Below, one piece after another: positions 1 through 64,000 of a stretch of 64,000 bases of DNA. The first letter of the stretch is position 1. Each line of letters starts with the position of its first letter. The position numbers and the translations under genes are program-made. Location: NCBI GenBank assembly GCA_951813575.1, contig OX638375.1, forward strand, positions 3,301,042 to 3,365,041, read 5' to 3'. The notes under the pieces were generated by a model. That model made no database searches. It saw nothing but the letters and a program-made list of their open reading frames with translations, and had not been told where the DNA came from. The stretch is from Candidatus Binatia bacterium (GTDB taxonomy: Bacteria > Desulfobacterota > Binatia > UBA9968 > JAJDTQ01).

Positions 1-458
1 TCCCGCCGGGACAGCTCGCGCGCGGTCCCTATGGACTGTACGCGGAGGGCATCGACACCCCGCTCAACAAGTGGTTCCGGAGCGAATTCCGCAAGGCCTA
101 CAAGCAGCCGCCTTCGTCGCCGGCCTATCACTACGCCGACAGCATCGTGGCGGCCAAGTACGCCTACGACACGGCCATGAAGGCCAATGGCGGCAAGTTC
201 CCGTCCACGGACCAGGTGATCAAGGCGCTGGAGCACGCCACCTTCGACATCCTCGCCGCCAAGGTCAAGATGGCCCTCGGCAAGGGCCACCAGGCGGTCA
301 CCTCGGACCGCTGGGGCTATGCCGAGTGGGACGATGCCAAGGGCGAGATCGTGGTCAAGGACGTGGTGGAGTTCAAGGCCGAGTGCGTGAACCCGCCGGA
401 AGGGGTCAACGCGGCGGACTGGGTCAAGGGCGGCATGAAGGGCGCCAAGTGCGACTGA
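1..458 (+). CDS. ABC transporter substrate-binding protein, branched-chain amino acid type (C-terminal part)
   Basis: The reading frame is open from base 3 and ends in TGA at 456-458, so only about 150 C-terminal residues are present and the start lies before the window. Features seen are a NKWFRSEFRKAYK segment, PAYHYADSIVAAKYAYDTAMK, and a late DRWGYAEWDDAKGEIVVKD strand, which fit the C-lobe of periplasmic-binding type 1 (LivJ/LivK-like) proteins. It lies directly upstream of two LivH/LivM-type permeases and a fused ATPase on the same strand, so it should be the periplasmic receptor of that importer. The ligand cannot be predicted; amides, urea or aromatic acids are all possible in this family. 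Confidence 0.85.
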   Translation, partial: PPGQLARGPYGLYAEGIDTPLNKWFRSEFRKAYKQPPSSPAYHYADSIVAAKYAYDTAMKANGGKFPSTDQVIKALEHATFDILAAKVKMALGKGHQAVTSDRWGYAEWDDAKGEIVVKDVVEFKAECVNPPEGVNAADWVKGGMKGAKCD

Positions 459-484
459 GCGGCGCTCCGGCCTAGTGTCTTCGT

Positions 485-520
485 GACCCGGGCGCCGCAT
501 TGCGGTGCCCGGGTCTGTTT
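485..520 (+). terminator. Strong hairpin between binding protein and permease genes
   Basis: GACCCGGGC at 485-493 pairs with GCCCGGGTC at 507-515. The stem continues inward as GCCGC/GCGGT around the loop ATT, giving about 14 stacked pairs, and is followed by TGTTTC. It lies between the receptor stop and the permease start. Such a hairpin usually acts as a partial terminator or as a 3'-end stabiliser that keeps receptor mRNA above permease mRNA; which applies here is inference. Confidence 0.6.
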
Positions 521-547
521 CATCCATTCCTGCGCACGGGGGAACCG

Positions 548-1450
548 TTGGATCCCGAGCTGCTACTCATCATCCTCGTCGACGGACTCGTCTACGGTTC
601 CTACCTGTTCATGGTGGCGGTGGGCCTGACCGTCATCTGCGGCGTCCAGAAGCTCCTCAACGTTACCCACGGGGCGCTCTACGCGTTCGGCGCCTATCTC
701 GCGGCAACGCTGCTGATCCTCTATTTCCGGGTGGACTGGCCCGAGTACGGCGCCTTCGCGGTGATGCTGTTGGCGGCGCTCTTCCTCGGCGTGGTCTTCG
801 GCCTCATCATCGAGCGCGGCCTGCTGCGCCATCTCTATCACGAGGACGAGCACATCATCGTGCTGGCGACCTTCGCGGCTTTCCTGGTGCTCGAGGACGT
901 CCTGTTGCTGATCTGGGGCACCGACCCCTATCTTGCACCGGAGCCCCTCGGGCTGCTGGGCTCGACGGAGATCGCCGGGCTTCCGTTCGACAACTACAGC
1001 CTGTCCATGGTGCTGCTGTCGGCCGTGGTGGCCTCGGTGCTCTGGTACGGGCTCAACCGGACCCAGTTCGGCAAGCTGCTGCTGGCGGTGATCTATGACC
1101 GGGAGCTGGCCCAGGCCATGGGGATCAACGTCAACCGGATCTTTCTGCTGACCTTCATGCTGGGCTCGTTCCTGGGGGCCTTGGGCGGCGCCTACCAGGC
1201 GCCGGCGATCTCGGTGCAGCCGGGCATCGGGGTGGAGGTGATCGTGCTGGCCTTCGCCGTGGTGGTCATCGGCGGCATGGGCAGCATTCCCGGCGCCCTC
1301 ATCGGCTCGGTGATCGTGGGCGTGGCGCGGGCGTTCGCGGTGCACCAGGAGCCGGCCCTGGAGTTGTTCGTCATCTACTTGATCATGGCCACGGTGCTCA
1401 TCGTCCGGCCGCAGGGCCTGTTCGCGCCCGCCAAGCCGAGAACCATATGA
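548..1450 (+). CDS. Branched-chain amino acid ABC transporter permease (LivH type)
   Basis: Inner-membrane permease of about 300 residues with many hydrophobic helices. It begins LDPELLLIILVDGLVYGSYLFMVAVGLTVICG and holds the LivH-type segments LLNVTHGALYAFGAY and VVVIGGMGSIPGALIGS. The frame is open from TTG at 500, but the TTG at 548 is preferred: it has GGGGGAACC just upstream and puts the first helix at the N-terminus. The last codon overlaps the next gene (ATGA at 1447-1450), so the two permeases are translationally coupled. It should pair with the following LivM-type permease to form the channel. Confidence 0.9.
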   Translation: MDPELLLIILVDGLVYGSYLFMVAVGLTVICGVQKLLNVTHGALYAFGAYLAATLLILYFRVDWPEYGAFAVMLLAALFLGVVFGLIIERGLLRHLYHEDEHIIVLATFAAFLVLEDVLLLIWGTDPYLAPEPLGLLGSTEIAGLPFDNYSLSMVLLSAVVASVLWYGLNRTQFGKLLLAVIYDRELAQAMGINVNRIFLLTFMLGSFLGALGGAYQAPAISVQPGIGVEVIVLAFAVVVIGGMGSIPGALIGSVIVGVARAFAVHQEPALELFVIYLIMATVLIVRPQGLFAPAKPRTI

Positions 1451-2430
1451 GCTGGCGCCAGGACAAGACCCTCTGGGGCCTGACCCTCGGCCTCGCCGCG
1501 CTGTTGCTGCTCAACTTCGTGGTGCCCGATTGGTTCCGCAACATCCTGACGCTTTCCCTGGCCCGGGGCTCGGTGGCGTTGGGTCTGCTGGTGCTCTGGC
1601 GTTGCGGGCTGATTTCCTTCGGCCACGCGCTTTACTTCGGCTTCGGCGCCTACACCGTGGGGCTCATGAGCCGGTACCTGGGCATCACTGACGCCTTCCT
1701 CACCATCGCCTGCGGGGTGGTGACCGCGGGCCTTCTGGCGTACGGCCTGGGGTTCCTGCTGCGGCAGTACCGGGGCATCTTCTTCGCGCTGCTGAACATG
1801 GCGTTCTCCATGATCCTCTACGGCGTGCTGGCCAAGCTCGAGGAGCTGGGGTCCACCGACGGCATCAGCCTGGAGGCGACCACATACCTCTGGTACGCGC
1901 CCCTGGGGGCGGAGAACAAGACCGCGCTGTTCGTTTTCGCGGTCATTCTGACCTGGGGGGTGGCGGTGCTGGTGCACCTCTATCTGCGCTCCACCCTGGG
2001 CAACATGACCACCGCGGTGCGGGAGAACGAGATCCGGCTGGGTTACCTGGGTTACTCCGGGGAGCGGGCGGTCCATGCGAAATACGTGATCTCCGGACTG
2101 CTGGGCGGCTTCGGCGGCGCCATCGCCGTGCTCACCATCGGCCACGTGGACCCGGACTCCATGGTGTACTGGCCGGTGTCCGGGGACTTCGTCTTCATCG
2201 CCATCCTGAGCGGCACCGGCAACGTCGTCGCGCCCTTCATCGGCGCGTTGATGTACGAGCTCATCCGCACTTATGCCTTCGACCAGTTCCCGGGAATCTG
2301 GCAGTTGATCATGGGCGGTACGCTGCTCGCCATCATCATGTTCCTGCCCAACGGGCTGTGGTCGCTGGTGGACCGGGGGCGAAGCAGGGCAGGGGCGGGT
2401 GCGCTCCCGGCGGAAAGGGAAGAGGGATAG
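1447..2430 (+). CDS. Branched-chain amino acid ABC transporter permease (LivM type)
   Basis: A 327-residue polytopic membrane protein. LivM-family hallmarks are GLISFGHALYFGFGAYTVGLM near residue 57, the GNMTTAVRENEIRLGYLGY cytoplasmic loop that contacts the ATPase, and VYWPVSGDFVFIAILSGTGNVVAPFIGA in the later half. It starts in an ATGA overlap with the LivH-type gene and ends six bases before the ATPase gene, so it belongs to one operon running from the window edge to 3888. The substrate is unknown. Confidence 0.9.
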   Translation: MSWRQDKTLWGLTLGLAALLLLNFVVPDWFRNILTLSLARGSVALGLLVLWRCGLISFGHALYFGFGAYTVGLMSRYLGITDAFLTIACGVVTAGLLAYGLGFLLRQYRGIFFALLNMAFSMILYGVLAKLEELGSTDGISLEATTYLWYAPLGAENKTALFVFAVILTWGVAVLVHLYLRSTLGNMTTAVRENEIRLGYLGYSGERAVHAKYVISGLLGGFGGAIAVLTIGHVDPDSMVYWPVSGDFVFIAILSGTGNVVAPFIGALMYELIRTYAFDQFPGIWQLIMGGTLLAIIMFLPNGLWSLVDRGRSRAGAGALPAEREEG

Positions 2431-2436
2431 CCGGCC

Positions 2437-3888
2437 ATGTCCGTGGTCCTGGAAGTCCACGATCTCGAGAAGTCCTTCGGCGCGGTGGTGGCCGCCCACG
2501 ACATCAACGTGGTGGTGGAGGAAGGAGAGACCATCGGCGTCATCGGCGCCAACGGCGCGGGCAAGACCACCTTCGTCAACCTGGTCACCGGCCACCTCCC
2601 GCCCGGCGGCGGCACCGTGGAGTTCATGGGCCGCAGTATTCGCGGCCTCTCCGTGCGGGCCATCACGCGCCTGGGCCTTTGCCGCTCCTTCCAGGTGCCC
2701 CAGGTGTTCCTCTCCGAGACCGTCTTCGACAACCTGATGATGGCCTTCGGCGTGGCCGAGGAGGACGGGGCGAGCCTGCTGATGCCGCTCATGGAGGAAG
2801 AGAGGGCGGCGCGGGTGGAGGCCCATCTGGCACGCTACCAGATCGCGGACTACCGTGACGTCATCGGTTCCGCGCTGCCCCAGGGCGTCCGCAAGCTCCT
2901 GGACATCGCCATGGCCACGGTGCGCAAGCCCCGGCTGCTCATGCTGGACGAGCCCACCAGCGGCATCAGCGCTGAGGAGAAGTTCGCCATCATGGACATT
3001 CTGATGCAGGCGCTGAAGGAGGAGCACACCACAGTCCTGTTCATCGAGCACGACATGGAGATCGTCGAACGCTACGTGGACCGCGTGCTCGCCTTCTACC
3101 AGGGCGAGATCATCTGCGACGCGCCCACCGCGCAGGCAATGCGTGACGACGGCGTGCGGGAGTTCGTGCTGGGCCGGAGTCACGACGCGGGCGCGGAAGC
3201 ACCGCCGGCGGCATCAGGACGTTCCTCGTCCGGGGAGGAGACCCTGGCCGTCAGCGGCCTCGACGTGAGCATCGGCGCCACTCCGATCCTGCGCGGGGTC
3301 CATCTCAGCGTGCCGTCGGGCTCCATGTGCGGCCTCATCGGCCGCAACGGCGCGGGCAAGACCACCTTCATGCGCGCGGTCATGGGTGCGCTCTCGGTCC
3401 AGCGGGGCACGGTGCGGCTCGGCGACGTCGACCTTGCCGCGACCCCGGCCCATCGCCGCGCACACCTGGGCATCGGCTTCATGCCCGAGGACCGCCGGCT
3501 GGTGCCCGATCTGACCGCGGAGGAGAACATCCTGCTGCCCGTCTGGGCCACCGGCGCGGACAACGCCCGCGAGCGCCTCCGGTGGATCTACGGCCTCATG
3601 CCCGAGGTCGAGGAGTTCCGCCGCCGCGGCGCCACGAGCCTCTCCGGCGGCCAGCAGAAGTTCGTCGCCTTCGCCCGCGCGCTCATGTGCGGCACCCGGC
3701 TGCTGTTGCTGGACGAGCCCGGCGAAGGCATCGCGCCGATCTTCGCCCAGCGCATGGTGGAAATCCTCGACGACCTCAAGAAGGAGGGCGCCTCCGTGCT
3801 GGTGGCCGAGTCCAACGACGTCCACATCGCCAGGCTCCTCGACCGGACCTTCGTCATCGAGCGCGGCAGCATCGTGGACGACGGCTAG
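2437..3888 (+). CDS. Fused LivG-LivF-type ABC transporter ATPase (two ABC domains)
   Basis: One 483-residue chain carries two complete ABC ATPase domains. The N-terminal, LivG-like domain has Walker A GANGAGKTT at residues 37-45, a degenerate signature (LPQGVRKLLDIA) and Walker B LLMLDEPTSG. The C-terminal, LivF-like domain, after a short low-complexity linker (APPAASGRSSSGEE), has GRNGAGKTT, a canonical LSGGQQKFVAFARA signature and LLLLDEPGEGIAP. In most Liv systems these are two genes. Fusion would fix a 1:1 pairing of the two nucleotide-binding domains under the adjacent permeases. The start has an appropriate spacing to the upstream permease and no internal frameshift is seen. Confidence 0.92.
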   Translation: MSVVLEVHDLEKSFGAVVAAHDINVVVEEGETIGVIGANGAGKTTFVNLVTGHLPPGGGTVEFMGRSIRGLSVRAITRLGLCRSFQVPQVFLSETVFDNLMMAFGVAEEDGASLLMPLMEEERAARVEAHLARYQIADYRDVIGSALPQGVRKLLDIAMATVRKPRLLMLDEPTSGISAEEKFAIMDILMQALKEEHTTVLFIEHDMEIVERYVDRVLAFYQGEIICDAPTAQAMRDDGVREFVLGRSHDAGAEAPPAASGRSSSGEETLAVSGLDVSIGATPILRGVHLSVPSGSMCGLIGRNGAGKTTFMRAVMGALSVQRGTVRLGDVDLAATPAHRRAHLGIGFMPEDRRLVPDLTAEENILLPVWATGADNARERLRWIYGLMPEVEEFRRRGATSLSGGQQKFVAFARALMCGTRLLLLDEPGEGIAPIFAQRMVEILDDLKKEGASVLVAESNDVHIARLLDRTFVIERGSIVDDG

Positions 3889-3979
3889 AGAAAAAACGCG
3901 CCATGGACCGCGGCTTGACGTGATCCTTGCGAGGACTTGTGCTAGCTTGAGCAGGAGAGAAAGGAAGAGGAAGTATTGA

Positions 3980-4801
3980 ATGCCAACACGAACTCGTAGT
4001 CGTTTGAACATTACGTTGTTTTCCAGTGTGGTGGGCGGCGCAGTCGTCGGACTGCCGGCCTACGCGTACTTTTATGGTTATTCCTGGGTCGATTGGACCA
4101 TGTTCGTGATCCTCTACATGATCACGGGACTGGGCATCACCGTGGGATACCACCGCTTGCTGGCCCATCGAAGTTTTACTTGCACCAATTGGGTGAAAGG
4201 CATTCTCCTGATCGCGGGAGGATGGGCTCTGCAGAATTCAGGCCTCAAATGGACGGCGGATCATATCCGCCATCATGCCCGGTGCGACCAGGAAGAAGAT
4301 CCCTACAGTGCCAAGCGGGGATTCTGGCATAGTCATTGTGGTTGGCTGTTCTGGGCGGATCCCCATCGAGACGATCGGTTCGCCCGCAAGCTGCAACAGG
4401 ACGCCGTCGTGATGTGGCAGCATCGTTACTACATCCCCATCGTCCTTTCCGGCCTGGCGCTTCCCTTCGTGGTGGGCTTCTTGTACGACGGCTGGTTCGG
4501 CGGGCTGGGATGTTTCCTGCTCGCCGGAGTCGGACGGACCTTCTTCGTCTTGAACTCCACGTTCTGCATCAACTCCATTTGCCACCTGTGGGGTTCCCAA
4601 CCTCACGGAGCATCCGATTCCAGTCGTGACAGTTGGTGGGTCTCGCTCATCACCTTCGGAGAGGGCTACCACAACTATCACCACAGGTATCAGAGTGATT
4701 ATCGAAACGGCCCTCAGTGGTACAATTTCGATCCGTCGAAGTGGCTCATCTACAGTCTTTCCCTCGTGGGTCTCGCCACTTCCTTGCGCCGATATTCCTG
4801 A
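3980..4801 (+). CDS. Acyl-CoA desaturase-like membrane fatty acid desaturase
   Basis: Membrane di-iron desaturase of 273 residues. Three histidine boxes are visible: HRLLAH at 58-63, HIRHH at 95-99 and HNYHH at 231-235, in the order and spacing of delta-9 stearoyl-CoA desaturases. They are flanked by hydrophobic hairpins (residues 10-55 and about 140-190). It likely introduces a cis double bond into acyl chains for membrane lipid adjustment. AGGAAG lies a few bases upstream of ATG 3980. It is monocistronic, with an MFS gene converging on it 14 bases after its stop. Electron donors are not encoded nearby. Confidence 0.92.
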   Translation: MPTRTRSRLNITLFSSVVGGAVVGLPAYAYFYGYSWVDWTMFVILYMITGLGITVGYHRLLAHRSFTCTNWVKGILLIAGGWALQNSGLKWTADHIRHHARCDQEEDPYSAKRGFWHSHCGWLFWADPHRDDRFARKLQQDAVVMWQHRYYIPIVLSGLALPFVVGFLYDGWFGGLGCFLLAGVGRTFFVLNSTFCINSICHLWGSQPHGASDSSRDSWWVSLITFGEGYHNYHHRYQSDYRNGPQWYNFDPSKWLIYSLSLVGLATSLRRYS

Positions 4802-4814
4802 TCGGGACAGGCCA

Positions 4815-6080
4815 CTAGTCGGTGCCGGGCCGGTCACCCGGCAGGTCACGCGGTTTGAGAAGGCGGATGGCCAGCGGGCCCACCAGCAATACGATGGCGA
4901 TGTGGCCGAAGCCGATGCCCCAGTTGAGCACGCTCTCGCCGCCGAGCACGTGCAGGATCAGGCCCATCATCAGCGGTCCCACGAAGCCGCCGCCGTAGCC
5001 CAGCATGGCGTGCACGGCCAGCGCGGCGCCGCGCCTGTCGGGGTCGGCGTTGCCGACCGTGCCGGCGGTGAGTGACGACGAGTCCGCGTAGATCGCCGCG
5101 TTGTAGAGGAGACAGACGGTAGCGGCCACGCCGTATCCCATCCCCGCCGTGAAGCCGACCGCCAGCGCCAGCACCATGGACACTGCGAACACGAGCAGGA
5201 TCCAGCGCTTGCGGCCCATGCGCCGCGCCATCTCGTTGCCGAGGACGCTGGAAACCGTGCCGATCAGTCCCGCCAGGGTCGCCACCATCGTCGGAACCAG
5301 GAAGTTCGGCGCACCCCCGCCTTGTGCCGCCGCGAAGGTCAGGAAGGTCACCACCCAGGAGCGGACGACGAACATCTCCCAGGTGTGCGCGCAGTATCCC
5401 AGCGCATAGGCCATGACCGAGGCGTTGCGCAGCACCGGCTTGAAGTCGACGAACCGCACCGTGGGAGCCGGTCTCTTCTGGCGCGGACCTTCCGGGAACA
5501 GCGCCGCAGCCACCATCAGTGCGCCGAAAGCCCCGCCCGCTCCAACCATGAACGCGGCCTGCCAGCCGAACTGCGACGTCACCGCGCCGGCAATGACGAA
5601 GGAGAACGAGCTGCTGATCCCGGTGCTGGCGCCATGAACGGCCACGGCGCGGGATTGCGCCGGTCCCTCCACCTGGTCGGACAACGCCTTGAGCCCCACC
5701 ATGTAGGTGCCGGCCCAGCCGATGCCGTTCAATGCGCGAAAGACGAGTGCGGTCCAGAAGCCGTCCGCAAGGAAGGCCATGCCGAGATGAGACAGCATGG
5801 TTGCGGACACCGCGCACATGTAGACCTTGCGCGCATCGGTGCGATCCGTCATCGGCAAAAGGACCGGCACCGCCGCGGCGTATGCGCCGAACATGATGCC
5901 GGAGAGCCAGCCCGCCTCGGCGTGGCTGAGGGACCACTCCGCGAAGAAGGCCGGCAGCAGCGCCGCAAAGGCCATGGCGCCGATCTGCGCCAGGGATTGC
6001 GCCAGGCAGAAGACGGCGATGATGAGCCCCGGCGAGCGTAAACGTCCGCGGGCACCGCCGTCTGTCGCGGCTCCGGTCAT
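4815..6080 (-). CDS. Major facilitator superfamily transporter
   Basis: A 421-residue protein with roughly 12 hydrophobic segments in two halves. The MFS loop motif appears as PMTDRTDARKVYMCAVSATML after helix 2 and as NEMARRMGRKRWILLVF in the second half. The segment WSLSHAEAGWLSGIMFGAYAAAVPVL resembles MFS members annotated as nitrate or cyanate-type transporters, but no substrate can be assigned. It converges on the desaturase gene and is preceded on the minus strand by a small membrane protein gene. Confidence 0.85.
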   Translation of the reverse strand: MTGAATDGGARGRLRSPGLIIAVFCLAQSLAQIGAMAFAALLPAFFAEWSLSHAEAGWLSGIMFGAYAAAVPVLLPMTDRTDARKVYMCAVSATMLSHLGMAFLADGFWTALVFRALNGIGWAGTYMVGLKALSDQVEGPAQSRAVAVHGASTGISSSFSFVIAGAVTSQFGWQAAFMVGAGGAFGALMVAAALFPEGPRQKRPAPTVRFVDFKPVLRNASVMAYALGYCAHTWEMFVVRSWVVTFLTFAAAQGGGAPNFLVPTMVATLAGLIGTVSSVLGNEMARRMGRKRWILLVFAVSMVLALAVGFTAGMGYGVAATVCLLYNAAIYADSSSLTAGTVGNADPDRRGAALAVHAMLGYGGGFVGPLMMGLILHVLGGESVLNWGIGFGHIAIVLLVGPLAIRLLKPRDLPGDRPGTD

Positions 6081-6105
6081 GGGCTAGATGCCGCTGGATC
6101 GCTGT

Positions 6106-6627
6106 TCAGGACGTGGGCGTTGTCGGGACTCCAGGGGTCGGAGCCCTCACCGCCTTGCCAAGACGGTATGCCAAATAACCGCCGAAGGCTCCCGCGGGGA
6201 TGATGAGGACCAGCACGAGGATTTGCCACCCGTAGAGTAGTATCCTCCCGTCGATGGCAAGAATTAAAGCGAAACTCAGGAGAGTCGAAACCACGGCGAC
6301 AACCGCACCGTGCAGGACGTGTCTTCCCCGGGCCATCCGGCCCGCCACGTACCCGCCCAGTGTGGTTCCCAGGATCCCGATCAGGGCCAGCGGGGGTTCT
6401 AGCAGGAGCACTTCATCGGGAATGTTCTCGAAGCCGCCGTATTTCTCAATGCTTTCCCTCATGAAGACCATGATATAGGCTATCCGCGCGATGTCTGTCG
6501 CGAGCCAGTCCACGATCACGCCCACGATGACGGCGCGGGTTCGAATTCCCTCGTCCGGCGCAGTGGCGCGAAAGCCCTGCGACGCCCGGTAGCTGTCTTC
6601 CGCTCCGTGACGATAGTTGTCATCCAT
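6106..6627 (-). CDS. Four-helix membrane protein of unknown function
   Basis: About 173 residues with four clear hydrophobic helices: AVIVGVIVDWLATDIARIAYIMVFM, LLLEPPLALIGILGTTLGGYVAG, HVLHGAVVAVVSTLLSFALILAI and ILVLVLIIPAGAFGGYLAYRL. Glycine-rich helices with small-residue packing suggest an oligomeric membrane protein. The ATG at 6627 is chosen over the upstream start at 6660 because GGAGG sits seven bases before it on the minus strand. It precedes the MFS gene by 26 bases on the same strand and could be co-transcribed with it. No family was recognised. Confidence 0.65.
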   Translation of the reverse strand: MDDNYRHGAEDSYRASQGFRATAPDEGIRTRAVIVGVIVDWLATDIARIAYIMVFMRESIEKYGGFENIPDEVLLLEPPLALIGILGTTLGGYVAGRMARGRHVLHGAVVAVVSTLLSFALILAIDGRILLYGWQILVLVLIIPAGAFGGYLAYRLGKAVRAPTPGVPTTPTS

Positions 6628-6744
6628 GAATCTGCCTCCGAACAGTGCGCCTCCACCCACTCTTCCAATGGGGGATGTTCCTGAATTAGACTTTTCCTGT
6701 CAACTCATGGCTTTGATGTCGCCTTACGATGAAGGAGGTTCGCC

Positions 6745-7077
6745 ATGCCCAAGCCAGAGTTCGAGTTCTTTCCGGTAGACAACTTGCCTTGGGTGCCGGT
6801 GGAGGGCGCCCCGCCGGGTCACTATCAGAAGATCCTGACCGAGGACCCGGAGAACGGGTTCGTCACCCGGCTTCTCAAGGTGGACCCCGGCGGCGCGAGT
6901 ACGGAGACCTTCGTCCACGATTTCTGGGAGGAGGTGTACATCGTCGAGGGAAGCCAGTGGGACGGAGACCGGCTGCTCAAGAAGGGGATGTATGCCTGCC
7001 GTCCCCCGGGAATGAAACACGGTCCCTACCGGACCGAGGAAGGCTGCATGACGCTGGAGTTCCGTTACGTCAGGTAG
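6745..7077 (+). CDS. Small cupin-domain protein
   Basis: 110 residues forming one cupin barrel. Motif 1 is ETFVHDFWEEVYIVEGS, with His/Asp/Glu metal ligands, and motif 2 is CRPPGMKHGPYRTEEG. It has no extra domain, so it may be a small metal-binding enzyme or sensor. A very strong Shine-Dalgarno (AAGGAGG) precedes ATG 6745. A paralogue with the same HDFWEE and CRPPGM-HGPY blocks lies at 23126-23479 next to catabolic genes. Function is not predictable beyond the fold. Confidence 0.85.
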   Translation: MPKPEFEFFPVDNLPWVPVEGAPPGHYQKILTEDPENGFVTRLLKVDPGGASTETFVHDFWEEVYIVEGSQWDGDRLLKKGMYACRPPGMKHGPYRTEEGCMTLEFRYVR

Positions 7078-7093
7078 GCTGTCGGGGTTGCAA

Positions 7094-7729
7094 TCAGGCC
7101 GGAGCGAGCACGAAGTCGAAGCGGCCGAGCCAGCCTTGCGGGGTGCGGCTCAAATCCAGCAGCAGGTCGTCGTGATAGATCGAGTCGCGGGCGTTCTCGT
7201 CCCGCAGGTCGGCAAAGTAGAGCTGGGTGGTGAGCAGGCGCGTGGACGGGCCCTGGACCTTGACGTGGATGTGCGGGGTGCGCCCGGTATAGCGCACGGG
7301 CCGGATGGTCTCGAAGCGGAACGCCCCGGCGTCGTCGGTGTATTGGTGGCCGCGATACCGGAAACCGGAATTGTCGTAGCGGCCGTGCTCGTCGGCATGC
7401 CAGATGTCGACCACCGCGCCGCCGATGGGACGGCAGTCCGGCGAAAGCACCAGGCCCTGCAGCACAAGCGGCCGGCCGCTTGTGTCCGGTTCCCGTAAAT
7501 TCGTCCGAAGCGGAGTTTCCGGAGTGTAGAACGGTCCCTCGGTCGACTCGGGTATGGCGCGCGTGCACGCAAGCGGCGGAGCCAGCCCGAGGGAGCGGTC
7601 GGCGGCGGGACCCGAAAAGGGATAACCCAGGAGCGTCGCCCGGGTCCGGGCCAGACAGGACAGGGTGGTGACACCTGCCGCCGCCGCTGCAATCAAGGCG
7701 GCGCGACGGGAGAACGTGCGCTTCGACAT
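7094..7729 (-). CDS. Tat-exported intradiol ring-cleavage dioxygenase-like protein
   Basis: About 211 residues. The N-terminus MSKRTFSRRAALIAAAAAG is a twin-arginine signal, so the enzyme is exported. The body has intradiol dioxygenase blocks: TEGPFYTPETPLRTNL, GAVVDIWHADEHGRYDNSGF and PVRYTGRTPHIHVKVQG. The last supplies the Tyr and the two His (PHIH) of the Fe(III) site; the other Tyr is in GRYDNSG. This is the protocatechuate 3,4-dioxygenase/catechol dioxygenase fold, but exported relatives act on unknown substrates. ATG 7729 is chosen over 7825 because it gives the Tat signal at the extreme N-terminus. Confidence 0.88.
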   Translation of the reverse strand: MSKRTFSRRAALIAAAAAGVTTLSCLARTRATLLGYPFSGPAADRSLGLAPPLACTRAIPESTEGPFYTPETPLRTNLREPDTSGRPLVLQGLVLSPDCRPIGGAVVDIWHADEHGRYDNSGFRYRGHQYTDDAGAFRFETIRPVRYTGRTPHIHVKVQGPSTRLLTTQLYFADLRDENARDSIYHDDLLLDLSRTPQGWLGRFDFVLAPA

Positions 7730-7800
7730 GATAAAATCATAGGCTGACCGGCAAGGGCGGTCAACCGACATTCCGATTTCGGGCCCGTTTTGCTTGTAGA

Positions 7801-7822
7801 AATATAGCGAAACCACTATATT
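7801..7822 (+). promoter_or_regulatory. Inverted repeat upstream of the HigB-like toxin gene (candidate operator)
   Basis: AATATAG (7801-7807) and CTATATT (7816-7822) form a 7-bp inverted repeat with an 8-base spacer, ending five bases before the toxin ATG. Autoregulation by the XRE-type antitoxin at such palindromes is typical for host-inhibition type TA operons. That the palindrome is the operator is inference. Confidence 0.5.
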
Positions 7823-7827
7823 CATCC

Positions 7828-8196
7828 ATGGCTAGTACAACGCCAAAGCCTGTCGAATGGGTTGGATCAAGCAAGGAAGATATCAAGAAGTTTGCTGATC
7901 CGGTGAAGGATCGCATCGGCTTCGCGTTGTACCAAGCGCAGCTCGGCTTCAAGCACCGCGACACCAAACCACTGAGAGGCTTGGGTTCCAGCGTTCTGGA
8001 GGTGGTGTCACGATATGATGGGGATACCTACAGGGCGGTTTACACGGTACGGTTCAAGTTGGCGATCTATGTACTCCACGCCTTCCAGAAGAAGTCCAAG
8101 CGGGGTGCAGCGACACCCAGGCAGGAAATCGATCTGGTCGAACGCCGGTTGAAAGCGGCGGAACAACACTACAGCCGCACCTACGGTGAAGGGTAG
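7828..8196 (+). CDS. higB: RelE/HigB-superfamily toxin (phage-derived Gp49-like)
   Basis: 122 residues. The core AKxLRGLG-type segment (KPLRGLGSSVLEVVSRYDGDTYRAVYTVRF), YVLHAFQKKSKRG and the tail TPRQEIDLVERRLKAAEQHY match Gp49-like HigB toxins, which cleave mRNA on the ribosome. The following gene, starting four bases after its stop, encodes an XRE-type antitoxin, giving the toxin-first order typical of higBA. There is no clear ribosome-binding site before ATG 7828, so initiation may be weak or leaderless. Base composition is lower in GC than neighbours, consistent with acquisition. Confidence 0.9.
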   Translation: MASTTPKPVEWVGSSKEDIKKFADPVKDRIGFALYQAQLGFKHRDTKPLRGLGSSVLEVVSRYDGDTYRAVYTVRFKLAIYVLHAFQKKSKRGAATPRQEIDLVERRLKAAEQHYSRTYGEG

Positions 8197-8200
8197 ATCA

Positions 8201-8614
8201 ATGGACAAAAAAGAGACGAAGATCGAACGAAGTAGCGGCAACGTATTCAGGGATCTCGGGCATCCCGAGGCGGACGCTCACCTCTTGAAGGCGGAACTCG
8301 TCAGCCGCATCGAAGAGATTATTCGCCAGCGTGGCCTCAAGCAGGTCGAAGCGGCGAAATTGCTCGGATTGTCCCAACCAGACGTCTCACGGCTTCTGCG
8401 AGGAGATTTTCGTGAGTATTCCATGGAGCGCCTGTTGCGTCTGCTGATGGTCTTGGGGCGCGATGTGGAAATTATTATTCGCCGAACAAGTCGAAAGCGG
8501 GCCGGCAGGCTCCGTGTCGCCACGTCCTGCGATTCAGAATCAGGACACCAGACGGCTTTGGCCGAAAAGATCATGCACGAAGACCGCGATGTGCTAGGGG
8601 TACTGGCAAAGTGA
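8201..8614 (+). CDS. higA: XRE-family antitoxin (HigA type)
   Basis: 137 residues from ATG 8201. A helix-turn-helix is clear in RGLKQVEAAKLLGLSQPDVSRLLRGDF, followed by MERLLRLLMVLGRDVEIIIR, the usual tail of HigA2-like XRE antitoxins. It should neutralise the toxin at 7828-8196 and repress the operon. An in-frame GTG at 8186 overlaps the toxin gene, but the ATG directly after the toxin stop fits family length better. The C-terminal 35 residues after RRTSRKRAG are not typical and may be an extension. Confidence 0.88.
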   Translation: MDKKETKIERSSGNVFRDLGHPEADAHLLKAELVSRIEEIIRQRGLKQVEAAKLLGLSQPDVSRLLRGDFREYSMERLLRLLMVLGRDVEIIIRRTSRKRAGRLRVATSCDSESGHQTALAEKIMHEDRDVLGVLAK

Positions 8615-8659
8615 GCTTGGCCAGAATAAACACTTTCCGAGACCGCCGAAGGAGGGCTT

Positions 8660-9082
8660 TTGACCTCACAAGAAGCCGGTCGTGACGGACCTGCCGCCTC
8701 ACCCCTCCAGAACGACATCCTGCTCTACGACGGCGATTGCATCTACTGCCGGACGTACGCGCGGAAGGCCAGGATCAGGACCCCCGCCGGAGAGCGGCTG
8801 CGGTTCACCGACGGCAGGAAGGCGCCCCAACTCGTCGAGGAGCTTCGGCGGGACGGATGCGACATCGAGGACGGCATGATCCTCATCCTGGAGGGCCGGC
8901 GTTACCAGGGAGCCGAGGCCATGGAGGTGCTGGGCTCCCTGGCCACCGAACACGGATGGGTCAACAGGCTGACGCGGTGGGTGGGTTCCAAATCCGGACG
9001 GGCGCGCTTCTTGTACCCGTGGTTCCGGCGCTTGCGTCGGGTGGGTCTGTGGATGGCCGGCAAGTCGGGCTTCCATGAGTGA
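8660..9082 (+). CDS. DCC-family (DUF393) thiol-disulfide oxidoreductase-like protein
   Basis: 140 residues. ILLYDGDCIYC near residue 20 is the signature (D-x-x-C) of the DUF393/DCC family, a thioredoxin-fold group of unknown substrate. FTDGRKAPQLVEEL, DGMILILEGRRYQGAEAM and the C-terminal FLYPWFRRLRRVGLW also follow the family. The start is TTG 8660, four bases after AAGGAGGG. It stands alone between the TA pair and the ECF sigma gene; no redox partner is adjacent. Confidence 0.85.
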   Translation: MTSQEAGRDGPAASPLQNDILLYDGDCIYCRTYARKARIRTPAGERLRFTDGRKAPQLVEELRRDGCDIEDGMILILEGRRYQGAEAMEVLGSLATEHGWVNRLTRWVGSKSGRARFLYPWFRRLRRVGLWMAGKSGFHE

Positions 9083-9133
9083 CGGCGAGATTGAATTTCC
9101 CTGCCGGTCGGCAAGGCCTATACTGGACCTTCC

Positions 9134-9715
9134 ATGGCGCATGGTTGGGACCGACGCAGCGACAGGGAGCTGGTGGAGCTATGCAACCGCGGCAGCCGTG
9201 ATGACGCGGTCCAGGCCTTCGAAACGCTGTATCGCCGGCATCGCGACTACGTGACGCGCGTTTCCCTGCGCTTCGGCGCCGACCGGGAAGCGGCCGTCGA
9301 CGTGCTCCAGGAGACTTTTCTCTACCTGCTGACGAAGTTCCCGCCTGCCGGCGATGGGCTGGTGCTGACCGCGCAGCTCCGGTCGTTGCTCTACCCGGTC
9401 GCCAAGAACCTGACCCTTTCCTCCCTGCGCCAGCGCGCGCGTATCGACGACTCCGAGGAGTTCGATCCGGACCGGCTGCCGGCCCCGCTCGCCCCCGACC
9501 CGGCGGAGCGGGATCCCGCGCGCTTGTCGGCGGCCGTGGCCCGCCTGTCCGCCGAGCGCCGCGAAGTGCTGCTGCTGCGCTTCGTCGACGACATGTCCCT
9601 GCAGGACATCGCGGACACCCTTTCCATCCCCCTGGGCACGGTCAAGTCCCGGCTCCATCTCGCGGTCAGGGAGCTGCGGGAAAGCCCGGAGATCAAGGAT
9701 TTCGGCAAGGGGTGA
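9134..9715 (+). CDS. ECF-type RNA polymerase sigma factor
   Basis: 193 residues with sigma region 2 (AFETLYRRHRDYVTRVSLRFGADREAAVDVLQETFLYLL) and region 4 (LSAERREVLLLRFVDDMSLQDIADTLSIPLGTVKSRLHLAVREL) joined by an acidic, Pro-rich linker. Regions 1 and 3 are absent, as in ECF factors. It heads a same-strand cluster with a membrane protein that could be its anti-sigma factor, a secreted small protein and a VIT/vWA lipoprotein, which are probably its regulon. Confidence 0.9.
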   Translation: MAHGWDRRSDRELVELCNRGSRDDAVQAFETLYRRHRDYVTRVSLRFGADREAAVDVLQETFLYLLTKFPPAGDGLVLTAQLRSLLYPVAKNLTLSSLRQRARIDDSEEFDPDRLPAPLAPDPAERDPARLSAAVARLSAERREVLLLRFVDDMSLQDIADTLSIPLGTVKSRLHLAVRELRESPEIKDFGKG

Positions 9716-9753
9716 ACCTTTGGGCGCTCTCGCTTGCTTAACGGGGTGACACC

Positions 9754-10218
9754 ATGCAGTCCGATGACGACAGAACGACCCGGATCGACGAAGAAGACCT
9801 CGAACTGTCCGACGAGTTGATCCAGGGCCTCGCCGGCCTCTACAAGGCCGTGGCCGTCCTGTCGCCGGAGACCGACCGGCATATCGCGGAGGCCGCCATG
9901 GCGCATTTCGCGGAGCGGCCGTCGCGGCGCGCCCCCGCGGCCAGGCGGCGCTGGGCCATGGCCGGGAGCCTGGCCGCGAGCCTCCTGGTGGGCGTCCTCT
10001 TCTGGCGCACCCAGACTCCGGTGGAACCCCCCGACCTCATGGTTGCCACGGTTGCCCGCATCCCCGACGACATCGACGGCTCCGGCGCGGTGGACATCCT
10101 GGATGCGTTCGCCCTGGCCCGGATGGGGCGCGGCGACCGCACCGCCGCCGTGCAGGCGAGAATCGACGCCTTGGCCGCCAGCATCGTGGCGTTGGACGGT
10201 TCCGAGGAGAAACTATGA
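9754..10218 (+). CDS. Single-pass membrane protein with a dockerin-like calcium loop, putative anti-sigma factor
   Basis: 154 residues: an acidic cytoplasmic N-terminus, a basic stretch RRAPAARRRW, one transmembrane helix (MAGSLAASLLVGVLFW, about residues 69-85) and an outer part containing PDDIDGSGAVDILDAFALARM. That last segment has the D-x-D-G-S-G-x-V-D-x-x-D spacing of one dockerin type I EF-hand repeat; a normal dockerin has two. The position 38 bases after an ECF sigma gene suggests an anti-sigma role, but no zinc anti-sigma (HxxxCxxC) motif is present. Stop overlaps the next start by 4 bases. Confidence 0.65.
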   Translation: MQSDDDRTTRIDEEDLELSDELIQGLAGLYKAVAVLSPETDRHIAEAAMAHFAERPSRRAPAARRRWAMAGSLAASLLVGVLFWRTQTPVEPPDLMVATVARIPDDIDGSGAVDILDAFALARMGRGDRTAAVQARIDALAASIVALDGSEEKL

Positions 10219-10667
10219 CCAGCCGATGCACAAAGCTCCTGCTCTGTCTGGTCCTGTGGACCGCGGCATGGCCCGGCCTGTCCCGCGCGGATGTGGCGAA
10301 GGTCCGTTTCGCCGCCCTCGACGTCCACCTCGAGTCCGTCCAGCCCGTGGCCGCATGGCAGTTCGAGCTGTCGGAAACCGCCGGCCGGATGCGCGTGGTG
10401 GGCGTCGAGAACGGTGACAGTCCGGCATTTCCCAAGGCGCCCTACTACGACCGCAAGGCGGTCCACGACGGGCGCGCCGATCGTATCATCGTCGCCGATT
10501 TCAGCCTGAGGCCCGCGGCCGAGTTGCCGGCCGGCAAGGCGCGCATCGCCACCGTGCACGTCCGCATCACCGGCGACTCGGAGCCGGAATACCTCCTGCG
10601 GCTGGTCACGGCGGGCAACGCCGCGGGCAAGCCCGTACCGGCCTCCGTCCACCTCAACGTCCAGTGA
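10215..10667 (+). CDS. Small secreted protein, possible cohesin-like beta-sandwich
   Basis: 150 residues with a Sec signal (MTSRCTKLLLCLVLWTAAWPGLSRA) and a mature part made of alternating strands: AKVRFAALDVHLESVQPVAAWQFELSE, RMRVVGVENGD, DRIIVADFSL, KARIATVHVRITGD and EYLLRLVTAGNAAG. VAAWQFELSE and the ARIATVHVRI strand recall cohesin-fold proteins, and the preceding gene has a dockerin-like loop; the partnership is inference. ATG overlaps the previous stop (ATGA), so the two are coupled. Confidence 0.55.
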   Translation: MTSRCTKLLLCLVLWTAAWPGLSRADVAKVRFAALDVHLESVQPVAAWQFELSETAGRMRVVGVENGDSPAFPKAPYYDRKAVHDGRADRIIVADFSLRPAAELPAGKARIATVHVRITGDSEPEYLLRLVTAGNAAGKPVPASVHLNVQ

Positions 10668-10681
10668 GGGAGATAGCTGCA

Positions 10682-12931
10682 ATGAAGAAGCCCAATATCG
10701 TCAACTTGTGGATGGCCCTGGCCGCCGTGTGCCTGGCGTTGATCGCGGGGGCCTGCTCCGTCCAGGAGCCCGGCTCCGGGAAGGGGCGTGGCCTGTCCAT
10801 ACCGACCCCGTCCGGAGAGGTGCTGAAGCGGCTGCCCCGGGCGCCGGGGGCCATGGAGCGTGGCGGCGTGAGGGCAAGGCGTGCGTGGGAAGGGGGGATG
10901 CTTCGGTCGCAGTCGGCGCCGGTCGTCCCGGCGGGCATACATGCTTCCGCGGCGCCGCCCCGGGCCGCCGCGCGGCGTTCTCCGGCTCCGGGCGAAGAGC
11001 TCTGGATCATCGTGGCGCGCCGGCCGGCGGTCTCCGGGGCTCGGTCCGAAGAGGCGGACCATCCGGGCTCCGGTTCGCTGATGGCGAGCCGTCCCTCCGA
11101 CGGGGAGGACAAGGCGAAGGTGCCGCTGCCGCTCAAGCACACCGAGGTCCAAGCGGCCGTCACGGGCTACGTCGGAACGGTGGACGTGACCCAGCAGTTC
11201 CAGAACCCCTTCGACGAGAAGATCGAAGCCGTCTACATGTTCCCCTTGCCCGAAAGGGCCGCGGTGAGCGAATTCGTCATGACCATCGGCAAGCGCCGCA
11301 TACGCGGCATCCTGAGGGAGAAGGAGGAGGCAGAGGCCATCTATCGGGAAGCCCGCGCACAGGGTTATCAAGCCAGCCTCCTGACCCAGCACCGGCCCAA
11401 CATCTTCGAGCAGAAAGTGGCCAACATCGAGCCCGGCAAGCGCATCGACGTCAATATCCGGTACTTCCACTCCCTGGCGTACCGCGACGGCTGGTACACG
11501 TTCGTGCTGCCCACGGTGGTGGGTCCCCGCTACAACCCGCCCGGCTCCAAGAACCCGGTACGTGCGTTGCCGCGTTCCCATGTCCAGCCCGTTTCGACCG
11601 GCGCCGGCGTCCGCTACCTGCGTCCGGACGAGCGGTCGGGCCACGACATCGCCATCACGGTGAAGCTCGACGCCGGCGTCGCCATCGAGGCCATCGAGTC
11701 GAGCCATCGAATCGACGAAAACCGTACGGGTCCCGGGAGCGCGACCGTCAAGCTCGCCGACCAGGCGACGATTCCCAACCGGGACTTCGTCCTCAAGTTC
11801 AAGGTGGCCGGCGGACGCGTCAAGTCCAACCTGCTCACCTACACGGACCGCAAGACGGGCCAGGGCTACTTCACCATGATGCTGTACCCGCCCGGAGATC
11901 TTGACAGCGCGCCGCGCCATCCCATGGAGATGGTCTTCGTGCTGGACTGCTCCGGGTCCATGAACGGCCAACCCATCGCCCAGGCCAAGGCCGCCGTCCT
12001 CGAAGCCCTGGACCTGCTCCAGCCCGGGGACACCTTCCAGGTTATCCGTTTCTCCAACAACGCCAGCCGGTTCGGGCCGGACCCGGTTCCGGCCACGCCC
12101 GAGAACATCGCCCGGGCCAAGCATTACGTCCGGCGGCTCCAGGGCGGTGGAGGCACGCGGATGATCGAAGGCATTCGCGCCGCCCTCCATTTCCCCCACG
12201 ACCCGCGCCGCCTGCGCTTCGTCACCTTCCTGACCGACGGCTACATCGGCAACGAGGTGGAGATCCTCGGGGCCATCCATCGGTCCATCGGGGCGTCGAG
12301 GATCTTCAGCTTCGGCGTGGGCGACTCGGTCAACCACTACCTCCTGAACCGCATGGCCAAGGTGGGGCGAGGCGCCGCCGCCTACCTGGCCCTGGACGAC
12401 TCGGGCGCGGAGGTGATGCGGTACTTCTTCAACCGCATCAGCCGCCCGGTGCTCTCGGACGTCGAGATCGACTGGGGAACGATGAAGGTGACGGACACCT
12501 ACCCGAAACGGATGCCCGACCTCTTCGTCGGCCGCGCCGTGGTGGTCACCGGCAAGTACGCGGGCGAACCGGGCCAGCCCGTGGTGCAGGGCCGGGCCGG
12601 CGGCCAGCGCGTGGAATATGCGGTGCCCCGGCGCGACGACGAGAAAGCCCACGCGTTCATCCCCAACATCTGGGCGCGGCTCCGGATCGCCGACCTCGAA
12701 GACCGGCAGGCCTGGACCCACGACCCACACCACGAGCTGGCCGCTGCCATCAAGAAGACCGCCCTGGAGTACAACCTCATGTCCGACTACACGGCCTTCG
12801 TCGCCGTGGACGCGAGCCGGCGCACCGAAGGCAAGCACGGCACCACGGTGCATCAGGCGGTGCCGGTGCCGCGAGGGGTGCGCTACGAGACTACGGTGAA
12901 GGAAGAGCGTACGGTGAGAGAGGAGCGATGA
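10682..12931 (+). CDS. VIT and von Willebrand A domain lipoprotein
   Basis: About 749 residues from ATG 10682, chosen because GAGGGAG lies upstream and it gives a compact signal ending LIAGACS, a plausible though imperfect lipobox. A disordered region precedes a VIT domain (VTGYVGTVDVTQQFQNPFDEKIEAVYMFPLPERAAVSEF through NIEPGKRIDVNIRYF) and a vWA domain with MIDAS residues DCSGSMNG and FLTDGYIGNE. This is the inter-alpha-trypsin-inhibitor-like layout; bacterial members are surface adhesion or sensing proteins, some of them sortase targets. No sortase is nearby. It is the last full gene of the ECF sigma cluster. Confidence 0.9.
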   Translation: MKKPNIVNLWMALAAVCLALIAGACSVQEPGSGKGRGLSIPTPSGEVLKRLPRAPGAMERGGVRARRAWEGGMLRSQSAPVVPAGIHASAAPPRAAARRSPAPGEELWIIVARRPAVSGARSEEADHPGSGSLMASRPSDGEDKAKVPLPLKHTEVQAAVTGYVGTVDVTQQFQNPFDEKIEAVYMFPLPERAAVSEFVMTIGKRRIRGILREKEEAEAIYREARAQGYQASLLTQHRPNIFEQKVANIEPGKRIDVNIRYFHSLAYRDGWYTFVLPTVVGPRYNPPGSKNPVRALPRSHVQPVSTGAGVRYLRPDERSGHDIAITVKLDAGVAIEAIESSHRIDENRTGPGSATVKLADQATIPNRDFVLKFKVAGGRVKSNLLTYTDRKTGQGYFTMMLYPPGDLDSAPRHPMEMVFVLDCSGSMNGQPIAQAKAAVLEALDLLQPGDTFQVIRFSNNASRFGPDPVPATPENIARAKHYVRRLQGGGGTRMIEGIRAALHFPHDPRRLRFVTFLTDGYIGNEVEILGAIHRSIGASRIFSFGVGDSVNHYLLNRMAKVGRGAAAYLALDDSGAEVMRYFFNRISRPVLSDVEIDWGTMKVTDTYPKRMPDLFVGRAVVVTGKYAGEPGQPVVQGRAGGQRVEYAVPRRDDEKAHAFIPNIWARLRIADLEDRQAWTHDPHHELAAAIKKTALEYNLMSDYTAFVAVDASRRTEGKHGTTVHQAVPVPRGVRYETTVKEERTVREER

Positions 12932-13035
12932 CCCTGCGAAAGGTCGGCGATTCCATCATGCTCACGGTGCCCCCGGCCCTTCTGAATCTCCTGAACCTAC
13001 GCGTCGGGGCCAAGGTGGACATCGGCGTGGCTGGT
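12928..13035 (+). pseudogene. AbrB/MazE-type antitoxin remnant
   Basis: The ATG overlaps the VIT/vWA stop (ATGA) and is preceded by GAGAGGAGCG. The first 34 residues (MTLRKVGDSIMLTVPPALLNLLNLRVGAKVDIGV) are a typical SpoVT-AbrB swapped-hairpin N-terminus. Beyond about base 13035 the frame leaves the family and runs into the antisense of an efflux gene. The C-terminal toxin-binding half and the toxin gene are missing, so this looks like a truncated antitoxin. Confidence 0.65.
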
Positions 13036-13082
13036 CAGCCGCACAGCCTCAGCCAACGGACAGATCGGTGGCGGTCCTTTCC

Positions 13083-14681
13083 TCAGCGCGCCCCTGCCTC
13101 CGCCGTCTCCGCCGTTCCCGCCACCGGCGCGGGTCGCGGCGCCCTCCGTGTCTTCAGAAACCACACCATCACCACCAGCCCCAGGTACATGAGGCCGATC
13201 ATGATGAAGAGCTGGTGGTAGGCGAGGGTGACGCCTTCGTTCAGGAGGCTGAATCCGAACAGCGACAGGGCCCTTTCGTTGAGGGCGATGCCGAACTGTC
13301 CGGCATGCTGCAGCATGGCGCTGAGTTGGGCCAGCACGTCGTCGCGCAGGGGCTCGGTCAGCCGGGCGCCCAGCGCGGGGGTCATGGCCTCGACCTTGTA
13401 GAAGATGTGGCGTTCCAGCAGGAAGCTCAAGGTGGCGATGCCGAAGGCCTCGCCGAGGCCGCGGGCGAGGCCCAGGATGCCGCTGCCCATGCGCGACTCG
13501 CCCTCGGGCAGGGCGCCAAGGGCGATGGAGTTGAGCGGCGCGTTGATGGTGGACTGGCCGATGCTCTTGAGGATCACCAGGAAGTAGATGACGCCCACGC
13601 CGGTCCAGATGGTGACGTTGGCGAGGCCGAACAGTGTCACCGTCAGGAGCGCGAGCCCCGTCACCAGCAGGATCTTGGGTCCGAAACGGTCCGACAGCAT
13701 GCCGGCGAAGGGCGACACGATGCCCACGGCGACGGCGGCGGGAAGCATGAAGATGCCGGCCTGGAGGGGCGGGTAGAAGAGCGCCTTCTGGAGGAACAGG
13801 TTCAGGATGAAGCTGGTGCCGCGGAAGCCCATGACCCGGATCAGCACGATCATGCTGGAGATGCTGAAGTTGAGGTCCCTGAAGTAGCGGATCTGGACGT
13901 AGGGGTGCTCGGCCTTGAGCTCGGCCATGATGAAGACCGCGATGAGCAGCGCCGCGGTTCCGAAAAGCGACAGGATCTTCTGGCTGGTCCAGCCTTCCGC
14001 CTGGCCCTGGGTGAGGCCCAGGAGCATGACCACCAGCCCGCCGGTGAGAGTGAGGAATCCCAGAAGGTCGAAGGCGGACGGCTTGTGGGACGCGGACCGC
14101 CGGGGAAGGATCAACAGGGCCGCCATGATGGCCAGGGTCAGGGTCGGGAGGGGCAGGTAGAAGATCGTCCGCCAGCTAATGTACTGGGCCAGGTAGCCGC
14201 CCGCCGGAGGGCCGAAGAACGGCCCCAGCGACCAGCCGGTCATGAACAGCCCCATGGCGAGCCCGCGCTCGTTGCGGGGAAAGGCCTCGTACATGATGGA
14301 CATGGAGACGCCGATGAGGGGCCCCACCCCCATGCCCTGGATGATGCGGAAGAAGATCAGCGAGTTGACGTCCCAGGCGATGGAGCACAGGAACGAGCCG
14401 GCGCCGAAGGTGGCGGCGCTCAGGATGAACAGGTTGCGGTCACCGATGCGCTGCCCCAGCCAGCCCACGCAGGGAATCAGCACGGTGCGGGTGATCATGA
14501 ACGCGATCAGCACCCACTGGATCCGGTGGAGCGAGGTGCCCAGGGACGACATCATCGCCGGGATGGCGGTGTCGACGCCGGTGATCCCCAGCCCGACGCT
14601 GATCATCCCCAGGGAGAGGGTGATGGTGATGGGCCACTTCCGGGCGGGGTCGTAGACCTGGACGGGGGGCGTGGGCGTCAT
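13083..14681 (-). CDS. DHA2-family (EmrB/QacA-type) MFS drug efflux transporter
   Basis: 532 residues with about 14 hydrophobic segments. The opening ITITLSLGMISVGLGITGVDTAIPAMMSSLGTSLHRIQWVL and GWLGQRIGDRNLFILS (MFS motif A) and the GLFMTGWSLGPFFGPPAGGYLAQYISWRTIFYLPLP block (motif C plus the W-R-x-I-F segment) are diagnostic of DHA2. Its start lies 18 bases downstream of the HlyD-family gene on the same strand, so the two form an EmrAB-like tripartite pump; an outer membrane channel is not in the window. Confidence 0.92.
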   Translation of the reverse strand: MTPTPPVQVYDPARKWPITITLSLGMISVGLGITGVDTAIPAMMSSLGTSLHRIQWVLIAFMITRTVLIPCVGWLGQRIGDRNLFILSAATFGAGSFLCSIAWDVNSLIFFRIIQGMGVGPLIGVSMSIMYEAFPRNERGLAMGLFMTGWSLGPFFGPPAGGYLAQYISWRTIFYLPLPTLTLAIMAALLILPRRSASHKPSAFDLLGFLTLTGGLVVMLLGLTQGQAEGWTSQKILSLFGTAALLIAVFIMAELKAEHPYVQIRYFRDLNFSISSMIVLIRVMGFRGTSFILNLFLQKALFYPPLQAGIFMLPAAVAVGIVSPFAGMLSDRFGPKILLVTGLALLTVTLFGLANVTIWTGVGVIYFLVILKSIGQSTINAPLNSIALGALPEGESRMGSGILGLARGLGEAFGIATLSFLLERHIFYKVEAMTPALGARLTEPLRDDVLAQLSAMLQHAGQFGIALNERALSLFGFSLLNEGVTLAYHQLFIMIGLMYLGLVVMVWFLKTRRAPRPAPVAGTAETAEAGAR

Positions 14682-14699
14682 GGCGCGGCGGGCCGGCCG

Positions 14700-15575
14700 T
14701 TACCGGCCCGTGCCACTGGCCTGCAAGGTGCCCTGCTGGCCCTCGGGCTTCTCGATTCGCACCACCGCGAGCATGCCGACGCGGAGAATGCCGTCGGTGT
14801 TCTTCACCGCGATCTTCACCGGCAGCTTCTGCGTGGACTTGATGAACACCCCGGTGAGCTTCTGCGGCGAGAACAGGGAGAACTCCGAGGTGGTGGCGCC
14901 GCCCACGTCCGTGACCTCGCCCTCGAACTCCGCGCCGGGGTACGAGTCGAGCCGGACCGTGGCCTTGTTGCCGGGCCTTACGAAGCGGATCTCGGTCTCG
15001 TCCACGTTGGCCTCCACCCAGTAGCGGCTGGAGTCCACCACCATGAACACGGGCTCGCCGGGCTGCACGAACTCGCCCCGGTGGGCGTTCTTCTTCACCA
15101 CCATGCCTTTCACCGGACTGCGAAGCGTCATGAGCCCCAGCCGGAACTCGAGCTCCTGCAGCTCCGCCTCGGCCTCGCGCACACGGGCCTTCTTCGCCAG
15201 CAGGTCGGCTTCCCCGATCGCGCGTTGCCGCCCGTCGCCGGCATGGCCGAGCTCACGCTCCGCCTGCAGCAACTGGCTGCGGGCAAAGTCCACGGCGGCC
15301 TTGTGCTGCTCGATGCGGATCCGGATCTCACGGGTGTCGAGTTCCACCATGACCTCGCCGGGCTTCACCGCGTCGCCCTCGTCCTTCTTGAGGGCGCCGA
15401 TCCTGCCGGGCACCTCGGTGCTGATGGTGACGATGTCGGCCTTGACCCGGGCGTCGTCGGTGGTGATGTAGCCCAGCGACGACCACACCCAGACGCCGAA
15501 GGCCGCGATGACCAGCACCATGACGGCCGCGGTCCCCGCGAGCCATCTCTTCTTGCTCGATTCCGTTGCAGCCAT
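14700..15575 (-). CDS. HlyD/EmrA-family membrane fusion protein
   Basis: 291 residues. One N-terminal membrane anchor (WLAGTAAVMVLVIAAFGVWVW) is followed by a lipoyl-like half-motif (YITTDDARVKADIVTISTEVPGRIGALKKDEGDAVKPGEVMVEL), a coiled-coil hairpin (residues about 85-145) and the second half (LRSPVKGMVVKKNAHRGEFVQPGEPVFMVVD), then a beta-barrel segment. It is the periplasmic adaptor for the DHA2 transporter immediately downstream. Between it and the divergent gene at 15788 lie about 210 bases with no gene, likely holding both promoters. Confidence 0.92.
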   Translation of the reverse strand: MAATESSKKRWLAGTAAVMVLVIAAFGVWVWSSLGYITTDDARVKADIVTISTEVPGRIGALKKDEGDAVKPGEVMVELDTREIRIRIEQHKAAVDFARSQLLQAERELGHAGDGRQRAIGEADLLAKKARVREAEAELQELEFRLGLMTLRSPVKGMVVKKNAHRGEFVQPGEPVFMVVDSSRYWVEANVDETEIRFVRPGNKATVRLDSYPGAEFEGEVTDVGGATTSEFSLFSPQKLTGVFIKSTQKLPVKIAVKNTDGILRVGMLAVVRIEKPEGQQGTLQASGTGR

Positions 15576-15787
15576 GCTCGTCGGCGCCTCGTGGGAGGCG
15601 TTGAAGGCGAGGGTTGGGGTCGATGGGAACTGGACGGTCCGGCGTGGCGGCTTCGACCCTGACTTCGTGAACCACTAACACGTCCATTGCCGATCCACAA
15701 CGCGGCCGGAGCCGGGCATGGCGTCCATACGACGCGGCGTCTCTTCACCTCAGGCTCGGTCACTGTCCATAGTCTTGCGAATTTTAT

Positions 15788-17245
15788 ATGCTGCCCGCCA
15801 TGAAAGAGATCCACTTCGTCGACACCACCCTTCGCGACGGCCCGTCCAGCCTCTGGGCCATGGGGATACGCACGGACATGATCCTGCCCGTGGCCGCGCA
15901 GATGGACGAGGCCGGCTTCCTGGGCATGGAGATCATCGCCTCGGCCTTCTTCAAGAAGTGCGTGCGCGAGCTCAAGGACGACCCCTGGGCGCGTGTGCGG
16001 CGGGTCAAGGAGCGGGTGCCCAAGACCCCACTGCGGCTGATCCGGAACCGCTACATGGCGGCTTTCCAGCACACCCCGGAGGCGGTGCAGCAGCTCTGGC
16101 TCGAACGGTTGGCGGCCAACGGCATCAGCGAGGCGCGCACCTCCGACCCTTCCAACACGCCCGCCGTGTGGGCCGAGCAGGTCCGGACCGCCACCGCCGC
16201 CGGCCTCGATACCATCGTCAACCTGATTTTCTCCGTCTCACCCAAGCACACCGACGAGTACTACGCGGAGCGGACCCGGGAGGCGGCCAGGCTGCCGGTG
16301 AAGCGCATCTGCCTCAAGGACCCGGGGGGCCTGCTCACGCCGGACCGGACCCGCTCGCTGGCCCCGGTGGTGCTGGCGAACGCCGGCGGCATCCCGGTGG
16401 AGTTCCACACCCACTGCAACAGCGGCCTCGGACCCCTGTGCACCCTGGACGCCATCGAGGCGGGAATCCCCATCATCAACGCGGCGCTGCCGCCCTTGTC
16501 GGACGGGTCGTCCAACCCGTCGCTGTTCAACATCACCCGCAACGCCCGCGCCCTGGGCTACACCCCAATCATCGACGAGGAGGGCCTCCGGCCGGTGTCG
16601 GAGCACTTCACCCGGGTGGCGAAAGAGGAAGGTTTCCCCATCGGCGAGCCGCTCCACTACGACGCCTACCACTTCGAACACCAGGTGCCCGGCGGCATGA
16701 TCTCCAACCTGCGGCACCAGCTCGCCAACATTGGCATGGGCGCCCGCCTCGGCGAGGTGCTCGAAGAAGCGTGCCGGGTGCGGGAGGAGTTCGGCTATCC
16801 CATCATGGTCACGCCGTACTCCCAGTTCGTCGGCAGCCAGTGCGCCATCAACGTGATCCTGGGCAAGCGCTACGAGCAGGTCACCGACGAGGTGATCCAG
16901 TACGCCATGGGCCTGTGGGGCGAGGAGGAGGCCTCCTCCATGGACCCGGACGTGCGCGGCCGGATCCTGGACCGCCCGCGGGCCAGGGAGCTCCGGAGCT
17001 GGCGTCCGCCCGACACCTCCCTCAAGGAGCTGCGGGAAAAGGTCGGCGGCCCGGGCGTGTCCGACGACGACCTGCTGCTGCGCTACTTCACCTCCGAGGA
17101 GGACGTGCGCGCCATGCAGCAGGCGCCGGCGCGGTCCGGAAACGGCGGCGGCAATCTCGTCGGGCTGATCAAGTCTCTCACCGAGCGCTCCGAGGCGAAG
17201 CAGATCTTCATTCGCCGGCCGGACCTGTCGGTGCGCTTGGGCTAG
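15788..17245 (+). CDS. DRE-TIM carboxyltransferase-like lyase (pyruvate carboxylase B/5S type) without biotin domain
   Basis: 485 residues. FVDTTLRDGPSSLWAMGIRTDMI supplies the metal Asp and the DRE-TIM entry; VEFHTHCNSG supplies the metal His pair; CLKDPGGLLTP and the long post-barrel region QVPGGMISNLRHQLANIGMGARLGEVLEEACRVREEFGYPIMVTPYSQFVGSQ match the PYC_OADA conserved carboxylase domain. No C-terminal biotinyl domain (xMKM) exists and no biotin carboxylase gene is adjacent, so it either uses a BCCP elsewhere or performs a different lyase reaction. ATG 15788 and ATG 15800 are both possible starts; neither has a clear Shine-Dalgarno. Confidence 0.85.
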   Translation: MLPAMKEIHFVDTTLRDGPSSLWAMGIRTDMILPVAAQMDEAGFLGMEIIASAFFKKCVRELKDDPWARVRRVKERVPKTPLRLIRNRYMAAFQHTPEAVQQLWLERLAANGISEARTSDPSNTPAVWAEQVRTATAAGLDTIVNLIFSVSPKHTDEYYAERTREAARLPVKRICLKDPGGLLTPDRTRSLAPVVLANAGGIPVEFHTHCNSGLGPLCTLDAIEAGIPIINAALPPLSDGSSNPSLFNITRNARALGYTPIIDEEGLRPVSEHFTRVAKEEGFPIGEPLHYDAYHFEHQVPGGMISNLRHQLANIGMGARLGEVLEEACRVREEFGYPIMVTPYSQFVGSQCAINVILGKRYEQVTDEVIQYAMGLWGEEEASSMDPDVRGRILDRPRARELRSWRPPDTSLKELREKVGGPGVSDDDLLLRYFTSEEDVRAMQQAPARSGNGGGNLVGLIKSLTERSEAKQIFIRRPDLSVRLG

Positions 17246-17271
17246 CGGCCACCGCCCCGCCACCCGTCCCT

Positions 17272-17580
17272 GGACCCCGGGTCAAGCCCGGGGTGACGTC
17301 CGGGTCAAGCCCGGGGTGACGTTATAGACGCCCGGGATGGACGTCACAGCCGCCCGGGGTGACGCCTTGGATGGCCACGGTGACGTTCGAGGCGCCCGCT
17401 CCTCCCGTCACCCCGGGCTTGACCCGGGGTCTCGGCTCCCGTCACCCGGGCTTGACCCGGGGTCTCGGCTCCCGTCACCCGGGCTTGACCCGGGGTCTCG
17501 GCTCCCGTCACCCCGGGCTTGACCGGGGTCCAGGCTCCCCGTCACCCCGGGCGTTGACCCGGGGTCCCCACTCCCGTCAC
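17272..17580. repeat. REP palindromes: two forward units, then a 33-35 bp tandem array
   Basis: No gene lies here. The palindromic core CCCCGGGTCAAGCCCGGGG (or its complement) occurs twice at 17272-17321 and then as direct units starting GTCACC at 17407, 17441, 17474, 17507 and 17541, spaced 33-35 bases apart by CTCGGCTCCC-type linkers. A sixth unit begins at 17576 and is cut after GTCAC by the IS110 element. Confidence 0.9.
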
Positions 17581-17611
17581 CTGTATGTTGAGGAAACCCC
17601 TTGGACAGGCC

Positions 17612-18765
<1,154 letters not shown>

Positions 18766-18823
18766 CCGGGCTTGACCCGGGGTCCAGGCTCCCCGTCACC
18801 CCGGGCTTGACCCGGGGTCCAGG
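18766..18823. repeat. REP palindromes downstream of the IS110 element
   Basis: The remainder of the interrupted unit (CCGGGCTTGACCCGGGGTCC) and one full copy follow the IS. They continue the array at 17407-17580, which supports insertion into a pre-existing array. Confidence 0.85.
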
Positions 18824-18919
18824 CGGTGGGGCTGCGCGGCGGAAACATCGCCGAAACTCCCCCCACCGCCCCGGAATCCGACCGGGGAAATGTCTTCAGA
18901 AGAATTGACGGATACGGGC

Positions 18920-19957
18920 CTAGATACCGTAGAACCGCTTGGCGTTGTCGTAGAGGATCTTCTGCTTGAGCCCCTGGGACAGGTCGGGGCGTTCCAGGAA
19001 CTCGGGGATGTCGGTGCCGAACTCCGTCACCGCCTTCTCGTGGGGATAGTCCGACGGATACATCAGGGTGTCTTCGCCGAGCTCCCGGGCCACCACGTCG
19101 AGGATCTTCTCGTCCAGCTCGCAGGTGACGAAAACGTTGCCTTCCTGGATGTACTCGCTGGGCAGCTTCTTCAGCGGAAAGTGCTTGCGCTTGCGGTCCA
19201 CGTGGAACTTGTCGTCCATGCGCTCCATCATGTACGGGACCCAGCCGGCCCCGGCCTCGAGGTAGCCTACCTTTAGCTTCGGAAACAGCTCGAAAACGCC
19301 GTCCAGCACCATGCTGGCCATCTGGATCATCTGGGCGATGGGGTGCTCCAGGGTGTGGATCATGGACATGGTCTGGAGGTAGTCGAACCCGAGGCCCTGG
19401 CTAGGCGCGCCGTGGATGGCCAGCGGACAGTCCAGGTTCTGCGCCTCCTCGTAGAGCGGGTGGAAGTCGGAGTGGCCGAAGCCCTTGTGCAGCACGTTGA
19501 CCGCGGGCAGGAGCCCGGCCACCATGCCCTGCTCGGTGACCGCGTGGCGCAGCTCTTCCACCGCCTGGGGCACGTCGTGCACCGGCAGAATCGCCACGCC
19601 CTTGAGGCGCGGGCTCGTCCGCGTGTACTTGTCGTGGAACCAGTTGTTGTAGGCCCGGGCCAGCCCGCAGGCCCAGTCGGAGTCCTGGATCAGCCCGAAG
19701 CCCAGGCCGGCGGTGGGATAGAGCACCGCCGCCTCGATGCCTGCCCCGTCGATGAACTCCAGCCAGCTCTCGGGCGAGGTCTGGCTGGCTTTCTTGACGC
19801 CCTTGACCGCGCCCCGGGGCCAGCCGTCCAGAGACGGGAACAGCCCGAACACCTTGTGTCTCCGGTGGCCCTCGTACGGGCCTTCGAAGTATTCCTCGAG
19901 CTCGTCGTTGTCCTCGAGAATGTGTCCGTCGGCGTCGATGATGGGAACGCTTGCCAT
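18920..19957 (-). CDS. Amidohydrolase family protein (ACMSD-like, amidohydrolase 2)
   Basis: 345 residues. The N-terminal metal site is IIDADGHILE (D-x-H), followed by LAIHGAPSQG, a His in MIHTLEHPIAQMIQMASMVLDGVFELFPKLKVGYLEAGAGWVPYMMERMDD and the terminal Asp in YPSDYPHEKAV. This order is that of PF04909 TIM-barrel decarboxylases/hydrolases that act on aromatic or heterocyclic acids. A strong Shine-Dalgarno (AGGAGGAGAG) precedes ATG 19957. It is divergent from an LLM oxidoreductase gene 145 bases away, suggesting a shared regulatory region. Confidence 0.9.
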   Translation of the reverse strand: MASVPIIDADGHILEDNDELEEYFEGPYEGHRRHKVFGLFPSLDGWPRGAVKGVKKASQTSPESWLEFIDGAGIEAAVLYPTAGLGFGLIQDSDWACGLARAYNNWFHDKYTRTSPRLKGVAILPVHDVPQAVEELRHAVTEQGMVAGLLPAVNVLHKGFGHSDFHPLYEEAQNLDCPLAIHGAPSQGLGFDYLQTMSMIHTLEHPIAQMIQMASMVLDGVFELFPKLKVGYLEAGAGWVPYMMERMDDKFHVDRKRKHFPLKKLPSEYIQEGNVFVTCELDEKILDVVARELGEDTLMYPSDYPHEKAVTEFGTDIPEFLERPDLSQGLKQKILYDNAKRFYGI

Positions 19958-20101
19958 GGATCTCTCCTCCTCTCCTGTTTCGAATGCCTACTCCAGTCCC
20001 GGCGGTGTGTCAAAGCGCCCCGCGGGCTCATCCTTGACATTGCCGGCCAGTCTCTCTAACTGTTCGGGATCAACCCGCGTAGAGCCACCGAAGGAGCGAA
20101 C

Positions 20102-21097
20102 GTGAGTCTCAAGCTTGGCATCACCATCCCCACCTACACCTGGCCGGACATGGATTACCGGATGGCGCACACCGTGGTGCAGGAGTATTCCAAACGTACC
20201 GAGGCGCTGGGGTTCGAGTCGCTGACCGTGTGGGACCATCTGACCGACGCCCCAGGCCTTTACGGCGGTTCCTGGATGGACCCCCTTATCTGCCTTTCGG
20301 CGGCGGCGGCGTGCACGGAGCGCATCAAGCTGGGCACCCATATCCTGGTGTTGCCGCTGCGGCATCCCGTGCTGCTGGCCAAGGAGATCGCCACCCTGGA
20401 CTACATTTCGGGAGGGCGGTTCTTCTTCGGCGTGGGGCCGGGCTGGAGCAAGCCCGAGTTCGACGCCATGGGCATCGACCTGCGGGAGCGGGGACGCCGC
20501 ACCGATGAGATCCTGGATGCGTGCAAGCTGCTGCTCACGGAGAAGCACGTGTCGTTCAAGGGCGAGTTCTTCCAGTTCGACGACGTCACCATCGATCCCA
20601 TGCCGCCCAAGTATCCGGAGGTCTGGGTGGCCGGCGGCTCGCGCATCCCCGATGAGCTGTCGCCTGACAAGCCCTACATGGTGAAGACCGTGATGCGGCG
20701 CATCGCCAAACACGCCGACGTCTTCACGTGCCGCGCCTCGGGCAAGCTGGAGTGGGTCAAGCGCGACTTCGAGACCGTCGGCGAGTTCCTCAAGTCGGAG
20801 GGGCGGGACCCCGCCACCTTGGGCTTCGCCCACGTCCAGGCCATCTACGTGGTGGACACCCAGGACCCCGAGGAGGCGCTGCGGCTCCAGCAGCCCCACA
20901 TCGAGCGTATGATGGGCAGCAACCGGAGCTGGGACCACCTCCAGGAATGCTACATGGTCGGCAGCATCGACCAGATCGTGGCGAAGCTGAAGGTGCTGGA
21001 GGCCGCGGGCATGGAGCACGTGACCCTTCAGCCCGCGGGGCCGGACATCGAGCAGGTGGATCTCATAGCGGAGAAGATCGCGCCGCATTTCGCATAG
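20102..21097 (+). CDS. LLM class flavin-dependent oxidoreductase
   Basis: 331 residues of luciferase-like TIM-barrel. It begins LKLGITIPTYTWPDMDYRMAHTVVQEYSKRTEALGFESLTVWDH, and contains IKLGTHILVLPLRHPVLLAKEIATLDYISGGRFFFGVGPGWSKPEFDAMGID and MVGSIDQIVAKLKVLEAAGMEHVTL, the standard blocks of FMN- or F420-dependent LLM monooxygenases. GTG 20102 has AAGGAG upstream. It is one of three LLM genes in the window (others at 25964 and 48230). The oxidised substrate is unknown. Confidence 0.9.
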   Translation: MSLKLGITIPTYTWPDMDYRMAHTVVQEYSKRTEALGFESLTVWDHLTDAPGLYGGSWMDPLICLSAAAACTERIKLGTHILVLPLRHPVLLAKEIATLDYISGGRFFFGVGPGWSKPEFDAMGIDLRERGRRTDEILDACKLLLTEKHVSFKGEFFQFDDVTIDPMPPKYPEVWVAGGSRIPDELSPDKPYMVKTVMRRIAKHADVFTCRASGKLEWVKRDFETVGEFLKSEGRDPATLGFAHVQAIYVVDTQDPEEALRLQQPHIERMMGSNRSWDHLQECYMVGSIDQIVAKLKVLEAAGMEHVTLQPAGPDIEQVDLIAEKIAPHFA

Positions 21098-21114
21098 CGG
21101 TCCGGTCGCAGCCG

Positions 21115-21534
21115 TGGCCCCGGTCGCAGCTGTCGCCCCCGTCACCCGGGTACAGACGCCACCCAGGGCACGGTCGTCACCCCGGGGCACGGTCGTCATC
21201 CAGGGCACGGTCGTCATCCGGGGCACGGTCGTCATCCGGGCACAGCCGCCATCCCGGGCACAGTCGTCACCCCGGGCACAGTCGTCACCCCGGGCTTGAC
21301 CCGGGGTCCAGGGGTGGTGGCGGGGCGCAGGGCCTGCTTCTCCCAGCCGCTCCGTTTCTGGATCCCGGGTCAAGCCCGGGATGACGGTGGTGGGGCGGCC
21401 GGGATGACGGTGGTGGGGTTGCCGGGATGACGGTGGTGGGGCGGCCGGGATGACGGCGGTGGGCGGCTGGATGACCGTTAGGACATTGGAACTGACCGTC
21501 AGGACATTGGAGCTGACTGTTCGGACATGGGGAT
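21115..21534. repeat. Gene-free region with three different short tandem arrays around REP units
   Basis: From 21140 to 21290 an 18-19 bp unit (GCACGGTCGTCATCCGGG) repeats and merges into a REP unit (to 21310). A second REP half sits near 21361-21385, followed by four 23-bp units (GGGATGACGGTGGTGGGGCG-type) to about 21470. From 21472 to 21534 a 21-bp unit built on GGACATTGGAACTGACCGT repeats three times. No gene is seen. The last array ends 24 bases before the DUF2848 start and could contain its promoter region or a remnant IS end. Confidence 0.8.
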
Positions 21535-21558
21535 GTCCATGCTACAGGAGAATCGCAC

Positions 21559-22257
21559 GTGCGTACGCTGAATCTTACGGTAGTTGACGCTAACGGCGGC
21601 CGCTCGGACCTGGAGTTTCCGGTGGCGCGGATCCTGGATGCGGGGTTCACGGGGAAGAACCGGGAAGGGGCCATGAAGCACGTGGAAGAGCTCAAGGCCC
21701 ACGGCGTGGCGGCGCCGGACCGCATCCCCGCCTATTTTGCGGTGACCCGGGAGTTGGTTACCACCAACGACGAGATCGAGGTGCTGGGCGACGACACTTC
21801 CGGCGAGGTGGAGGTGGTGTTCCTGTTCAAGGGAGACGAGACCTATATCGCCGTGGGCAGTGATCACACGGACCGGGAGCTCGAGAAGGACAGCATCCCC
21901 AAGTCCAAGGTCATCTGCCCCAAGGTGGTGTCGCGCGAGGTGTGGAAGCTGGCGGACGTGGAGCCCCACTGGGAACGGTTGAAGCTCCAGAGCTGGATCG
22001 AGGCGGACGGCGAGAGGACGCTCTACCAGGAGGGGTCGCTGGCCGACTTCCTCACCGTGGCCGACTTTCTCGACGGCGTGAGGTCCGTGGTGAAGGACGG
22101 CTCGCTGGACGGCATGGTGCTGTACATGGGGACCATGCCCAGCCTGGGGGGCGAACTCCTGTTTTCGCCGACCTTCGAGGGCCGGCTTTCCGACGAGGTG
22201 CTGGGGCGCGAGCTGTCGTTCCGCTACAGCATACGCCCCATGGACTGGCTGGCGTAG
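21559..22257 (+). CDS. DUF2848 family protein (FAH-fold related)
   Basis: 232 residues. The stretch PAYFAVTRELVTTNDEIEVLGDDTSGEVEVVF, the GSDHTDRELEKDSIPKSKVICPK block and the end RPMDWLA fit DUF2848, a group related in fold to fumarylacetoacetate hydrolases and usually found among catabolic genes. GTG 21559 follows CAGGAG. It heads a same-strand run with a nitrilase-type amidase, a cupin, a molybdoenzyme and an LLM oxidoreductase, so it probably acts on a keto acid or amide intermediate; that is inference. Confidence 0.75.
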   Translation: MRTLNLTVVDANGGRSDLEFPVARILDAGFTGKNREGAMKHVEELKAHGVAAPDRIPAYFAVTRELVTTNDEIEVLGDDTSGEVEVVFLFKGDETYIAVGSDHTDRELEKDSIPKSKVICPKVVSREVWKLADVEPHWERLKLQSWIEADGERTLYQEGSLADFLTVADFLDGVRSVVKDGSLDGMVLYMGTMPSLGGELLFSPTFEGRLSDEVLGRELSFRYSIRPMDWLA

Positions 22258-22291
22258 CCGGCCGGCCGCCGGCTGCAAACATCCGAGGCAT

Positions 22292-23092
22292 ATGGTGAGT
22301 GACAATCGAGAACGACGGCTTCGCGTCGCATCCATCCAGATGGGCATGGACGACGGGGGCAAGGCCTCCAACGTCAAGCGCGCCGCCGCCCTCATCGACG
22401 GCGTGGAGGGCGCCGACCTGATCCTGCTGCCTGAGATCTGGAACGTCGGCTACTTCGCCTTCGACGACTACGGCGCCCAGAGCGAGAGCCTGTCCGGCCC
22501 CACCGTTTCCATGCTGCGGGAGAAGGCGGCGGCCAAGGGCGTCTTCCTCTTTGGCGGCAGCATCGTCGAGGAAGACGGCGGCGTGTACTACAACACCAGC
22601 GTCCTCATCGACCGGCAGGGCGACGTCATCGGCACCTACCGCAAGATCCATCTCTTCGGCTACCAGTCCGAGGAGGCGCGCCTGCTCAAGCGCGGCGAGG
22701 CGCCCACGGTGGTGGACACCGAGCTCGGGAAGTTCGGGCTGTCCACCTGCTACGACCTGCGGTTCCCGGAGCTTTACCGCCAGATGGCGGTCGCCGGCGC
22801 CGAGGTTTTCCTGGTGGCATCGGCCTGGCCGTATCCCCGTCTGGAGGCCTGGCTCCTGCTGAACCGCGTGCGCGCGCTGGAGAACCAATGCTACCTGGTT
22901 TCCAGCAACTGCACCGGCAGCAACCGGGGAAAGGGTTTCGTCGGACACAGCACGGTGTCCGACCCCTGGGGGACGGCGCTGGCGGCCGCCGGCGACGGCG
23001 AGTGCGTCGTGAGCGCGGAGCTGGACCTGGGCCGGATTCCGGAGATACGGACTACATTCTCGGCGTTCAATGACCGGGTCCTTATCGATTAG
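22292..23092 (+). CDS. Carbon-nitrogen hydrolase (nitrilase superfamily amidase)
   Basis: 266 residues with the Glu-Lys-Cys triad: Glu48 in ILLPEIWNVGY, Lys118 in TYRKIHLFGYQ and Cys153 in GLSTCYDLRFPELYR. The pattern resembles omega-amidase/NIT2-type enzymes that hydrolyse small amides such as alpha-ketoglutaramate. ATG 22292 overlaps nothing and starts 34 bases after the DUF2848 stop; GAGG lies upstream. The context suggests amide cleavage in the same catabolic run. Confidence 0.9.
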   Translation: MVSDNRERRLRVASIQMGMDDGGKASNVKRAAALIDGVEGADLILLPEIWNVGYFAFDDYGAQSESLSGPTVSMLREKAAAKGVFLFGGSIVEEDGGVYYNTSVLIDRQGDVIGTYRKIHLFGYQSEEARLLKRGEAPTVVDTELGKFGLSTCYDLRFPELYRQMAVAGAEVFLVASAWPYPRLEAWLLLNRVRALENQCYLVSSNCTGSNRGKGFVGHSTVSDPWGTALAAAGDGECVVSAELDLGRIPEIRTTFSAFNDRVLID

Positions 23093-23125
23093 CAGACACA
23101 CACTTGGATCCTAAGGGAGGAAGAG

Positions 23126-23479
23126 ATGCCAAAGGAAGAAAGAGAGTTCTTCGACACCAGCACCATCGATTGGAAGCCCGTTGGCGCGGGCTCGGGTGCG
23201 ACCGCCGAGGGGATCACGGAGAAGATCCTGAGTCACGACCCGGAAACGGGCGACTACGCCCGCATGGTCAACTTCTCGGCCGGCGTGGAAACCGACGAAA
23301 CCATCGACCACGATTTCTGGGAAGAGGTCATCATCATCGAGGGCAGCCTCATCGATACCCGCCTCAACCAGGAGTTCACCAAGGGCATGTACGGCTGCCG
23401 CCCGCCGGGCATGCCGCACGGGCCCTACAAGAGCCCCAACGGTTGCATCACCTTCGAGCTGCGCTATTTCAAGAAGTAG
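23126..23479 (+). CDS. Small cupin-domain protein (paralogue of 6745-7077)
   Basis: 117 residues. ETIDHDFWEEVIIIEGSLIDTRL and YGCRPPGMPHGPYKSPNGCITFELRYF form the two cupin motifs with metal-binding His, Asp/Glu and His. It shares most motif residues with the cupin at 6745. GGGAGGAAG precedes ATG 23126. It follows the nitrilase gene by 33 bases and ends 16 bases before the palindromic element, so it is probably part of the 21.5-27 kb catabolic run. Confidence 0.85.
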   Translation: MPKEEREFFDTSTIDWKPVGAGSGATAEGITEKILSHDPETGDYARMVNFSAGVETDETIDHDFWEEVIIIEGSLIDTRLNQEFTKGMYGCRPPGMPHGPYKSPNGCITFELRYFKK

Positions 23480-23495
23480 GCGGCGCGAATACGGC

Positions 23496-23660
23496 CTAGT
23501 GTCCTATCCGGTTCATTCGCGCAATCAGATGCGGAGGATTTTTTGTCGTCGGCAAGGCGCGATGACGAGCAGTGGCGGGTACCACGCGAGGAAGAGCAAC
23601 GCAGCCGACGGCAAAAAAGACCCGCAGATGATTGCGCGAATGAACCGGATAGGACACTAG
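23496..23660. repeat. 165-bp palindromic (MITE-like) element with 57-58 bp inverted arms
   Basis: Left arm 23496-23553 and right arm 23604-23660 are near-perfect reverse complements, both ending CTAGTGTCCTATCCGGTTCA outward. The 50-base centre carries a small GTGG/CCAC hairpin and no reading frame. It fills the gap between the cupin stop and the molybdoenzyme ATG exactly, and its right tip (TAGGACACTAG) supplies the only Shine-Dalgarno-like AGGA for that gene. No transposase is encoded, so it is a non-autonomous element or a structured RNA-forming repeat. Confidence 0.85.
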
Positions 23661-25928
23661 ATGCCGCAGTTCACCACCGTCGGCCGTTCCATCCGCCGCG
23701 CTGAAGGGGTGGAGAAGGTCACCGGCAAGGCCCGGTTCACGGCCGACCTGGATTTCCCCGGGCTGCTGGAGGGCAGGGTCCTCCGCAGCCCGTTTCCTCA
23801 CGCCCTGATCGAAAGCATCGACACGAGCGGCGCCGAGGCGCTTCCGGGCGTCCACGGCGTCCTCACCCGCGAGTCCGTCAAGGACATCGATCCCTACTAC
23901 GGCCACTGCCTGCGGGACCGGCCGCTCATCGCCACCGACCGGGTGCGCTACGTGGGCGAGCCGGTGGTGGCGGTGGCGGCGGAATCCGGCGATGTCGCCG
24001 ACCAGGCCCTGTCGCTGGTGCGTGTACGCTACCGGGAGCTCCCGATGGCGGCCACTATGGACGAGGCCCTGGCACCGGACGCCCCGGTGCTGCACGACGC
24101 CAACGCCCTGGTCGGGGAATACCACGAGATGGCGGCCGTAGAGGAGGAGGCGCCGCGCAACGTCTGCCACCACGAACGGCTGGAGGACGGCGACGTCGCC
24201 GCGGGCTTCGAGCAGGCCGACGCGGTCTTCGAGGACACCTTCGAGTTCCCGATGATCTGCCACTACTCCCTGGAGCCCCACACCGCGGTGGCCCGGTTCG
24301 AGGGCGACGAGATCGCGTTGTGGACCTCCTCCGCCCACCCGTTCCTCATCCGCGCCGAGATCGCCCAGATGTTCCGGGTGCCCATGCCCAACGTGCGGGT
24401 GACGGTACCCTACGTGGGCGGCGCCTTCGGCGGCAAGTCCTACTTCAAGATCGAGCCCCTGGCGGTGGCGCTGGCGCGCACCGCCGGCGGGCGTCCCGTG
24501 CGGCTCGCCCAGAGCGCCTCCGAGTCCATGCTCACCATCCGGCGTCACTCGGCCCGCTGCCGCGTGAAGACCGGCGTTCTGCGGGACGGCACGGTCCTGG
24601 CGCGGGAAGCGGAGCTGCACCTGGACACGGGCGCCTACGCCGACAACGGCCCCCGGGTGGCCAAACGGGTGGCCACGCGGATACACGGCCCTTACCGGAT
24701 TCCCCACTACCGCATCGACGTCTACGCCGTGTACACCAACACCGCGCCCGCGGGCTCCATGCGCTCCATCGGCGGACCCCAGTCCATCTTCCCGCTGGAG
24801 TCCCACATGGACGGCGTCGCCCGGGGCCTGGACCTCGACCCGCTGGCGTTCCGCCTCAAGAACCTGCTGCGCCGCGACGAGGAGTTGAAGCCCGGCGCCA
24901 AGCCCATGGACGCGGACCTGCACATGGACCTGCGCAAGCTGGCCTCCATGGTGGACTGGGACGAGAGCCAGGGTCCGCCGGCCGACAACCTGGGCATCGC
25001 CGTGGGCGTCACCGACTCCGAGGCCATGCCGGTATCCACCGCCATCCTGCGCCTCCTGAGCGACGGCAGCGCGGTGCTCATGGCCGGCAGCACCGAGGTG
25101 GGGCAGGGCGCCCGGACCGTGCTGGGCCAGGTGGCGGCCGAGGGGCTTCGCCTCTCGCCGGAACGGATCGTGATGCGCGCCACCGACACCGACGTGACCC
25201 CGTTCGACCGCTCCACCGGCGCCAGCCGCTCCACCACCGTGATGGGCACCGCGGTCAAGTTCGCCGCCGAGGACCTCGCCGAGCAGATCCGGAAGGCCGC
25301 GGCCGAGGCCATGGATTGCGCTGCCGCCGACGTGACCCTGGAGGACGGGTGGGCCGCGGCCGGCGGACAACGGATGGACTACGGCGCGGTAGTGCGGGCG
25401 TACTTCGCCATGCCCGGCGGCGAGTTCATCGGCCGGGGCTACGTGCGCGCCGGCGGCGGCATCCCCGCGCAGTTCCCGGTGTTCTGGGAGACCGGCATGG
25501 GAGCCGCCACGGTAAAGGTGGACGAGGAGACGGGCGAGGTGCGCGTCCCTCACTACGCCAGCGTCGCCGACGTGGGCAAGGCCATCAACCGGCTCCAGGC
25601 CGAGGCCCAGGACGAGGGCGCCGCCATGATGGGCATGGGCCACACGCTGTGCGAGAGCCTGCTGTACGACGGCGGCCAGCCCCTCAACCCCAACCTCATC
25701 GACTACAAGGTGCCGGGATTCTCCGACATGCCGCGCCGGTTCGAGGTGGCGCTGGTGGAGAATCAGGACGGTCCGGGCCCCTGGGGCGCCAAGGGCATGG
25801 GCGAATCCGGCATCGTCGCTGTGGCGCCGGCCGTGGCCAACGCCATCGCCCGGGCCACCGGAGTCCGCATCCGCGAGCTGCCGCTTACGCCCGAGCGCGT
25901 CTGGAGAGCACTCAACGGCAAGGGTTGA
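23661..25928 (+). CDS. Xanthine dehydrogenase family molybdopterin-binding subunit
   Basis: 755 residues. GRSIRRAEGVEKVTGKARFTADL opens the a/b hammerhead domain. Molybdopterin-binding blocks follow: VPYVGGAFGGKSYFKIEPLAVALA, the GSTEVGQGARTVLGQ glycine loop and the catalytic Glu in WGAKGMGESGIVAVAPAVANAIA near the end. This is the large subunit of xanthine dehydrogenase/CO-dehydrogenase-like hydroxylases. The 2Fe-2S and FAD subunits are not adjacent, so partners must be elsewhere (a fused 2Fe-2S/Mo protein is at 35187). The likely reaction is hydroxylation of an N-heterocycle or aldehyde. The start codon abuts the palindromic element. Confidence 0.92.
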   Translation: MPQFTTVGRSIRRAEGVEKVTGKARFTADLDFPGLLEGRVLRSPFPHALIESIDTSGAEALPGVHGVLTRESVKDIDPYYGHCLRDRPLIATDRVRYVGEPVVAVAAESGDVADQALSLVRVRYRELPMAATMDEALAPDAPVLHDANALVGEYHEMAAVEEEAPRNVCHHERLEDGDVAAGFEQADAVFEDTFEFPMICHYSLEPHTAVARFEGDEIALWTSSAHPFLIRAEIAQMFRVPMPNVRVTVPYVGGAFGGKSYFKIEPLAVALARTAGGRPVRLAQSASESMLTIRRHSARCRVKTGVLRDGTVLAREAELHLDTGAYADNGPRVAKRVATRIHGPYRIPHYRIDVYAVYTNTAPAGSMRSIGGPQSIFPLESHMDGVARGLDLDPLAFRLKNLLRRDEELKPGAKPMDADLHMDLRKLASMVDWDESQGPPADNLGIAVGVTDSEAMPVSTAILRLLSDGSAVLMAGSTEVGQGARTVLGQVAAEGLRLSPERIVMRATDTDVTPFDRSTGASRSTTVMGTAVKFAAEDLAEQIRKAAAEAMDCAAADVTLEDGWAAAGGQRMDYGAVVRAYFAMPGGEFIGRGYVRAGGGIPAQFPVFWETGMGAATVKVDEETGEVRVPHYASVADVGKAINRLQAEAQDEGAAMMGMGHTLCESLLYDGGQPLNPNLIDYKVPGFSDMPRRFEVALVENQDGPGPWGAKGMGESGIVAVAPAVANAIARATGVRIRELPLTPERVWRALNGKG

Positions 25929-25963
25929 GAAACGGACCCCGATCACAGACACAGGAGCACACC

Positions 25964-26971
25964 ATGAAGTTCGGCATCCAGCTCAACCCCCAGGTCTCCA
26001 ACGAAAAGCCTCCCGAGACCCTTCTCCCCACACTGGCGGAGCAGACTCGTGTGGCCGACGAAGCCGGCTTCGAGGCCATCACCATGGGCCAGCACTACAA
26101 CATCCCCGGCTTCCAGCGGCTCCACCAGGTGCCGCTCCTGGGACGGCTCTGCGCCGAAGCCAAGCGGGCCAGCGTCGGCACCGCCACCACGCTTCTCGGC
26201 CTCCACGATCCGGTGGTCATCGCCAAGGAGCTGGCCACCATCGACGTCATGAACGAGGGCCGTGCCGTCTTCTCCTTCGGCCTCGGCTACCGCCAACAGG
26301 AGCTGGACGCCTTCAACCTCACCAAGCAGCAACGGTTCGACCGTTTCGTGGAAGGGGTCGAGATCGTCCAGCGACTCTGGACCGAGGAGCACGTCTCGTT
26401 TTCCGGCAAGGCGTTCGAGCTGAAGGACGTGACCATCGCGCCGCGTCCGCTGCAGAAGCCGCGCCCGCCCGTCTGGATCGCCGCCAACGGCGACAGGGGC
26501 GTACGGCGCGCCGCCCGCATCGGCGACGGCTGGCTGGTAGGCCCCCACTCCGCCATCGAGGAGTTGAAGGACCAGACCGCGCTGTTCCGCCAGACCTGGG
26601 CCGACACCGGCAAACCCGGCGCCGGCGCCCTCGTCATGGTCCGGGAGTGTTTCGTCGCCCCCACCCGGGAAGAAGCCGCGGCCAAGGCCCGCCCCTGCCT
26701 CGACAAGCTCTACCGCGACCTCTACGTCAAGTGGGGCCAGGACGAAGCCATGACCAACCCCGACGAGCTCACCTGGGACTTCGACCGCCTGGCCCGCCAC
26801 CGCTTCATCCTCGGCTCCCCCGAAGACTGCATCGAGGAAATCCGCTCCTACGAGGAATCCCTCAAGCCCGACCTCCTGCTGCTGCGTTTCGACTGGACCC
26901 CGGGCTTGGATCAGAAGGATATACTGGACGCGATGGAGTTGTTCGGAACCGCTGTGCTGCCGAGGGTGTGA
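25964..26971 (+). CDS. LLM class flavin-dependent oxidoreductase
   Basis: 335 residues beginning MKFGIQLNPQVSNEKPPETLL. The ATG at 25964 follows ACAGGAGCAC; the frame is open far upstream, but only as antisense/offset shadow of the molybdoenzyme. Luciferase-like blocks are VGTATTLLGLHDPVVIAKELATIDVMNEGRAVFSFGLGYRQQELDAF and RPPVWIAANGDRGVRRAARIGDGWLVGPH. It follows the molybdoenzyme stop by 35 bases, so co-transcription is likely. It closely resembles the enzyme at 48230 in layout. Confidence 0.9.
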   Translation: MKFGIQLNPQVSNEKPPETLLPTLAEQTRVADEAGFEAITMGQHYNIPGFQRLHQVPLLGRLCAEAKRASVGTATTLLGLHDPVVIAKELATIDVMNEGRAVFSFGLGYRQQELDAFNLTKQQRFDRFVEGVEIVQRLWTEEHVSFSGKAFELKDVTIAPRPLQKPRPPVWIAANGDRGVRRAARIGDGWLVGPHSAIEELKDQTALFRQTWADTGKPGAGALVMVRECFVAPTREEAAAKARPCLDKLYRDLYVKWGQDEAMTNPDELTWDFDRLARHRFILGSPEDCIEEIRSYEESLKPDLLLLRFDWTPGLDQKDILDAMELFGTAVLPRV

Positions 26972-26982
26972 ACGACCTCCAC

Positions 26983-27076
26983 GTCACCCCGGGCTTGACC
27001 CGGGGTCCAGAGGTGGCGGTGGTTGGGCATTCTACCTGTCCCGCCCCTGCCCCCCGACTGGACCCCGGATCAAGTC
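26983..27076. repeat. REP unit plus a second REP unit cut by the IS3 element
   Basis: One full palindrome lies at 26983-27010. A second starts at 27060 (GGACCCCGGATCAAGTC) and is interrupted at 27076; its other half (CGGGGTGAC) resumes at 28395 after the duplicated GTC. Confidence 0.85.
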
Positions 27077-27126
27077 TGAACTGCCCCGGGTTTACCGGAG
27101 ACCTAACTCTTTGAGAGGATAGGGAT

Positions 27127-28352
<1,226 letters not shown>

Positions 28353-28391
28353 CTCACACTAATCCGTCTCCGGTAAACCCGGGGCGGTTCA

Positions 28392-28990
28392 GTCCGGGGT
28401 GACGCGGAGGTGGATGCCGGGTGACGCGGAGGTGGATGCCGGGTGACGCGGAGGTGGATGCCGGGTGACGCGGAGGTGGATGCCGGGTGACGCGGAGGTG
28501 GATGCCGGGTGACGCGGAGGTGGATGCCGGGTGACGCGGAGGTGGATGCCGGGTGACGCGGAGGTGGATGCCGGGTGACGCGGAGGTGGATGCCGGGTGA
28601 CGCGGAGGTGGATGCCGGGTGACGCGGAGGTGGATGCCGGGTGACGCGGAGGTGGATGCCGGGTGACGTGGAGGTGGATGCCGGGTGACGCGGAGGTGGA
28701 TGCCGGGTGACGCGGAGGTGGTACCGGGTGACGCGGAGGTGGATGCCGGGTGACGCGGAGGTGGATGCCGGGTGACGCGGAGGTGGATGCCGGGTGACGC
28801 GGAGGTGGTACCGGGTGACGCGGAGGTGGATGCCGGGTGACGTGGAGGTGGATGCCGGGTGACGTGGAGGTGGATGCCGGGTGACGCGGAGGTGGATGCC
28901 GGGTGACGGGAGGTGGTGCCGGGTGACGGGAGGTGGTGCCGGGTGACGGGAGGTGGTGCCGGGTGACGCGGAGGTGGTACCGGGGTGCCG
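28392..28990. repeat. Tandem array of about 27 copies of a 22-bp unit
   Basis: The unit GGTGACGCGGAGGTGGATGC plus CG repeats head to tail. Variants include GACGTGG, a 1-base-shorter GGTACCGG type and, near the right end, a shorter GACGGGAGGTGGTGCC type. It starts at the REP half (CGGGGTGACG) left by the IS3 insertion and ends 14 bases before the flavoprotein stop. The 22-bp period is not a multiple of 3 and leaves long artefactual open frames; no gene is supported. Confidence 0.95.
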
Positions 28991-29003
28991 GCAATACCTC
29001 CGG

Positions 29004-30680
29004 TCAGGGCTTCAGATCGCCTTCCTCGAACGGGATCGGCTTCACGACGGGCTTCACCCGCTCCCCGTCCTTCTCCACCGTGATCCAGTTGAGGCAGTTC
29101 TTGTCGTCGCGCTCCGGATAGTCGTCGCGGGTGTGCTGGCCGCGGGATTCCCTGCGCTCCAGGGCGCAGGCGGCGACCATCTCGCCGACCCAGGACAGGT
29201 TCGAGCATTCCAGGGACTTGATGAGGTCGCGGAGGTTGTCGGCCTTGAGCCGGGGGACCTTTTCGCGGCGGATCTCCTGGAAGCGCTCCACTCCGGCGGT
29301 GAGCCCGCGTTCGTTCCGCACCACGCCTGTGCTCTCCCAGGCGGTGTTCTTGATCTCCTCGTGCAGTTCGGCGGGGTCCAGGCCGTCGTCGCGCTTGAAG
29401 GCCTCGATCCTCGCGGCCTCGTCCGCGGTCTCGCCCGGGTCCACATCATCCATCTCTGCGTCCGCCGCGTATATCGCCGCGTACTTGCCGGACCGGGCTC
29501 CCAGCGCGAAGGCGCTGGCGATGGCGTTGCCGCTGAGGCGGTTGGAGCCGTGGGTGCCGGTGGCGGACTCGCCCGATGCGTACAACCCCTCGACGCCGGG
29601 GACCTCGCACCGTTCGTTGATGTCGAGACCCCCCAGGAAGGTATGGAGCGCGGGCACCCACTCGAAGCGGTCGGAGCGGGCGTTGACGCCGGCCTTGCCG
29701 AGCTTGGGGGTGTACTCGAACTGTATCTCGTCATCCCATTTCTCGTCCGGGATGTAGGACGGGTCCAGGTAGACGGGGCCGCGCCCTTCGAGCATTTCCT
29801 TGTAGGTGGCGCCCACGAGGATGGCCCGGGTGGTGCCCTCCAGCCGTTCCGGATCGTATCTTTCCAGGAACCGCTCGCCCAGGGCGTTGAAGAAGCGGCC
29901 GCCCTTGCTGGTGAACGGGGACAGGCCGGCCATGGAGATGGCCTCGCCGCCGGGGGCGGGGATCAGCGTGAACTCCAGGAACTCGAGGTTGGCCAACGGC
30001 GCGCCGATGTCGAAGGCCGCTACGTAGGCGTCGCCCGTGGTGAGGAAGTTGGCGCTGGTGTATTTCTGGATGCCGATGGCGCTGCCCGCGGCCAGCACCA
30101 CGGCGCGGGCGCGGTACGCCTCGTAGGTGCCCTTCTGCACGTTGATGCCGAAGGCGCCGGTGACCCGCCCGTTCCGGCGCAGCAGCTTCGTGACCATGGT
30201 CCACTGGCGCACCTGGACTTCGCGGTTGAAGACTTCCTTTCGGAGCGAACCCAGCATGCCCACGCTGCCGCCCACCGGCGGGCAACTGCGGGCGTAGGAG
30301 CTGCCCAGGCGTTTCTCCTGGTAGAACTGCTTGCCGTCGGGGGTCTTCTTGAAATGCAGCCCCATCTCCTCCAGCTCGATGACCCGGTCGGTGACCTCGT
30401 CGACGATGGCCCGGACGATCTTCTGGTTGGGGATGAAGTCGCCTCCAAGGATCGTGTCCTTGAAGTGTTGGTCCTTGCTGTCGCGGGGGTCGGCGTGGGC
30501 GAAGGCCGCCTGGGGGACCCCGCCGGAGGTGGGGCTGGAGCCGCTGCGTCCGAGCCGTCCCTTGTCCACCAGCACCACGTCCATGTTGCGCTTGGACGCC
30601 TCCAGCGCCGCCATGCACGCGGCCAGCCCGCCGCCGATGATGAGGACGTCGCAGTCCGTGGTCTGGACGGAATCGCTCAT
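29004..30680 (-). CDS. FAD-dependent fumarate reductase/succinate dehydrogenase-type flavoprotein
   Basis: 558 residues from ATG 30680, placing the dinucleotide motif CDVLIIGGGLAACMAALEA at the N-terminus. GGLDINERCEVPGVEGLYASGESATGTHGSNRLSGNAIASAFALG is the flavin-binding C-terminal block of the FrdA/SdhA/AprA superfamily, and the tail HTRDDYPERDDKNCLNWI matches the capping end of these proteins. The ferredoxin gene eight bases upstream gives an AprAB-like two-subunit arrangement. Substrate is unknown; sulfite/APS chemistry is possible but no sulfate-pathway gene is nearby. Confidence 0.88.
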   Translation of the reverse strand: MSDSVQTTDCDVLIIGGGLAACMAALEASKRNMDVVLVDKGRLGRSGSSPTSGGVPQAAFAHADPRDSKDQHFKDTILGGDFIPNQKIVRAIVDEVTDRVIELEEMGLHFKKTPDGKQFYQEKRLGSSYARSCPPVGGSVGMLGSLRKEVFNREVQVRQWTMVTKLLRRNGRVTGAFGINVQKGTYEAYRARAVVLAAGSAIGIQKYTSANFLTTGDAYVAAFDIGAPLANLEFLEFTLIPAPGGEAISMAGLSPFTSKGGRFFNALGERFLERYDPERLEGTTRAILVGATYKEMLEGRGPVYLDPSYIPDEKWDDEIQFEYTPKLGKAGVNARSDRFEWVPALHTFLGGLDINERCEVPGVEGLYASGESATGTHGSNRLSGNAIASAFALGARSGKYAAIYAADAEMDDVDPGETADEAARIEAFKRDDGLDPAELHEEIKNTAWESTGVVRNERGLTAGVERFQEIRREKVPRLKADNLRDLIKSLECSNLSWVGEMVAACALERRESRGQHTRDDYPERDDKNCLNWITVEKDGERVKPVVKPIPFEEGDLKP

Positions 30681-30688
30681 GTGCCGGC

Positions 30689-30910
30689 TCAGGAACCCGC
30701 GGCCGCGGCGGCCTTTTTCTTCTTGGGCCGCAGCACCACCTCGATGGCGTCTTCGGGACAGACCAGCTCGCACAGGAAGCAGTTGACGCAGTACTTGTTG
30801 CCGAAGGGAAAGACCTTGTCCTTCTTGTTGGTGAAGCGGAAGACGTCGGCGCCGCAGTCGTACACGCAGATGCCGCAACCGTCGCATTTGTGGGGGTCGA
30901 CTCGTATCAC
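30689..30910 (-). CDS. Ferredoxin with two 4Fe-4S clusters
   Basis: 73 residues. Cysteines at 9, 12, 15, 19 (CDGCGICVYDC) and 41, 44, 47, 51 (CVNCFLCELVCP) give two CxxCxxCxxxC sets. The C-terminus is a basic/Ala tail (RPKKKKAAAAAGS). GTG 30910 has AAAGGA upstream. Its gene precedes the flavoprotein by eight bases, so it is probably the electron-transfer subunit (AprB-like) of that enzyme. Confidence 0.92.
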   Translation of the reverse strand: MIRVDPHKCDGCGICVYDCGADVFRFTNKKDKVFPFGNKYCVNCFLCELVCPEDAIEVVLRPKKKKAAAAAGS

Positions 30911-30993
30911 GCTTGTGTCCTTTACACCGACGATCTATAGCCGAATTGAAGGGTCAATACCATTGAAGACACAGGAAAGAGCGGAGACGCGAC

Positions 30994-32124
30994 ATGGATA
31001 ACGACGCCTACGTCACCTACCACGGCAATACCGAGGCCGACAGGGAGATCGCGCAGCGCAGCGTGCTCTTCATCGACAACGAGACCGCGGCCCGGGTCCT
31101 CACCATGGAAGACACCATCGACGCGGTGGAGGAGTCGTACCGGGAATGGGGTTTGGGGCGGGCCACCGCGACCCGGGCGACGCACTCGGTGCCGCGGCCG
31201 GGCGGAGACGGCTGGTACACCTGGGACCCCATGGCCTCCGCGCTCCCGAAGATGGATGCTCTCGCCGTCCGCATGAAGTCCGACATCCTTCCGCCTTCGG
31301 GCGTCCAGGTGAAGAAGTACTGTGTCGCCCCCGGCAAGTTCTGCGGCCTCATCGTGTTGTTCAGCACCGACGACGGCGCGCCCCTGGCGATCATGAACGA
31401 CGGCCATATCCAGCACATGAGGGTGGGGGCCGCCGGGGCCATCAGCGTCAAGCACATGGCTCGCGAGGACGCCGCCGTCCTGGGCCTCTACGGCACCGCC
31501 GGCATGGCCACGGCCCACGCCCTGGCCATCGCCAGGGTGAGGCCCATCCGCGAGATCCGCGTGTACAGCCCCAACCCGGAGCACCGGGCCGCCTTCGCCG
31601 GCCGCACCGGCGCCAACCTGGGCATTCCGGTAGTGGCGGTGGACGACCCCCGCCAGGTGATGGAAGGCGCGGACATCGTCGCGGCCTGCACCAACTCGCT
31701 GGCGCCGGTGGTCCGGGGGGAATGGCTCGAACCCGGCATGCACGTGCTGGCGGTCTTGCCCAACGAGATCGACGACGACGTCTTCCGCCGGTGCCATCGG
31801 TACGTGTACTCCCGCACGCCCAGGACCGACTATCACGTGGCGGACCCGGAGCGGCGTCCGGAAGTGGGCTACGAGCCCATCGACACGGAGTGGCTGGAGC
31901 GGGAAGGGCGGCTGCTCGCCAGGGAGAAAAGGGTCTTCCTGTCCGACGTGGTGCTCGGCAACTATCCGGGTAGGGCGGCCCCGGAGGAAGTCACCTGTTT
32001 CGTGACCCAGGGAATAGCCATCCAGTTCGCGGCGGCGGCCCGCAGGGTCTACGACGGCGCCCGGGCGCTGGGGTTGGGTCACGAGCTGCCGTTGAGCTGG
32101 TTCCTGCAGGACATCAGCGATTGA
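30994..32124 (+). CDS. Ornithine cyclodeaminase/mu-crystallin family protein
   Basis: 376 residues. MEDTIDAVEESYREWG and VRMKSDI lead to a Rossmann segment LGLYGTAGMATAHALAIARVRPIREIRVYSPNPEHRAAFAGR that binds NAD(P)H, then GADIVAACTNSLAPVVRGEWLEPGMHVLAV. These are the OCD family blocks; members include ornithine cyclodeaminase, alanine dehydrogenase and ketimine reductases. Divergent from the ferredoxin gene by 83 bases. The N-terminal 25 residues (to QRSVLFIDNETA) are longer than usual. Confidence 0.88.
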   Translation: MDNDAYVTYHGNTEADREIAQRSVLFIDNETAARVLTMEDTIDAVEESYREWGLGRATATRATHSVPRPGGDGWYTWDPMASALPKMDALAVRMKSDILPPSGVQVKKYCVAPGKFCGLIVLFSTDDGAPLAIMNDGHIQHMRVGAAGAISVKHMAREDAAVLGLYGTAGMATAHALAIARVRPIREIRVYSPNPEHRAAFAGRTGANLGIPVVAVDDPRQVMEGADIVAACTNSLAPVVRGEWLEPGMHVLAVLPNEIDDDVFRRCHRYVYSRTPRTDYHVADPERRPEVGYEPIDTEWLEREGRLLAREKRVFLSDVVLGNYPGRAAPEEVTCFVTQGIAIQFAAAARRVYDGARALGLGHELPLSWFLQDISD

Positions 32125-32189
32125 TGCCACGCCAATGACTAACCGTTTCTAAGGCCCCCACATCGCCAGGCAGTTGACGTGTTCCAACC

Positions 32190-32876
32190 CTACTCCGTTT
32201 CCAGTTGCTTCAACCACCCGTCGAAATGAGGGCATTCAGAACGCATGGCAGGCAGTCCGATCTCCAGTGCGGCCAAGTTTCCCATCAATGGCTTCTGGTA
32301 CTGGGGAACAATCGACACGATGCGCTTTGACGGCGCTGTCTCCGGTGAGTCGTCAATCTCTTCTGGGTTAGCGAATTGGTCTCGGATCTGGCGGAACCTA
32401 GGCACGAGTTCGGGGTGGCCTATTCCTCGTCCAAATCCGTCGCAGTCGCTAAAAAGCAAGGCCTCAAATTCGTGCATCATTACGTACGGGATGAACTGCT
32501 TTTCGTCAAAGCTGTTTCCCATTGTCTGGCCAAGGTCTATCGACAGGGCATTTTCAACTGTCCTTGCCTTCTCCGGAAAGGCCATCGTCGATGCCTGCGA
32601 CCGGCCAGGCCATGCTTTTGAACCGGTTTGCGGCAACCCGTAATAGTCCACCATAGTGGTAGCTACACTCGCTGTATCTTCCTTTAGATGACTCACGATT
32701 TCCTTGCGCACGGTGTCCCATGCCCTTATCCCCCCTCGACGGTGGCGCTGGCGCGCGTTTCCAATCAAACGTGCGCTGACCCGGGAATAACCGTGACGTT
32801 GGAGGTGCGGAGCGAGCAGTTCGTTGACGAAGCTCTCTTCAGTCTCGCCCTCGACATGAACCAATAGCCTCTTCAC
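32190..32876 (-). CDS. DUF4276 family protein, TOPRIM-like, partner of the adjacent ATPase
   Basis: 228 residues. LLVHVEGETEESFVNELLAPHLQRHGY at the start puts Glu9 in a V-E-G-x-T-E motif like the first acidic motif of OLD-type TOPRIM nucleases. YVMMHEFEALLFSDCDGF holds the other acidic residues of DUF4276. The GTG overlaps the ATPase stop by four bases, so translation is coupled. Base composition is clearly lower in GC than flanking genes, a sign of transfer. A defence function with the ATPase is inferred by analogy to ATPase + TOPRIM pairs. Confidence 0.8.
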   Translation of the reverse strand: MKRLLVHVEGETEESFVNELLAPHLQRHGYSRVSARLIGNARQRHRRGGIRAWDTVRKEIVSHLKEDTASVATTMVDYYGLPQTGSKAWPGRSQASTMAFPEKARTVENALSIDLGQTMGNSFDEKQFIPYVMMHEFEALLFSDCDGFGRGIGHPELVPRFRQIRDQFANPEEIDDSPETAPSKRIVSIVPQYQKPLMGNLAALEIGLPAMRSECPHFDGWLKQLETE

Positions 32877-34006
32877 GTCGACGACCCCCGGCCTGTGGTT
32901 TCACGGGCCGGACGACCCCCGAACTCGTTCTTCTCCCAAAGTTGACCTAGGCTATAATCTTCAAGCCATCCCTGGAGTCTTTCGATATCGAGTCTCGTGA
33001 ACTGAGTTCCCCCATCTACACGATCAGCTACCAGCACATCTTGGGGCTCGAAATGATCTAGTAGCAAGGATGATTGCGTGGAGAGAATTATCTGTGTTTG
33101 GGTCGAGGCTTGTCTAACGAGGGAAGCGAGCATTGTGATCGCATACGGATGCAATCCGAGCTCGGGTTCGTCTAGGAGAATGATCGACGGCCGGAGAGAC
33201 GCCGGTTGAAGTAGTAATGTTGCGAGGGCGATAAATCGTAAAGAGCCGTCGGAAAGAGAAGATGCATCGAAATAAGCGTCTGATTCCCGATGGCGCCACT
33301 CGAGACGAATCTTGTCTTCGTTCAGTGCCATGGGTTCGAGAGAAAATCTGTCGAAGAATGGCGCGACAAGCCGTATCGTCCTCTCTATCAGGCTATATGA
33401 TCGCTCCTCTTTCTGCCGCAAGTAATACAAGAATGCCGCTAAGTTCCCGCCATCGGGGCGCAGAATGCGATTGTCGTTCAAGTCAGCGGTCTTTTTCATA
33501 GGTGACGTAGAGCTGGTGTCGTGAAAATGATAAAGGCGCCAGCGGTCCAGATGAGACTGGACGTAGCGGGGGATGCCGGGAATTCCTTGTCGACTAATTC
33601 CGGCCTCGCCGCGGTCTCCGCGAAGTTCGGCCGAGTAAGGTCTCGTCGGGTGGCGAATCTTGTCCCAGAAATAGGTGGTTTCCTCCAAAGGAATAATGCT
33701 GTCGAAATCGTCTGCCATCAACTTGACTTGATACTGGTTTTTTTCCTCTTCAAACGAGATGTGGATCATCAAATTTGGTGTCGACTTGGAACCGAAGTGA
33801 AGAATCTTGTCTGCCCCACCGGCACGGATGACGTAGTTTTGGAGGTTCCCCGCGCGTATCGCGTTTAAAAAGGAGAAGACACCCACGAAATTCGACTTTC
33901 CTGCTCCATTGGGACCAATCAATATGTTGATTGGGCGAAGTTGGAGCCGCGTTATGGAGTCGATACTCTTGAAACCCTCTACCGAAATCCAGTCTAGTGC
34001 AGGCAT
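32873..34006 (-). CDS. AAA (SMC/RecF-like, AAA_21) ATPase of a two-gene module
   Basis: 377 residues. Walker A GPNGAGKS is at 31-38, the ABC-like signature SLSDGSLRFIALA near 250 and Walker B IILLDEPELGLHP at 275-287, followed by the switch segment IILSTQSSLLLDHFEP. The central region lacks a long coiled coil, which is typical of short OLD/PARIS-type ATPases. Its stop overlaps the DUF4276 start. Both genes are AT-richer than the window average and have unlike codon use, so they were probably acquired as a unit. Confidence 0.88.
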   Translation of the reverse strand: MPALDWISVEGFKSIDSITRLQLRPINILIGPNGAGKSNFVGVFSFLNAIRAGNLQNYVIRAGGADKILHFGSKSTPNLMIHISFEEEKNQYQVKLMADDFDSIIPLEETTYFWDKIRHPTRPYSAELRGDRGEAGISRQGIPGIPRYVQSHLDRWRLYHFHDTSSTSPMKKTADLNDNRILRPDGGNLAAFLYYLRQKEERSYSLIERTIRLVAPFFDRFSLEPMALNEDKIRLEWRHRESDAYFDASSLSDGSLRFIALATLLLQPASLRPSIILLDEPELGLHPYAITMLASLVRQASTQTQIILSTQSSLLLDHFEPQDVLVADRVDGGTQFTRLDIERLQGWLEDYSLGQLWEKNEFGGRPARETTGRGSST

Positions 34007-34296
34007 GTGGTCGCTCCGCGGCTAAGGAAACGCTTAGTTTACGCTGTCCGCCAAGTCGTTGACGACCTTGGCATCGGTGCGATGGACCGGGCCATGGCCA
34101 ACTGTCATTACGCAAAAATCGTTCCTCGGCGCGGCGTACCTCCAGTCAGAGGTTATGCTGCCGGATTTGGACTGCCTCCGCGTCACAGCGGTCCGAAGGC
34201 CAAGATGCCATGTCGCTCCATCGGCGGCAAGCCGCCTGACCGTAAGGGCTGACTTGTCAGAGGCTGGAAGGACCGTCCGGGCGGCGCCATTCTTCG
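34007..34296. other. Gene-free spacer between the ATPase module and the DUF6062-like gene
   Basis: About 290 bases of mixed composition. Short open frames on both strands have no family resemblance and no ribosome-binding site. It may hold the promoter of the ATPase-DUF4276 pair and one edge of the acquired segment. Confidence 0.5.
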
Positions 34297-35061
34297 TTAA
34301 CGCGTGGAGGAGCCGCGCATCCAGTGTGACGACTGCCGGTGCAACTCGCTGCAGAACACGCCGGATTTCCCGCCCAGGAACTCCATGGAGTCGGTCCAGG
34401 CCCTGGCTTCCGCCGGGGTGATTTCGTCGCGCGCGCGGTGGTCGTGTTTCTCGATGAACCGGTCGAGGGTGCCGCGCAGGGCCTCGGCCTTCCGGCGTTG
34501 GATGTGCCGTAGATCGGCCAGGCGCGGATGGGCGGGGTGACTTTCTTCGGCGATGAGGAAATGCGGCACGCAGATGCCTGAAGAGCCGCGGTACTTCTCG
34601 GAGAACGTCTCGTCTCCCAGCAGGTCCAGCAGTTGCCGCAGATGGACGGACTCCGAACGGGCGCCGTGCACACAGGCGGGGCAGGTCGTCTTCTTGAGCC
34701 GGGCGCGCAGGGTCGACGACGCGCGTGTCAGCCAACTCTTCAAGGTCCGCCACCCGGATACGGGCCGCGGACCGGTCATTCCATGGAAACGGTTCAGCAG
34801 GTCTTGCGCGATAATGGCGAAGCCCAGGTCCGGGGCGCTGGAAGCCGGAAGGTCGCGCAATAGCCACGTGTGCGGGTTGCAGAGCCCGAAGGACTCGCGC
34901 AGCGCCTCCCGCGTGGGCACGTCGGTGACGCGTTCGTAGAGGACGCTGTCCAGGTAGGAGCGGCTGTCGTGGATGACGATGCCGCAGATGGGGCAGCCCG
35001 GCGCGTCGAGCCGGTCGAAGAGCTTGAAGTAGAAGCTGTCCTGGCGCGCCGGTTCGTTCAC
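34297..35061 (-). CDS. DUF6062-like cysteine-motif protein
   Basis: About 254 residues from GTG 35061. APGCPICGIVIHDSRSYLDSVLYERVTDVPTREALRESFGLCNPHTWLL is a C-x-x-C...C-x-x-H arrangement, repeated more weakly as TTCPACVHG...GICVPHFL. These suggest zinc or heme binding; the order fits DUF6062. The frame is open to ATG 35142, but that extension encodes a REP-like palindrome (VIPAKAGIQ), so the later start is preferred, with no strong Shine-Dalgarno. Function is unknown. Confidence 0.65.
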   Translation of the reverse strand: MNEPARQDSFYFKLFDRLDAPGCPICGIVIHDSRSYLDSVLYERVTDVPTREALRESFGLCNPHTWLLRDLPASSAPDLGFAIIAQDLLNRFHGMTGPRPVSGWRTLKSWLTRASSTLRARLKKTTCPACVHGARSESVHLRQLLDLLGDETFSEKYRGSSGICVPHFLIAEESHPAHPRLADLRHIQRRKAEALRGTLDRFIEKHDHRARDEITPAEARAWTDSMEFLGGKSGVFCSELHRQSSHWMRGSSTR

Positions 35062-35101
35062 GTTACGCTGGCCATGCTTTCCCCGCTCCGGCCCCTCCTG
35101 G

Positions 35102-35121
35102 ATTCCGGCCTTCGCCGGAAT
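35102..35121. repeat. Short palindrome ATTCCGGC-CTTC-GCCGGAAT
   Basis: Perfect 8-bp inverted repeat with a 4-base loop, of the common intergenic type that would encode VIPAKAGIQ if translated. A sister with a GAAA loop is at 48125-48144. It could act as a terminator for the convergent or tandem neighbours. Confidence 0.7.
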
Positions 35122-35186
35122 GACGGAGGGAGGCGGGAACAAACGGAGGGAAGTGAAGACGACGGTTCACTTGCGAAGATGACGGT

Positions 35187-37931
35187 TCACTTCTTCAGCG
35201 CCCGCCAGATCTTCTCGCCGGTCACCGGCAGGTTGGTGATGCGCACGCCCACGGCCTTGTCCACGGCGTTGGCGATGGCCGACGGCACCGGGATGAGGCC
35301 GCTCTCGCCCAGGCCCTTGGCGCCGTAGGGGCCGGCGCCGTTGCCGTTCTCGAAGAGGATGTTGACCTGCTCCTCCGGCAGGTCGGAGATCTTAGGCAGC
35401 CGGTAGGTGAGGGCGTCGGGCGTGAGCATCAGGCCGTTCTCGTACACGGTCTCCTCGAACAGCGCCTGCCCCAGCCCCTGCAGGAAGGCTCCCTGTTCCT
35501 GGGTATGGCAAACCTCAGGGTTGATGGCCTTGCCCGCGTCGGCGATGGAGACGTACTTGAGCACCTTCACCTCGCCGGTGTCGCGGTCCACGTGGACCTT
35601 GGCGGCGCCCCATCCCACTTCCCAGAACGGCGCCCGGGCGCCCAGCGGGGCCTCGGGGACGCGTTCGCTCACCTGCCGGCCCTCACCGGTGATGACGCCG
35701 CCCGCGCCCTTGACGTGCTGCACCAGCACCGAGAAGGGGAAGGCGATCTCCCCCAGCCGGACCTCGCCGTTGGCGACGGTCACGGCGGCGCCGGCGCTCT
35801 TCCCCATGGAGCGGGCGGCCTCGACGAGCTGGTCCCGGACGGCCCGGGCGGCCTTCTGCACCGCGAGCCCCATGACCGTGGTGGCGCTGCTGGCGTAGGT
35901 GCCCATGTCGAAGGGAGTCGAGTCGGTGTCCAGGGGCGCCACCTCGACGGTCGTGGGCCGCACGCCGAGCTCTTGCGCGGCGATGCGCGCCAGGGCGGTG
36001 TTGGAGCCCTGACCGATCTCGATGGTGCCCTCGTGCAGGGTGATCCGGCCGCCGTCGTCCACCTCCACCCGCGCGGACGAGATCTTGAAGTTGCCGCCGC
36101 CGTCCTTGCAGCCGCAACTGACGCCGACGCCGCAGTCCGGTTCCAGCTCCTCCCCCCAGCCGATCTCCCGGGCGGCCCGCAGGAGCCCCTCCTTCAGGTC
36201 GGTGTCCATGGGGGTTTCCCCGGGGGCGAACTCCTCGCCCTTGTCCAGGAGGTTCTTGAGCCGGAACTCCACCGGATCCCAGCCCATCTCCCGGGCGATG
36301 ACGTCCATTTGCGACTCGTAGGCCCACGCCACCTGGGGCGTGCCCATGCCGCGGAACGCGCCGGCCGGCACCGTGTTGGTGTATACGGTGTAGGCGTGGG
36401 AGCGGAGGTGAGGGATGCGGTAGGGGCCGGGAGCCCGGTAGCCGGCCTTCTGGGTGACCCTGGGGCCCGAGTCCGAGTAGGCGCCGCCGTCCACGTGCAC
36501 GAGGCAGTCCCGGGCCACGAGCTTGCCGTCCCGGTCCACGCTGGTGCGGAGCCTGACGCGGGCGGCCGGCTTGCTCACCGTGCGCGACTCCTCTTCCAGC
36601 GACAGGTGCAGGAACACCCGCCGCCCGGCCTTGCGGGACAGGGCCAGCGCCACGGGCTCGAGCTTGGTGTGGTTCTTGTTGCCGTAGGTGCCTCCCACCA
36701 GCGGCACCACCACCCGCGCCTTCTCCCGCGGCACGCCGAACATCTCGGCCAGTTCGTTGCGGACGATGAACTGGTGCTGGGTCGAACACCACAACGTGAA
36801 CCCGTCGTCGCGCCACTCGGCCACGGCGAGCTGCGGCTCCATGGAGAAGTGGGCGATCTTGGGGAAGTCGAAGGTGTGCTCGAAGATTCGTTCCGAGGCG
36901 GCGAACCCCGCGTCGACGTCGCCCTGGGCGCGCTCGTAGTGAAAGCTCACGTTGGCGTACTTCTTGGCCTCGTCGTCGACGCCGGGATATCCCGGGAAGC
37001 TCGGAGCGTCGTCGCTCACCGACTCGTGGAGGGGCGGGGCATCGGGATGGAGCGCCTCGTCCATGGTCATCAGCGCGGGCAGCGGCTCGTACTCCACATC
37101 GATGAGCGCGAGGGCGGCGGTGGCCGCCTCCAGGGTCTCGGCTGCCACCGCGGCCACCGCGTCGCCGTCGTAGCGGACCTTGTCGATGGCCAGCACGGGC
37201 GTGTCCTTCACCAGCGGGCCGTGGTACTGCTCGATGTCCTCGAGGTCCGCGGCCGTGAGCACCGCCACGACCCCGGGATGGGCCTCGGCCGCCGCCGTGT
37301 CGATGCCGAGGATGCGGGCGTGGGCGTAGGGGCTGCGCAGGACCCGGGCGTAGAGCATGCCCGGGTGGGTCAGGTCGGCGGTGTAGACCGGCTCGCCGCG
37401 GACCTTGGCGGCGCCGTCGAGCCGGCGCTCGTCGAGGGGCCGCGGGGCCGGCGCATCCTGCCCGCGCCGCAGCGCGGCGGCCCGATGGACCGACCGGATG
37501 ATGGAGAGGTAGCCGGTGCAACGGCAGATGTTGCCGTCCAGCGCCGTCTTGATGTCTTCTTCCGAGGGGTCCGGATTCTCGTCCAGCAGGGCGCGGGCGG
37601 CGAGGATCATGCCCGGGGTGCAGAAGCCGCACTCGAAGCCGCTTTCCTCCCAGAACGCCTCCTGCACCGGGTCCAGCGCGTCGTCGCTGCCGAGGCCCTC
37701 GATGGTCGTCAGCGAGCGTCCGTCGATCTCGTGGGTGAGGGTCGTGCAGGCGCTCACCGGACGGCCGTCCAGCAGCACGGTGCAGGAGCCGCAGACCTCC
37801 ACCTCGCAGCTCGTCTTGGTGCCCCTGAGGTCCAGGGACTGGCGCAGGAAGTCCACCAGCAACAGCTCCGGCGCCACGCTGGCGCGACCCGCTTGGCCGT
37901 TCAGCTCGAATTGAATCTCGATCTCGTTCAT
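35187..37931 (-). CDS. Fused 2Fe-2S / molybdopterin subunit xanthine dehydrogenase-family protein
   Basis: 914 residues from ATG 37931 (GAGGA upstream). Residues 1-160 are the ferredoxin domain: C-x4-C-x2-C in CEVEVCGSC, then Cys in SAC, and a second set CGFC...CRC. From about 180 (RRLDGAAKVRGEPVYTADLTHPGMLYARVLRSPYAHARI) it is the molybdopterin subunit, with VPLVGGTYGNKNHTKLEPVALALS and the catalytic Glu in GAKGLGESGLIPVPSAIANA. Small and large subunits are normally separate genes. The FAD (medium) subunit is absent nearby, so electrons may go to another acceptor. Confidence 0.92.
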   Translation of the reverse strand: MNEIEIQFELNGQAGRASVAPELLLVDFLRQSLDLRGTKTSCEVEVCGSCTVLLDGRPVSACTTLTHEIDGRSLTTIEGLGSDDALDPVQEAFWEESGFECGFCTPGMILAARALLDENPDPSEEDIKTALDGNICRCTGYLSIIRSVHRAAALRRGQDAPAPRPLDERRLDGAAKVRGEPVYTADLTHPGMLYARVLRSPYAHARILGIDTAAAEAHPGVVAVLTAADLEDIEQYHGPLVKDTPVLAIDKVRYDGDAVAAVAAETLEAATAALALIDVEYEPLPALMTMDEALHPDAPPLHESVSDDAPSFPGYPGVDDEAKKYANVSFHYERAQGDVDAGFAASERIFEHTFDFPKIAHFSMEPQLAVAEWRDDGFTLWCSTQHQFIVRNELAEMFGVPREKARVVVPLVGGTYGNKNHTKLEPVALALSRKAGRRVFLHLSLEEESRTVSKPAARVRLRTSVDRDGKLVARDCLVHVDGGAYSDSGPRVTQKAGYRAPGPYRIPHLRSHAYTVYTNTVPAGAFRGMGTPQVAWAYESQMDVIAREMGWDPVEFRLKNLLDKGEEFAPGETPMDTDLKEGLLRAAREIGWGEELEPDCGVGVSCGCKDGGGNFKISSARVEVDDGGRITLHEGTIEIGQGSNTALARIAAQELGVRPTTVEVAPLDTDSTPFDMGTYASSATTVMGLAVQKAARAVRDQLVEAARSMGKSAGAAVTVANGEVRLGEIAFPFSVLVQHVKGAGGVITGEGRQVSERVPEAPLGARAPFWEVGWGAAKVHVDRDTGEVKVLKYVSIADAGKAINPEVCHTQEQGAFLQGLGQALFEETVYENGLMLTPDALTYRLPKISDLPEEQVNILFENGNGAGPYGAKGLGESGLIPVPSAIANAVDKAVGVRITNLPVTGEKIWRALKK

Positions 37932-38064
37932 GGGGTTCCTCGGTGGGGATGGCGCGCGCGTTCTCGCGGCGGGTTCGTTCATCTGTAGCAGATCGCTGTG
38001 CGGGGGGCGAGGAGGAGAGCGTCACGGTGCCGGCCCGCTGCCTGGTTCGAGTGACGGCAGTTCT

Positions 38065-38231
38065 GGACCCCGGGTCAAGCCCGGGGTGACGTTATAGGTG
38101 TTCGGGATGACGTTGTGGATGTTCGGGATGACCGCACACCTCCCGGTCACCCGCACACCTCATCGTCACCCGCACACCTCATCATCACCCCGCACACCTC
38201 ATCGTCACCCCGGGCTTGACCCGGGGTCCAG
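38065..38231. repeat. Two REP units separated by short tandem CGCACACCTCATCGTCACC repeats
   Basis: This lies within the 330-base gene-free gap 37932-38262. Palindromes at 38065-38090 and 38204-38231 bracket four copies of a roughly 21-base unit and two copies of a GTTCGGGATGACGTT unit. No gene is seen. Confidence 0.85.
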
Positions 38232-38262
38232 AGGCGGGGCGGCGTGGGGCGGTCCGGCCCGC

Positions 38263-39708
38263 CTACGACCAGTAGGTGGTGCGGTCCACCGGGATGTGCG
38301 CCAGCACTTCGCCGGGGATGTAGTCTTCAACCTTGATGCGGGCCATGGCCTCGTCGGGGACCTTGGACACCGGCGAGAAGGGGCGGTCCAGGGGGCGGGT
38401 GGCGTCGACGATCATCACCGAGGTCTTGGTCTCGTCCACCACCGTGGGGTCGAGGTAGTTGCCCGTGAAGGTGGGCTGCATGATCGACACCTGCCGGTGG
38501 GGCTGCACGCGGGTGGCCACCGCCCACAGGATCTCGGTGGAGTTGTAGACGTCGATGTCGTCGTCGAACACGAAGATGTTCTTGGCGTGGAGCTCGGTGA
38601 GGGCGGCGGCCGCGGCCCGGCCGGGGTCGCCCTCGGACAGCTTTTTCATGGCGATGAAGATGTTGTAGTGGGCGTGGCGGCCGGCCTTGCACACGGCGGT
38701 GACGCCGGGCACGGCCTCGCGGATCCGCCGCAGGTAGGCGCCCTCCCGCGGCAGATCCAGCCAGGGCTTGTCGCCCTCGGGGGTGATGACCGACTGGTAC
38801 ATGCCGTTGCTTCGGAAGTTGATGGCGCGTACCTCGTAGCGGCAGGCCGAAAAGAAGCGCTGCGGTCCGAGGTAGCCCGGCGCCTCGCCGAAGGGGCCGT
38901 CCACCATACGCTCGCCGGGAATCAGCGCGCCCTCGATGACGATCTCGGCGTCCGCCGGGATCAGCAGGTCTTCGCCCCAGGTCGTGGACGGCGTCACCCG
39001 GAGCGGCTCCCGCAGGTAGGCGCCCATGACGTCGTACTCGCTCACCTCGAACGGTCCGGTATAGCAGGCGCCCATGTAAAACGCCGGGTGGTGCCCCAGC
39101 ACCGTGGCCACCGGACACTCCAGCCCCTGGTCCTCGTGGTCCCGGAAGATGATCCACTGGTGGTGCTGCGAGTGGTAGTGGGTGGTGACGTTCTTCGACT
39201 TGATCTCCATGCGGTGGTAGGAGGCGTTGTAGATCCCCTGGCGGCGGTCCTTGGCGATGGTGCACAGGGTGATGTAGGGGCCTCCGTCCATGTAGTGGTG
39301 GCGCATGATGGGCAGCTCGTAGAGGTCCACGGCGTCGCCGCTTCGGACGTTCTCCATCACCGGAGCCTCGCGGTTCTCCACAACCACCGGCGCGACGCGG
39401 TTGCGCTCGATGTCGACGCAGGCCTCGGCCATCTGCGCCCGGGTCATCTCCTTGGGCAGCCCCAGCGCGATCTGGGTCTTGCGCTGGGAAATGGTGAAGT
39501 TCATCACCAGCTTGAAATCGCTGACCCGGCCGTGCAGGTTGCGCGGCCGGTCGAAGACGAGCAGCGGGAACTTCCGGTCGGCGCCCAGGTGCTTGATGAT
39601 GGCGCTCACGTCGTAGTGGGCGGGGTCCACCTCCGGTTGGACGTGCACGACCTCGTTGGGGATCTCCCGGCGGCAGTCCTCCAGGAAGCTGCTAAGGCTC
39701 TTGGGCAT
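38263..39708 (-). CDS. UbiD-family decarboxylase
   Basis: 481 residues. UbiD blocks are present: LPLVFDRP-like FPLLVFDRPRN, ENREAPVMENVRSGDAVDLYELPIMRHHYMDGGPYIT, and DAEIVIEGALIPGERMVDGPFGEAPGYLG near the centre. The family uses prenylated FMN, made by UbiX, to decarboxylate or carboxylate aromatic and unsaturated acids; no UbiX gene is in the window. AGGAG precedes ATG 39708. REP repeats lie just downstream of its stop. Confidence 0.92.
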   Translation of the reverse strand: MPKSLSSFLEDCRREIPNEVVHVQPEVDPAHYDVSAIIKHLGADRKFPLLVFDRPRNLHGRVSDFKLVMNFTISQRKTQIALGLPKEMTRAQMAEACVDIERNRVAPVVVENREAPVMENVRSGDAVDLYELPIMRHHYMDGGPYITLCTIAKDRRQGIYNASYHRMEIKSKNVTTHYHSQHHQWIIFRDHEDQGLECPVATVLGHHPAFYMGACYTGPFEVSEYDVMGAYLREPLRVTPSTTWGEDLLIPADAEIVIEGALIPGERMVDGPFGEAPGYLGPQRFFSACRYEVRAINFRSNGMYQSVITPEGDKPWLDLPREGAYLRRIREAVPGVTAVCKAGRHAHYNIFIAMKKLSEGDPGRAAAAALTELHAKNIFVFDDDIDVYNSTEILWAVATRVQPHRQVSIMQPTFTGNYLDPTVVDETKTSVMIVDATRPLDRPFSPVSKVPDEAMARIKVEDYIPGEVLAHIPVDRTTYWS

Positions 39709-39784
39709 GCAGGTGCTCCTTCGTCCGGGGTCCGGCAGCGGCCGGGCCCCGGGGCGTTCCCGCCTCTTGGGGGAGTTCCGGAAT

Positions 39785-40600
39785 CTATTCGATGTCCGAG
39801 TGGCGTCGCGGCATTACCACGAGATTCGCCGTGACCTCCGAGACTTCGGGAATGCCCTTGATGGTGTCGACCACGCCCTCCACCGTTATCGGCGAGGCCA
39901 CCATGCCGGACACGGTCACCGTACCGTTGTGCGCCTTCACGTCGATGGGCAGATCGCGGTACAGCTCGGACCGGAGCAGGGTCGCCTGGGACTTCCTGGA
40001 CAGCGCCAGGTCTTCGAAGGCCTGTCTGGAGTCCGAGGTCTCCGCAAACGCTCCCTGCCGGGCGGCGGTGGTGACCACCTCGCTCGCCGCTTCCGTGCCC
40101 ATGGCGAGGTTGAGCATCAGGTGGTACCGGCTGGGGTCCTGCCAGTCGTTGCCGAACAGGGCCATGAGCCGGCGGCTGCGCGCCCTGTCGGTGTGCTCGA
40201 GCTGCCTGCGGATGACGCCCTCGTCCACCGCGAGGCGCGACCGGAGCCGGTCCACGCGCAACTCCATGGGGCCGGTCACACAGACCTTCAGAACATGGGA
40301 AACGTCCGGGAGGAGCTCGTGTCCCACGTGTCCGTGGTAGACCATCGGGCCGGCCTCGGCCATCTCGCACATGGCCGCCTGGAGCGCGATGCGGTAGGGC
40401 CGCAGGTCATGCAGCCACTGGTCCCACCAGTGCGCCTCCTTCTCCGTGATCTCGTCGAGCTTGGCGCGGGGCACGCCGTAGTGTGCAAGAGTGGACGCCA
40501 AGTCCTGGCGGCCGACGCACTTGTAATCCAGGGACTCCGCAACCCGGTTGGCGACTTCCTCAGCCCCGGAGATGCCTTCGTAGATCATGATAACGGACAT
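39785..40600 (-). CDS. Cytidylate kinase-like protein fused to a BON domain
   Basis: 271 residues from ATG 40600, with AAAGGAGG upstream. The N-terminal 190 residues resemble the cytidylate-kinase-like family: a degenerate P-loop YEGISGAEEVANRVAESL, HWWDQWLHDL, GPMVYHGHVGHELLPDVSHVLKVCVTGPMELRVDRLRSR and DRARSRRLMALFGNDWQDPSRYHLMLNL. The C-terminal 70 residues (LYRDLPIDVKAHNGTVTVSGMVASPITVEGVVDTIKGIPEVSEVTANL) are a BON domain, normally a periplasmic lipid-binding module, yet no signal peptide is present. Substrate and location are unknown. Confidence 0.8.
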   Translation of the reverse strand: MSVIMIYEGISGAEEVANRVAESLDYKCVGRQDLASTLAHYGVPRAKLDEITEKEAHWWDQWLHDLRPYRIALQAAMCEMAEAGPMVYHGHVGHELLPDVSHVLKVCVTGPMELRVDRLRSRLAVDEGVIRRQLEHTDRARSRRLMALFGNDWQDPSRYHLMLNLAMGTEAASEVVTTAARQGAFAETSDSRQAFEDLALSRKSQATLLRSELYRDLPIDVKAHNGTVTVSGMVASPITVEGVVDTIKGIPEVSEVTANLVVMPRRHSDIE

Positions 40601-40748
40601 GACGGGCCTCCTTTCCACAAGCAACGAACGGTACGCCAAGCACGACTCGCATCCACCTTGAGCATACTGACAGCACAGGGAATAGGCAACGCCCTCGAAC
40701 ACACAGGAACCCGCCTTCGGTCCTCCAGGCGATGCCGGCTCCGCTTGG

Positions 40749-40857
40749 CTCCACCTCCTCGTCATCCCGGGCTTGACCTCCTCGTCATCCCGGGCTCCAC
40801 CTCCTCGTCATCCCGGGCTCCACCTCCTCGTCATCCCGGGCTTGACCCGGGATCCAG
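40749..40857. repeat. Tandem 23-bp array ending in a REP unit
   Basis: Four head-to-tail copies of CTCCACCTCCTCGTCATCCC plus GGG, one carrying CTTGAC instead of CTCCAC, end in the palindrome CCCGGGCTTGACCCGGGATC. It fills most of the 306-base gap between the kinase-BON gene and the nuclease gene; no gene is seen there. Confidence 0.85.
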
Positions 40858-40906
40858 ACGGGGAAGGGAGGCGGCGGCCAGCCGCTCATGTTATGTGGGA
40901 TGGGCG

Positions 40907-42781
40907 ATGTCGTGGCACCTGATCCGAACAGTCGCGTCGTGGACCTGTCTCCCGGCGATTTGCACCCTGCTGCTCGCGGTTCCGGCAGGAGGGGTTCCCC
41001 AATCCGGCAGCCAGGACACCGTCCAGCCAACGCGCACGGCCCAGGCCGCCGCCGTTCCCATCGGACGCATTCAGGGCCGGAGTCACATCTCGCCTTTCCG
41101 CGGAAAGCGCGTGACCACCACCGGGATCGTCACCGCTGTCGACACCGATGGGTTCTACCTGCAAGACCCGGCCGGCGACGGTGACCCTGACACCTCGGAC
41201 GGCGTCTTCGTCTTCACCCGGCGGACACCGGACGTGGCCCCGGGCGACGAGTTGCGCGTGCGCGGCGTGGTCGCGGAGTACCAGCCCGGCGGCGCGAAGA
41301 GCAACAACCTGACCATCACGCAGGTCACCCGCCCGAGGATCACACGCCTGTCCCGCCGCAACCGGCTTCCCGCCCCGGTGGTGCTGGGCGCGGGCGGGCG
41401 CGTTCCACCCGGCCGGATCATCGACAACGACGGGTTCGCCGTCTTCGATCCGGAAGAGGACGGCATCGACTTTTACGAGACCGTGGAGGGCATGCGGGTC
41501 ACGGTAAGGGATTCCGTGGCGGTGAGTCCCACGAGCCGCTTCGGCGAGATCTTCGTGCGGGCCCGGGGCGCCGCGCCCTCCGGTCTGAGCAAACGCGGCA
41601 CCCTGACCATCAGCGACCGCGACTTCAACCCCGAACGCATCCAGATCGACGACGACTTCGGACTCAGCCCCATGGCGACGCCGCACGTCAGGGTAGGGGA
41701 TTCATTGGGCGACGTCACCGGCGTGATGAGCTACGGCTTCGGCAACTACGAGGTGCGTTTCACCGAGGCGATTTCGCCCAGGCGGGGGCCGCTGAAACCG
41801 GAGACCACCCGCCTGAGCCCCGCCGACGGGTACCTCACCGTCGCGTCCTTCAACGTGCTCAACCTGGACCCCAACGACAGGGACGGGGACACGGACGTGG
41901 CAAGCGGCCGGTTCGACGCGGTTGCCGCCATCATCGCCGGGAACCTGCGGTCCCCCGACATCGTGGCGCTCCAGGAAGTGCAGGACAACGACGGCTCCGC
42001 CAGGACGCGGGTCAAGGCCGCCGACGCCACCCTGCGGCTGCTGGCGGAGCGCATCGCCGCCCTGGGCTCCGTCCGCTACCGCTTCATCGACCATCCCTTC
42101 ATCGGCGGCGGCACCAGCGGCGGCCAGCCCGGCGGGAACATCCGCGTGGCCTTCCTATACAACCCGGCGCGCGTGGGGCTCGTTCCGGGCTCGGTGGCCA
42201 CGGTCACCGACCCGGCGGACCAGCGTACCAACCGGAACAACCCGTTCTTCAACGGCCGGCTGCCGCTGGCGGCCTCGTTCCGATCCCGGGCTCCCGGCGG
42301 CGCGTCGGTGATCGTGGTCAACAACCATTTCAATTCCAAGCGCGGCAGCGCTCCGCTGTTCGGGCGGGTGCAGCCCTTCACGGAACGGCAGGAGGACCCC
42401 TCGGTCAACGGCGGGGTGGAGCACCGCCGGAGGCAGGCGCGCGCCGTCCGCGATTTCGTCGCACGGAAGCTGACGGCGCGAGCGGACACGCGTGTCGTCG
42501 TGGTCGGCGACTTCAACGAGTTCGCCTTCGTGTCCCCGTTGAAGATCCTCGAAGAGCGTCTCCACAACCTCACCAACGATCTCCCGCGCAATGAACGCTA
42601 CAGCTACATCTTCGAGGGCAACGCCCAGTCCCTCGACCACATCCTGGTGAGCCCGTCGCTGAAGGCGTCCGCCGAGGTGGACATCGTGCACGTCAACGCG
42701 GAGTTCGCCGAAACCGCGGCCCGGGCCAGCGATCATGACCCGGTCGTGGTGCGGCTACGGCTGCCCCGGCGGTCCCCGTGA
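40907..42781 (+). CDS. Secreted endonuclease/exonuclease/phosphatase-family nuclease (ExeM/NucH-like)
   Basis: 624 residues with a signal peptide (TCLPAICTLLLAVPAGGVPQ). An OB-fold region (HISPFRGKRVTTTGIVTAVDTDGFYLQDPAGDGDPDTSDGVFVF) precedes the EEP nuclease core: TVASFNVLNLDPND, VALQEVQDNDGS, IVVNNHFNSKRGS, VVVGDFNEF, LDHILVSPSL and SDHDPVVVRL, covering the metal Glu, the catalytic His/Asp and the final DH. This is the extracellular DNase layout of ExeM-like proteins. The frame is open far upstream, but the signal peptide fixes the start near 40907. Confidence 0.9.
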   Translation: MSWHLIRTVASWTCLPAICTLLLAVPAGGVPQSGSQDTVQPTRTAQAAAVPIGRIQGRSHISPFRGKRVTTTGIVTAVDTDGFYLQDPAGDGDPDTSDGVFVFTRRTPDVAPGDELRVRGVVAEYQPGGAKSNNLTITQVTRPRITRLSRRNRLPAPVVLGAGGRVPPGRIIDNDGFAVFDPEEDGIDFYETVEGMRVTVRDSVAVSPTSRFGEIFVRARGAAPSGLSKRGTLTISDRDFNPERIQIDDDFGLSPMATPHVRVGDSLGDVTGVMSYGFGNYEVRFTEAISPRRGPLKPETTRLSPADGYLTVASFNVLNLDPNDRDGDTDVASGRFDAVAAIIAGNLRSPDIVALQEVQDNDGSARTRVKAADATLRLLAERIAALGSVRYRFIDHPFIGGGTSGGQPGGNIRVAFLYNPARVGLVPGSVATVTDPADQRTNRNNPFFNGRLPLAASFRSRAPGGASVIVVNNHFNSKRGSAPLFGRVQPFTERQEDPSVNGGVEHRRRQARAVRDFVARKLTARADTRVVVVGDFNEFAFVSPLKILEERLHNLTNDLPRNERYSYIFEGNAQSLDHILVSPSLKASAEVDIVHVNAEFAETAARASDHDPVVVRLRLPRRSP

Positions 42782-42823
42782 ATGGATGACGCTGTCCGAG
42801 GCTTCTGTCTCGCCTCGCAGGGT

Positions 42824-44071
42824 TCAGGCCATGTCGTAGGGGACGGCGATGATGTCGTCGGCCACCAGGGCGGTCTCACGCACCCCGGCCACCACCACTC
42901 CGATGCCGTGCTTGAGACGAGGGTACGTCTCCCGGAACGCTCGTATGCCGCTGGTGTCCGCCCGCGTGACGCGTGCGCTGCTCTTGGCTTCCACGGCGAC
43001 GAACATTCCGTCCCTCTCGAGTACCAGGTCCACCTCGCTGCCGGAGTGTGCGCGCCAGTGATGGGCGGCCGGCGGATGGCTCATGGTCTGCGTCTGCTTG
43101 AGCAAGTCCAGGACCACATGCGTCTCGAACAGCGCACCCTGGATCGGATTGGACATCAAAGCCGTCGGGCTGGAAATACGCTGTGTCCATGCCGCCAGTC
43201 CGGTGTCGGCAAAGTAGCCCTTGGGGCGCTTGGAGATTCGTTTGGTGGGATTTCCGGAATACGCCGGGACCTCCAGCCACTGAAAGGTCGCTCGCAGGAC
43301 GGCCAGCCAGCGCTGCGCCGTGTGGTACGTGATGCCGAGCTCACGCCCGAGCTGGGTGTGATTGATCTCCTGGCCGGTGTGGGCGGCACACAGGCCGACA
43401 AAGCGGGCGAACAGGTTTGCGTCCTCGACGGTCGCAACGCGCCGGACGTCGCGTTCGATGTAGGTGCGCGTATAGGATGCGAACAGGTCGGGCAGTGTCG
43501 CGTCCTCATGGTCGAGGTGTCCGGGGAAGCCGCCCCGCCACATACGGCTTGCCAGGGACGGCTCGATGGTTCGAGGCGCGAGCCGTCCACGGTTACGCAA
43601 CCGGTCTGCCGGGTCGGCTGCGAACAGATCTTCGACCCACGTCCCCCCGGTGGTCGCTCCGTGGCAGCGTTCGGCCAACGACAAGAAGGGAAGATCCAGT
43701 ACCGCCACACGCCCGGCCATGCTCTCGCTGACGGAACTGAGCAGCATGAGGTTCTGGGAACCGGTGAGCAGGTACTGTCCGGGGCGGGGATCTTCGTCCA
43801 CACGCCGTTTGATGACCCCAAGCAGGTCCGGGACGTATTGAACCTCGTCGAGGATGAGCGGCGGCTGGTACTGGTCGAGGAACAGTTCAGGATCTTCTCG
43901 CGCGTTGTTGACGTCGATGACCGGGTCGAATACAACACGGTGGGCGTCCGGGACCAAATGAGACAGGAGCGTGCTCTTGCCAGCCTGTCGCGCCCCCAGC
44001 ACCAGGATCACCGGCACGGCTTGACGCAGGCGCGCTATTCTGGCTTCAAGGTGACGTTTCCGGTACTCCAC
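42824..44071 (-). CDS. AAA_14 / DUF4143 ATPase
   Basis: 415 residues. Walker A is LGARQAGKSTLL (residues about 25-36), Walker B LILDEVQYVPDLL and sensor LLTGSQNLMLL. The C-terminal DUF4143 part contains TYHTAQRWLAVLRATFQWLEVPAYSGNPTKRISKRPKGYFADTGLAAWT and GALFETHVVLDLLKQ...SEVDLVLE...VEAKSS, a PD-(D/E)xK-like arrangement. This is a widespread family of unclear role with a likely nuclease-like C-terminus. GTG 44071 start. Divergent from the asparaginase gene by 43 bases. Confidence 0.9.
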   Translation of the reverse strand: MEYRKRHLEARIARLRQAVPVILVLGARQAGKSTLLSHLVPDAHRVVFDPVIDVNNAREDPELFLDQYQPPLILDEVQYVPDLLGVIKRRVDEDPRPGQYLLTGSQNLMLLSSVSESMAGRVAVLDLPFLSLAERCHGATTGGTWVEDLFAADPADRLRNRGRLAPRTIEPSLASRMWRGGFPGHLDHEDATLPDLFASYTRTYIERDVRRVATVEDANLFARFVGLCAAHTGQEINHTQLGRELGITYHTAQRWLAVLRATFQWLEVPAYSGNPTKRISKRPKGYFADTGLAAWTQRISSPTALMSNPIQGALFETHVVLDLLKQTQTMSHPPAAHHWRAHSGSEVDLVLERDGMFVAVEAKSSARVTRADTSGIRAFRETYPRLKHGIGVVVAGVRETALVADDIIAVPYDMA

Positions 44072-44114
44072 ATAGGAAAAATAGCTTTAACGTTTCTGTT
44101 TTTCAAGGATTGAG

Positions 44115-45113
44115 ATGGCCACACCCAGAATCGCCCTGATCCTCACCGGCGGCACCATCGACTCCGTGGGCGCCGATCGCCTCGACCTCGCCTGGTACAT
44201 CGAGAACAACAAGCGGCTCGGCGACGGCGAGCTGGTGGGGTCGGTGCCCGAGTTGGCCTCCATCGCCCAGGTGGAGCAGGTGCCGTTCCGGCGGCTGCCG
44301 AGCCATGCGCTGGTGGACCGCGACTGGCTCGACCTGGCCGGGGTGCTGCACGGGATCTTCGAACGGGACGAGGCCGACGGCGCGGTCATCACCCACGGCA
44401 CCAACACCCTGGAAGAGACCGCCTACTTCCTGAACCTGGTGCTCAAGACCGACCGGCCGGTGGTGCTGGTGGGGTCCATGCGGCCGGCGACGGCGTTGGG
44501 CGCGGACGGCTACCTGAACCTGTTCAATGCCGTGCGGGTGGCGGCGGATCCGGATTCAAGCGGACACGGGGTGCTGGCGGTGATGAACGACCGGATCTTC
44601 GGCGCCCGGGACCTCACCAAGACCGCGACCTACCGCGTCGAGGCGTTCCAGGGAAGGGACCTGGGACCGCTGGGCTTCGCCGACGCCGACGGCCGGGTGC
44701 GCTACCATCACCGCACGGTCAAGCCGCACACCACCGACACGGAGTTCGACGTGACCGGGCTGGAGTCGTTGCCGCGGGTGGACGTGGTGGTGTCGCACGC
44801 GGGCGCGGACGGCGCCATGATCGACGCCTGCGTTGCCGCGGGCGCCAGGGGCATCGTGTGCGCCGCCACCGGGGCGGGCCGCCCCACGCCGGCTCAGGAC
44901 GAGGCCTTCGAGCGCGCCCGGGCAAAGGGTGTGATCCTGTGCATCGGCAGCCGGGTCGGTTCGGGGAGGGTGGCCCGCAGCCCGACGTTGGCCGAGCACG
45001 GTGTGGTCACCGCCGACAACCTCCAGCCCTGGAAGGCCCGGGTGCTGCTGGCGCTGGCCCTCAACGTCACCGAGGACCCGGACGCCATTCAGCGGATGTT
45101 CGATACGTATTGA
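44115..45113 (+). CDS. L-asparaginase-like amidohydrolase
   Basis: 332 residues. Nucleophile Thr is in ALILTGGTIDS (TGGT at 11-14). The second catalytic block is THGTNTLEETAYFLNL at 93-108, and Lys is in GARDLTKTATYR. In classical asparaginases the second block reads THGTDT; here Asp is replaced by Asn97. Either the enzyme uses an Asn variant seen in some subgroups or its specificity differs. AAGGA precedes ATG 44115. It is followed by a REP array and lies next to the TcuAB genes. Confidence 0.88.
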   Translation: MATPRIALILTGGTIDSVGADRLDLAWYIENNKRLGDGELVGSVPELASIAQVEQVPFRRLPSHALVDRDWLDLAGVLHGIFERDEADGAVITHGTNTLEETAYFLNLVLKTDRPVVLVGSMRPATALGADGYLNLFNAVRVAADPDSSGHGVLAVMNDRIFGARDLTKTATYRVEAFQGRDLGPLGFADADGRVRYHHRTVKPHTTDTEFDVTGLESLPRVDVVVSHAGADGAMIDACVAAGARGIVCAATGAGRPTPAQDEAFERARAKGVILCIGSRVGSGRVARSPTLAEHGVVTADNLQPWKARVLLALALNVTEDPDAIQRMFDTY

Positions 45114-45131
45114 GGCCCCCACGCCGCCCCT

Positions 45132-45446
45132 GGACCCCGGGTCAAGCCCGGGGTGACGGGAAGGGGGCCTGGACCCCGGGTCAAGCCCGGGGTGACGGCA
45201 AGGGGGCCTGGACCCCGGGTCAAGCCCGGGGTGACGGGAAGGGGGCCTGGACCCCGGGTCAAGCCCGGGGTGACGCGGAGGGGACCTGGACCCCGGGTCA
45301 AGCCCGGGGTGACGGGAAGGGGGCCTGGACCCCGGGTCAAGCCCGGGGTGACGGCAAGGTAGCAGCCCACAAAACGTCACCGCGGGCCACCTCCCTGTCA
45401 CCACCGGGTCACCTCTCTGTCACCCCGGGCTTGACCCGGGGTCCAG
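45132..45446. repeat. Six tandem REP units at a 39-bp period plus one inverted copy
   Basis: Full palindromes start at 45132, 45171, 45210, 45249, 45288 and 45327, joined by GGGAAGGGGGCCT-type linkers; an opposite-orientation copy is at 45419-45446. The array lies between two convergent genes. Long open frames inside are repeat artefacts. Confidence 0.95.
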
Positions 45447-45489
45447 AAGCGGTGTCGTGTGGAAGGGCAGATGCCCCCGGTGTCGCGCC

Positions 45490-46608
45490 TCACCCCAGCA
45501 CGATCTTGCTCTCGTCCTCCCGCACCTCGATGGCGTTCTGGATCAGCGCGGCGTAGCGGTACACTGCGTGGGCGAACTTGCTGTAGGGGATGGTCAGGAA
45601 GAGCCCGGCCACCACGCCCAGGTGGATCACCAGCAGCGTCCCCATGGCGGCGGTTTCCCGGAAGACTAGCAGCAGCAGTCCGGTGAAGCTCGTCAGGAAC
45701 AGCATCCAGAGGAAGGTTTTGTCCAGGCTGAGCATCTTTTCCTCGGCCGGGTCCAGGTCGCTCTTGGACTTGAGGTAGAGGAGCCCCACGGTGCCGATGC
45801 ACATCATGACGCCGCCCACGGTGCCGAACACCACCGGCACGCTCAGGTAGGGGTAGGGCGCGTCCCAGTGCATGAAGTGGTGGTAGAAGGCCGCGACGGT
45901 GGTGGCGGCGAAGTCCAGCGCGAAGCCGTAGAACACCAGATGGTGGTGCCACATGCGGCTCTTGGAGAACTTCTCGTCGGGGTAGTTGCAGCCGTCGCCG
46001 CCGCCCTTCATGTACTGCAGCCCGAACGCCTCCTTCACGGCGCGGGCGAAGGCGGACACGTCGATCAGGTCCGCGATGCTGCCGCGGGTGCGGCGCCAGA
46101 AGCTCACGAAACCCGCCAGCAGCGCGAAGATGGCGTAGAAGAACATCACCGACGCCGGAAACACCATGGCGCCGTAGGGCACCACCGCGTAGAACGCGCC
46201 CGAGCCCTGGTGGGCGGAGAACAGCGTCGTGCTGCCCTGAAACACCAGGGTCAGCACGAAGGCCAGCACGATGCACACCGTGGTGACGAGCCCCACCAGG
46301 AAGGCGTTGTTCTTGTAGAAGCCCTTCAGCACCCGGGGCCAGGCGTAGTCCTCGTAGGTGTCGGCGCGCAGCCGCGACAGCGCCTGGGGCACGTTCACCC
46401 CGAACTCGTGGGGCGGCGCGTACTGGCACGCGTAGTAGCAGGCGCGGCACTCGAAGCACAGGTTGGACATGTAGACCAGGTCCTTGGTGTCGAAGGTGCG
46501 GCGCCGCTCCATGGCCGGGAACACCGCGCAGAAGCCCGCGCAGTAGCGGCAGGCGTTGCAGATGGTCATGACCCGGTCGGCTTCCTTGAGATGCTCAGAC
46601 GACGGCAC
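45490..46608 (-). CDS. tcuB: TcuB-like iron-sulfur/cytochrome membrane protein
   Basis: 372 residues. Two 4Fe-4S motifs, CNACRYCAGFC (Cys 17, 20, 23, 27) and CFECRACYYAC (Cys 51, 54, 57, 61), precede about six transmembrane helices (NNAFLVGLVTTVCIVLAFVLTLVF through FRETAAMGTLLVIHLGVVAGLFLTI) with several His suited to heme ligation. In tricarballylate utilisation TcuB reoxidises the FAD of TcuA and passes electrons to the quinone pool. GTG 46608 lies 14 bases inside the tcuA end. Confidence 0.9.
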   Translation of the reverse strand: MPSSEHLKEADRVMTICNACRYCAGFCAVFPAMERRRTFDTKDLVYMSNLCFECRACYYACQYAPPHEFGVNVPQALSRLRADTYEDYAWPRVLKGFYKNNAFLVGLVTTVCIVLAFVLTLVFQGSTTLFSAHQGSGAFYAVVPYGAMVFPASVMFFYAIFALLAGFVSFWRRTRGSIADLIDVSAFARAVKEAFGLQYMKGGGDGCNYPDEKFSKSRMWHHHLVFYGFALDFAATTVAAFYHHFMHWDAPYPYLSVPVVFGTVGGVMMCIGTVGLLYLKSKSDLDPAEEKMLSLDKTFLWMLFLTSFTGLLLLVFRETAAMGTLLVIHLGVVAGLFLTIPYSKFAHAVYRYAALIQNAIEVREDESKIVLG

Positions 46609-48013
46609 GCGCGGCCTCCCTTCCTGCGATGCGGCCGAACACCGTTCCGATGGTCATGCCGAATCCCGCCAGATACCCCTTGCCGAGGATGTTGCCGGAC
46701 ATCATCTCCCCGGCCGCGAAGATGTTGGGCGAGGGCTGGTCCTCGTTGAAGAGCACCTGGCACTGCTTGTTCACGGCCACGCCCATGTAGGTGAAGGTGA
46801 TCCCCGGCCGTAGCGGATAGCCGTAGAACGGCGGGGTGTCGATGACACGCGCCCAGTGGCTCTTGGGCGGGTCCATGCCCTCGGTGGCGCAGTCATCCAG
46901 TGTCGTGGGGTCGAAGGTCCCCGCCTTGACCGAGGCGTTGAACGCGTTGACCGTCTCCTCCGCCTTGGCCGGGTTCAAGTCCATGGCCGCGGCGAGCTGC
47001 CGGACCGAGTCCGCCTCGAAGGGCGGGAACACCGAGGGCAGGAACATGTCGATGGACTTGGCGTCCACGATGCAATAGGCCTCCTGCTCGGGCTGGCCGG
47101 CGATCAGGGTGCCCCAGATGGCGTAGCGCTTGGGCCAGAAGTCCTCGCCCTCGTCGTAGAAGCGCTCAGCGTGCTTGTTGAGCACGACGCCGAAGGGGAC
47201 GCAGTCGAGCCGCGTCACGATGCCGCCGTCGAACTTGGGCGCGCGCCCGTCCAGCGCGATGGCGTGGAAGCCCTTGGCCCGCCCCGCCGACTTCGCGCCG
47301 GCATCGAACAGTTCCCGCAGCACCCGGCCCTTGTTGTAGGGGGTGCCGCGGATGATGAAGTTGTCCGCCGCGTCGCCCCAGTACTCCTTGAGCCACGGCA
47401 CGTTGGCCTCGAAGCCGCCGGAGGCGCCGATGAAGGCCTTGGCCGCCACCTCGCGCGTCTGGCCGTTATGCTCCACCACCGCGGAGCGGAACACCCCGTC
47501 TTCGATGTTCAGGTCCCGCACCTCGGTGTCGTACTCGGCCCGGATGCCCATCTTCTCGGCGGTGTCGTAGTAGGCGTTCATCAGCGCCTTGCCGCCGCCC
47601 AGGAAAAACGCGTTGGTGCGCGAAAGCTGCAGCGTGCCGCGCAAGGACGGCTGCCATTTGATCCCGTGGGCCGACATCCATTCGCCCGCGTCCTGGGACT
47701 GGCGGATGCAGTAGCGCGCCAACTCCTCGTTGGTGTCGCCGCCGGTCACCCGCAGCAGGTCCTCGTAGAACTCGTCCTCCGGATACGTCCCCGTGAGGAA
47801 TCCGTCCTCGCCCTCGTGCATGTAGCGAAGGTTCCGCGTATGCCGGCTGTTGCCGCCCCGAAACGCCTTGGGCGCCGCCTCCAGCACCAGCACGCTGGCG
47901 CCCCCGTGCCGCGCCATGATGGCCGCGCACATCGCCGCATTCCCCCCGCCCGCGATGAGCACATCAACCTCGGGAACCTCTCCCGAACCCCCTCCGGTGG
48001 ATGAAGAAGCCAT
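46595..48013 (-). CDS. tcuA: TcuA-like FAD-dependent tricarballylate dehydrogenase
   Basis: 472 residues. The FAD motif is DVLIAGGGNAAMCAAIMARHGGASVLVLE; RGGNSRHTRNLRY and the C-terminal GITFTYMGVAVNKQCQVLFNEDQPSPNIFAAGEMMSGNILGKGYLAGFGMTIGTVFGRIAG are typical of TcuA/FrdA-type dehydrogenases. It should oxidise tricarballylate (or a similar tricarboxylate) to cis-aconitate with TcuB as redox partner. ATG 48013. The transporter (TcuC) and regulator (TcuR) are not adjacent. Confidence 0.9.
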   Translation of the reverse strand: MASSSTGGGSGEVPEVDVLIAGGGNAAMCAAIMARHGGASVLVLEAAPKAFRGGNSRHTRNLRYMHEGEDGFLTGTYPEDEFYEDLLRVTGGDTNEELARYCIRQSQDAGEWMSAHGIKWQPSLRGTLQLSRTNAFFLGGGKALMNAYYDTAEKMGIRAEYDTEVRDLNIEDGVFRSAVVEHNGQTREVAAKAFIGASGGFEANVPWLKEYWGDAADNFIIRGTPYNKGRVLRELFDAGAKSAGRAKGFHAIALDGRAPKFDGGIVTRLDCVPFGVVLNKHAERFYDEGEDFWPKRYAIWGTLIAGQPEQEAYCIVDAKSIDMFLPSVFPPFEADSVRQLAAAMDLNPAKAEETVNAFNASVKAGTFDPTTLDDCATEGMDPPKSHWARVIDTPPFYGYPLRPGITFTYMGVAVNKQCQVLFNEDQPSPNIFAAGEMMSGNILGKGYLAGFGMTIGTVFGRIAGREAARAVV

Positions 48014-48124
48014 GACGCTACGTGTTAGTGGACATGCGGAATTCTGTCAACTTGCGATTCCGTCTGTAGAACCCCGAACACGCCATTCCCGCACCCCCTC
48101 CGTCATTCCCGCACCCCCTCCGTC

Positions 48125-48144
48125 ATTCCCGCGAAAGCGGGAAT
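48125..48144. repeat. Short palindrome ATTCCCGC-GAAA-GCGGGAAT
   Basis: Perfect 8-bp inverted repeat with GAAA loop, preceded by three CATTCCCGCACCCCCTCCGT-type tandem units. Same class as 35102-35121. No gene lies in 48014-48229. Confidence 0.7.
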
Positions 48145-48229
48145 CCAGGCGGGGTGGCGTGCGGCGCCCAATTTGACAACCCCACACCTCCCTTGCCACA
48201 AAGTAACTTCACCATTCAGGAGGACTCCC

Positions 48230-49225
48230 GTGGAACTTGGCATCTATTTCCGTTCTTTCTTCACCAACCCCACGCGCCCGCTGCACGAGCAGATCGACGA
48301 CGCCGTCGAGATCTGCCACGTCGCCCGCGACTGCGGCTTCGCCGCCATCACCATGCCGCAGCACTGGGTGTCGCACCCCACCATCTGGCCGCAGCCCTTC
48401 CCCATGCTGGCGCGGCTGGCCCCGGAGGTGGGCGAGATGCGGCTCCAGACCGGCATCGTGCTGCTGCCGCTCCACAACCCGCTCCAGGTGGCGGAAGACG
48501 TGGCCACCCTGGACCACATCGCCAAGGGCCGTTTCGTCCTCGGCGTCGGCCTCGGCTACCGCGACACCGAGCTCGAGGCCGTGGCCTCCAACCGCAAGCA
48601 GCGGGTCTCCCGCCTCACCGAGTCCATCGAAGTGATGAAGAAGCTCTGGACCGGCGAGGAGATCGACCACGAGGGCAAGTACTGGACCGTGCACGGCGCC
48701 AAGATGGGATTCACGCCCATCCAGAAGCCCCATCCGCCCATCTGGATCGCCTGCCAGAGCGAAGGCGCGGTGCGCCGCTCCGCCCGCATCGCCGACGCCG
48801 CCTACCTGGCCCCCCAGGTCGGCTTCGACGACGTCGCCCATCTCATCTCCATCTACCGCGACGAGCGCAGCGTCACCGGCCAGGACCCCGGCCGCATCAC
48901 CATCTCCCGGGGCGTGGCCTATGCCCCCAACCGCGAGACCGCCATCGCCCAGGCGCGCGAGTCCGCCGCGTCTTCCTACAAGATGTACAGCAGTTGGAAC
49001 ATGCAGGAAGACACCATGGTCAAGATCAACATCGCCTCCGACTCCGAAGTCAGCGCCTGGGCCGTAACCGGCAACGCCGACGACTGCCTGCAGGACCTCG
49101 GCCGGCTGGCCGAGGACGGCGTCGAGTACGTGGGCATGACGCTCCTCAACATGCCCAAGGACCTGTCGGGGCGGAAGGAATACCTGCAGGGGCTGGCGGA
49201 GAACGTGCTGCACCGGATGAAGTAG
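48230..49225 (+). CDS. LLM class flavin-dependent oxidoreductase
   Basis: 331 residues from GTG 48230, which has CAGGAGG five bases upstream; the longer frame from 48173 adds 19 residues without family support. Blocks are VELGIYFRSFFTNPTRPLHEQIDDAVEICHVARDCGFAAITMPQHWV, LQTGIVLLPLHNPLQVAEDVATLDHIAKGRFVLGVGLGYRDTELEAV and PPIWIACQSEGAVRRSARIADAAYLAPQVG. It is the third luciferase-like monooxygenase in the window and stands alone downstream of a divergent TcuAB pair. Confidence 0.9.
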   Translation: MELGIYFRSFFTNPTRPLHEQIDDAVEICHVARDCGFAAITMPQHWVSHPTIWPQPFPMLARLAPEVGEMRLQTGIVLLPLHNPLQVAEDVATLDHIAKGRFVLGVGLGYRDTELEAVASNRKQRVSRLTESIEVMKKLWTGEEIDHEGKYWTVHGAKMGFTPIQKPHPPIWIACQSEGAVRRSARIADAAYLAPQVGFDDVAHLISIYRDERSVTGQDPGRITISRGVAYAPNRETAIAQARESAASSYKMYSSWNMQEDTMVKINIASDSEVSAWAVTGNADDCLQDLGRLAEDGVEYVGMTLLNMPKDLSGRKEYLQGLAENVLHRMK

Positions 49226-49253
49226 GCCGCGCCAATCGAAGGGCCAACACCCG

Positions 49254-49312
49254 TTCGCCCTGAGCCCTTCGGCAAGCTCAGGACAGGCTTCGCGAAGCGA
49301 AGTCGAAGGGCG
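49254..49312. repeat. Palindromic repeat of the CCTTCGACAAGCTCAGGACAGG class
   Basis: The segment carries complementary CCCTGAG/CTCAGGACAGG and CTTCG/CGAAG blocks. Shorter relatives flank the autotransporter genes (54028-54049 and 63272-63297), so it is a second repeat family distinct from the REP palindromes. Confidence 0.55.
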
Positions 49313-49331
49313 CCAACCAGCGAGGACCCCC

Positions 49332-49802
49332 ATGGCGCTTGAGATCGAGCGCAAGTTCCTGGTCACCGGAGACGAGTGGCGCCAGGCCGAGGGCACCGTC
49401 CTCCGCCAAGGCTACCTGAGCACCCACCCCAAACGCACCGTCCGCGTCCGCGTCGAGGGCGATAAGGCCACTCTGAGCATCAAGGGTATCACCCGCGGCG
49501 CCACCCGCTTCGAATACGAGTACGAAATCCCCCCCGAAGACGCCGCCGAACTGCTCCGCCTGTGCGAACCACCGCTGATCGAGAAGGTACGCCGCCGCCT
49601 GGAGCACGACGGCCTCGTCTGGGAAGTCGACGAGTTTCTCGGCGAAAACCAGGGCCTCGTCGTCGCCGAGGTCGAACTCGACCGCGAAGACCGCCCGTTC
49701 GCCAAGCCCGCATGGACGGGCGAAGAAGTCACCCACGACCCCCGCTTCTACAACGCCAACCTTGTGGCAAATCCTTTCACCAAGTGGCAAAATCCTGATT
49801 AG
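49332..49802 (+). CDS. CYTH-domain triphosphate tunnel metalloenzyme
   Basis: 156 residues. The hallmark ExExK motif is EIERKFLV at residues 4-11. Further tunnel residues are RTVRVRVEGDKATLSIKG (RxRxxxxxxxxTxK), RFEYEYEIPPEDAAELL, IEKVRRRL and EVDEFLGENQGLVVAEVELDRED. Family members hydrolyse triphosphate or related polyphosphates. Length and order are normal for a stand-alone CYTH protein. GAGGA precedes ATG 49332. Confidence 0.92.
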   Translation: MALEIERKFLVTGDEWRQAEGTVLRQGYLSTHPKRTVRVRVEGDKATLSIKGITRGATRFEYEYEIPPEDAAELLRLCEPPLIEKVRRRLEHDGLVWEVDEFLGENQGLVVAEVELDREDRPFAKPAWTGEEVTHDPRFYNANLVANPFTKWQNPD

Positions 49803-49840
49803 CGCTCCGGCACCGGGGTGCCCCGGGTCTTCCCGAACAC

Positions 49841-49933
49841 GGAGGGGTGGCCGAGTGGTTTAAGGCACCGGTCTTGAAAATCGGCGTCCGCCTAACAAGT
49901 GGACCGCGAGTTCGAATCTCGCCCCCTCCGCCA
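49841..49933 (+). tRNA. tRNA-Ser(TGA)
   Basis: Acceptor GGAGGGG (49841-49847) pairs with CCCCTCC (49923-49929); discriminator G and an encoded CCA follow (49930-49933). The D-arm is GGCCGAGTGGTTTAAGGCAC, the anticodon loop CTTGAAA reads TGA, a long class II variable arm (GCGTCCGCCTAACAAGTGGA-type) is present, and the T-arm is GAGTTCGAATCTC. Confidence 0.97.
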
Positions 49934-50251
49934 TTCCCGCCGTCAGTGACATTCTCCGGTCGGCAGGCGCAACCGCCGGAACCGCGCGGTCCTTGGGCAT
50001 TCCGGCCGGAATAACTAAACCTCCGGCCTTCCGGGAGCACTGGAATTTGCCTGTTTTCGTTCTCTCTCGGCGCCTATTCTCCAACACAATTAAACCACGG
50101 CGATTTGGTACAGTTGAACTGTACCTCCAAGAATCAAGGACTTAGCGGGAATTCGTCGGCAGAGGGTTTGAAGGCCGCTCGCTCGGGCGAGCGCAAATCT
50201 TGTCGAACCGCGTGGATTGGAAGCGCGGCGGTTCGGAAGGGGCCCCGCCGC
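49934..50251. other. Gene-free segment downstream of tRNA-Ser with a perfect 9-1-9 palindrome
   Basis: About 318 bases. An AT-richer patch (50035-50150) holds GGTACAGTTGAACTGTACC at 50107-50125, a perfect inverted repeat that looks like an operator. No gene was recognised, and no copy of the tRNA 3' end was seen further downstream. Confidence 0.5.
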
Positions 50252-50650
50252 CTACCGACGCCACGCCGCGCGCTGATCTTCCCAGGCAAGCGGCACATCG
50301 CGCAGGAGGTCGGCGAGGGTGATCCCCTTGGGCTGGCGCCCGTCGAGGATCGCGGCGACGATGTCGGGGGCGAGGCAGGTGAGCGGCAACAGGCGGCAGA
50401 CATAGGCAAGGGTCACGCCCTCCTGGGCGGCGAGGTCGGTGATGGATCTGGCCTCGCCGCTCTCGATCCGCCGCCGCCAGCGGTGGGCCTTCACCAGCGC
50501 CCGGACCATGGTTTCGTCGCGGGCGGGCTTCGCGGGTGCCGGAGCGGCGCCGTCGGGCGCGATGACGTATTTGCGCCCGCCGCGGCGCGTGATCCGTATC
50601 GGAATGCGGACGGTGACGGTGTCCACCTCCGGGCTCGTTCTGGTGTTCAT
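50252..50650 (-). CDS. Small HTH-containing protein of the recombinase module
   Basis: 132 residues from ATG 50650. VTVRIPIRITRRGGRKYVIAPDG is followed by MVRALVKAHRWRRRIESGEARSITDLAAQEGVTLAYVCRLLPLTCLAPDIVAAILDGRQPKGITLADLL, with a helix-turn-helix in DLAAQEGVTLAYVCRLL. This gene type regularly follows serine recombinases of this class. The start overlaps the recombinase stop (ATGA). Probable DNA-binding accessory factor; exact role unknown. Confidence 0.75.
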   Translation of the reverse strand: MNTRTSPEVDTVTVRIPIRITRRGGRKYVIAPDGAAPAPAKPARDETMVRALVKAHRWRRRIESGEARSITDLAAQEGVTLAYVCRLLPLTCLAPDIVAAILDGRQPKGITLADLLRDVPLAWEDQRAAWRR

Positions 50651-52032
50651 GCTACTGCCTCCAGGTTCGATGGGTCGCCCTCGGCCGTCTCCCCGACCGG
50701 TTCGGGCAGCAGCTCGCCGATGAGGCCGTGGAGCCCGGCAAGGCGGAGTTGGACGTCGACGGCGTCGGGCGCGACCGCGACGCCGGCGACCAGGAGCCGG
50801 GTGATGCGCGCCTGCTCGGCCGGGAACAGCTCCTCCCAGACCTCGTCGAGGCGGCCGAGCGCGTCGGTCGCCTCGCGTTCGTTGGCCGCCGCGTTCGCCC
50901 CTCCGGCAGCGCCGCAGGCGGCGAGGGTGCGGGCGGCGATCTCCGGCGCCTGGAGAAGCCCGCGCACCTGATCCGTGACCAGGCCCTCGATCTCCGATGC
51001 CGCGATCGAGCGCACGGGGCAGTCCGAGATGCCGCCCTTGGTGCGTTTCGAGCAGACGTAATAGCGATAGAGCCGCCCGTGCCGGCGGGTGTGGGTGGGC
51101 GTCATGGCCCCGCCGCAGGCGGCGCAGCGCAAGAGGCCCTTCAGCAAGGCCGGCGTTTGGGCACGGGTCCGGTTGGTGCGGGCCCGGCCGTTCTCGGTGA
51201 AGATGGCATGCACCTTGTCCCACAACGCGCGGGGCACGATGGCCTCGTGCTCGCCGGGGTAGGCCGTTCCCTTGTGCACCGCCTCGCCGAGATAGACCCG
51301 GTTGTGAAGCAGGCGGTAGAGCACGCCCTTGTCGAAGGGCCGGCCGGGGTGATGCCTGCCGGCCGCCGTGACCCAGGACTTCGTCGTCCGGCCCTCGGCC
51401 GCGAGCTCCTTCACCAGCACGGTCGCCGAGCCGCGGGCGATGAAGCGCTCGAAGATCTCGCGGACGAGAGCAGTCTCCCCGGCGTTGACCACCAGCTTGC
51501 GTTTCACCACGTCGTAGCCAAGCGGCGGTCGGCCGCCCATCCACATGCCCTTCTTGCGCGAGGCGGCGACCTTGTCGCGGATGCGCTCGGCGGTGACCTC
51601 GCGCTCGAACTGGGCGAAGGAGAGCAGGATGTTGAGGATCAGCCGGCCCATCGGGGTGGTGGTGTTGAACTGCTGGGTGATCGAGACGAAGGTGACGCCG
51701 TGGGTCTCGAACACCCCGATCAGCTTGGCGAAGTCCATGAGCGAGCGGCTCAGCCGATCGATCTTGTAGACCACCACGATGTCGATGCGGCCGGCCTCGA
51801 TGTCGGCGAGGAGGCGTTCGAGCGCCGGGCGCTCGAGGGTGGCGCCGGAGATACCGCCGTCGTCGTAGCGCTCGTCCATCGCCACCCAGCCCTCGGGCTT
51901 CTGGCTCGCGATGTAGGCCTCGCAGGCCTCGCGCTGGGCATCGAGGCTGTTGAACTCCTGCTCCAGGCCCTCCTCGCTCGACTTGCGGGTATAGACGGCG
52001 CAGCGGTGCTTACGGATCGGGGTCTTGCTCAT
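50647..52032 (-). CDS. Large serine recombinase
   Basis: 461 residues. The resolvase domain has the nucleophile in VYTRKSSEEG (Ser18 or Ser19), DDGGISGATLERPALERLLADIEAGRIDIVVVYKIDRLSRS and FEREVTAERIRDK. A recombinase domain (PPLGYDVVKRKLVVN... with RLLHNRVYLGEAVHKG) and a zinc-ribbon (LRCAACGGAMTPTHT...YYVCSKRTKGGISDCP) follow. The C-terminus is coiled. Start and stop overlap neighbouring genes by four bases, so four genes form one operon. It presumably mobilised the element. Confidence 0.95.
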   Translation of the reverse strand: MSKTPIRKHRCAVYTRKSSEEGLEQEFNSLDAQREACEAYIASQKPEGWVAMDERYDDGGISGATLERPALERLLADIEAGRIDIVVVYKIDRLSRSLMDFAKLIGVFETHGVTFVSITQQFNTTTPMGRLILNILLSFAQFEREVTAERIRDKVAASRKKGMWMGGRPPLGYDVVKRKLVVNAGETALVREIFERFIARGSATVLVKELAAEGRTTKSWVTAAGRHHPGRPFDKGVLYRLLHNRVYLGEAVHKGTAYPGEHEAIVPRALWDKVHAIFTENGRARTNRTRAQTPALLKGLLRCAACGGAMTPTHTRRHGRLYRYYVCSKRTKGGISDCPVRSIAASEIEGLVTDQVRGLLQAPEIAARTLAACGAAGGANAAANEREATDALGRLDEVWEELFPAEQARITRLLVAGVAVAPDAVDVQLRLAGLHGLIGELLPEPVGETAEGDPSNLEAVA

Positions 52033-52478
52033 CGCGCACCTCCATGGTTGCGCAGGCCGAAGAACAGCGGCCCGTTCCAGCGGGTGCCGGTGATGGTGCG
52101 GGTGATCGCCGAGAGCGACCTGTAGGGCCGGCCCTGGTACTCGAAGCCGCCCTCGATCACGGTGACGCAGTGCTCGATACCCTGGTACTCGCGCACCAGC
52201 CGGGTGCCGGTCAGGAGCTTCTCTTCCGGCCGCGCCCTCTTGGCCCGACCGCCATCCGGCGCATCCTCATCGACGATCAGCGCATCGAGCCGGGCCCGGT
52301 GGGAGGGGTCGAGACCAACATGGGTGAGTTCCTGGATGCGGTGGGCGATGCCGCGCACCAGGAACCCTTTGCGATAGGCCGGCGGTTCGTCGGCGTAATA
52401 CTCCCGCCACAGCTCCTTGAGCCGGGTCTGGGGAAGGCTCGGGAGCTCGGCGATCTGCTTCAGGATGGGGCTGGTCAT
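52029..52478 (-). CDS. DUF2924 family protein
   Basis: 149 residues from ATG 52478 (GGAGG just upstream). LPQTRLKELWREYYADEPPAYRKGFLVRGIAHRIQELTHVGL and GTRLVREYQGIEHCVTVIEGGFEYQGRPYRSLSAITRTITGTRWNGPLFFGL are DUF2924 hallmarks; the second part recalls a DNA-binding RAMA-like fold. The family is a constant partner of recombinases in these elements. Its stop overlaps the recombinase start. Confidence 0.9.
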   Translation of the reverse strand: MTSPILKQIAELPSLPQTRLKELWREYYADEPPAYRKGFLVRGIAHRIQELTHVGLDPSHRARLDALIVDEDAPDGGRAKRARPEEKLLTGTRLVREYQGIEHCVTVIEGGFEYQGRPYRSLSAITRTITGTRWNGPLFFGLRNHGGAR

Positions 52479-52690
52479 GGGCCTCCTCCGTTCTCTCGGT
52501 TTGGAAGGCGATACACGCTCTTGTCGGCCGGGAAGTCCAGAGAACCTTCTCTCAATCCATTGGAATCGTGAGGTTTTCTGCTGCCGCGCCGGGTCACGAA
52601 CCGGGCGATGCCGGCGGCGAGGATGGCGGCCACCTCGTCGAGGCGCTCGGTGGCGCTCATGCGGCCGGGATCGAGGGCGTTGTGGGTCAT
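52475..52690 (-). CDS. Small protein upstream of DUF2924
   Basis: 71 residues. The conserved part is ATERLDEVAAILAAGIARFVTRRGSRK, found in the short proteins that precede DUF2924 genes in recombinase modules. The stop overlaps the DUF2924 ATG by four bases. The C-terminal 25 residues look unrelated to the usual end. Function is unknown. Confidence 0.65.
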   Translation of the reverse strand: MTHNALDPGRMSATERLDEVAAILAAGIARFVTRRGSRKPHDSNGLREGSLDFPADKSVYRLPNRENGGGP

Positions 52691-52779
52691 CGTGGCATGC
52701 CGTCTTCGCTCGGCCGGTGAATCCGGCCCCTACCTGGTAAAAGCGACTTTCGGCGGCGGATTGGGACACGCGGCTACTA

Positions 52780-53965
52780 TTATTTTTCCAATCGCTCGCG
52801 CAGCCGGGCGAGGGCGCGCCGGTAGCGCTTGCGCACGGCCGAGGGAGTCATGCCAAGACGGGCCGCTACTTCGTCCGAGGTCTCGCCGATAACGGCGATG
52901 GCGATGACGATGTCCGCGTCGTCGCCGATCCAGTCCCGCAGGCGCTCGCCGAGCCGTTCCGCGATCTCCCGCATGTGGGCGAGCACCGGCTCGGGCGTCG
53001 CGCGGGCGCCGACCCCGGCATAGATCGGCACCCGGGCTGTCGCCTCCGCGCGCTCGGGGACTTGAAAGACGGGGATGCCGAGCTGGCGCGCCTTGTCGAC
53101 CAGGTTGCCGGTGATGCCCGATCCGGGGAAAGCGATGACGCCCCTGGGCAACAGGTTCAGGAGCTCGTCGTTCCGCCTGAACGGCGCGGCCTTGCCGTGC
53201 GCGTTCCAGTCCGGGCGGCACACCACCTGGTCGACGCCCCGCGCCTCGGCCCAGCTCGCCGCGATCCTCTCGACGCCGGGGCTGCCGCCGTGCAGCAGGA
53301 CCATGTCTTCGTGCTTCGCCCGCGCCCGGTCGAGCGTGGTCCAGACGGCGGCAGCGTCCGCGACGTGCTTGCCGCCGGAGACGGCGACCAGGGTTCCCTC
53401 CGGCAGGTGCGCCCGGGTCTCGCGGTCCTTGCGGGCGCGGCGGAAGTCGCGGGCGCCAGACGTTGCCGGTCTCGACGCGGTACGCTTCCGCGGCAAAGTC
53501 GCGCATCGTCTCGAATGCGTCACGCCGGTCGCCGAGGTCCCTGGCGCGCTCGGTGAGGCGCTCCAGCTCGACGGCCTTCACTTCGGTGCCGTCCTGGGCG
53601 CGTTCGAGGTCGCGCATCTCAAGAACGATCTTGTCGGCCGTCCGGTCGATCCGGCCCGCCTGCGCGTGCAGCATGTTGACGAACCTCCACAGCAGGCTCT
53701 CGCGCTCGTCGGCGAGCTGGGTGCCGTCGGGGGCGACGTTCTCGATCAGCGTGTGGACGGTCTGCTCGAGGGCAGCGACGGCCTCGGCCTCATTCCAGAC
53801 GATGCGGTTGTCGGGCTCGTCGGGGCCGGGGGTGGCGCCGTAGAGGGCGGCGTGGTCGCAGATGGCGGCGGTGGGCGAGGCGTAGTGCCGGGGCTCGCGC
53901 TCGTCCCCGGACGACGTGTCGATGCCGGGGACGGTGTAGCCCGCTCTCGCGAAAGCGCGGCTCAT
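52780..53965 (-). pseudogene. DUF2493-family gene broken by a frameshifting deletion and joined to an HTH tail
   Basis: The N-terminal part in one frame (MSRAFARAGYTVPGIDT, YGATPGPDEPDNRIVW, EVKAVELERLTERARDLGDRRDAFETMRD, ending GNVWRPR) and the next part in another frame (ARDFRRARKDRETRAHLPEGTLVAVSGGK, DMVLLHGGSPGVERIAASWAEARGVDQ, KAAPFRRNDELLNLLPRGVIAFPGSGITGNL) are consecutive blocks of one DUF2493 protein. They meet at about 53460, with the usual linker of roughly 15 residues missing. After QLGIPVFQVPE comes a fragment YAGVGARATPEPVLAHM and then a sigma-70 region-4-like HTH (TSDEVAARLGMTPSAVRKRYRRALARLRERL). Several deletions seem to have joined three genes. Confidence 0.75.
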
Positions 53966-54049
53966 CGCCGTATCGGTGCTCTCGGGGCCGTCGCCGTCGC
54001 TCCCTGCCGACCGGGCGCCCGCCCCCCTTCGACAGGCTCGGAACAGGTT

Positions 54050-56428
54050 CTAGAACGCCACCCTGAGTTCGGCGGTGACGCCGTGGCCGGCGCCGCCGCC
54101 GCCGTACTGGCCCGTGTAGGCCGCACCGACCGTGGCCGTGTCCGCCAGGCTGGCCTCGATGCCGAGCTCGATATCCAGCGCGTCCTGCGCCACCGGCGCG
54201 CCCGCGACCGCGAAGCGCGCGCCGCCCGCCATCGAATGGGCCGACGACGGCGCGGTATCGCCGGAGGCGTGCCGCCAGCCCGCCATGCCGCGCAGACGCA
54301 CCGCGTCGTCCAGCGGCATCGAAGCGCGCAGGCCGAGCGTCGCGAAGGTCATGGCGTCGGTATCGGACGAGGCCGTCAGGGCCGCGCCGCCGCCGCTCTC
54401 GCGGAAGCCCTCGGTATCGAGACCGGTATGGGACACGCCGGCGAACGGCTCCAGGGTCAGGCCGCCGGCCTGTATCCGGTGGCCGGCCTCGGCAAACACC
54501 TGCCAGCTCCGGGCGTCGTAGCCGGCCGAAAGCCGTTGGGATACGTCGCCGATGCGGACCGACCGGCGCACGTCCACAGTATGGCCGGTATAGAGGGCGC
54601 CGGCGCCGAAGCGCAACGCGCCGGACTCGAGGCCGCCGTACAGGCCGACCGACCAGCTGTCGACCGAGCCGGAGGACCGGCGCGCGCGCTGGCGCAGCTC
54701 GGTCCGGCCGTAGCCGCCGAGCGCGCCGAGGCGCCAGCCCCCGTCCAGCGCGCGGTCGACGCCGAAGACCGCGCCGCGCCGGTCCGCCGTCATCCGCGCC
54801 GCGCCCGACGCGGCATCGGTCTCGCTCCGCCCGCCATGGCCTTCGATCCAGAAGCCGTCGCGGGCGCCGGGAGCGCCGAAGCGCGCCAGGCGGCGGTTGA
54901 CCGCCGCGGCCGTCGCCCGGCCGCCGTCAATCAGCGCGCCCTTGAGCGACGCATGCAGCTCGCCCGAAAGACCGTCGTAGGCGGACCGGACCTCCTCCCG
55001 CGCGGTCGCGGCCATGACATTCGTCACGATCGCGTTGTCGGCCGGCAGGCTGTCGAGGGCGCCGGCCACCGCCCGCTGGTTCGCCGTCGCGGCAAAGCTG
55101 CGGAAGGTGGCGCTATTCCTTGTGGAGGACAGCGTCACGGTGTCGTTGGTGTTGTCGTTGTTGCTGTCGCTGTAACCCAGACTAAGGTCGTAGAACACCG
55201 AGCCGACGATTTCGTCGAATTCGTCTTCGGTGTTTGAAAAGTTCCCGGATTCCAGGATCGTATAGTCGCCCTCGTGAAGGCCCACGACCCGCACCGTCCC
55301 GCCAAGCCCGGCCGTGCCGGTGACGGTGAGCTTGTCGCTGATGTTGTTCGGGCCGATCGTGACGGTAAAGCTGCTGCCTTGCTCGCCCACGAAATTGCCT
55401 GTCAGTTCGGTCGTCTGCACGGCGTCGGCGCCGCCCGGCGACAGCTCGCCCCAATTGGTGAAGGTATTGCCGCTGCCGAGATCCACCGCGGCGCCGGAGT
55501 TGAAGGTTGCGCCCGCATGGTTGTTGAAGGCGTTGCTCCCGCCGCCCAGATCGATGGTTCCGCCGTGCGTCAGCGCGCCGTCCGTAAACGTGCCGCTGGT
55601 CAATATGCCGTAATTGTCGATCGTCTCGGCGCCGCCGCCGCCCAGGACATCGGACGTGTCGCCGGAGATCCGTACCGTGGCACCCCTGCCGATCGTCAGA
55701 CTGTTGGTTACACCGTCGTCGAATTCGATGCCTGCGTACTGCTCGCTGACGATCGTCCCGCCACGCAGCGTGATGCGGATGTTGCCGTTCGCGGGCTTTG
55801 CATAAAGTCCTCGGCTGGTGCTGCCCTTGGTGGTGATATCGCCCGCCATTTCGATCGTAATGGTGCCAGGGGCGGTTACACGGATCCCGTCGCTGCCGGT
55901 TCCCCCGGTGGTGATATCGCCGGTTACCGTAGCCTTCACATCGCCGTTTTGTTGGGTTAAAAGTATCCCGTAGGCAAAATCGCCGTTTGTGGTGATTTTG
56001 TCTGCCAACACCGTAATATCGAGATTGCCTTGCATGATCGAATAAATTCCTTCGCCGCCGCCCCGGGTTGTGATGTCGAAGCCGCCGGTATCGATGACGA
56101 TTTCGAGGACGTCGGTGGAGCTGCCGAAAACAAACTTGAGTCCGTCCTTACCTGAACGCGGCGCGATGTCGCCGGTCAGGCCATGGACATTGATCCTGGT
56201 GTAAGTGTCGGTGCCTGCATTGACTTCCTCACCGCGCGAAAGGTCGCCGGTGCAGGTCATCGTCTTGCCCTCGGGGGTGCACTCTGCCCGCGCGGCGGGC
56301 CCGCCGGCGAAGAGCAGCGCCGCCGCGGCGGCCAGCGGCAGGAGCGCCCGCCGGAACCGGCGGAAATGTAAACCGGCGGCGCCGGCGCTGCGATTTTCGC
56401 AGCCGGCCGCACAACGGTCGTTCTGCAT
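54050..56428 (-). CDS. Autotransporter, copy 1 (mosaic passenger)
   Basis: 792 residues from ATG 56428 (AAAGGA upstream). A long signal peptide ends in GGPAARA near residue 48. The passenger consists of beta-helix-like repeats (for example GDITTGGTGSDGIRVTAPGT and GDITTKGSTSRGLYAKPANG). The C-terminal 268 residues, from GFWIEGHGG, form the autotransporter barrel, ending ELRVAF with terminal Phe. The first part of the passenger matches copy 3 and the later part, from about ETIDNYGILTSG onward, matches copy 2. No protease motif is seen; surface adhesin or display is likely. Confidence 0.92.
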   Translation of the reverse strand: MQNDRCAAGCENRSAGAAGLHFRRFRRALLPLAAAAALLFAGGPAARAECTPEGKTMTCTGDLSRGEEVNAGTDTYTRINVHGLTGDIAPRSGKDGLKFVFGSSTDVLEIVIDTGGFDITTRGGGEGIYSIMQGNLDITVLADKITTNGDFAYGILLTQQNGDVKATVTGDITTGGTGSDGIRVTAPGTITIEMAGDITTKGSTSRGLYAKPANGNIRITLRGGTIVSEQYAGIEFDDGVTNSLTIGRGATVRISGDTSDVLGGGGAETIDNYGILTSGTFTDGALTHGGTIDLGGGSNAFNNHAGATFNSGAAVDLGSGNTFTNWGELSPGGADAVQTTELTGNFVGEQGSSFTVTIGPNNISDKLTVTGTAGLGGTVRVVGLHEGDYTILESGNFSNTEDEFDEIVGSVFYDLSLGYSDSNNDNTNDTVTLSSTRNSATFRSFAATANQRAVAGALDSLPADNAIVTNVMAATAREEVRSAYDGLSGELHASLKGALIDGGRATAAAVNRRLARFGAPGARDGFWIEGHGGRSETDAASGAARMTADRRGAVFGVDRALDGGWRLGALGGYGRTELRQRARRSSGSVDSWSVGLYGGLESGALRFGAGALYTGHTVDVRRSVRIGDVSQRLSAGYDARSWQVFAEAGHRIQAGGLTLEPFAGVSHTGLDTEGFRESGGGAALTASSDTDAMTFATLGLRASMPLDDAVRLRGMAGWRHASGDTAPSSAHSMAGGARFAVAGAPVAQDALDIELGIEASLADTATVGAAYTGQYGGGGAGHGVTAELRVAF

Positions 56429-56518
56429 GTAACGATCCTTTCCCGGAAGAGTCGCGTCCGCTGAAATCGCCGCCCTGCCGGGCTTTGGTCGGACGCGAGG
56501 CAATTTGAATACAGATTG

Positions 56519-56547
56519 AGTATAGATACATATATTTTTAATAACAA
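56519..56547 (-). promoter_or_regulatory. Sigma-70-like promoter of autotransporter copy 1
   Basis: On the minus strand TTGTTA (56547-56542) and TATACT (56524-56519) are exactly 17 bases apart in a strikingly AT-rich patch. Start of transcription near 56511 would leave an 80-base leader before ATG 56428. The same arrangement is found before copies 2 and 3. Confidence 0.7.
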
Positions 56548-56679
56548 GGTATAAATTACGCGAACCGGATAAAATTATACGAACAGGCATCGGGCTTCGA
56601 ACCGGTCCGGTCCGGACGCACGCGCCGGCGGCGCCTGCCGACCGGGCGCCCGCCCCCCTCGGCAGGCTCGGGACAGGTT

Positions 56680-59079
56680 CTAGAACGCCACCCTGAGTTC
56701 GGCGGTGACGCCGTGGCCGGCGCCGCCGCCGTACCGGCCCGTGTAGGCCGCGCCGAACGTGGCCGTGTCCGCCAGGCTGGCCTCGATGCCGAGCTCGATA
56801 TCCAGCGCGTCCTGCGCCACCGGCGCGCCCGCGACCGCGAAGGGCGCGCCGCCCGCCATCGAATGGGCCGACGACGGCGCGGTATCGCCGGAGGCGTGCC
56901 GCCAGCCCGCCATGCCGCGCAGACGCACCGCGTCGTCCAGCGGCATCGAAGCGCGCAGGCCGAGCGTCGCGAAGGTCATGGCGTCGGTATCGGACGAGGC
57001 CGTCAGGGCCGCGCCGCCGCCGCTCTCGCGGAAGCCCTCGGTATCGAGACCGGTATGGGACACGCCGGCGAACGGCTCCAGGGTCAGGCCGCCGGCCTGT
57101 ATCCGGTGGCCGGCCTCGGCAAAGACCTGCCAGCTCCGGGCGTCGTAGCCGGCCGAAAGCCGTTGGGATACGTCGCCGATGCGGACCGACCGGCGCACGT
57201 CCACGGCATGGCCGGTATAGAGGGCGCCGGCGCCGAAGCGCAACGCGCCGGACTCGAGGCCGCCGTACAGACCGACCGACCGGCTGTCGACCGAGCCGGA
57301 GGACCGGCGCGCGCGCTGGCGCAGCTCGGTCCGGCCGTAGCCGCCGAGCGCGCCGAGGCGCCAGCCCCCGTCCAGCGCGCGGTCGACGCCGAAGACCGCG
57401 CCGCGCCGGTCCGCCGTCATCCGCGCCGCGCCCGACGCGGCATCGGTCTCGCTCCGCCCGCCATGGCCTTCGATCCAGAAGCCGTCGCGGGCGCCGGGAG
57501 CGCCGAAGCGCGCCAGGCGGCGGTTGACCGCCGCGGCCGTCGCCCGGCCGGCGTCCATCAGCGCCCCCTTGAGCGATGCATGCACCTCGCCCGAAAGACC
57601 GTCGTAGGCGGACCGGACCTCCTCCCGCGCGGTCGCGGCCATGAGATTCGTCACCATTGCGTTGTCGGCCGGCAGGCTGTCGAGGGCGCCGGCCACCGCC
57701 CGCTGGTTCGCCGTCGCGGCAAAGCTGCGGAAGGTGGCGCTATTCCTTGTGGAGGACAGCGTCACGGTGTCGTTGGTGTTGTCGCTGTTGCTGTCGCTGT
57801 AACCCAGACTAAGGTCGTAGAACACCGAGCCGACGATTTCGTCGAATTCGTCTTCGGTGTTTGAAAAGTTCCCGGATTCCAGGATCGTATAGTCGCCCTC
57901 GTGAAGGCCCACGACCCGCACCGTCCCGCCAAGCCCGGCCGTGCCGGTGACGGTGAGCTTGTCGCTGATGTTGTTCGGGCCGATCGTGACGGTAAAGCTG
58001 CTGCCTTGCTCGCCCACGAAATTGCCTGTCAGTTCGGTCGTCTGCACGGCGTCAGCGCCGCCCGGCGACAGCTCGCCCCAATTGGTGAAGGTATTGCCGC
58101 TGCCGAGATCCACCGCGGCGCCGGAGTTGAAGGTTGCGCCCGCATGGTTGTTGAAGGCGTTGCTCCCGCCGCCCAGATCGATGGTTCCGCCGTGCGTCAG
58201 CGCGCCGTCCGTAAACGTGCCGCTGGTCAATATGCCGTAATTGTCGATCGTCTCGGCGCCGCCGCCGCCCAGGACATCGTAATCGCTGCCGGAGATCCGT
58301 ACCGTGGCGCCCCTGTCGATCGTCAGACTGTTGGGTGAACCTTGGTTGAATTCGATGCCTACGTACCGCTTGCTGACGATCGTCCCGCCACGCAGCGTGA
58401 TGCGGATGTTGCCGTTCTCGGGTTTTGCATAAATTCCTATGGCGCCGTTGCCCGAGGTGTAGATATCGCCCGCCATTTCGATCGTAATGGTGTCAGGGGC
58501 GGTTACACGGATCCCGTCGCTGCCGGTTCCCCCAGTGGTGATATCGCCGGTTACCGTAGCCTTCACATCGCCGGTGTTTTGGGTTTCTATAAGCATCCCG
58601 TAGGCATAACTGCCGTTTGTGTCGATTTCGTTTACTAACACCGTAATATCGAAATTTTTGAAGGGCTGAGCATAAATTCCTATGCCGCCGCCCTTGGTGA
58701 CGATGTCGAAGCCGCCGGTATCGATGACGACGGTGATGACGTCGGGGGGGTTGCCGTAAAATTGGAGTCCGTCCCCTGAACCCGGCGCGATGTCGCCGGT
58801 CAGGCCATGGATATTGATCCCGGTGTAAGTGCCGGTGCCTCCAGAGACGGACACGCCGCCCGAAAGGTCGCCGGTGCAGGTCACCGTCTTGCCGTCGGCG
58901 GTGCACTGGTCCGACGGCGAAATCGACTGCGCCCGCGCGGCGGGCCCGCCGGCGAAGAGCAGCGCCGCCGCGGCGGCCAGCGGCAGGAGCGCCCGCCGGA
59001 ACCGGCGGAAACGTGAACCGCCGGCGCTGCGATTTTCGCAGCCGGCCGCACCGCCGGCCGCGCAACGGTCGTTCTGCAT
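56680..59079 (-). CDS. Autotransporter, copy 2
   Basis: 799 residues from ATG 59079. Signal peptide as in copy 1 with an added GGAAG and a mature start QSISPSDQCTADG. The first passenger half differs most among the copies (GGIGIYAQPFKNFDITVLVNEIDTNGSYAYGML; GDIYTSGNGAIGIYAKPENG), while the segment ETIDNYGILTSGTFTDGALTHGG to SNTEDEFDEIVG is the same as copy 1. The barrel is nearly identical to copy 3 (YTGRYGGGAGHG). Own promoter at 59170-59198. Same predicted role as copy 1. Confidence 0.92.
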   Translation of the reverse strand: MQNDRCAAGGAAGCENRSAGGSRFRRFRRALLPLAAAAALLFAGGPAARAQSISPSDQCTADGKTVTCTGDLSGGVSVSGGTGTYTGINIHGLTGDIAPGSGDGLQFYGNPPDVITVVIDTGGFDIVTKGGGIGIYAQPFKNFDITVLVNEIDTNGSYAYGMLIETQNTGDVKATVTGDITTGGTGSDGIRVTAPDTITIEMAGDIYTSGNGAIGIYAKPENGNIRITLRGGTIVSKRYVGIEFNQGSPNSLTIDRGATVRISGSDYDVLGGGGAETIDNYGILTSGTFTDGALTHGGTIDLGGGSNAFNNHAGATFNSGAAVDLGSGNTFTNWGELSPGGADAVQTTELTGNFVGEQGSSFTVTIGPNNISDKLTVTGTAGLGGTVRVVGLHEGDYTILESGNFSNTEDEFDEIVGSVFYDLSLGYSDSNSDNTNDTVTLSSTRNSATFRSFAATANQRAVAGALDSLPADNAMVTNLMAATAREEVRSAYDGLSGEVHASLKGALMDAGRATAAAVNRRLARFGAPGARDGFWIEGHGGRSETDAASGAARMTADRRGAVFGVDRALDGGWRLGALGGYGRTELRQRARRSSGSVDSRSVGLYGGLESGALRFGAGALYTGHAVDVRRSVRIGDVSQRLSAGYDARSWQVFAEAGHRIQAGGLTLEPFAGVSHTGLDTEGFRESGGGAALTASSDTDAMTFATLGLRASMPLDDAVRLRGMAGWRHASGDTAPSSAHSMAGGAPFAVAGAPVAQDALDIELGIEASLADTATFGAAYTGRYGGGAGHGVTAELRVAF

Positions 59080-59169
59080 GTAACGATCCTTTCCCGGAAG
59101 AGTCGCGTCCGCTGAAATCGCCGCCCTGCCGGGCTTTGGTCGGACGCGAGGCAATTTGAATACAGATTG

Positions 59170-59198
59170 AGTATAGATACATATATTTTGAATAACAA
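59170..59198 (-). promoter_or_regulatory. Sigma-70-like promoter of autotransporter copy 2
   Basis: Minus-strand TTGTTA (59198-59193), 17-base spacer, TATACT (59175-59170). The spacer differs from copy 1 by one base. The leader to ATG 59079 is about 80 bases. Confidence 0.7.
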
Positions 59199-59329
59199 GG
59201 TATAAATTACCGAATCAGATAAAATTATACGAACAGGCATCGGGCTTCGAACCGGTCCGGTCCGGACGCACGCGCCGGCGGCGCCTGCCGACCGGGCGCC
59301 CGCCCCCCTCGGCAGGCTCGGGACAGGTT

Positions 59330-61708
59330 CTAGAACGCCACCCTGAGTTCGGCGGTGACGCCGTGGCCGGCGCCGCCGCCGTACCGGCCCGTGTAGGCCG
59401 CACCGAACGTGGCCGTGTCCGCCAGGCTGGCCTCGATGCCGAGCTCGATATCCAGCGCGTCCTGCGCCACCGGCGCGCCCGCGACCGCGAAGCGCGCGCC
59501 GCCCGCCATCGAATGGGCCGACGACGGCGCGGTATCGCCGGAGGCGTGCCGCCAGCCCGCCATGCCGCGCAGACGCACCCCGTCGTCCAGCGGCATCGAA
59601 GTGCGCAGGCCGAGCGTCGCGAAGGTCATGGCGTCGGTATCGGACGAGGCCGTCAGGGCCGCGCCGCCGCCGCTCTCGCGGAAGCCCTCGGTATCGAGAC
59701 CGGTATGGGACACGCCGGCGAACGGCTCCAGGGTCAGGCCGCCGGCCTGTATCCGGTGGCCGGCCTCGGCAAACACCTGCCAGCTCCGGGCGTCGTAGCC
59801 GGCCGAAAGCCGTTGGGATACGTCGCCGATGCGGACCGACCGGCGCACGTCCACGGCATGGCCGGTATAGAGGGCGCCGGCGCCGAAGCGCAACGCGCCG
59901 GACTCGAGGCCGCCGTACAGACCGACCGACCGGCTGTCGACCGAGCCGGAGGACCGGCGCGCGCGCTGGCGCAGCTCGGTCCGGCCGTAGCCGCCGAGCG
60001 CGCCGAGGCGCCAGCCCCCGTCCAGCGCGCGGTCGACGCCGAAGACCGCGCCGCGCCGGTCCGCCGTCATCCGCGCCGCGCCCGACGCGGCATCGGTCTC
60101 GCTCCGCCCGCCATGGCCTTCGATCCAGAAGCCGTCGCGGGCGCCGGGAGCGCCGAAGCGCGCCAGGCGGCGGTTGACCGCCGCGGCCGTCGCCCGGCCG
60201 GCGTCCATCAGCGTCCCCTTGAGCGATGCATGCACCTCGCCCGAAAGACCGTCGTAGGCGGCCCGGACCTCCTCCCGCTCGGTCGCGGCCATGAGATTCG
60301 TCACCATTGCGTTGTCGGCCGGCAGGCTGTCGAGGGCGCCGGCCACCGCCCGCTGGTTCGCCGTCGCGGCAAAGCTGCGGAAGGTGGCGCTATTCCTTGT
60401 GGAGGACAGCGTCACGGTGTCGTTGGTGTTGTCGCTGTTGCTGTCGCTGTAACCCAGACTGCGGTCGTAGAACAACGAGCCGACGATTTCGTCGAATTCG
60501 TCTTCGGTGTCTGAAATGCTCCCGGCTACCAGGATCGTATAGGTGCCCTCGTGAAGGCCCACGACCCGCACCGTGCCGCCAAGGAAGGCAACGCCCTCGA
60601 CTTGGAGCAGGTCGGCGGTCAAGTTCGGGCCGATCGTGACGGTAAAGGTGCCGTATTCCCTGACGCCCTGATCGTCGGATATGAAGTTCCGGAAATCGTC
60701 GGTGAGCGCCGTCCTCAGCACCGCGTCCGCGCCGCCCGGCGACAGGTCGCCCGCATTGGACAAGATATTGCCGCTGCCGAGATCCACCGCGCCGGAATTG
60801 AAGGTTGCGCCCGCATGGTTGTTGAAGGCGTTGCTCCCGCCGCCCAGATGGATGTTGCCCAGAGCCGTCAATATGCCGAAATTGTCGATCGTCTCGTTGC
60901 CGGCGCCGCCCAGGATATCGGACGTGCCGCCGGAGATCCGTACCGTGGCGCCCCTGCCGATCGTCAGACTGTTGGTTACACCGTCGTCGAATTCGATGCC
61001 TGCGTACTGCTCGCTGACGATCGTCCCGCCACGCAGCGTGATGCGGATGTTGCCGTTCGCGGGTTTTGCATAAAGTCCTCGGCTGTCGCTGCCCTTGGTG
61101 GTGATATCGCCCGCCATTTCGATCGTAATGGTGCCAGGGGCGGTTACACGGATCCCGTCGCTGCCACTTCCCCAGGTGGTGATATCGCCGGTTACCGTAG
61201 CCTTCACATCGCCGTTTTGTTGGGTTTCTAAAAGTATCCCGTAGGCAAAATCGCCGTTTGTGGTGATTTTGTCTGCCAACACCGTAATATCGAGATTGCC
61301 TTGCATGTTCGCATAAATTCCTTCGCCGCCGCCCCGGGTTGTGATGTCGAAGCCGCCGGCATCGATGACGATTTCGAGGACGTCGGTGGGGGTGCCGGAA
61401 AATTTGAGTCCGTCCTTACCTGAACCCGGCGTGATGTTGCGGGTCAGGCCATGGATATTGATCGTGGTGTACGTGCCTTGGCCTGCACGGACATCCTCAC
61501 CGCCCGAAAGGTCGCCGGTGCAGGTCACCGTCTTGCCCTCGGCGGTGCACTCTGCCCGCGCGGCGGGCCCGCCGGGGAAGAGCAGCGCCGCCGCGGCGGC
61601 CAGCGGCAGGAGCGCCCGCCGGAACCGGCGGAAATGTAAACCGGCGGCGCCGGCGCTGCGATTTTCGCAGCCGGCCGCACCGCCGGCCGCGCAACGGTCG
61701 TTCTGCAT
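59330..61708 (-). CDS. Autotransporter, copy 3
   Basis: 792 residues from ATG 61708. Signal peptide has FPGGPAARA. The passenger first half shares ITTRGGGEGIYANMQGNLDITVLADKITTNGDFAYGILL with copy 1. The second half is unique: GILTALGNIHLGGG, GNILSNAGDLSPGGADAVLRTALTDDFRNFISDDQGVREYG and PNLTADLLQVEGVAFLGG. The barrel matches copy 2 with a few changes. Own promoter at 61799-61827. It is separated from copy 4 by an IS3 element. Confidence 0.92.
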   Translation of the reverse strand: MQNDRCAAGGAAGCENRSAGAAGLHFRRFRRALLPLAAAAALLFPGGPAARAECTAEGKTVTCTGDLSGGEDVRAGQGTYTTINIHGLTRNITPGSGKDGLKFSGTPTDVLEIVIDAGGFDITTRGGGEGIYANMQGNLDITVLADKITTNGDFAYGILLETQQNGDVKATVTGDITTWGSGSDGIRVTAPGTITIEMAGDITTKGSDSRGLYAKPANGNIRITLRGGTIVSEQYAGIEFDDGVTNSLTIGRGATVRISGGTSDILGGAGNETIDNFGILTALGNIHLGGGSNAFNNHAGATFNSGAVDLGSGNILSNAGDLSPGGADAVLRTALTDDFRNFISDDQGVREYGTFTVTIGPNLTADLLQVEGVAFLGGTVRVVGLHEGTYTILVAGSISDTEDEFDEIVGSLFYDRSLGYSDSNSDNTNDTVTLSSTRNSATFRSFAATANQRAVAGALDSLPADNAMVTNLMAATEREEVRAAYDGLSGEVHASLKGTLMDAGRATAAAVNRRLARFGAPGARDGFWIEGHGGRSETDAASGAARMTADRRGAVFGVDRALDGGWRLGALGGYGRTELRQRARRSSGSVDSRSVGLYGGLESGALRFGAGALYTGHAVDVRRSVRIGDVSQRLSAGYDARSWQVFAEAGHRIQAGGLTLEPFAGVSHTGLDTEGFRESGGGAALTASSDTDAMTFATLGLRTSMPLDDGVRLRGMAGWRHASGDTAPSSAHSMAGGARFAVAGAPVAQDALDIELGIEASLADTATFGAAYTGRYGGGAGHGVTAELRVAF

Positions 61709-61798
61709 GTAACGATCCTTTCCCGGAAGAGTCGCGTCCGCTGAAATCGCCGCCCTGCCGGGCTTTGGTCGGACGCAAGACAATTTGAATACAGATTG

Positions 61799-61827
61799 AG
61801 TATAGATACATAACTTTTTAATAACAA
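61799..61827 (-). promoter_or_regulatory. Sigma-70-like promoter of autotransporter copy 3
   Basis: Minus-strand TTGTTA (61827-61822), 17-base spacer, TATACT (61804-61799). The IS3 element begins 56 bases upstream of the -35, so the promoter itself is intact. Confidence 0.7.
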
Positions 61828-61951
61828 GGGATAAATTACGCGAACCGGATAAAATTACACGAACAGGCATCGGGCTTCGAACTGAGGTGGTCCCGGAAAA
61901 ACGGACAGGTTGCTAAGGTGTATTCCACCGACTGAAGGAGGAGGGATACGC

Positions 61952-62233
61952 ATGAGCACACGACGAAGGTTCAGCGGAGACTTCAAGGCGAAGGTGGCGC
62001 TGGAGGCGCTGCGTGGGGACAAGACGGTCCAGGAGATCGCGGCCCGGCACAAGGTCCATCCGAACCAGGTGAGCACCTGGAAGCAGCGAGCGGTGGAGGG
62101 GATGAAGGAGTTGCTCTCCAAGGGTGCGGAGCGGGCACGTGGGGACCACGAGGGGGAGGTTCGGGACCTGCACGCGAAGATCGGGGAGTTGACGGTGGAG
62201 CGGGATTTTTTGGCCAAAGGGCTCAAGTGGTGA
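61952..62233 (+). CDS. IS3-family OrfA
   Basis: 93 residues from ATG 61952 (GAAGGAGGAGGG upstream). RRFSGDFKAKVALEALRGDKTVQEIAARHKVHPNQVSTWKQRAVEGM is the Tnp_1 helix-turn-helix; a coiled segment EVRDLHAKIGELTVERDFLAKGL follows. It ends in TGA overlapping the orfB start. Confidence 0.93.
   Translation: MSTRRRFSGDFKAKVALEALRGDKTVQEIAARHKVHPNQVSTWKQRAVEGMKELLSKGAERARGDHEGEVRDLHAKIGELTVERDFLAKGLKW
62206..62212 (+). other. Programmed -1 frameshift slippery heptamer (T TTT TTG)
   Basis: Within orfA codons GAT TTT TTG, 20 bases before its stop. OrfB is in the -1 frame and open from here, so slippage gives the OrfAB fusion. Confidence 0.7.
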
Positions 62234-63153
62234 GCCGGGACAAGCGCCGGGCGATGATCGAGCCCGGCCATCCCAAGCTCAGCTTGAGCCGTCAATGCCA
62301 TCTGCTTCGAGTGAGTCGATCCTCTGTGTACCACAGGCCCAAGGGCGAGAGCGCGGAGAATCTGGCGTTGATGCGCCGGATCGACAAGCTGTTCCTGGAG
62401 TACCCCTTCTACGGCAGCCGCCAGATGGTCCGCCATCTGTGGCGGGAGCGAGTCCGAGTGGGTCGTCACCGGGTGCGGCGTCTGATGCGCCTGATGGGGC
62501 TCCAGGCCATCTACCAAGCGCCGCGGACCACCCGACCGCACCCCGAGCAGCGGGTTTACCCCTATATGCTCAAGGGCGTCGCCATCGAACGGCCCAATCA
62601 CGTGTGGACCGCAGATATAACCTACATCCCGGTCCAGAAGGGCTTCCTGTACCTGGTGGCGGTCATGGACTGGGCCACCCGCCGGGTGCTCTCCTGGCGG
62701 CTGTCGAACACCCTCGATGCCCGCTTCTGTACAGACGCCCTCTCAGAGGCTCTGGAACGCTACGGCCCTCCGGAGATCTTCAACACCGACCAGGGCAGCC
62801 AGTTCACCAGCCTGGAGTTCACCTCCGTGCTCAAGGACGCCGGCATTGCCATCTCCATGGACGGAAGGGGCCGGTGCATGGACAACATCTTCATCGAGCG
62901 CCTGTGGCGCTCGCTGAAGTACGAGGCTGTCTACCTGCACGAGCTCTCGGACGGCTTCGCGGCCCTGCGGGTCATCGCCCGGTGGGTGGCCTTCTACAAC
63001 AACCAAAGGCCTCATTCCGCCCTCGCCGGCTCCACCCCACAGGAGGCCTACGAACGAGGACTCCAGAGGCAGGCCGGACCTCACACCCCGCCCGCCCCTC
63101 TGCCAGTTCCATCCGAACACGAAGACGTGATAAACGGGACCTTGGCGGCATGA
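62227..63153 (+). CDS. IS3-family OrfB transposase
   Basis: 308 residues, GTG start (62227 or 62230). HTH_21 region EYPFYGSRQMVRHLWRERVRVGRHRVRRLMRLMGLQAIY is followed by the rve core with Asp in VWTADITYIPV, Asp in IFNTDQGSQFTS and Glu in DNIFIERLWRSLKYE. The end AFYNNQRPHSALAGSTPQEAYE is typical. Intact; active form expected through frameshifting. Confidence 0.95.
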   Translation: MVSRDKRRAMIEPGHPKLSLSRQCHLLRVSRSSVYHRPKGESAENLALMRRIDKLFLEYPFYGSRQMVRHLWRERVRVGRHRVRRLMRLMGLQAIYQAPRTTRPHPEQRVYPYMLKGVAIERPNHVWTADITYIPVQKGFLYLVAVMDWATRRVLSWRLSNTLDARFCTDALSEALERYGPPEIFNTDQGSQFTSLEFTSVLKDAGIAISMDGRGRCMDNIFIERLWRSLKYEAVYLHELSDGFAALRVIARWVAFYNNQRPHSALAGSTPQEAYERGLQRQAGPHTPPAPLPVPSEHEDVINGTLAA

Positions 63154-63297
63154 TCGAACGTCTGGAATACACCTTAACTCAGCCGCCTCCCTGTCCTACA
63201 AACCAGGACCACCTCACACCGGTCCGGTCCGGACGCACGCGCCGCCGGCGCCTGCCGACCGGGCGCCCGCCCCCCTTCGACAGGCTCGGAACAGGTT

Positions 63298-64000
63298 CTA
63301 GAACGCCACCCTGAGTTCGGCGGTGAGGCCGTGGCCGGCGCCGCCGCCGCCGTACTGGCCCGTGTAGGCCGCACCGACCGTGGCCGTGTCCGTCAAGCCG
63401 GCCTCGATGCCGAGCTCGATATCCACCGCGTACTGCGCCACCGGCGCGCCCGCGACCGCGAAGGGCGCGCCGCCCGCCATCGAATGGGCCGACGACGGCG
63501 CGGTATCGCCGGAGGCGTGCCGCCAGCCCGCCATGCCGCGCAGACGCACCCCGTCGTCCAGCGACATCGAAGCGCGCAGGCCGAGCGTCGCGAAGGTCAT
63601 GGCGTCGGTATCGGACGAGGCCGTCAGGGCCGCGCCGCCGCCGCTCTCGCGGAAGCCCTCGGTATCGAGACCGGTATGGGACACGCCGGCGAACGGCTCC
63701 AGGGTCAGGCCGCCGGCCTGTATCCGGTGGCCGGCCTCGGCAAAGACCTGCCAGCTCCGGGCGTCGTAGCCGGCCGAAAGCCGTTGGGATACGTCGCCGA
63801 TGCGGACCGACCGGCGCACGTCCACGGCATGGCCGGTATAGAGGGCGCCGGCGCCGAAGCGCAACGCGCCGGACTCGAGGCCGCCGTACAGGCCGACCGA
63901 CCGGCTGTCGACCGAGCCGGAGGACCGGCGCGCGCGCTGGCGCAGCTCGGTCCGGCCGTAGCCGCCGAGCGCGCCGAGGCGCCAGCCCCCGTCCAGCGCG
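63298..64000 (-). CDS. Autotransporter, copy 4 (C-terminal barrel only in window)
   Basis: The TAG stop is at 63298-63300 and the frame stays open to the window end, covering about 233 residues of the barrel. It has changes of its own (AQYAVDIELGIEAGLTDTATVGAAYTGQYGGGGAGHGLTAELRVAF) and shares the QYGGGG form with copy 1. The passenger and start lie beyond base 64000. Confidence 0.9.
   Translation of the reverse strand, partial: ALDGGWRLGALGGYGRTELRQRARRSSGSVDSRSVGLYGGLESGALRFGAGALYTGHAVDVRRSVRIGDVSQRLSAGYDARSWQVFAEAGHRIQAGGLTLEPFAGVSHTGLDTEGFRESGGGAALTASSDTDAMTFATLGLRASMSLDDGVRLRGMAGWRHASGDTAPSSAHSMAGGAPFAVAGAPVAQYAVDIELGIEAGLTDTATVGAAYTGQYGGGGAGHGLTAELRVAF

What the first reader, a model, noticed from the sequence alone, without database searches (positions are those of the whole stretch)
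54050..61708. Autotransporter copy 1 is a recombinant of copy 2-like and copy 3-like sequence
From the signal peptide to about the RISG(D)TSD region, copy 1 follows copy 3 (for example ITTNGDFAYGILL, KPANGNIRITL, DDGVTNSLTIGRG). From ETIDNYGILTSG through SNTEDEFDEIVGSVFYDLSL it is the same as copy 2, while copy 3 has unrelated sequence. The switch falls near 55620-55665.
Basis: seen in the sequence. Interest (0 to 1): 0.7.

Follow-up and report, generated by a model that had tools for sequence, protein, structure and literature searches.

The report
Mosaic tandem array of autotransporter genes
Neighbouring copies of a bacterial surface-protein gene have swapped pieces with one another, so each copy shows a patchwork exposed part on a nearly identical membrane anchor; this is a known way of varying surface proteins, found here in an unnamed bacterium.

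Summary
The switch is real. Copy 1 (c1) matches copy 3 (c3) at 455 of 466 bases from 56118 to 55653, then copy 2 (c2) at 468 of 469 bases from 55652 to 55184; the junction lies between 55653 and 55648. A fourth copy (c4) runs past the window's end. A second switch lies at 55184-55158. The four copies give all three possible trees in three successive blocks (13|24, 12|34, 14|23), each preferred by AU tests. Three derived indels group c1+c3, c1+c2 and c2+c3. The beta-barrel is almost identical in all copies (dS 0.009-0.018), passengers are far more diverged, and c2's N-terminal passenger shows dN/dS about 2.3. The proteins are classical type Va autotransporters with a beta-helix passenger. Best reading: repeated homologous recombination inside a tandem array, keeping the ends alike and reshuffling diversified passengers. 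Which copy received which tract is not settled: the close pairs are (1,3), (1,2) and (2,3), so "c1 is the recombinant" is one of several equal readings. Known kind; moderate interest.

The parts
54050..56428 (-). autotransporter copy 1 (c1), 792 aa from the shared start MQNDRC; mosaic
   Evidence: PF03797 E 1.7e-58 (scanned on the longer ORF 54050-56590)
55653..56118 (-). c3-like tract of c1 (455 of 466 bases equal to c3; c2 83.9%)
55648..55653 (-). first switch, c3-like to c2-like; codon 259-260, in a predicted loop between strands 250-254 and 267-272
55184..55652 (-). c2-like tract of c1 (468 of 469 bases equal to c2; c3 83.5%, c4 79.8%)
55158..55184 (-). second switch, from tree 12|34 to tree 14|23; codons about 415-424, near the end of the predicted beta-helix
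54050..55157 (-). linker and beta-barrel of c1; barrel dS 0.009-0.018 among all four copies; informative sites mostly c1+c4 against c2+c3
56680..59079 (-). autotransporter copy 2 (c2), 799 aa; its N-terminal passenger is the most changed of c1-c3 (dN/dS about 2.3)
59330..61708 (-). autotransporter copy 3 (c3), 792 aa
63298..64000 (-). 3' part of autotransporter copy 4 (c4), 969 aa, whole gene at 63298-66207 in window numbering (L008:11340-14249); 8 matches of a repeat motif in the passenger
56429..56679 (-). spacer c2|c1, with a promoter-like pair (56547-56519)
59080..59329 (-). spacer c3|c2, nearly identical to c2|c1, same promoter-like pair (59198-59170)
61709..61882 (-). upstream part of spacer c4|c3 with the same promoter-like pair (61827-61799)
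61883..63216 (+). 1334-base IS element (orfA HTH_Tnp_1, orfB rve; IS3-like) set into the c4|c3 spacer; without it the spacer is 3 bases longer than the others at that point
50647..52032 (-). serine recombinase (Resolvase, Recombinase, Zn_ribbon_recom), next to tRNA-Ser 49841-49933; context only

Best explanation
Four head-to-tail genes for classical (type Va) autotransporters have exchanged segments with one another by homologous recombination (gene conversion and/or unequal crossing-over) using their near-identical 5' ends and beta-barrel ends as homology. The result is copies whose exposed beta-helix passengers are different patchworks on an almost unchanged secretion unit. c1 carries a c3-related N-terminal passenger, a c2-identical C-terminal passenger and a linker/tail grouping with c4. 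Shown: the mosaic, two switches, incompatible trees, near-identical barrels, excess amino-acid change in c2's N-terminal passenger. Inferred: that exchange happened inside this array rather than by import, that c1 was the recipient, and that the passengers are shown on the cell surface and diversified by selection from a partner, host, phage or predator.
For: Breakpoint and runs tests (14 runs in 85 quartet-informative sites, minimum 38 in 100,000 shuffles; coding part alone 13 runs of 73, minimum 28). AU tests: block 56286-55653 rejects the other two trees at 0.010; block 55652-55184 at 5.9e-5; block 55183-54053 at 0.030 and 0.046. Indels polarised by L044 and L046: loss of about seven codons after the signal peptide shared by c1+c3, a ten-codon insertion shared by c1+c2, loss of one glycine codon near the C-terminus shared by c2+c3. 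Synonymous distance: c3-c4 about 50 of 156 sites in the N-passenger against 3 of 222 in the barrel, Fisher 2e-18 (counts rounded), not explicable by selection on protein alone. Spacers c2|c1 and c3|c2 almost identical, c1's 3' end like c4's for about 47 bases. No other copies in the genome beyond the array. Fold: AlphaFold model mean pLDDT 83.0; barrel matches AaaA, NalP, EstA (Z 28-31), passenger matches pertactin (Z 19.9, rmsd 4.4, 331 aligned).
Against: Direction of transfer is not determined. Import of whole passengers from unseen relatives is not excluded: passenger GC3 is 71-77% against about 92% in the barrel and 92-95% in three other window genes. AU support for the third block is modest, the 3' flank alone does not reject the other two trees clearly (0.105 and 0.048), and 56286-56119 alone rejects no tree (0.14). 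No strain-level data, so no evidence that exchange is frequent or ongoing. No reads were seen, so a mis-assembled array cannot be ruled out.
Confidence: 0.8

Rival explanations
1. c1 is not the recipient: c2 received the 55652-55184 tract from c1 (or c3 received the N-terminal tract from c1), so c1 is the donor.
For: The close pairs are (1,3), (1,2), (2,3), which is symmetric among c1-c3; c2 and c3 share spacers and linker at 99%, so c2 can be read as a c3 sister overwritten in its passenger.
Against: The c3-like and c2-like tracts of c1 abut within five bases, which one junction in c1 explains in a single event; but outside such tracts the sites would also have to choose sides, so this is weak.
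Confidence: 0.4
2. Passengers were imported from other strains or species by horizontal transfer, and the barrels then kept alike by conversion within the array.
For: Lower GC3 in passengers; relatives of the passenger in a Porisulfidus MAG (L044, 45% over 188-514 of c1) and in Nitratireductor (L046, 34%); no full-length relative in 8 of 8 congeners at E 1e-3; a serine recombinase beside the array that is absent from 8 of 8 congeners at 1e-30.
Against: c1-c2 identity of 468 of 469 bases over the middle tract and 97.6% c1-c3 point to exchange between copies now in the array; low GC3 can also come from the passenger's own codon and residue bias.
Confidence: 0.3
3. Assembly artefact: reads of near-identical repeats were joined wrongly and made a chimeric c1.
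For: Three of the copies share more than 1 kb at 98-99% identity, and the organism's reads were not available.
Against: One contig of 4.21 Mb; all four reading frames intact; the c3-like tract differs from c3 at 11 of 466 bases and the tail from c2 and c3 at c4-like sites, so c1 is not a simple splice of the assembled copies.
Confidence: 0.07
4. No recombination: uneven selection (conserved barrel, fast passenger) alone makes the profile.
For: Passengers of autotransporters are generally less conserved than barrels (general knowledge).
Against: Synonymous sites show the same contrast, and tree and indel groupings conflict between blocks.
Confidence: 0.01
5. A diversity-generating retroelement mutates the passengers.
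For: The genome has a reverse transcriptase with an adjacent template-like repeat, and c2 changes fall mostly in codon positions 1 and 2 (29 and 24 of 66, against 13 at position 3).
Against: No array segment matches the template repeat; changed sites are not adenine-specific in c1/c3 (A 23, G 21, C 18, T 4); changes are spread over about 600 bases.
Confidence: 0.02

Closest known systems
Classical (type Va) autotransporters, Pfam PF03797 barrel with beta-helix passenger (pertactin, AIDA-I, EstA, NalP, AaaA as structural yardsticks)
   Same: Signal-peptide-like N-terminus, beta-helix passenger, helical linker, barrel of about 260 residues ending in F
   Different: Four tandem mosaic copies; passenger has no Pfam family at E 0.001 (c1 and c3 scanned)
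badA island of Bartonella henselae (PMC8859334; abstract lines and passages seen by term search)
   Same: Adhesin gene flanked by related copies, domain reshuffling by recombination inside an island with a mobile-element gene
   Different: BadA is a trimeric autotransporter (type Vc) with repeat stalk and pseudogene flanks; here four intact type Va genes with PF03797 barrels
Mosaic type Va adhesins of Fusobacterium nucleatum (fap2, radD, cmpA; PMC10995627; passages seen by term search)
   Same: Autotransporter adhesins with recombination-derived mosaic structure and variable copy number
   Different: There the exchange is inferred between strains and subspecies; here between copies lying side by side in one genome
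Single-copy relatives: uncultured candidatus Porisulfidus MAG (L044) and Nitratireductor sp. XY-223 (L046)
   Same: Barrel 51% and 44% identical; passenger relatives, L044 with the same repeat type as c4
   Different: One barrel hit per fetched locus, no array

Membership tests
Classical type Va autotransporter (PF03797) | C-terminal PF03797 barrel above the curated cut-off | tested here: met
   c1 198.8 bits and c3 192.3 bits against 26; all four copies in the genome search, 194.8-203.2 bits
Classical type Va autotransporter (PF03797) | Passenger, helical linker and 12-strand barrel in one chain | tested here: met
   Model of c1: strands from 49 to 437, helices 442-515, then barrel strands from 525 to 791, pLDDT mean 83.0; barrel rows of AaaA, NalP, EstA, EspP and AIDA-I at Z 24.7-30.6 among the best 11; strand number of the barrel not counted by a tool
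Classical type Va autotransporter (PF03797) | Beta-helix passenger | tested here: met
   Pertactin 1dab Z 19.9, 331 residues aligned over 39-439, rmsd 4.4
Classical type Va autotransporter (PF03797) | Export signal and actual surface display | not testable with these tools
   A hydrophobic N-terminal stretch is visible (residues about 28-48 of c1); no signal-peptide predictor or experiment
Concerted evolution / gene conversion in a tandem array | Synonymous distance between copies differs by segment | tested here: met
   Barrel dS 0.009-0.018; N-passenger dS 0.036-0.42
Concerted evolution / gene conversion in a tandem array | Conflicting trees along the gene with defined switches | tested here: met
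Concerted evolution / gene conversion in a tandem array | Donor and recipient known | tested here: inconclusive
   Close pairs are symmetric among c1-c3
Antigenic-variation system (expressed locus fed by silent copies) | Silent, promoterless or truncated donor cassettes | tested here: not met
   All four copies have intact frames, c1-c3 each have a promoter-like pair upstream, and no further copies were found by DNA search with the c1 passenger
Antigenic-variation system (expressed locus fed by silent copies) | Variation among cells or strains | not testable with these tools
   No second strain with the array; 8 of 8 congeners lack a match to c1 at E 1e-3
Diversity-generating retroelement target | Variable repeat with adenine-specific differences from a template repeat | tested here: not met
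   No array match at the template repeat; differences not adenine-specific

The most novel reading that the evidence does not exclude
The array is a working surface-variation device: near-identical promoters, signal regions and barrels act as fixed homology arms between which passenger modules, split at about codon 260 and codon 420, are reshuffled among intact, separately promoted copies, while selection drives amino-acid change in the N-terminal module. Variation would thus come from exchange between expressed paralogues rather than from silent cassettes.
Probability: 0.25. Interest if true: 0.6.

Novelty: new member of a known kind. Interest (0 to 1): 0.4.

Why it matters
Mosaic adhesin genes are well documented in pathogens. 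This is a compact case in an unnamed bacterium: four intact side-by-side copies, all three trees in one gene, near-identical barrels and dN/dS above 2 in one passenger segment. If frequent, it would point to pressure on the exposed surface (host, phage or predator), and the sharp switch points would show which passenger modules can be exchanged and still be exported.

Tried and rejected
Single-breakpoint model: rejected, second switch at 55184-55158. Selection only: rejected by synonymous contrast. DGR targeting the array: rejected, see rivals. Other genomic copies as silent cassettes: none found (only short chance-like hits of up to 49 bases outside the array). Viral origin: 0 relatives in viral contigs. 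Close relatives in the class: at 1e-20 only the own genome, 1 of 148 genomes searched. First genome-contig scan with the four-copy alignment found none (its patterns fell in the N-terminus and passenger); the second, with the barrel, gave 50 loci. First structure model from four sequences was poor (mean pLDDT 45.5); the second with 20 rows was used. In the second alignment 20 rows were used: four copies and 16 of the 50 loci, 14 of these 16 cut to their last 805 residues. Attachment repeats of the tRNA-Ser 3' end: none in 66 kb around it, so no island border is claimed. 16S lookup to name the organism: no match in the held genome. Polarising every switch with L044/L046: not possible beyond the three indels. 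The dN/dS is Nei-Gojobori with no correction for base bias, and other segments do not show it (c1-c3 at 106-258: dS 0.027, dN 0.024; barrel near 1 or below). The literature search was short; no claim is made that this is absent from print.

Full report
What is there. On the minus strand lie four head-to-tail genes, not three: c1 54050-56428, c2 56680-59079, c3 59330-61708 and c4 63298-66207 in window numbering, the last one cut by the window's end and read from the own genome. All four start with MQNDRC and have no internal stop. The genome is one contig of 4.21 Mb and holds no further copies. Between c3 and c4 a 1334-base IS3-like element sits in the spacer; several other copies of it end at the same bases elsewhere in the genome. 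Without it, the c4|c3 spacer aligns with the other two and is three bases longer at the insertion point.

Is the switch real. Yes. Of 184 sites where c2 and c3 differ and c1 equals one, the best split is between 55653 and 55648; none of 20,000 shuffles gave as few runs (20) or as large an excursion. A segmentation of c1, c2 and c3 gave: all alike 56588-56286; all about equally different 56285-56119; c1-c3 close 56118-55653; c1-c2 close 55652-55184; all alike 55183-54043; c2-c3 close after the stop. Identities: c1-c3 455 of 466 in the third segment, c1-c2 468 of 469 in the fourth. The third and fourth segments' synonymous distances do not differ (about 3 of 115 against 1 of 117, Fisher 0.37), so the two could be of one age; the nonsynonymous ones do (8 of 344 against 1 of 348, 0.02).

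More than one switch. With c4 added there are 85 sites that favour one of the three trees: 35 for 12|34, 28 for 13|24, 22 for 14|23, in three blocks in that gene with 14 runs, where 100,000 shuffles gave at least 38. AU tests reject the two other trees in 56286-55653 (0.010 each), 55652-55184 (5.9e-5 each) and, less firmly, 55183-54053 (0.030, 0.046). Within the first block, 56286-56119 alone rejects nothing (0.14), and the 3' flank alone gives 0.105 and 0.048. Three indels, read against L044 (Porisulfidus MAG) and L046 (Nitratireductor), are derived and incompatible: a loss after the signal peptide in c1+c3, a ten-codon insertion in c1+c2, a one-codon loss near the C-terminus in c2+c3 (read by eye).

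Who received what. Any switch among four sequences pairs c1 with someone, so the tree pattern alone cannot name the recombinant. By closeness, the exchanged pairs are c1-c3, c1-c2 and c2-c3, which is symmetric. The abutting of the c3-like and c2-like tracts of c1 within five bases favours a single junction made in c1, but weakly. I give c1 as recipient about even odds.

Ends alike, middles apart. dS in the barrel (codons 525-792) is 0.009-0.018 for all six pairs, whereas in codons 49-258 it is 0.036 (c1-c3), 0.09 (c1-c2, c2-c3) and 0.36-0.42 (with c4). Since these are synonymous changes, conservation of the protein cannot explain it; the barrels have been homogenised or the passengers replaced. 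Passenger GC3 is 71-77% against about 92% in the barrel and 92-95% in three window genes, which leaves room for import. In codons 49-258, c1-c2 and c2-c3 have dN 0.20 against dS 0.09 (84 nonsynonymous and 13 synonymous changes for c1-c2; 0 of 5000 bootstraps with dN at or below dS; Fisher 0.002 on rounded counts). c1-c3 does not show it significantly (0.11), nor do most other pairs and segments.

What the proteins are. PF03797 is matched by c1 and c3 and found in all four copies. A model of c1 built with 20 sequences (mean pLDDT 83.0, pTM 0.66) shows beta strands from 49 to 437, helices 442-515 and a barrel to the C-terminus. The barrel aligns with AaaA, NalP and EstA (Z 30.6, 29.4, 28.6) and the passenger with pertactin (1dab, Z 19.9, rmsd 4.4, 331 residues). 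The first switch (codon 259-260) falls in a loop between strands 250-254 and 267-272; the shared insertion is the model's low-confidence loop near 283-285; the second switch (about 415-424) lies near the end of the beta-helix. This is a reading of one model, without a test that switches avoid strands. c4 has 8 matches of a G(D/N)IxTxG-type repeat motif in the passenger, c1 and c3 three, c2 two, L044 thirteen. A promoter-like pair (TTGTTA, 17, TATACT) precedes each of c1-c3, and these are the only three hits in 53900-64000, where shuffles gave a mean of 1.2.

Relatives and surroundings. Barrel relatives: 50 loci in named genomes, best 51% to an uncultured candidatus Porisulfidus MAG, then mostly Rhizobiales and a few Burkholderiales at 35-49% (order names are my knowledge of the listed genera). 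In these 50 loci, 49 have one barrel hit and one (L049) has two at about 40%; several loci are short, so arrays could be missed. Congeners carry PF03797 proteins (9 of 9 genomes, own included) but none matches c1 at E 1e-3 (0 of 8). Beside the array are tRNA-Ser 49841-49933, a serine recombinase (50647-52032), a DUF2924 gene, and on the other side a transposase remnant, a macro-domain/2OG-oxygenase gene, SSB and a Toprim/DUF7146 gene. That looks like mobile-element cargo, but no border repeats were found.

How it most likely works. The four proteins would be exported by Sec, their barrels inserted by Bam and their beta-helices displayed (established for the family, not tested here). RecA-type exchange between near-identical ends and within passengers then makes new patchworks (inferred). 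What the exposed parts bind, and what selects for change, is unknown; adhesion to a partner is my guess.

Comparison. The nearest published cases I looked at are the badA island of Bartonella henselae (PMC8859334, passages) and the mosaic type Va adhesins of Fusobacterium nucleatum (PMC10995627, passages). The principle is known; this is a new member.

Noticed in passing
L108:8578-15655 (own genome C1:3693577-3700654, outside the window): A probable diversity-generating retroelement: reverse transcriptase frame L108:9182-10432 with IGNLTSQ (motif meaning recalled), a repeat at 10244-10368 overlapping its 3' end, and a copy at 15531-15655 whose 18 mismatches are at A in the first copy in 16 cases; a second copy at 8573-8697 (31 mismatches, 17 at A). 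Both copies end large frames with RVLRGGSW...GFRIARTL.
   Followed up: partly
window 61883-63216: IS3-like element with six further full-span copies at 89-99% identity in the genome, plus fragments.
   Followed up: partly
window 45090-45398: Six 39-base tandem units with a palindrome-like core (CCCCGGGTCAAGCCCGGGG) and an inverted partner at 45404-45455.
   Followed up: no
window 40747-40863: 23-base tandem units (CTCCTCGTCATCCCGGGCT...) between genes.
   Followed up: no
L008:14589-15200 (-), window numbering about 66547-67158: C-terminal remnant of a DDE transposase (PF13701) just upstream of c4.
   Followed up: no
L008:14817-16220 (+): One frame joining a Macro domain and a 2OG-Fe(II) oxygenase (AlkB-like) domain.
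   Followed up: no
L044:7406-10807: Porisulfidus MAG autotransporter with thirteen matches of the c4-type repeat motif, a possible source or sister of the c4 passenger.
   Followed up: partly
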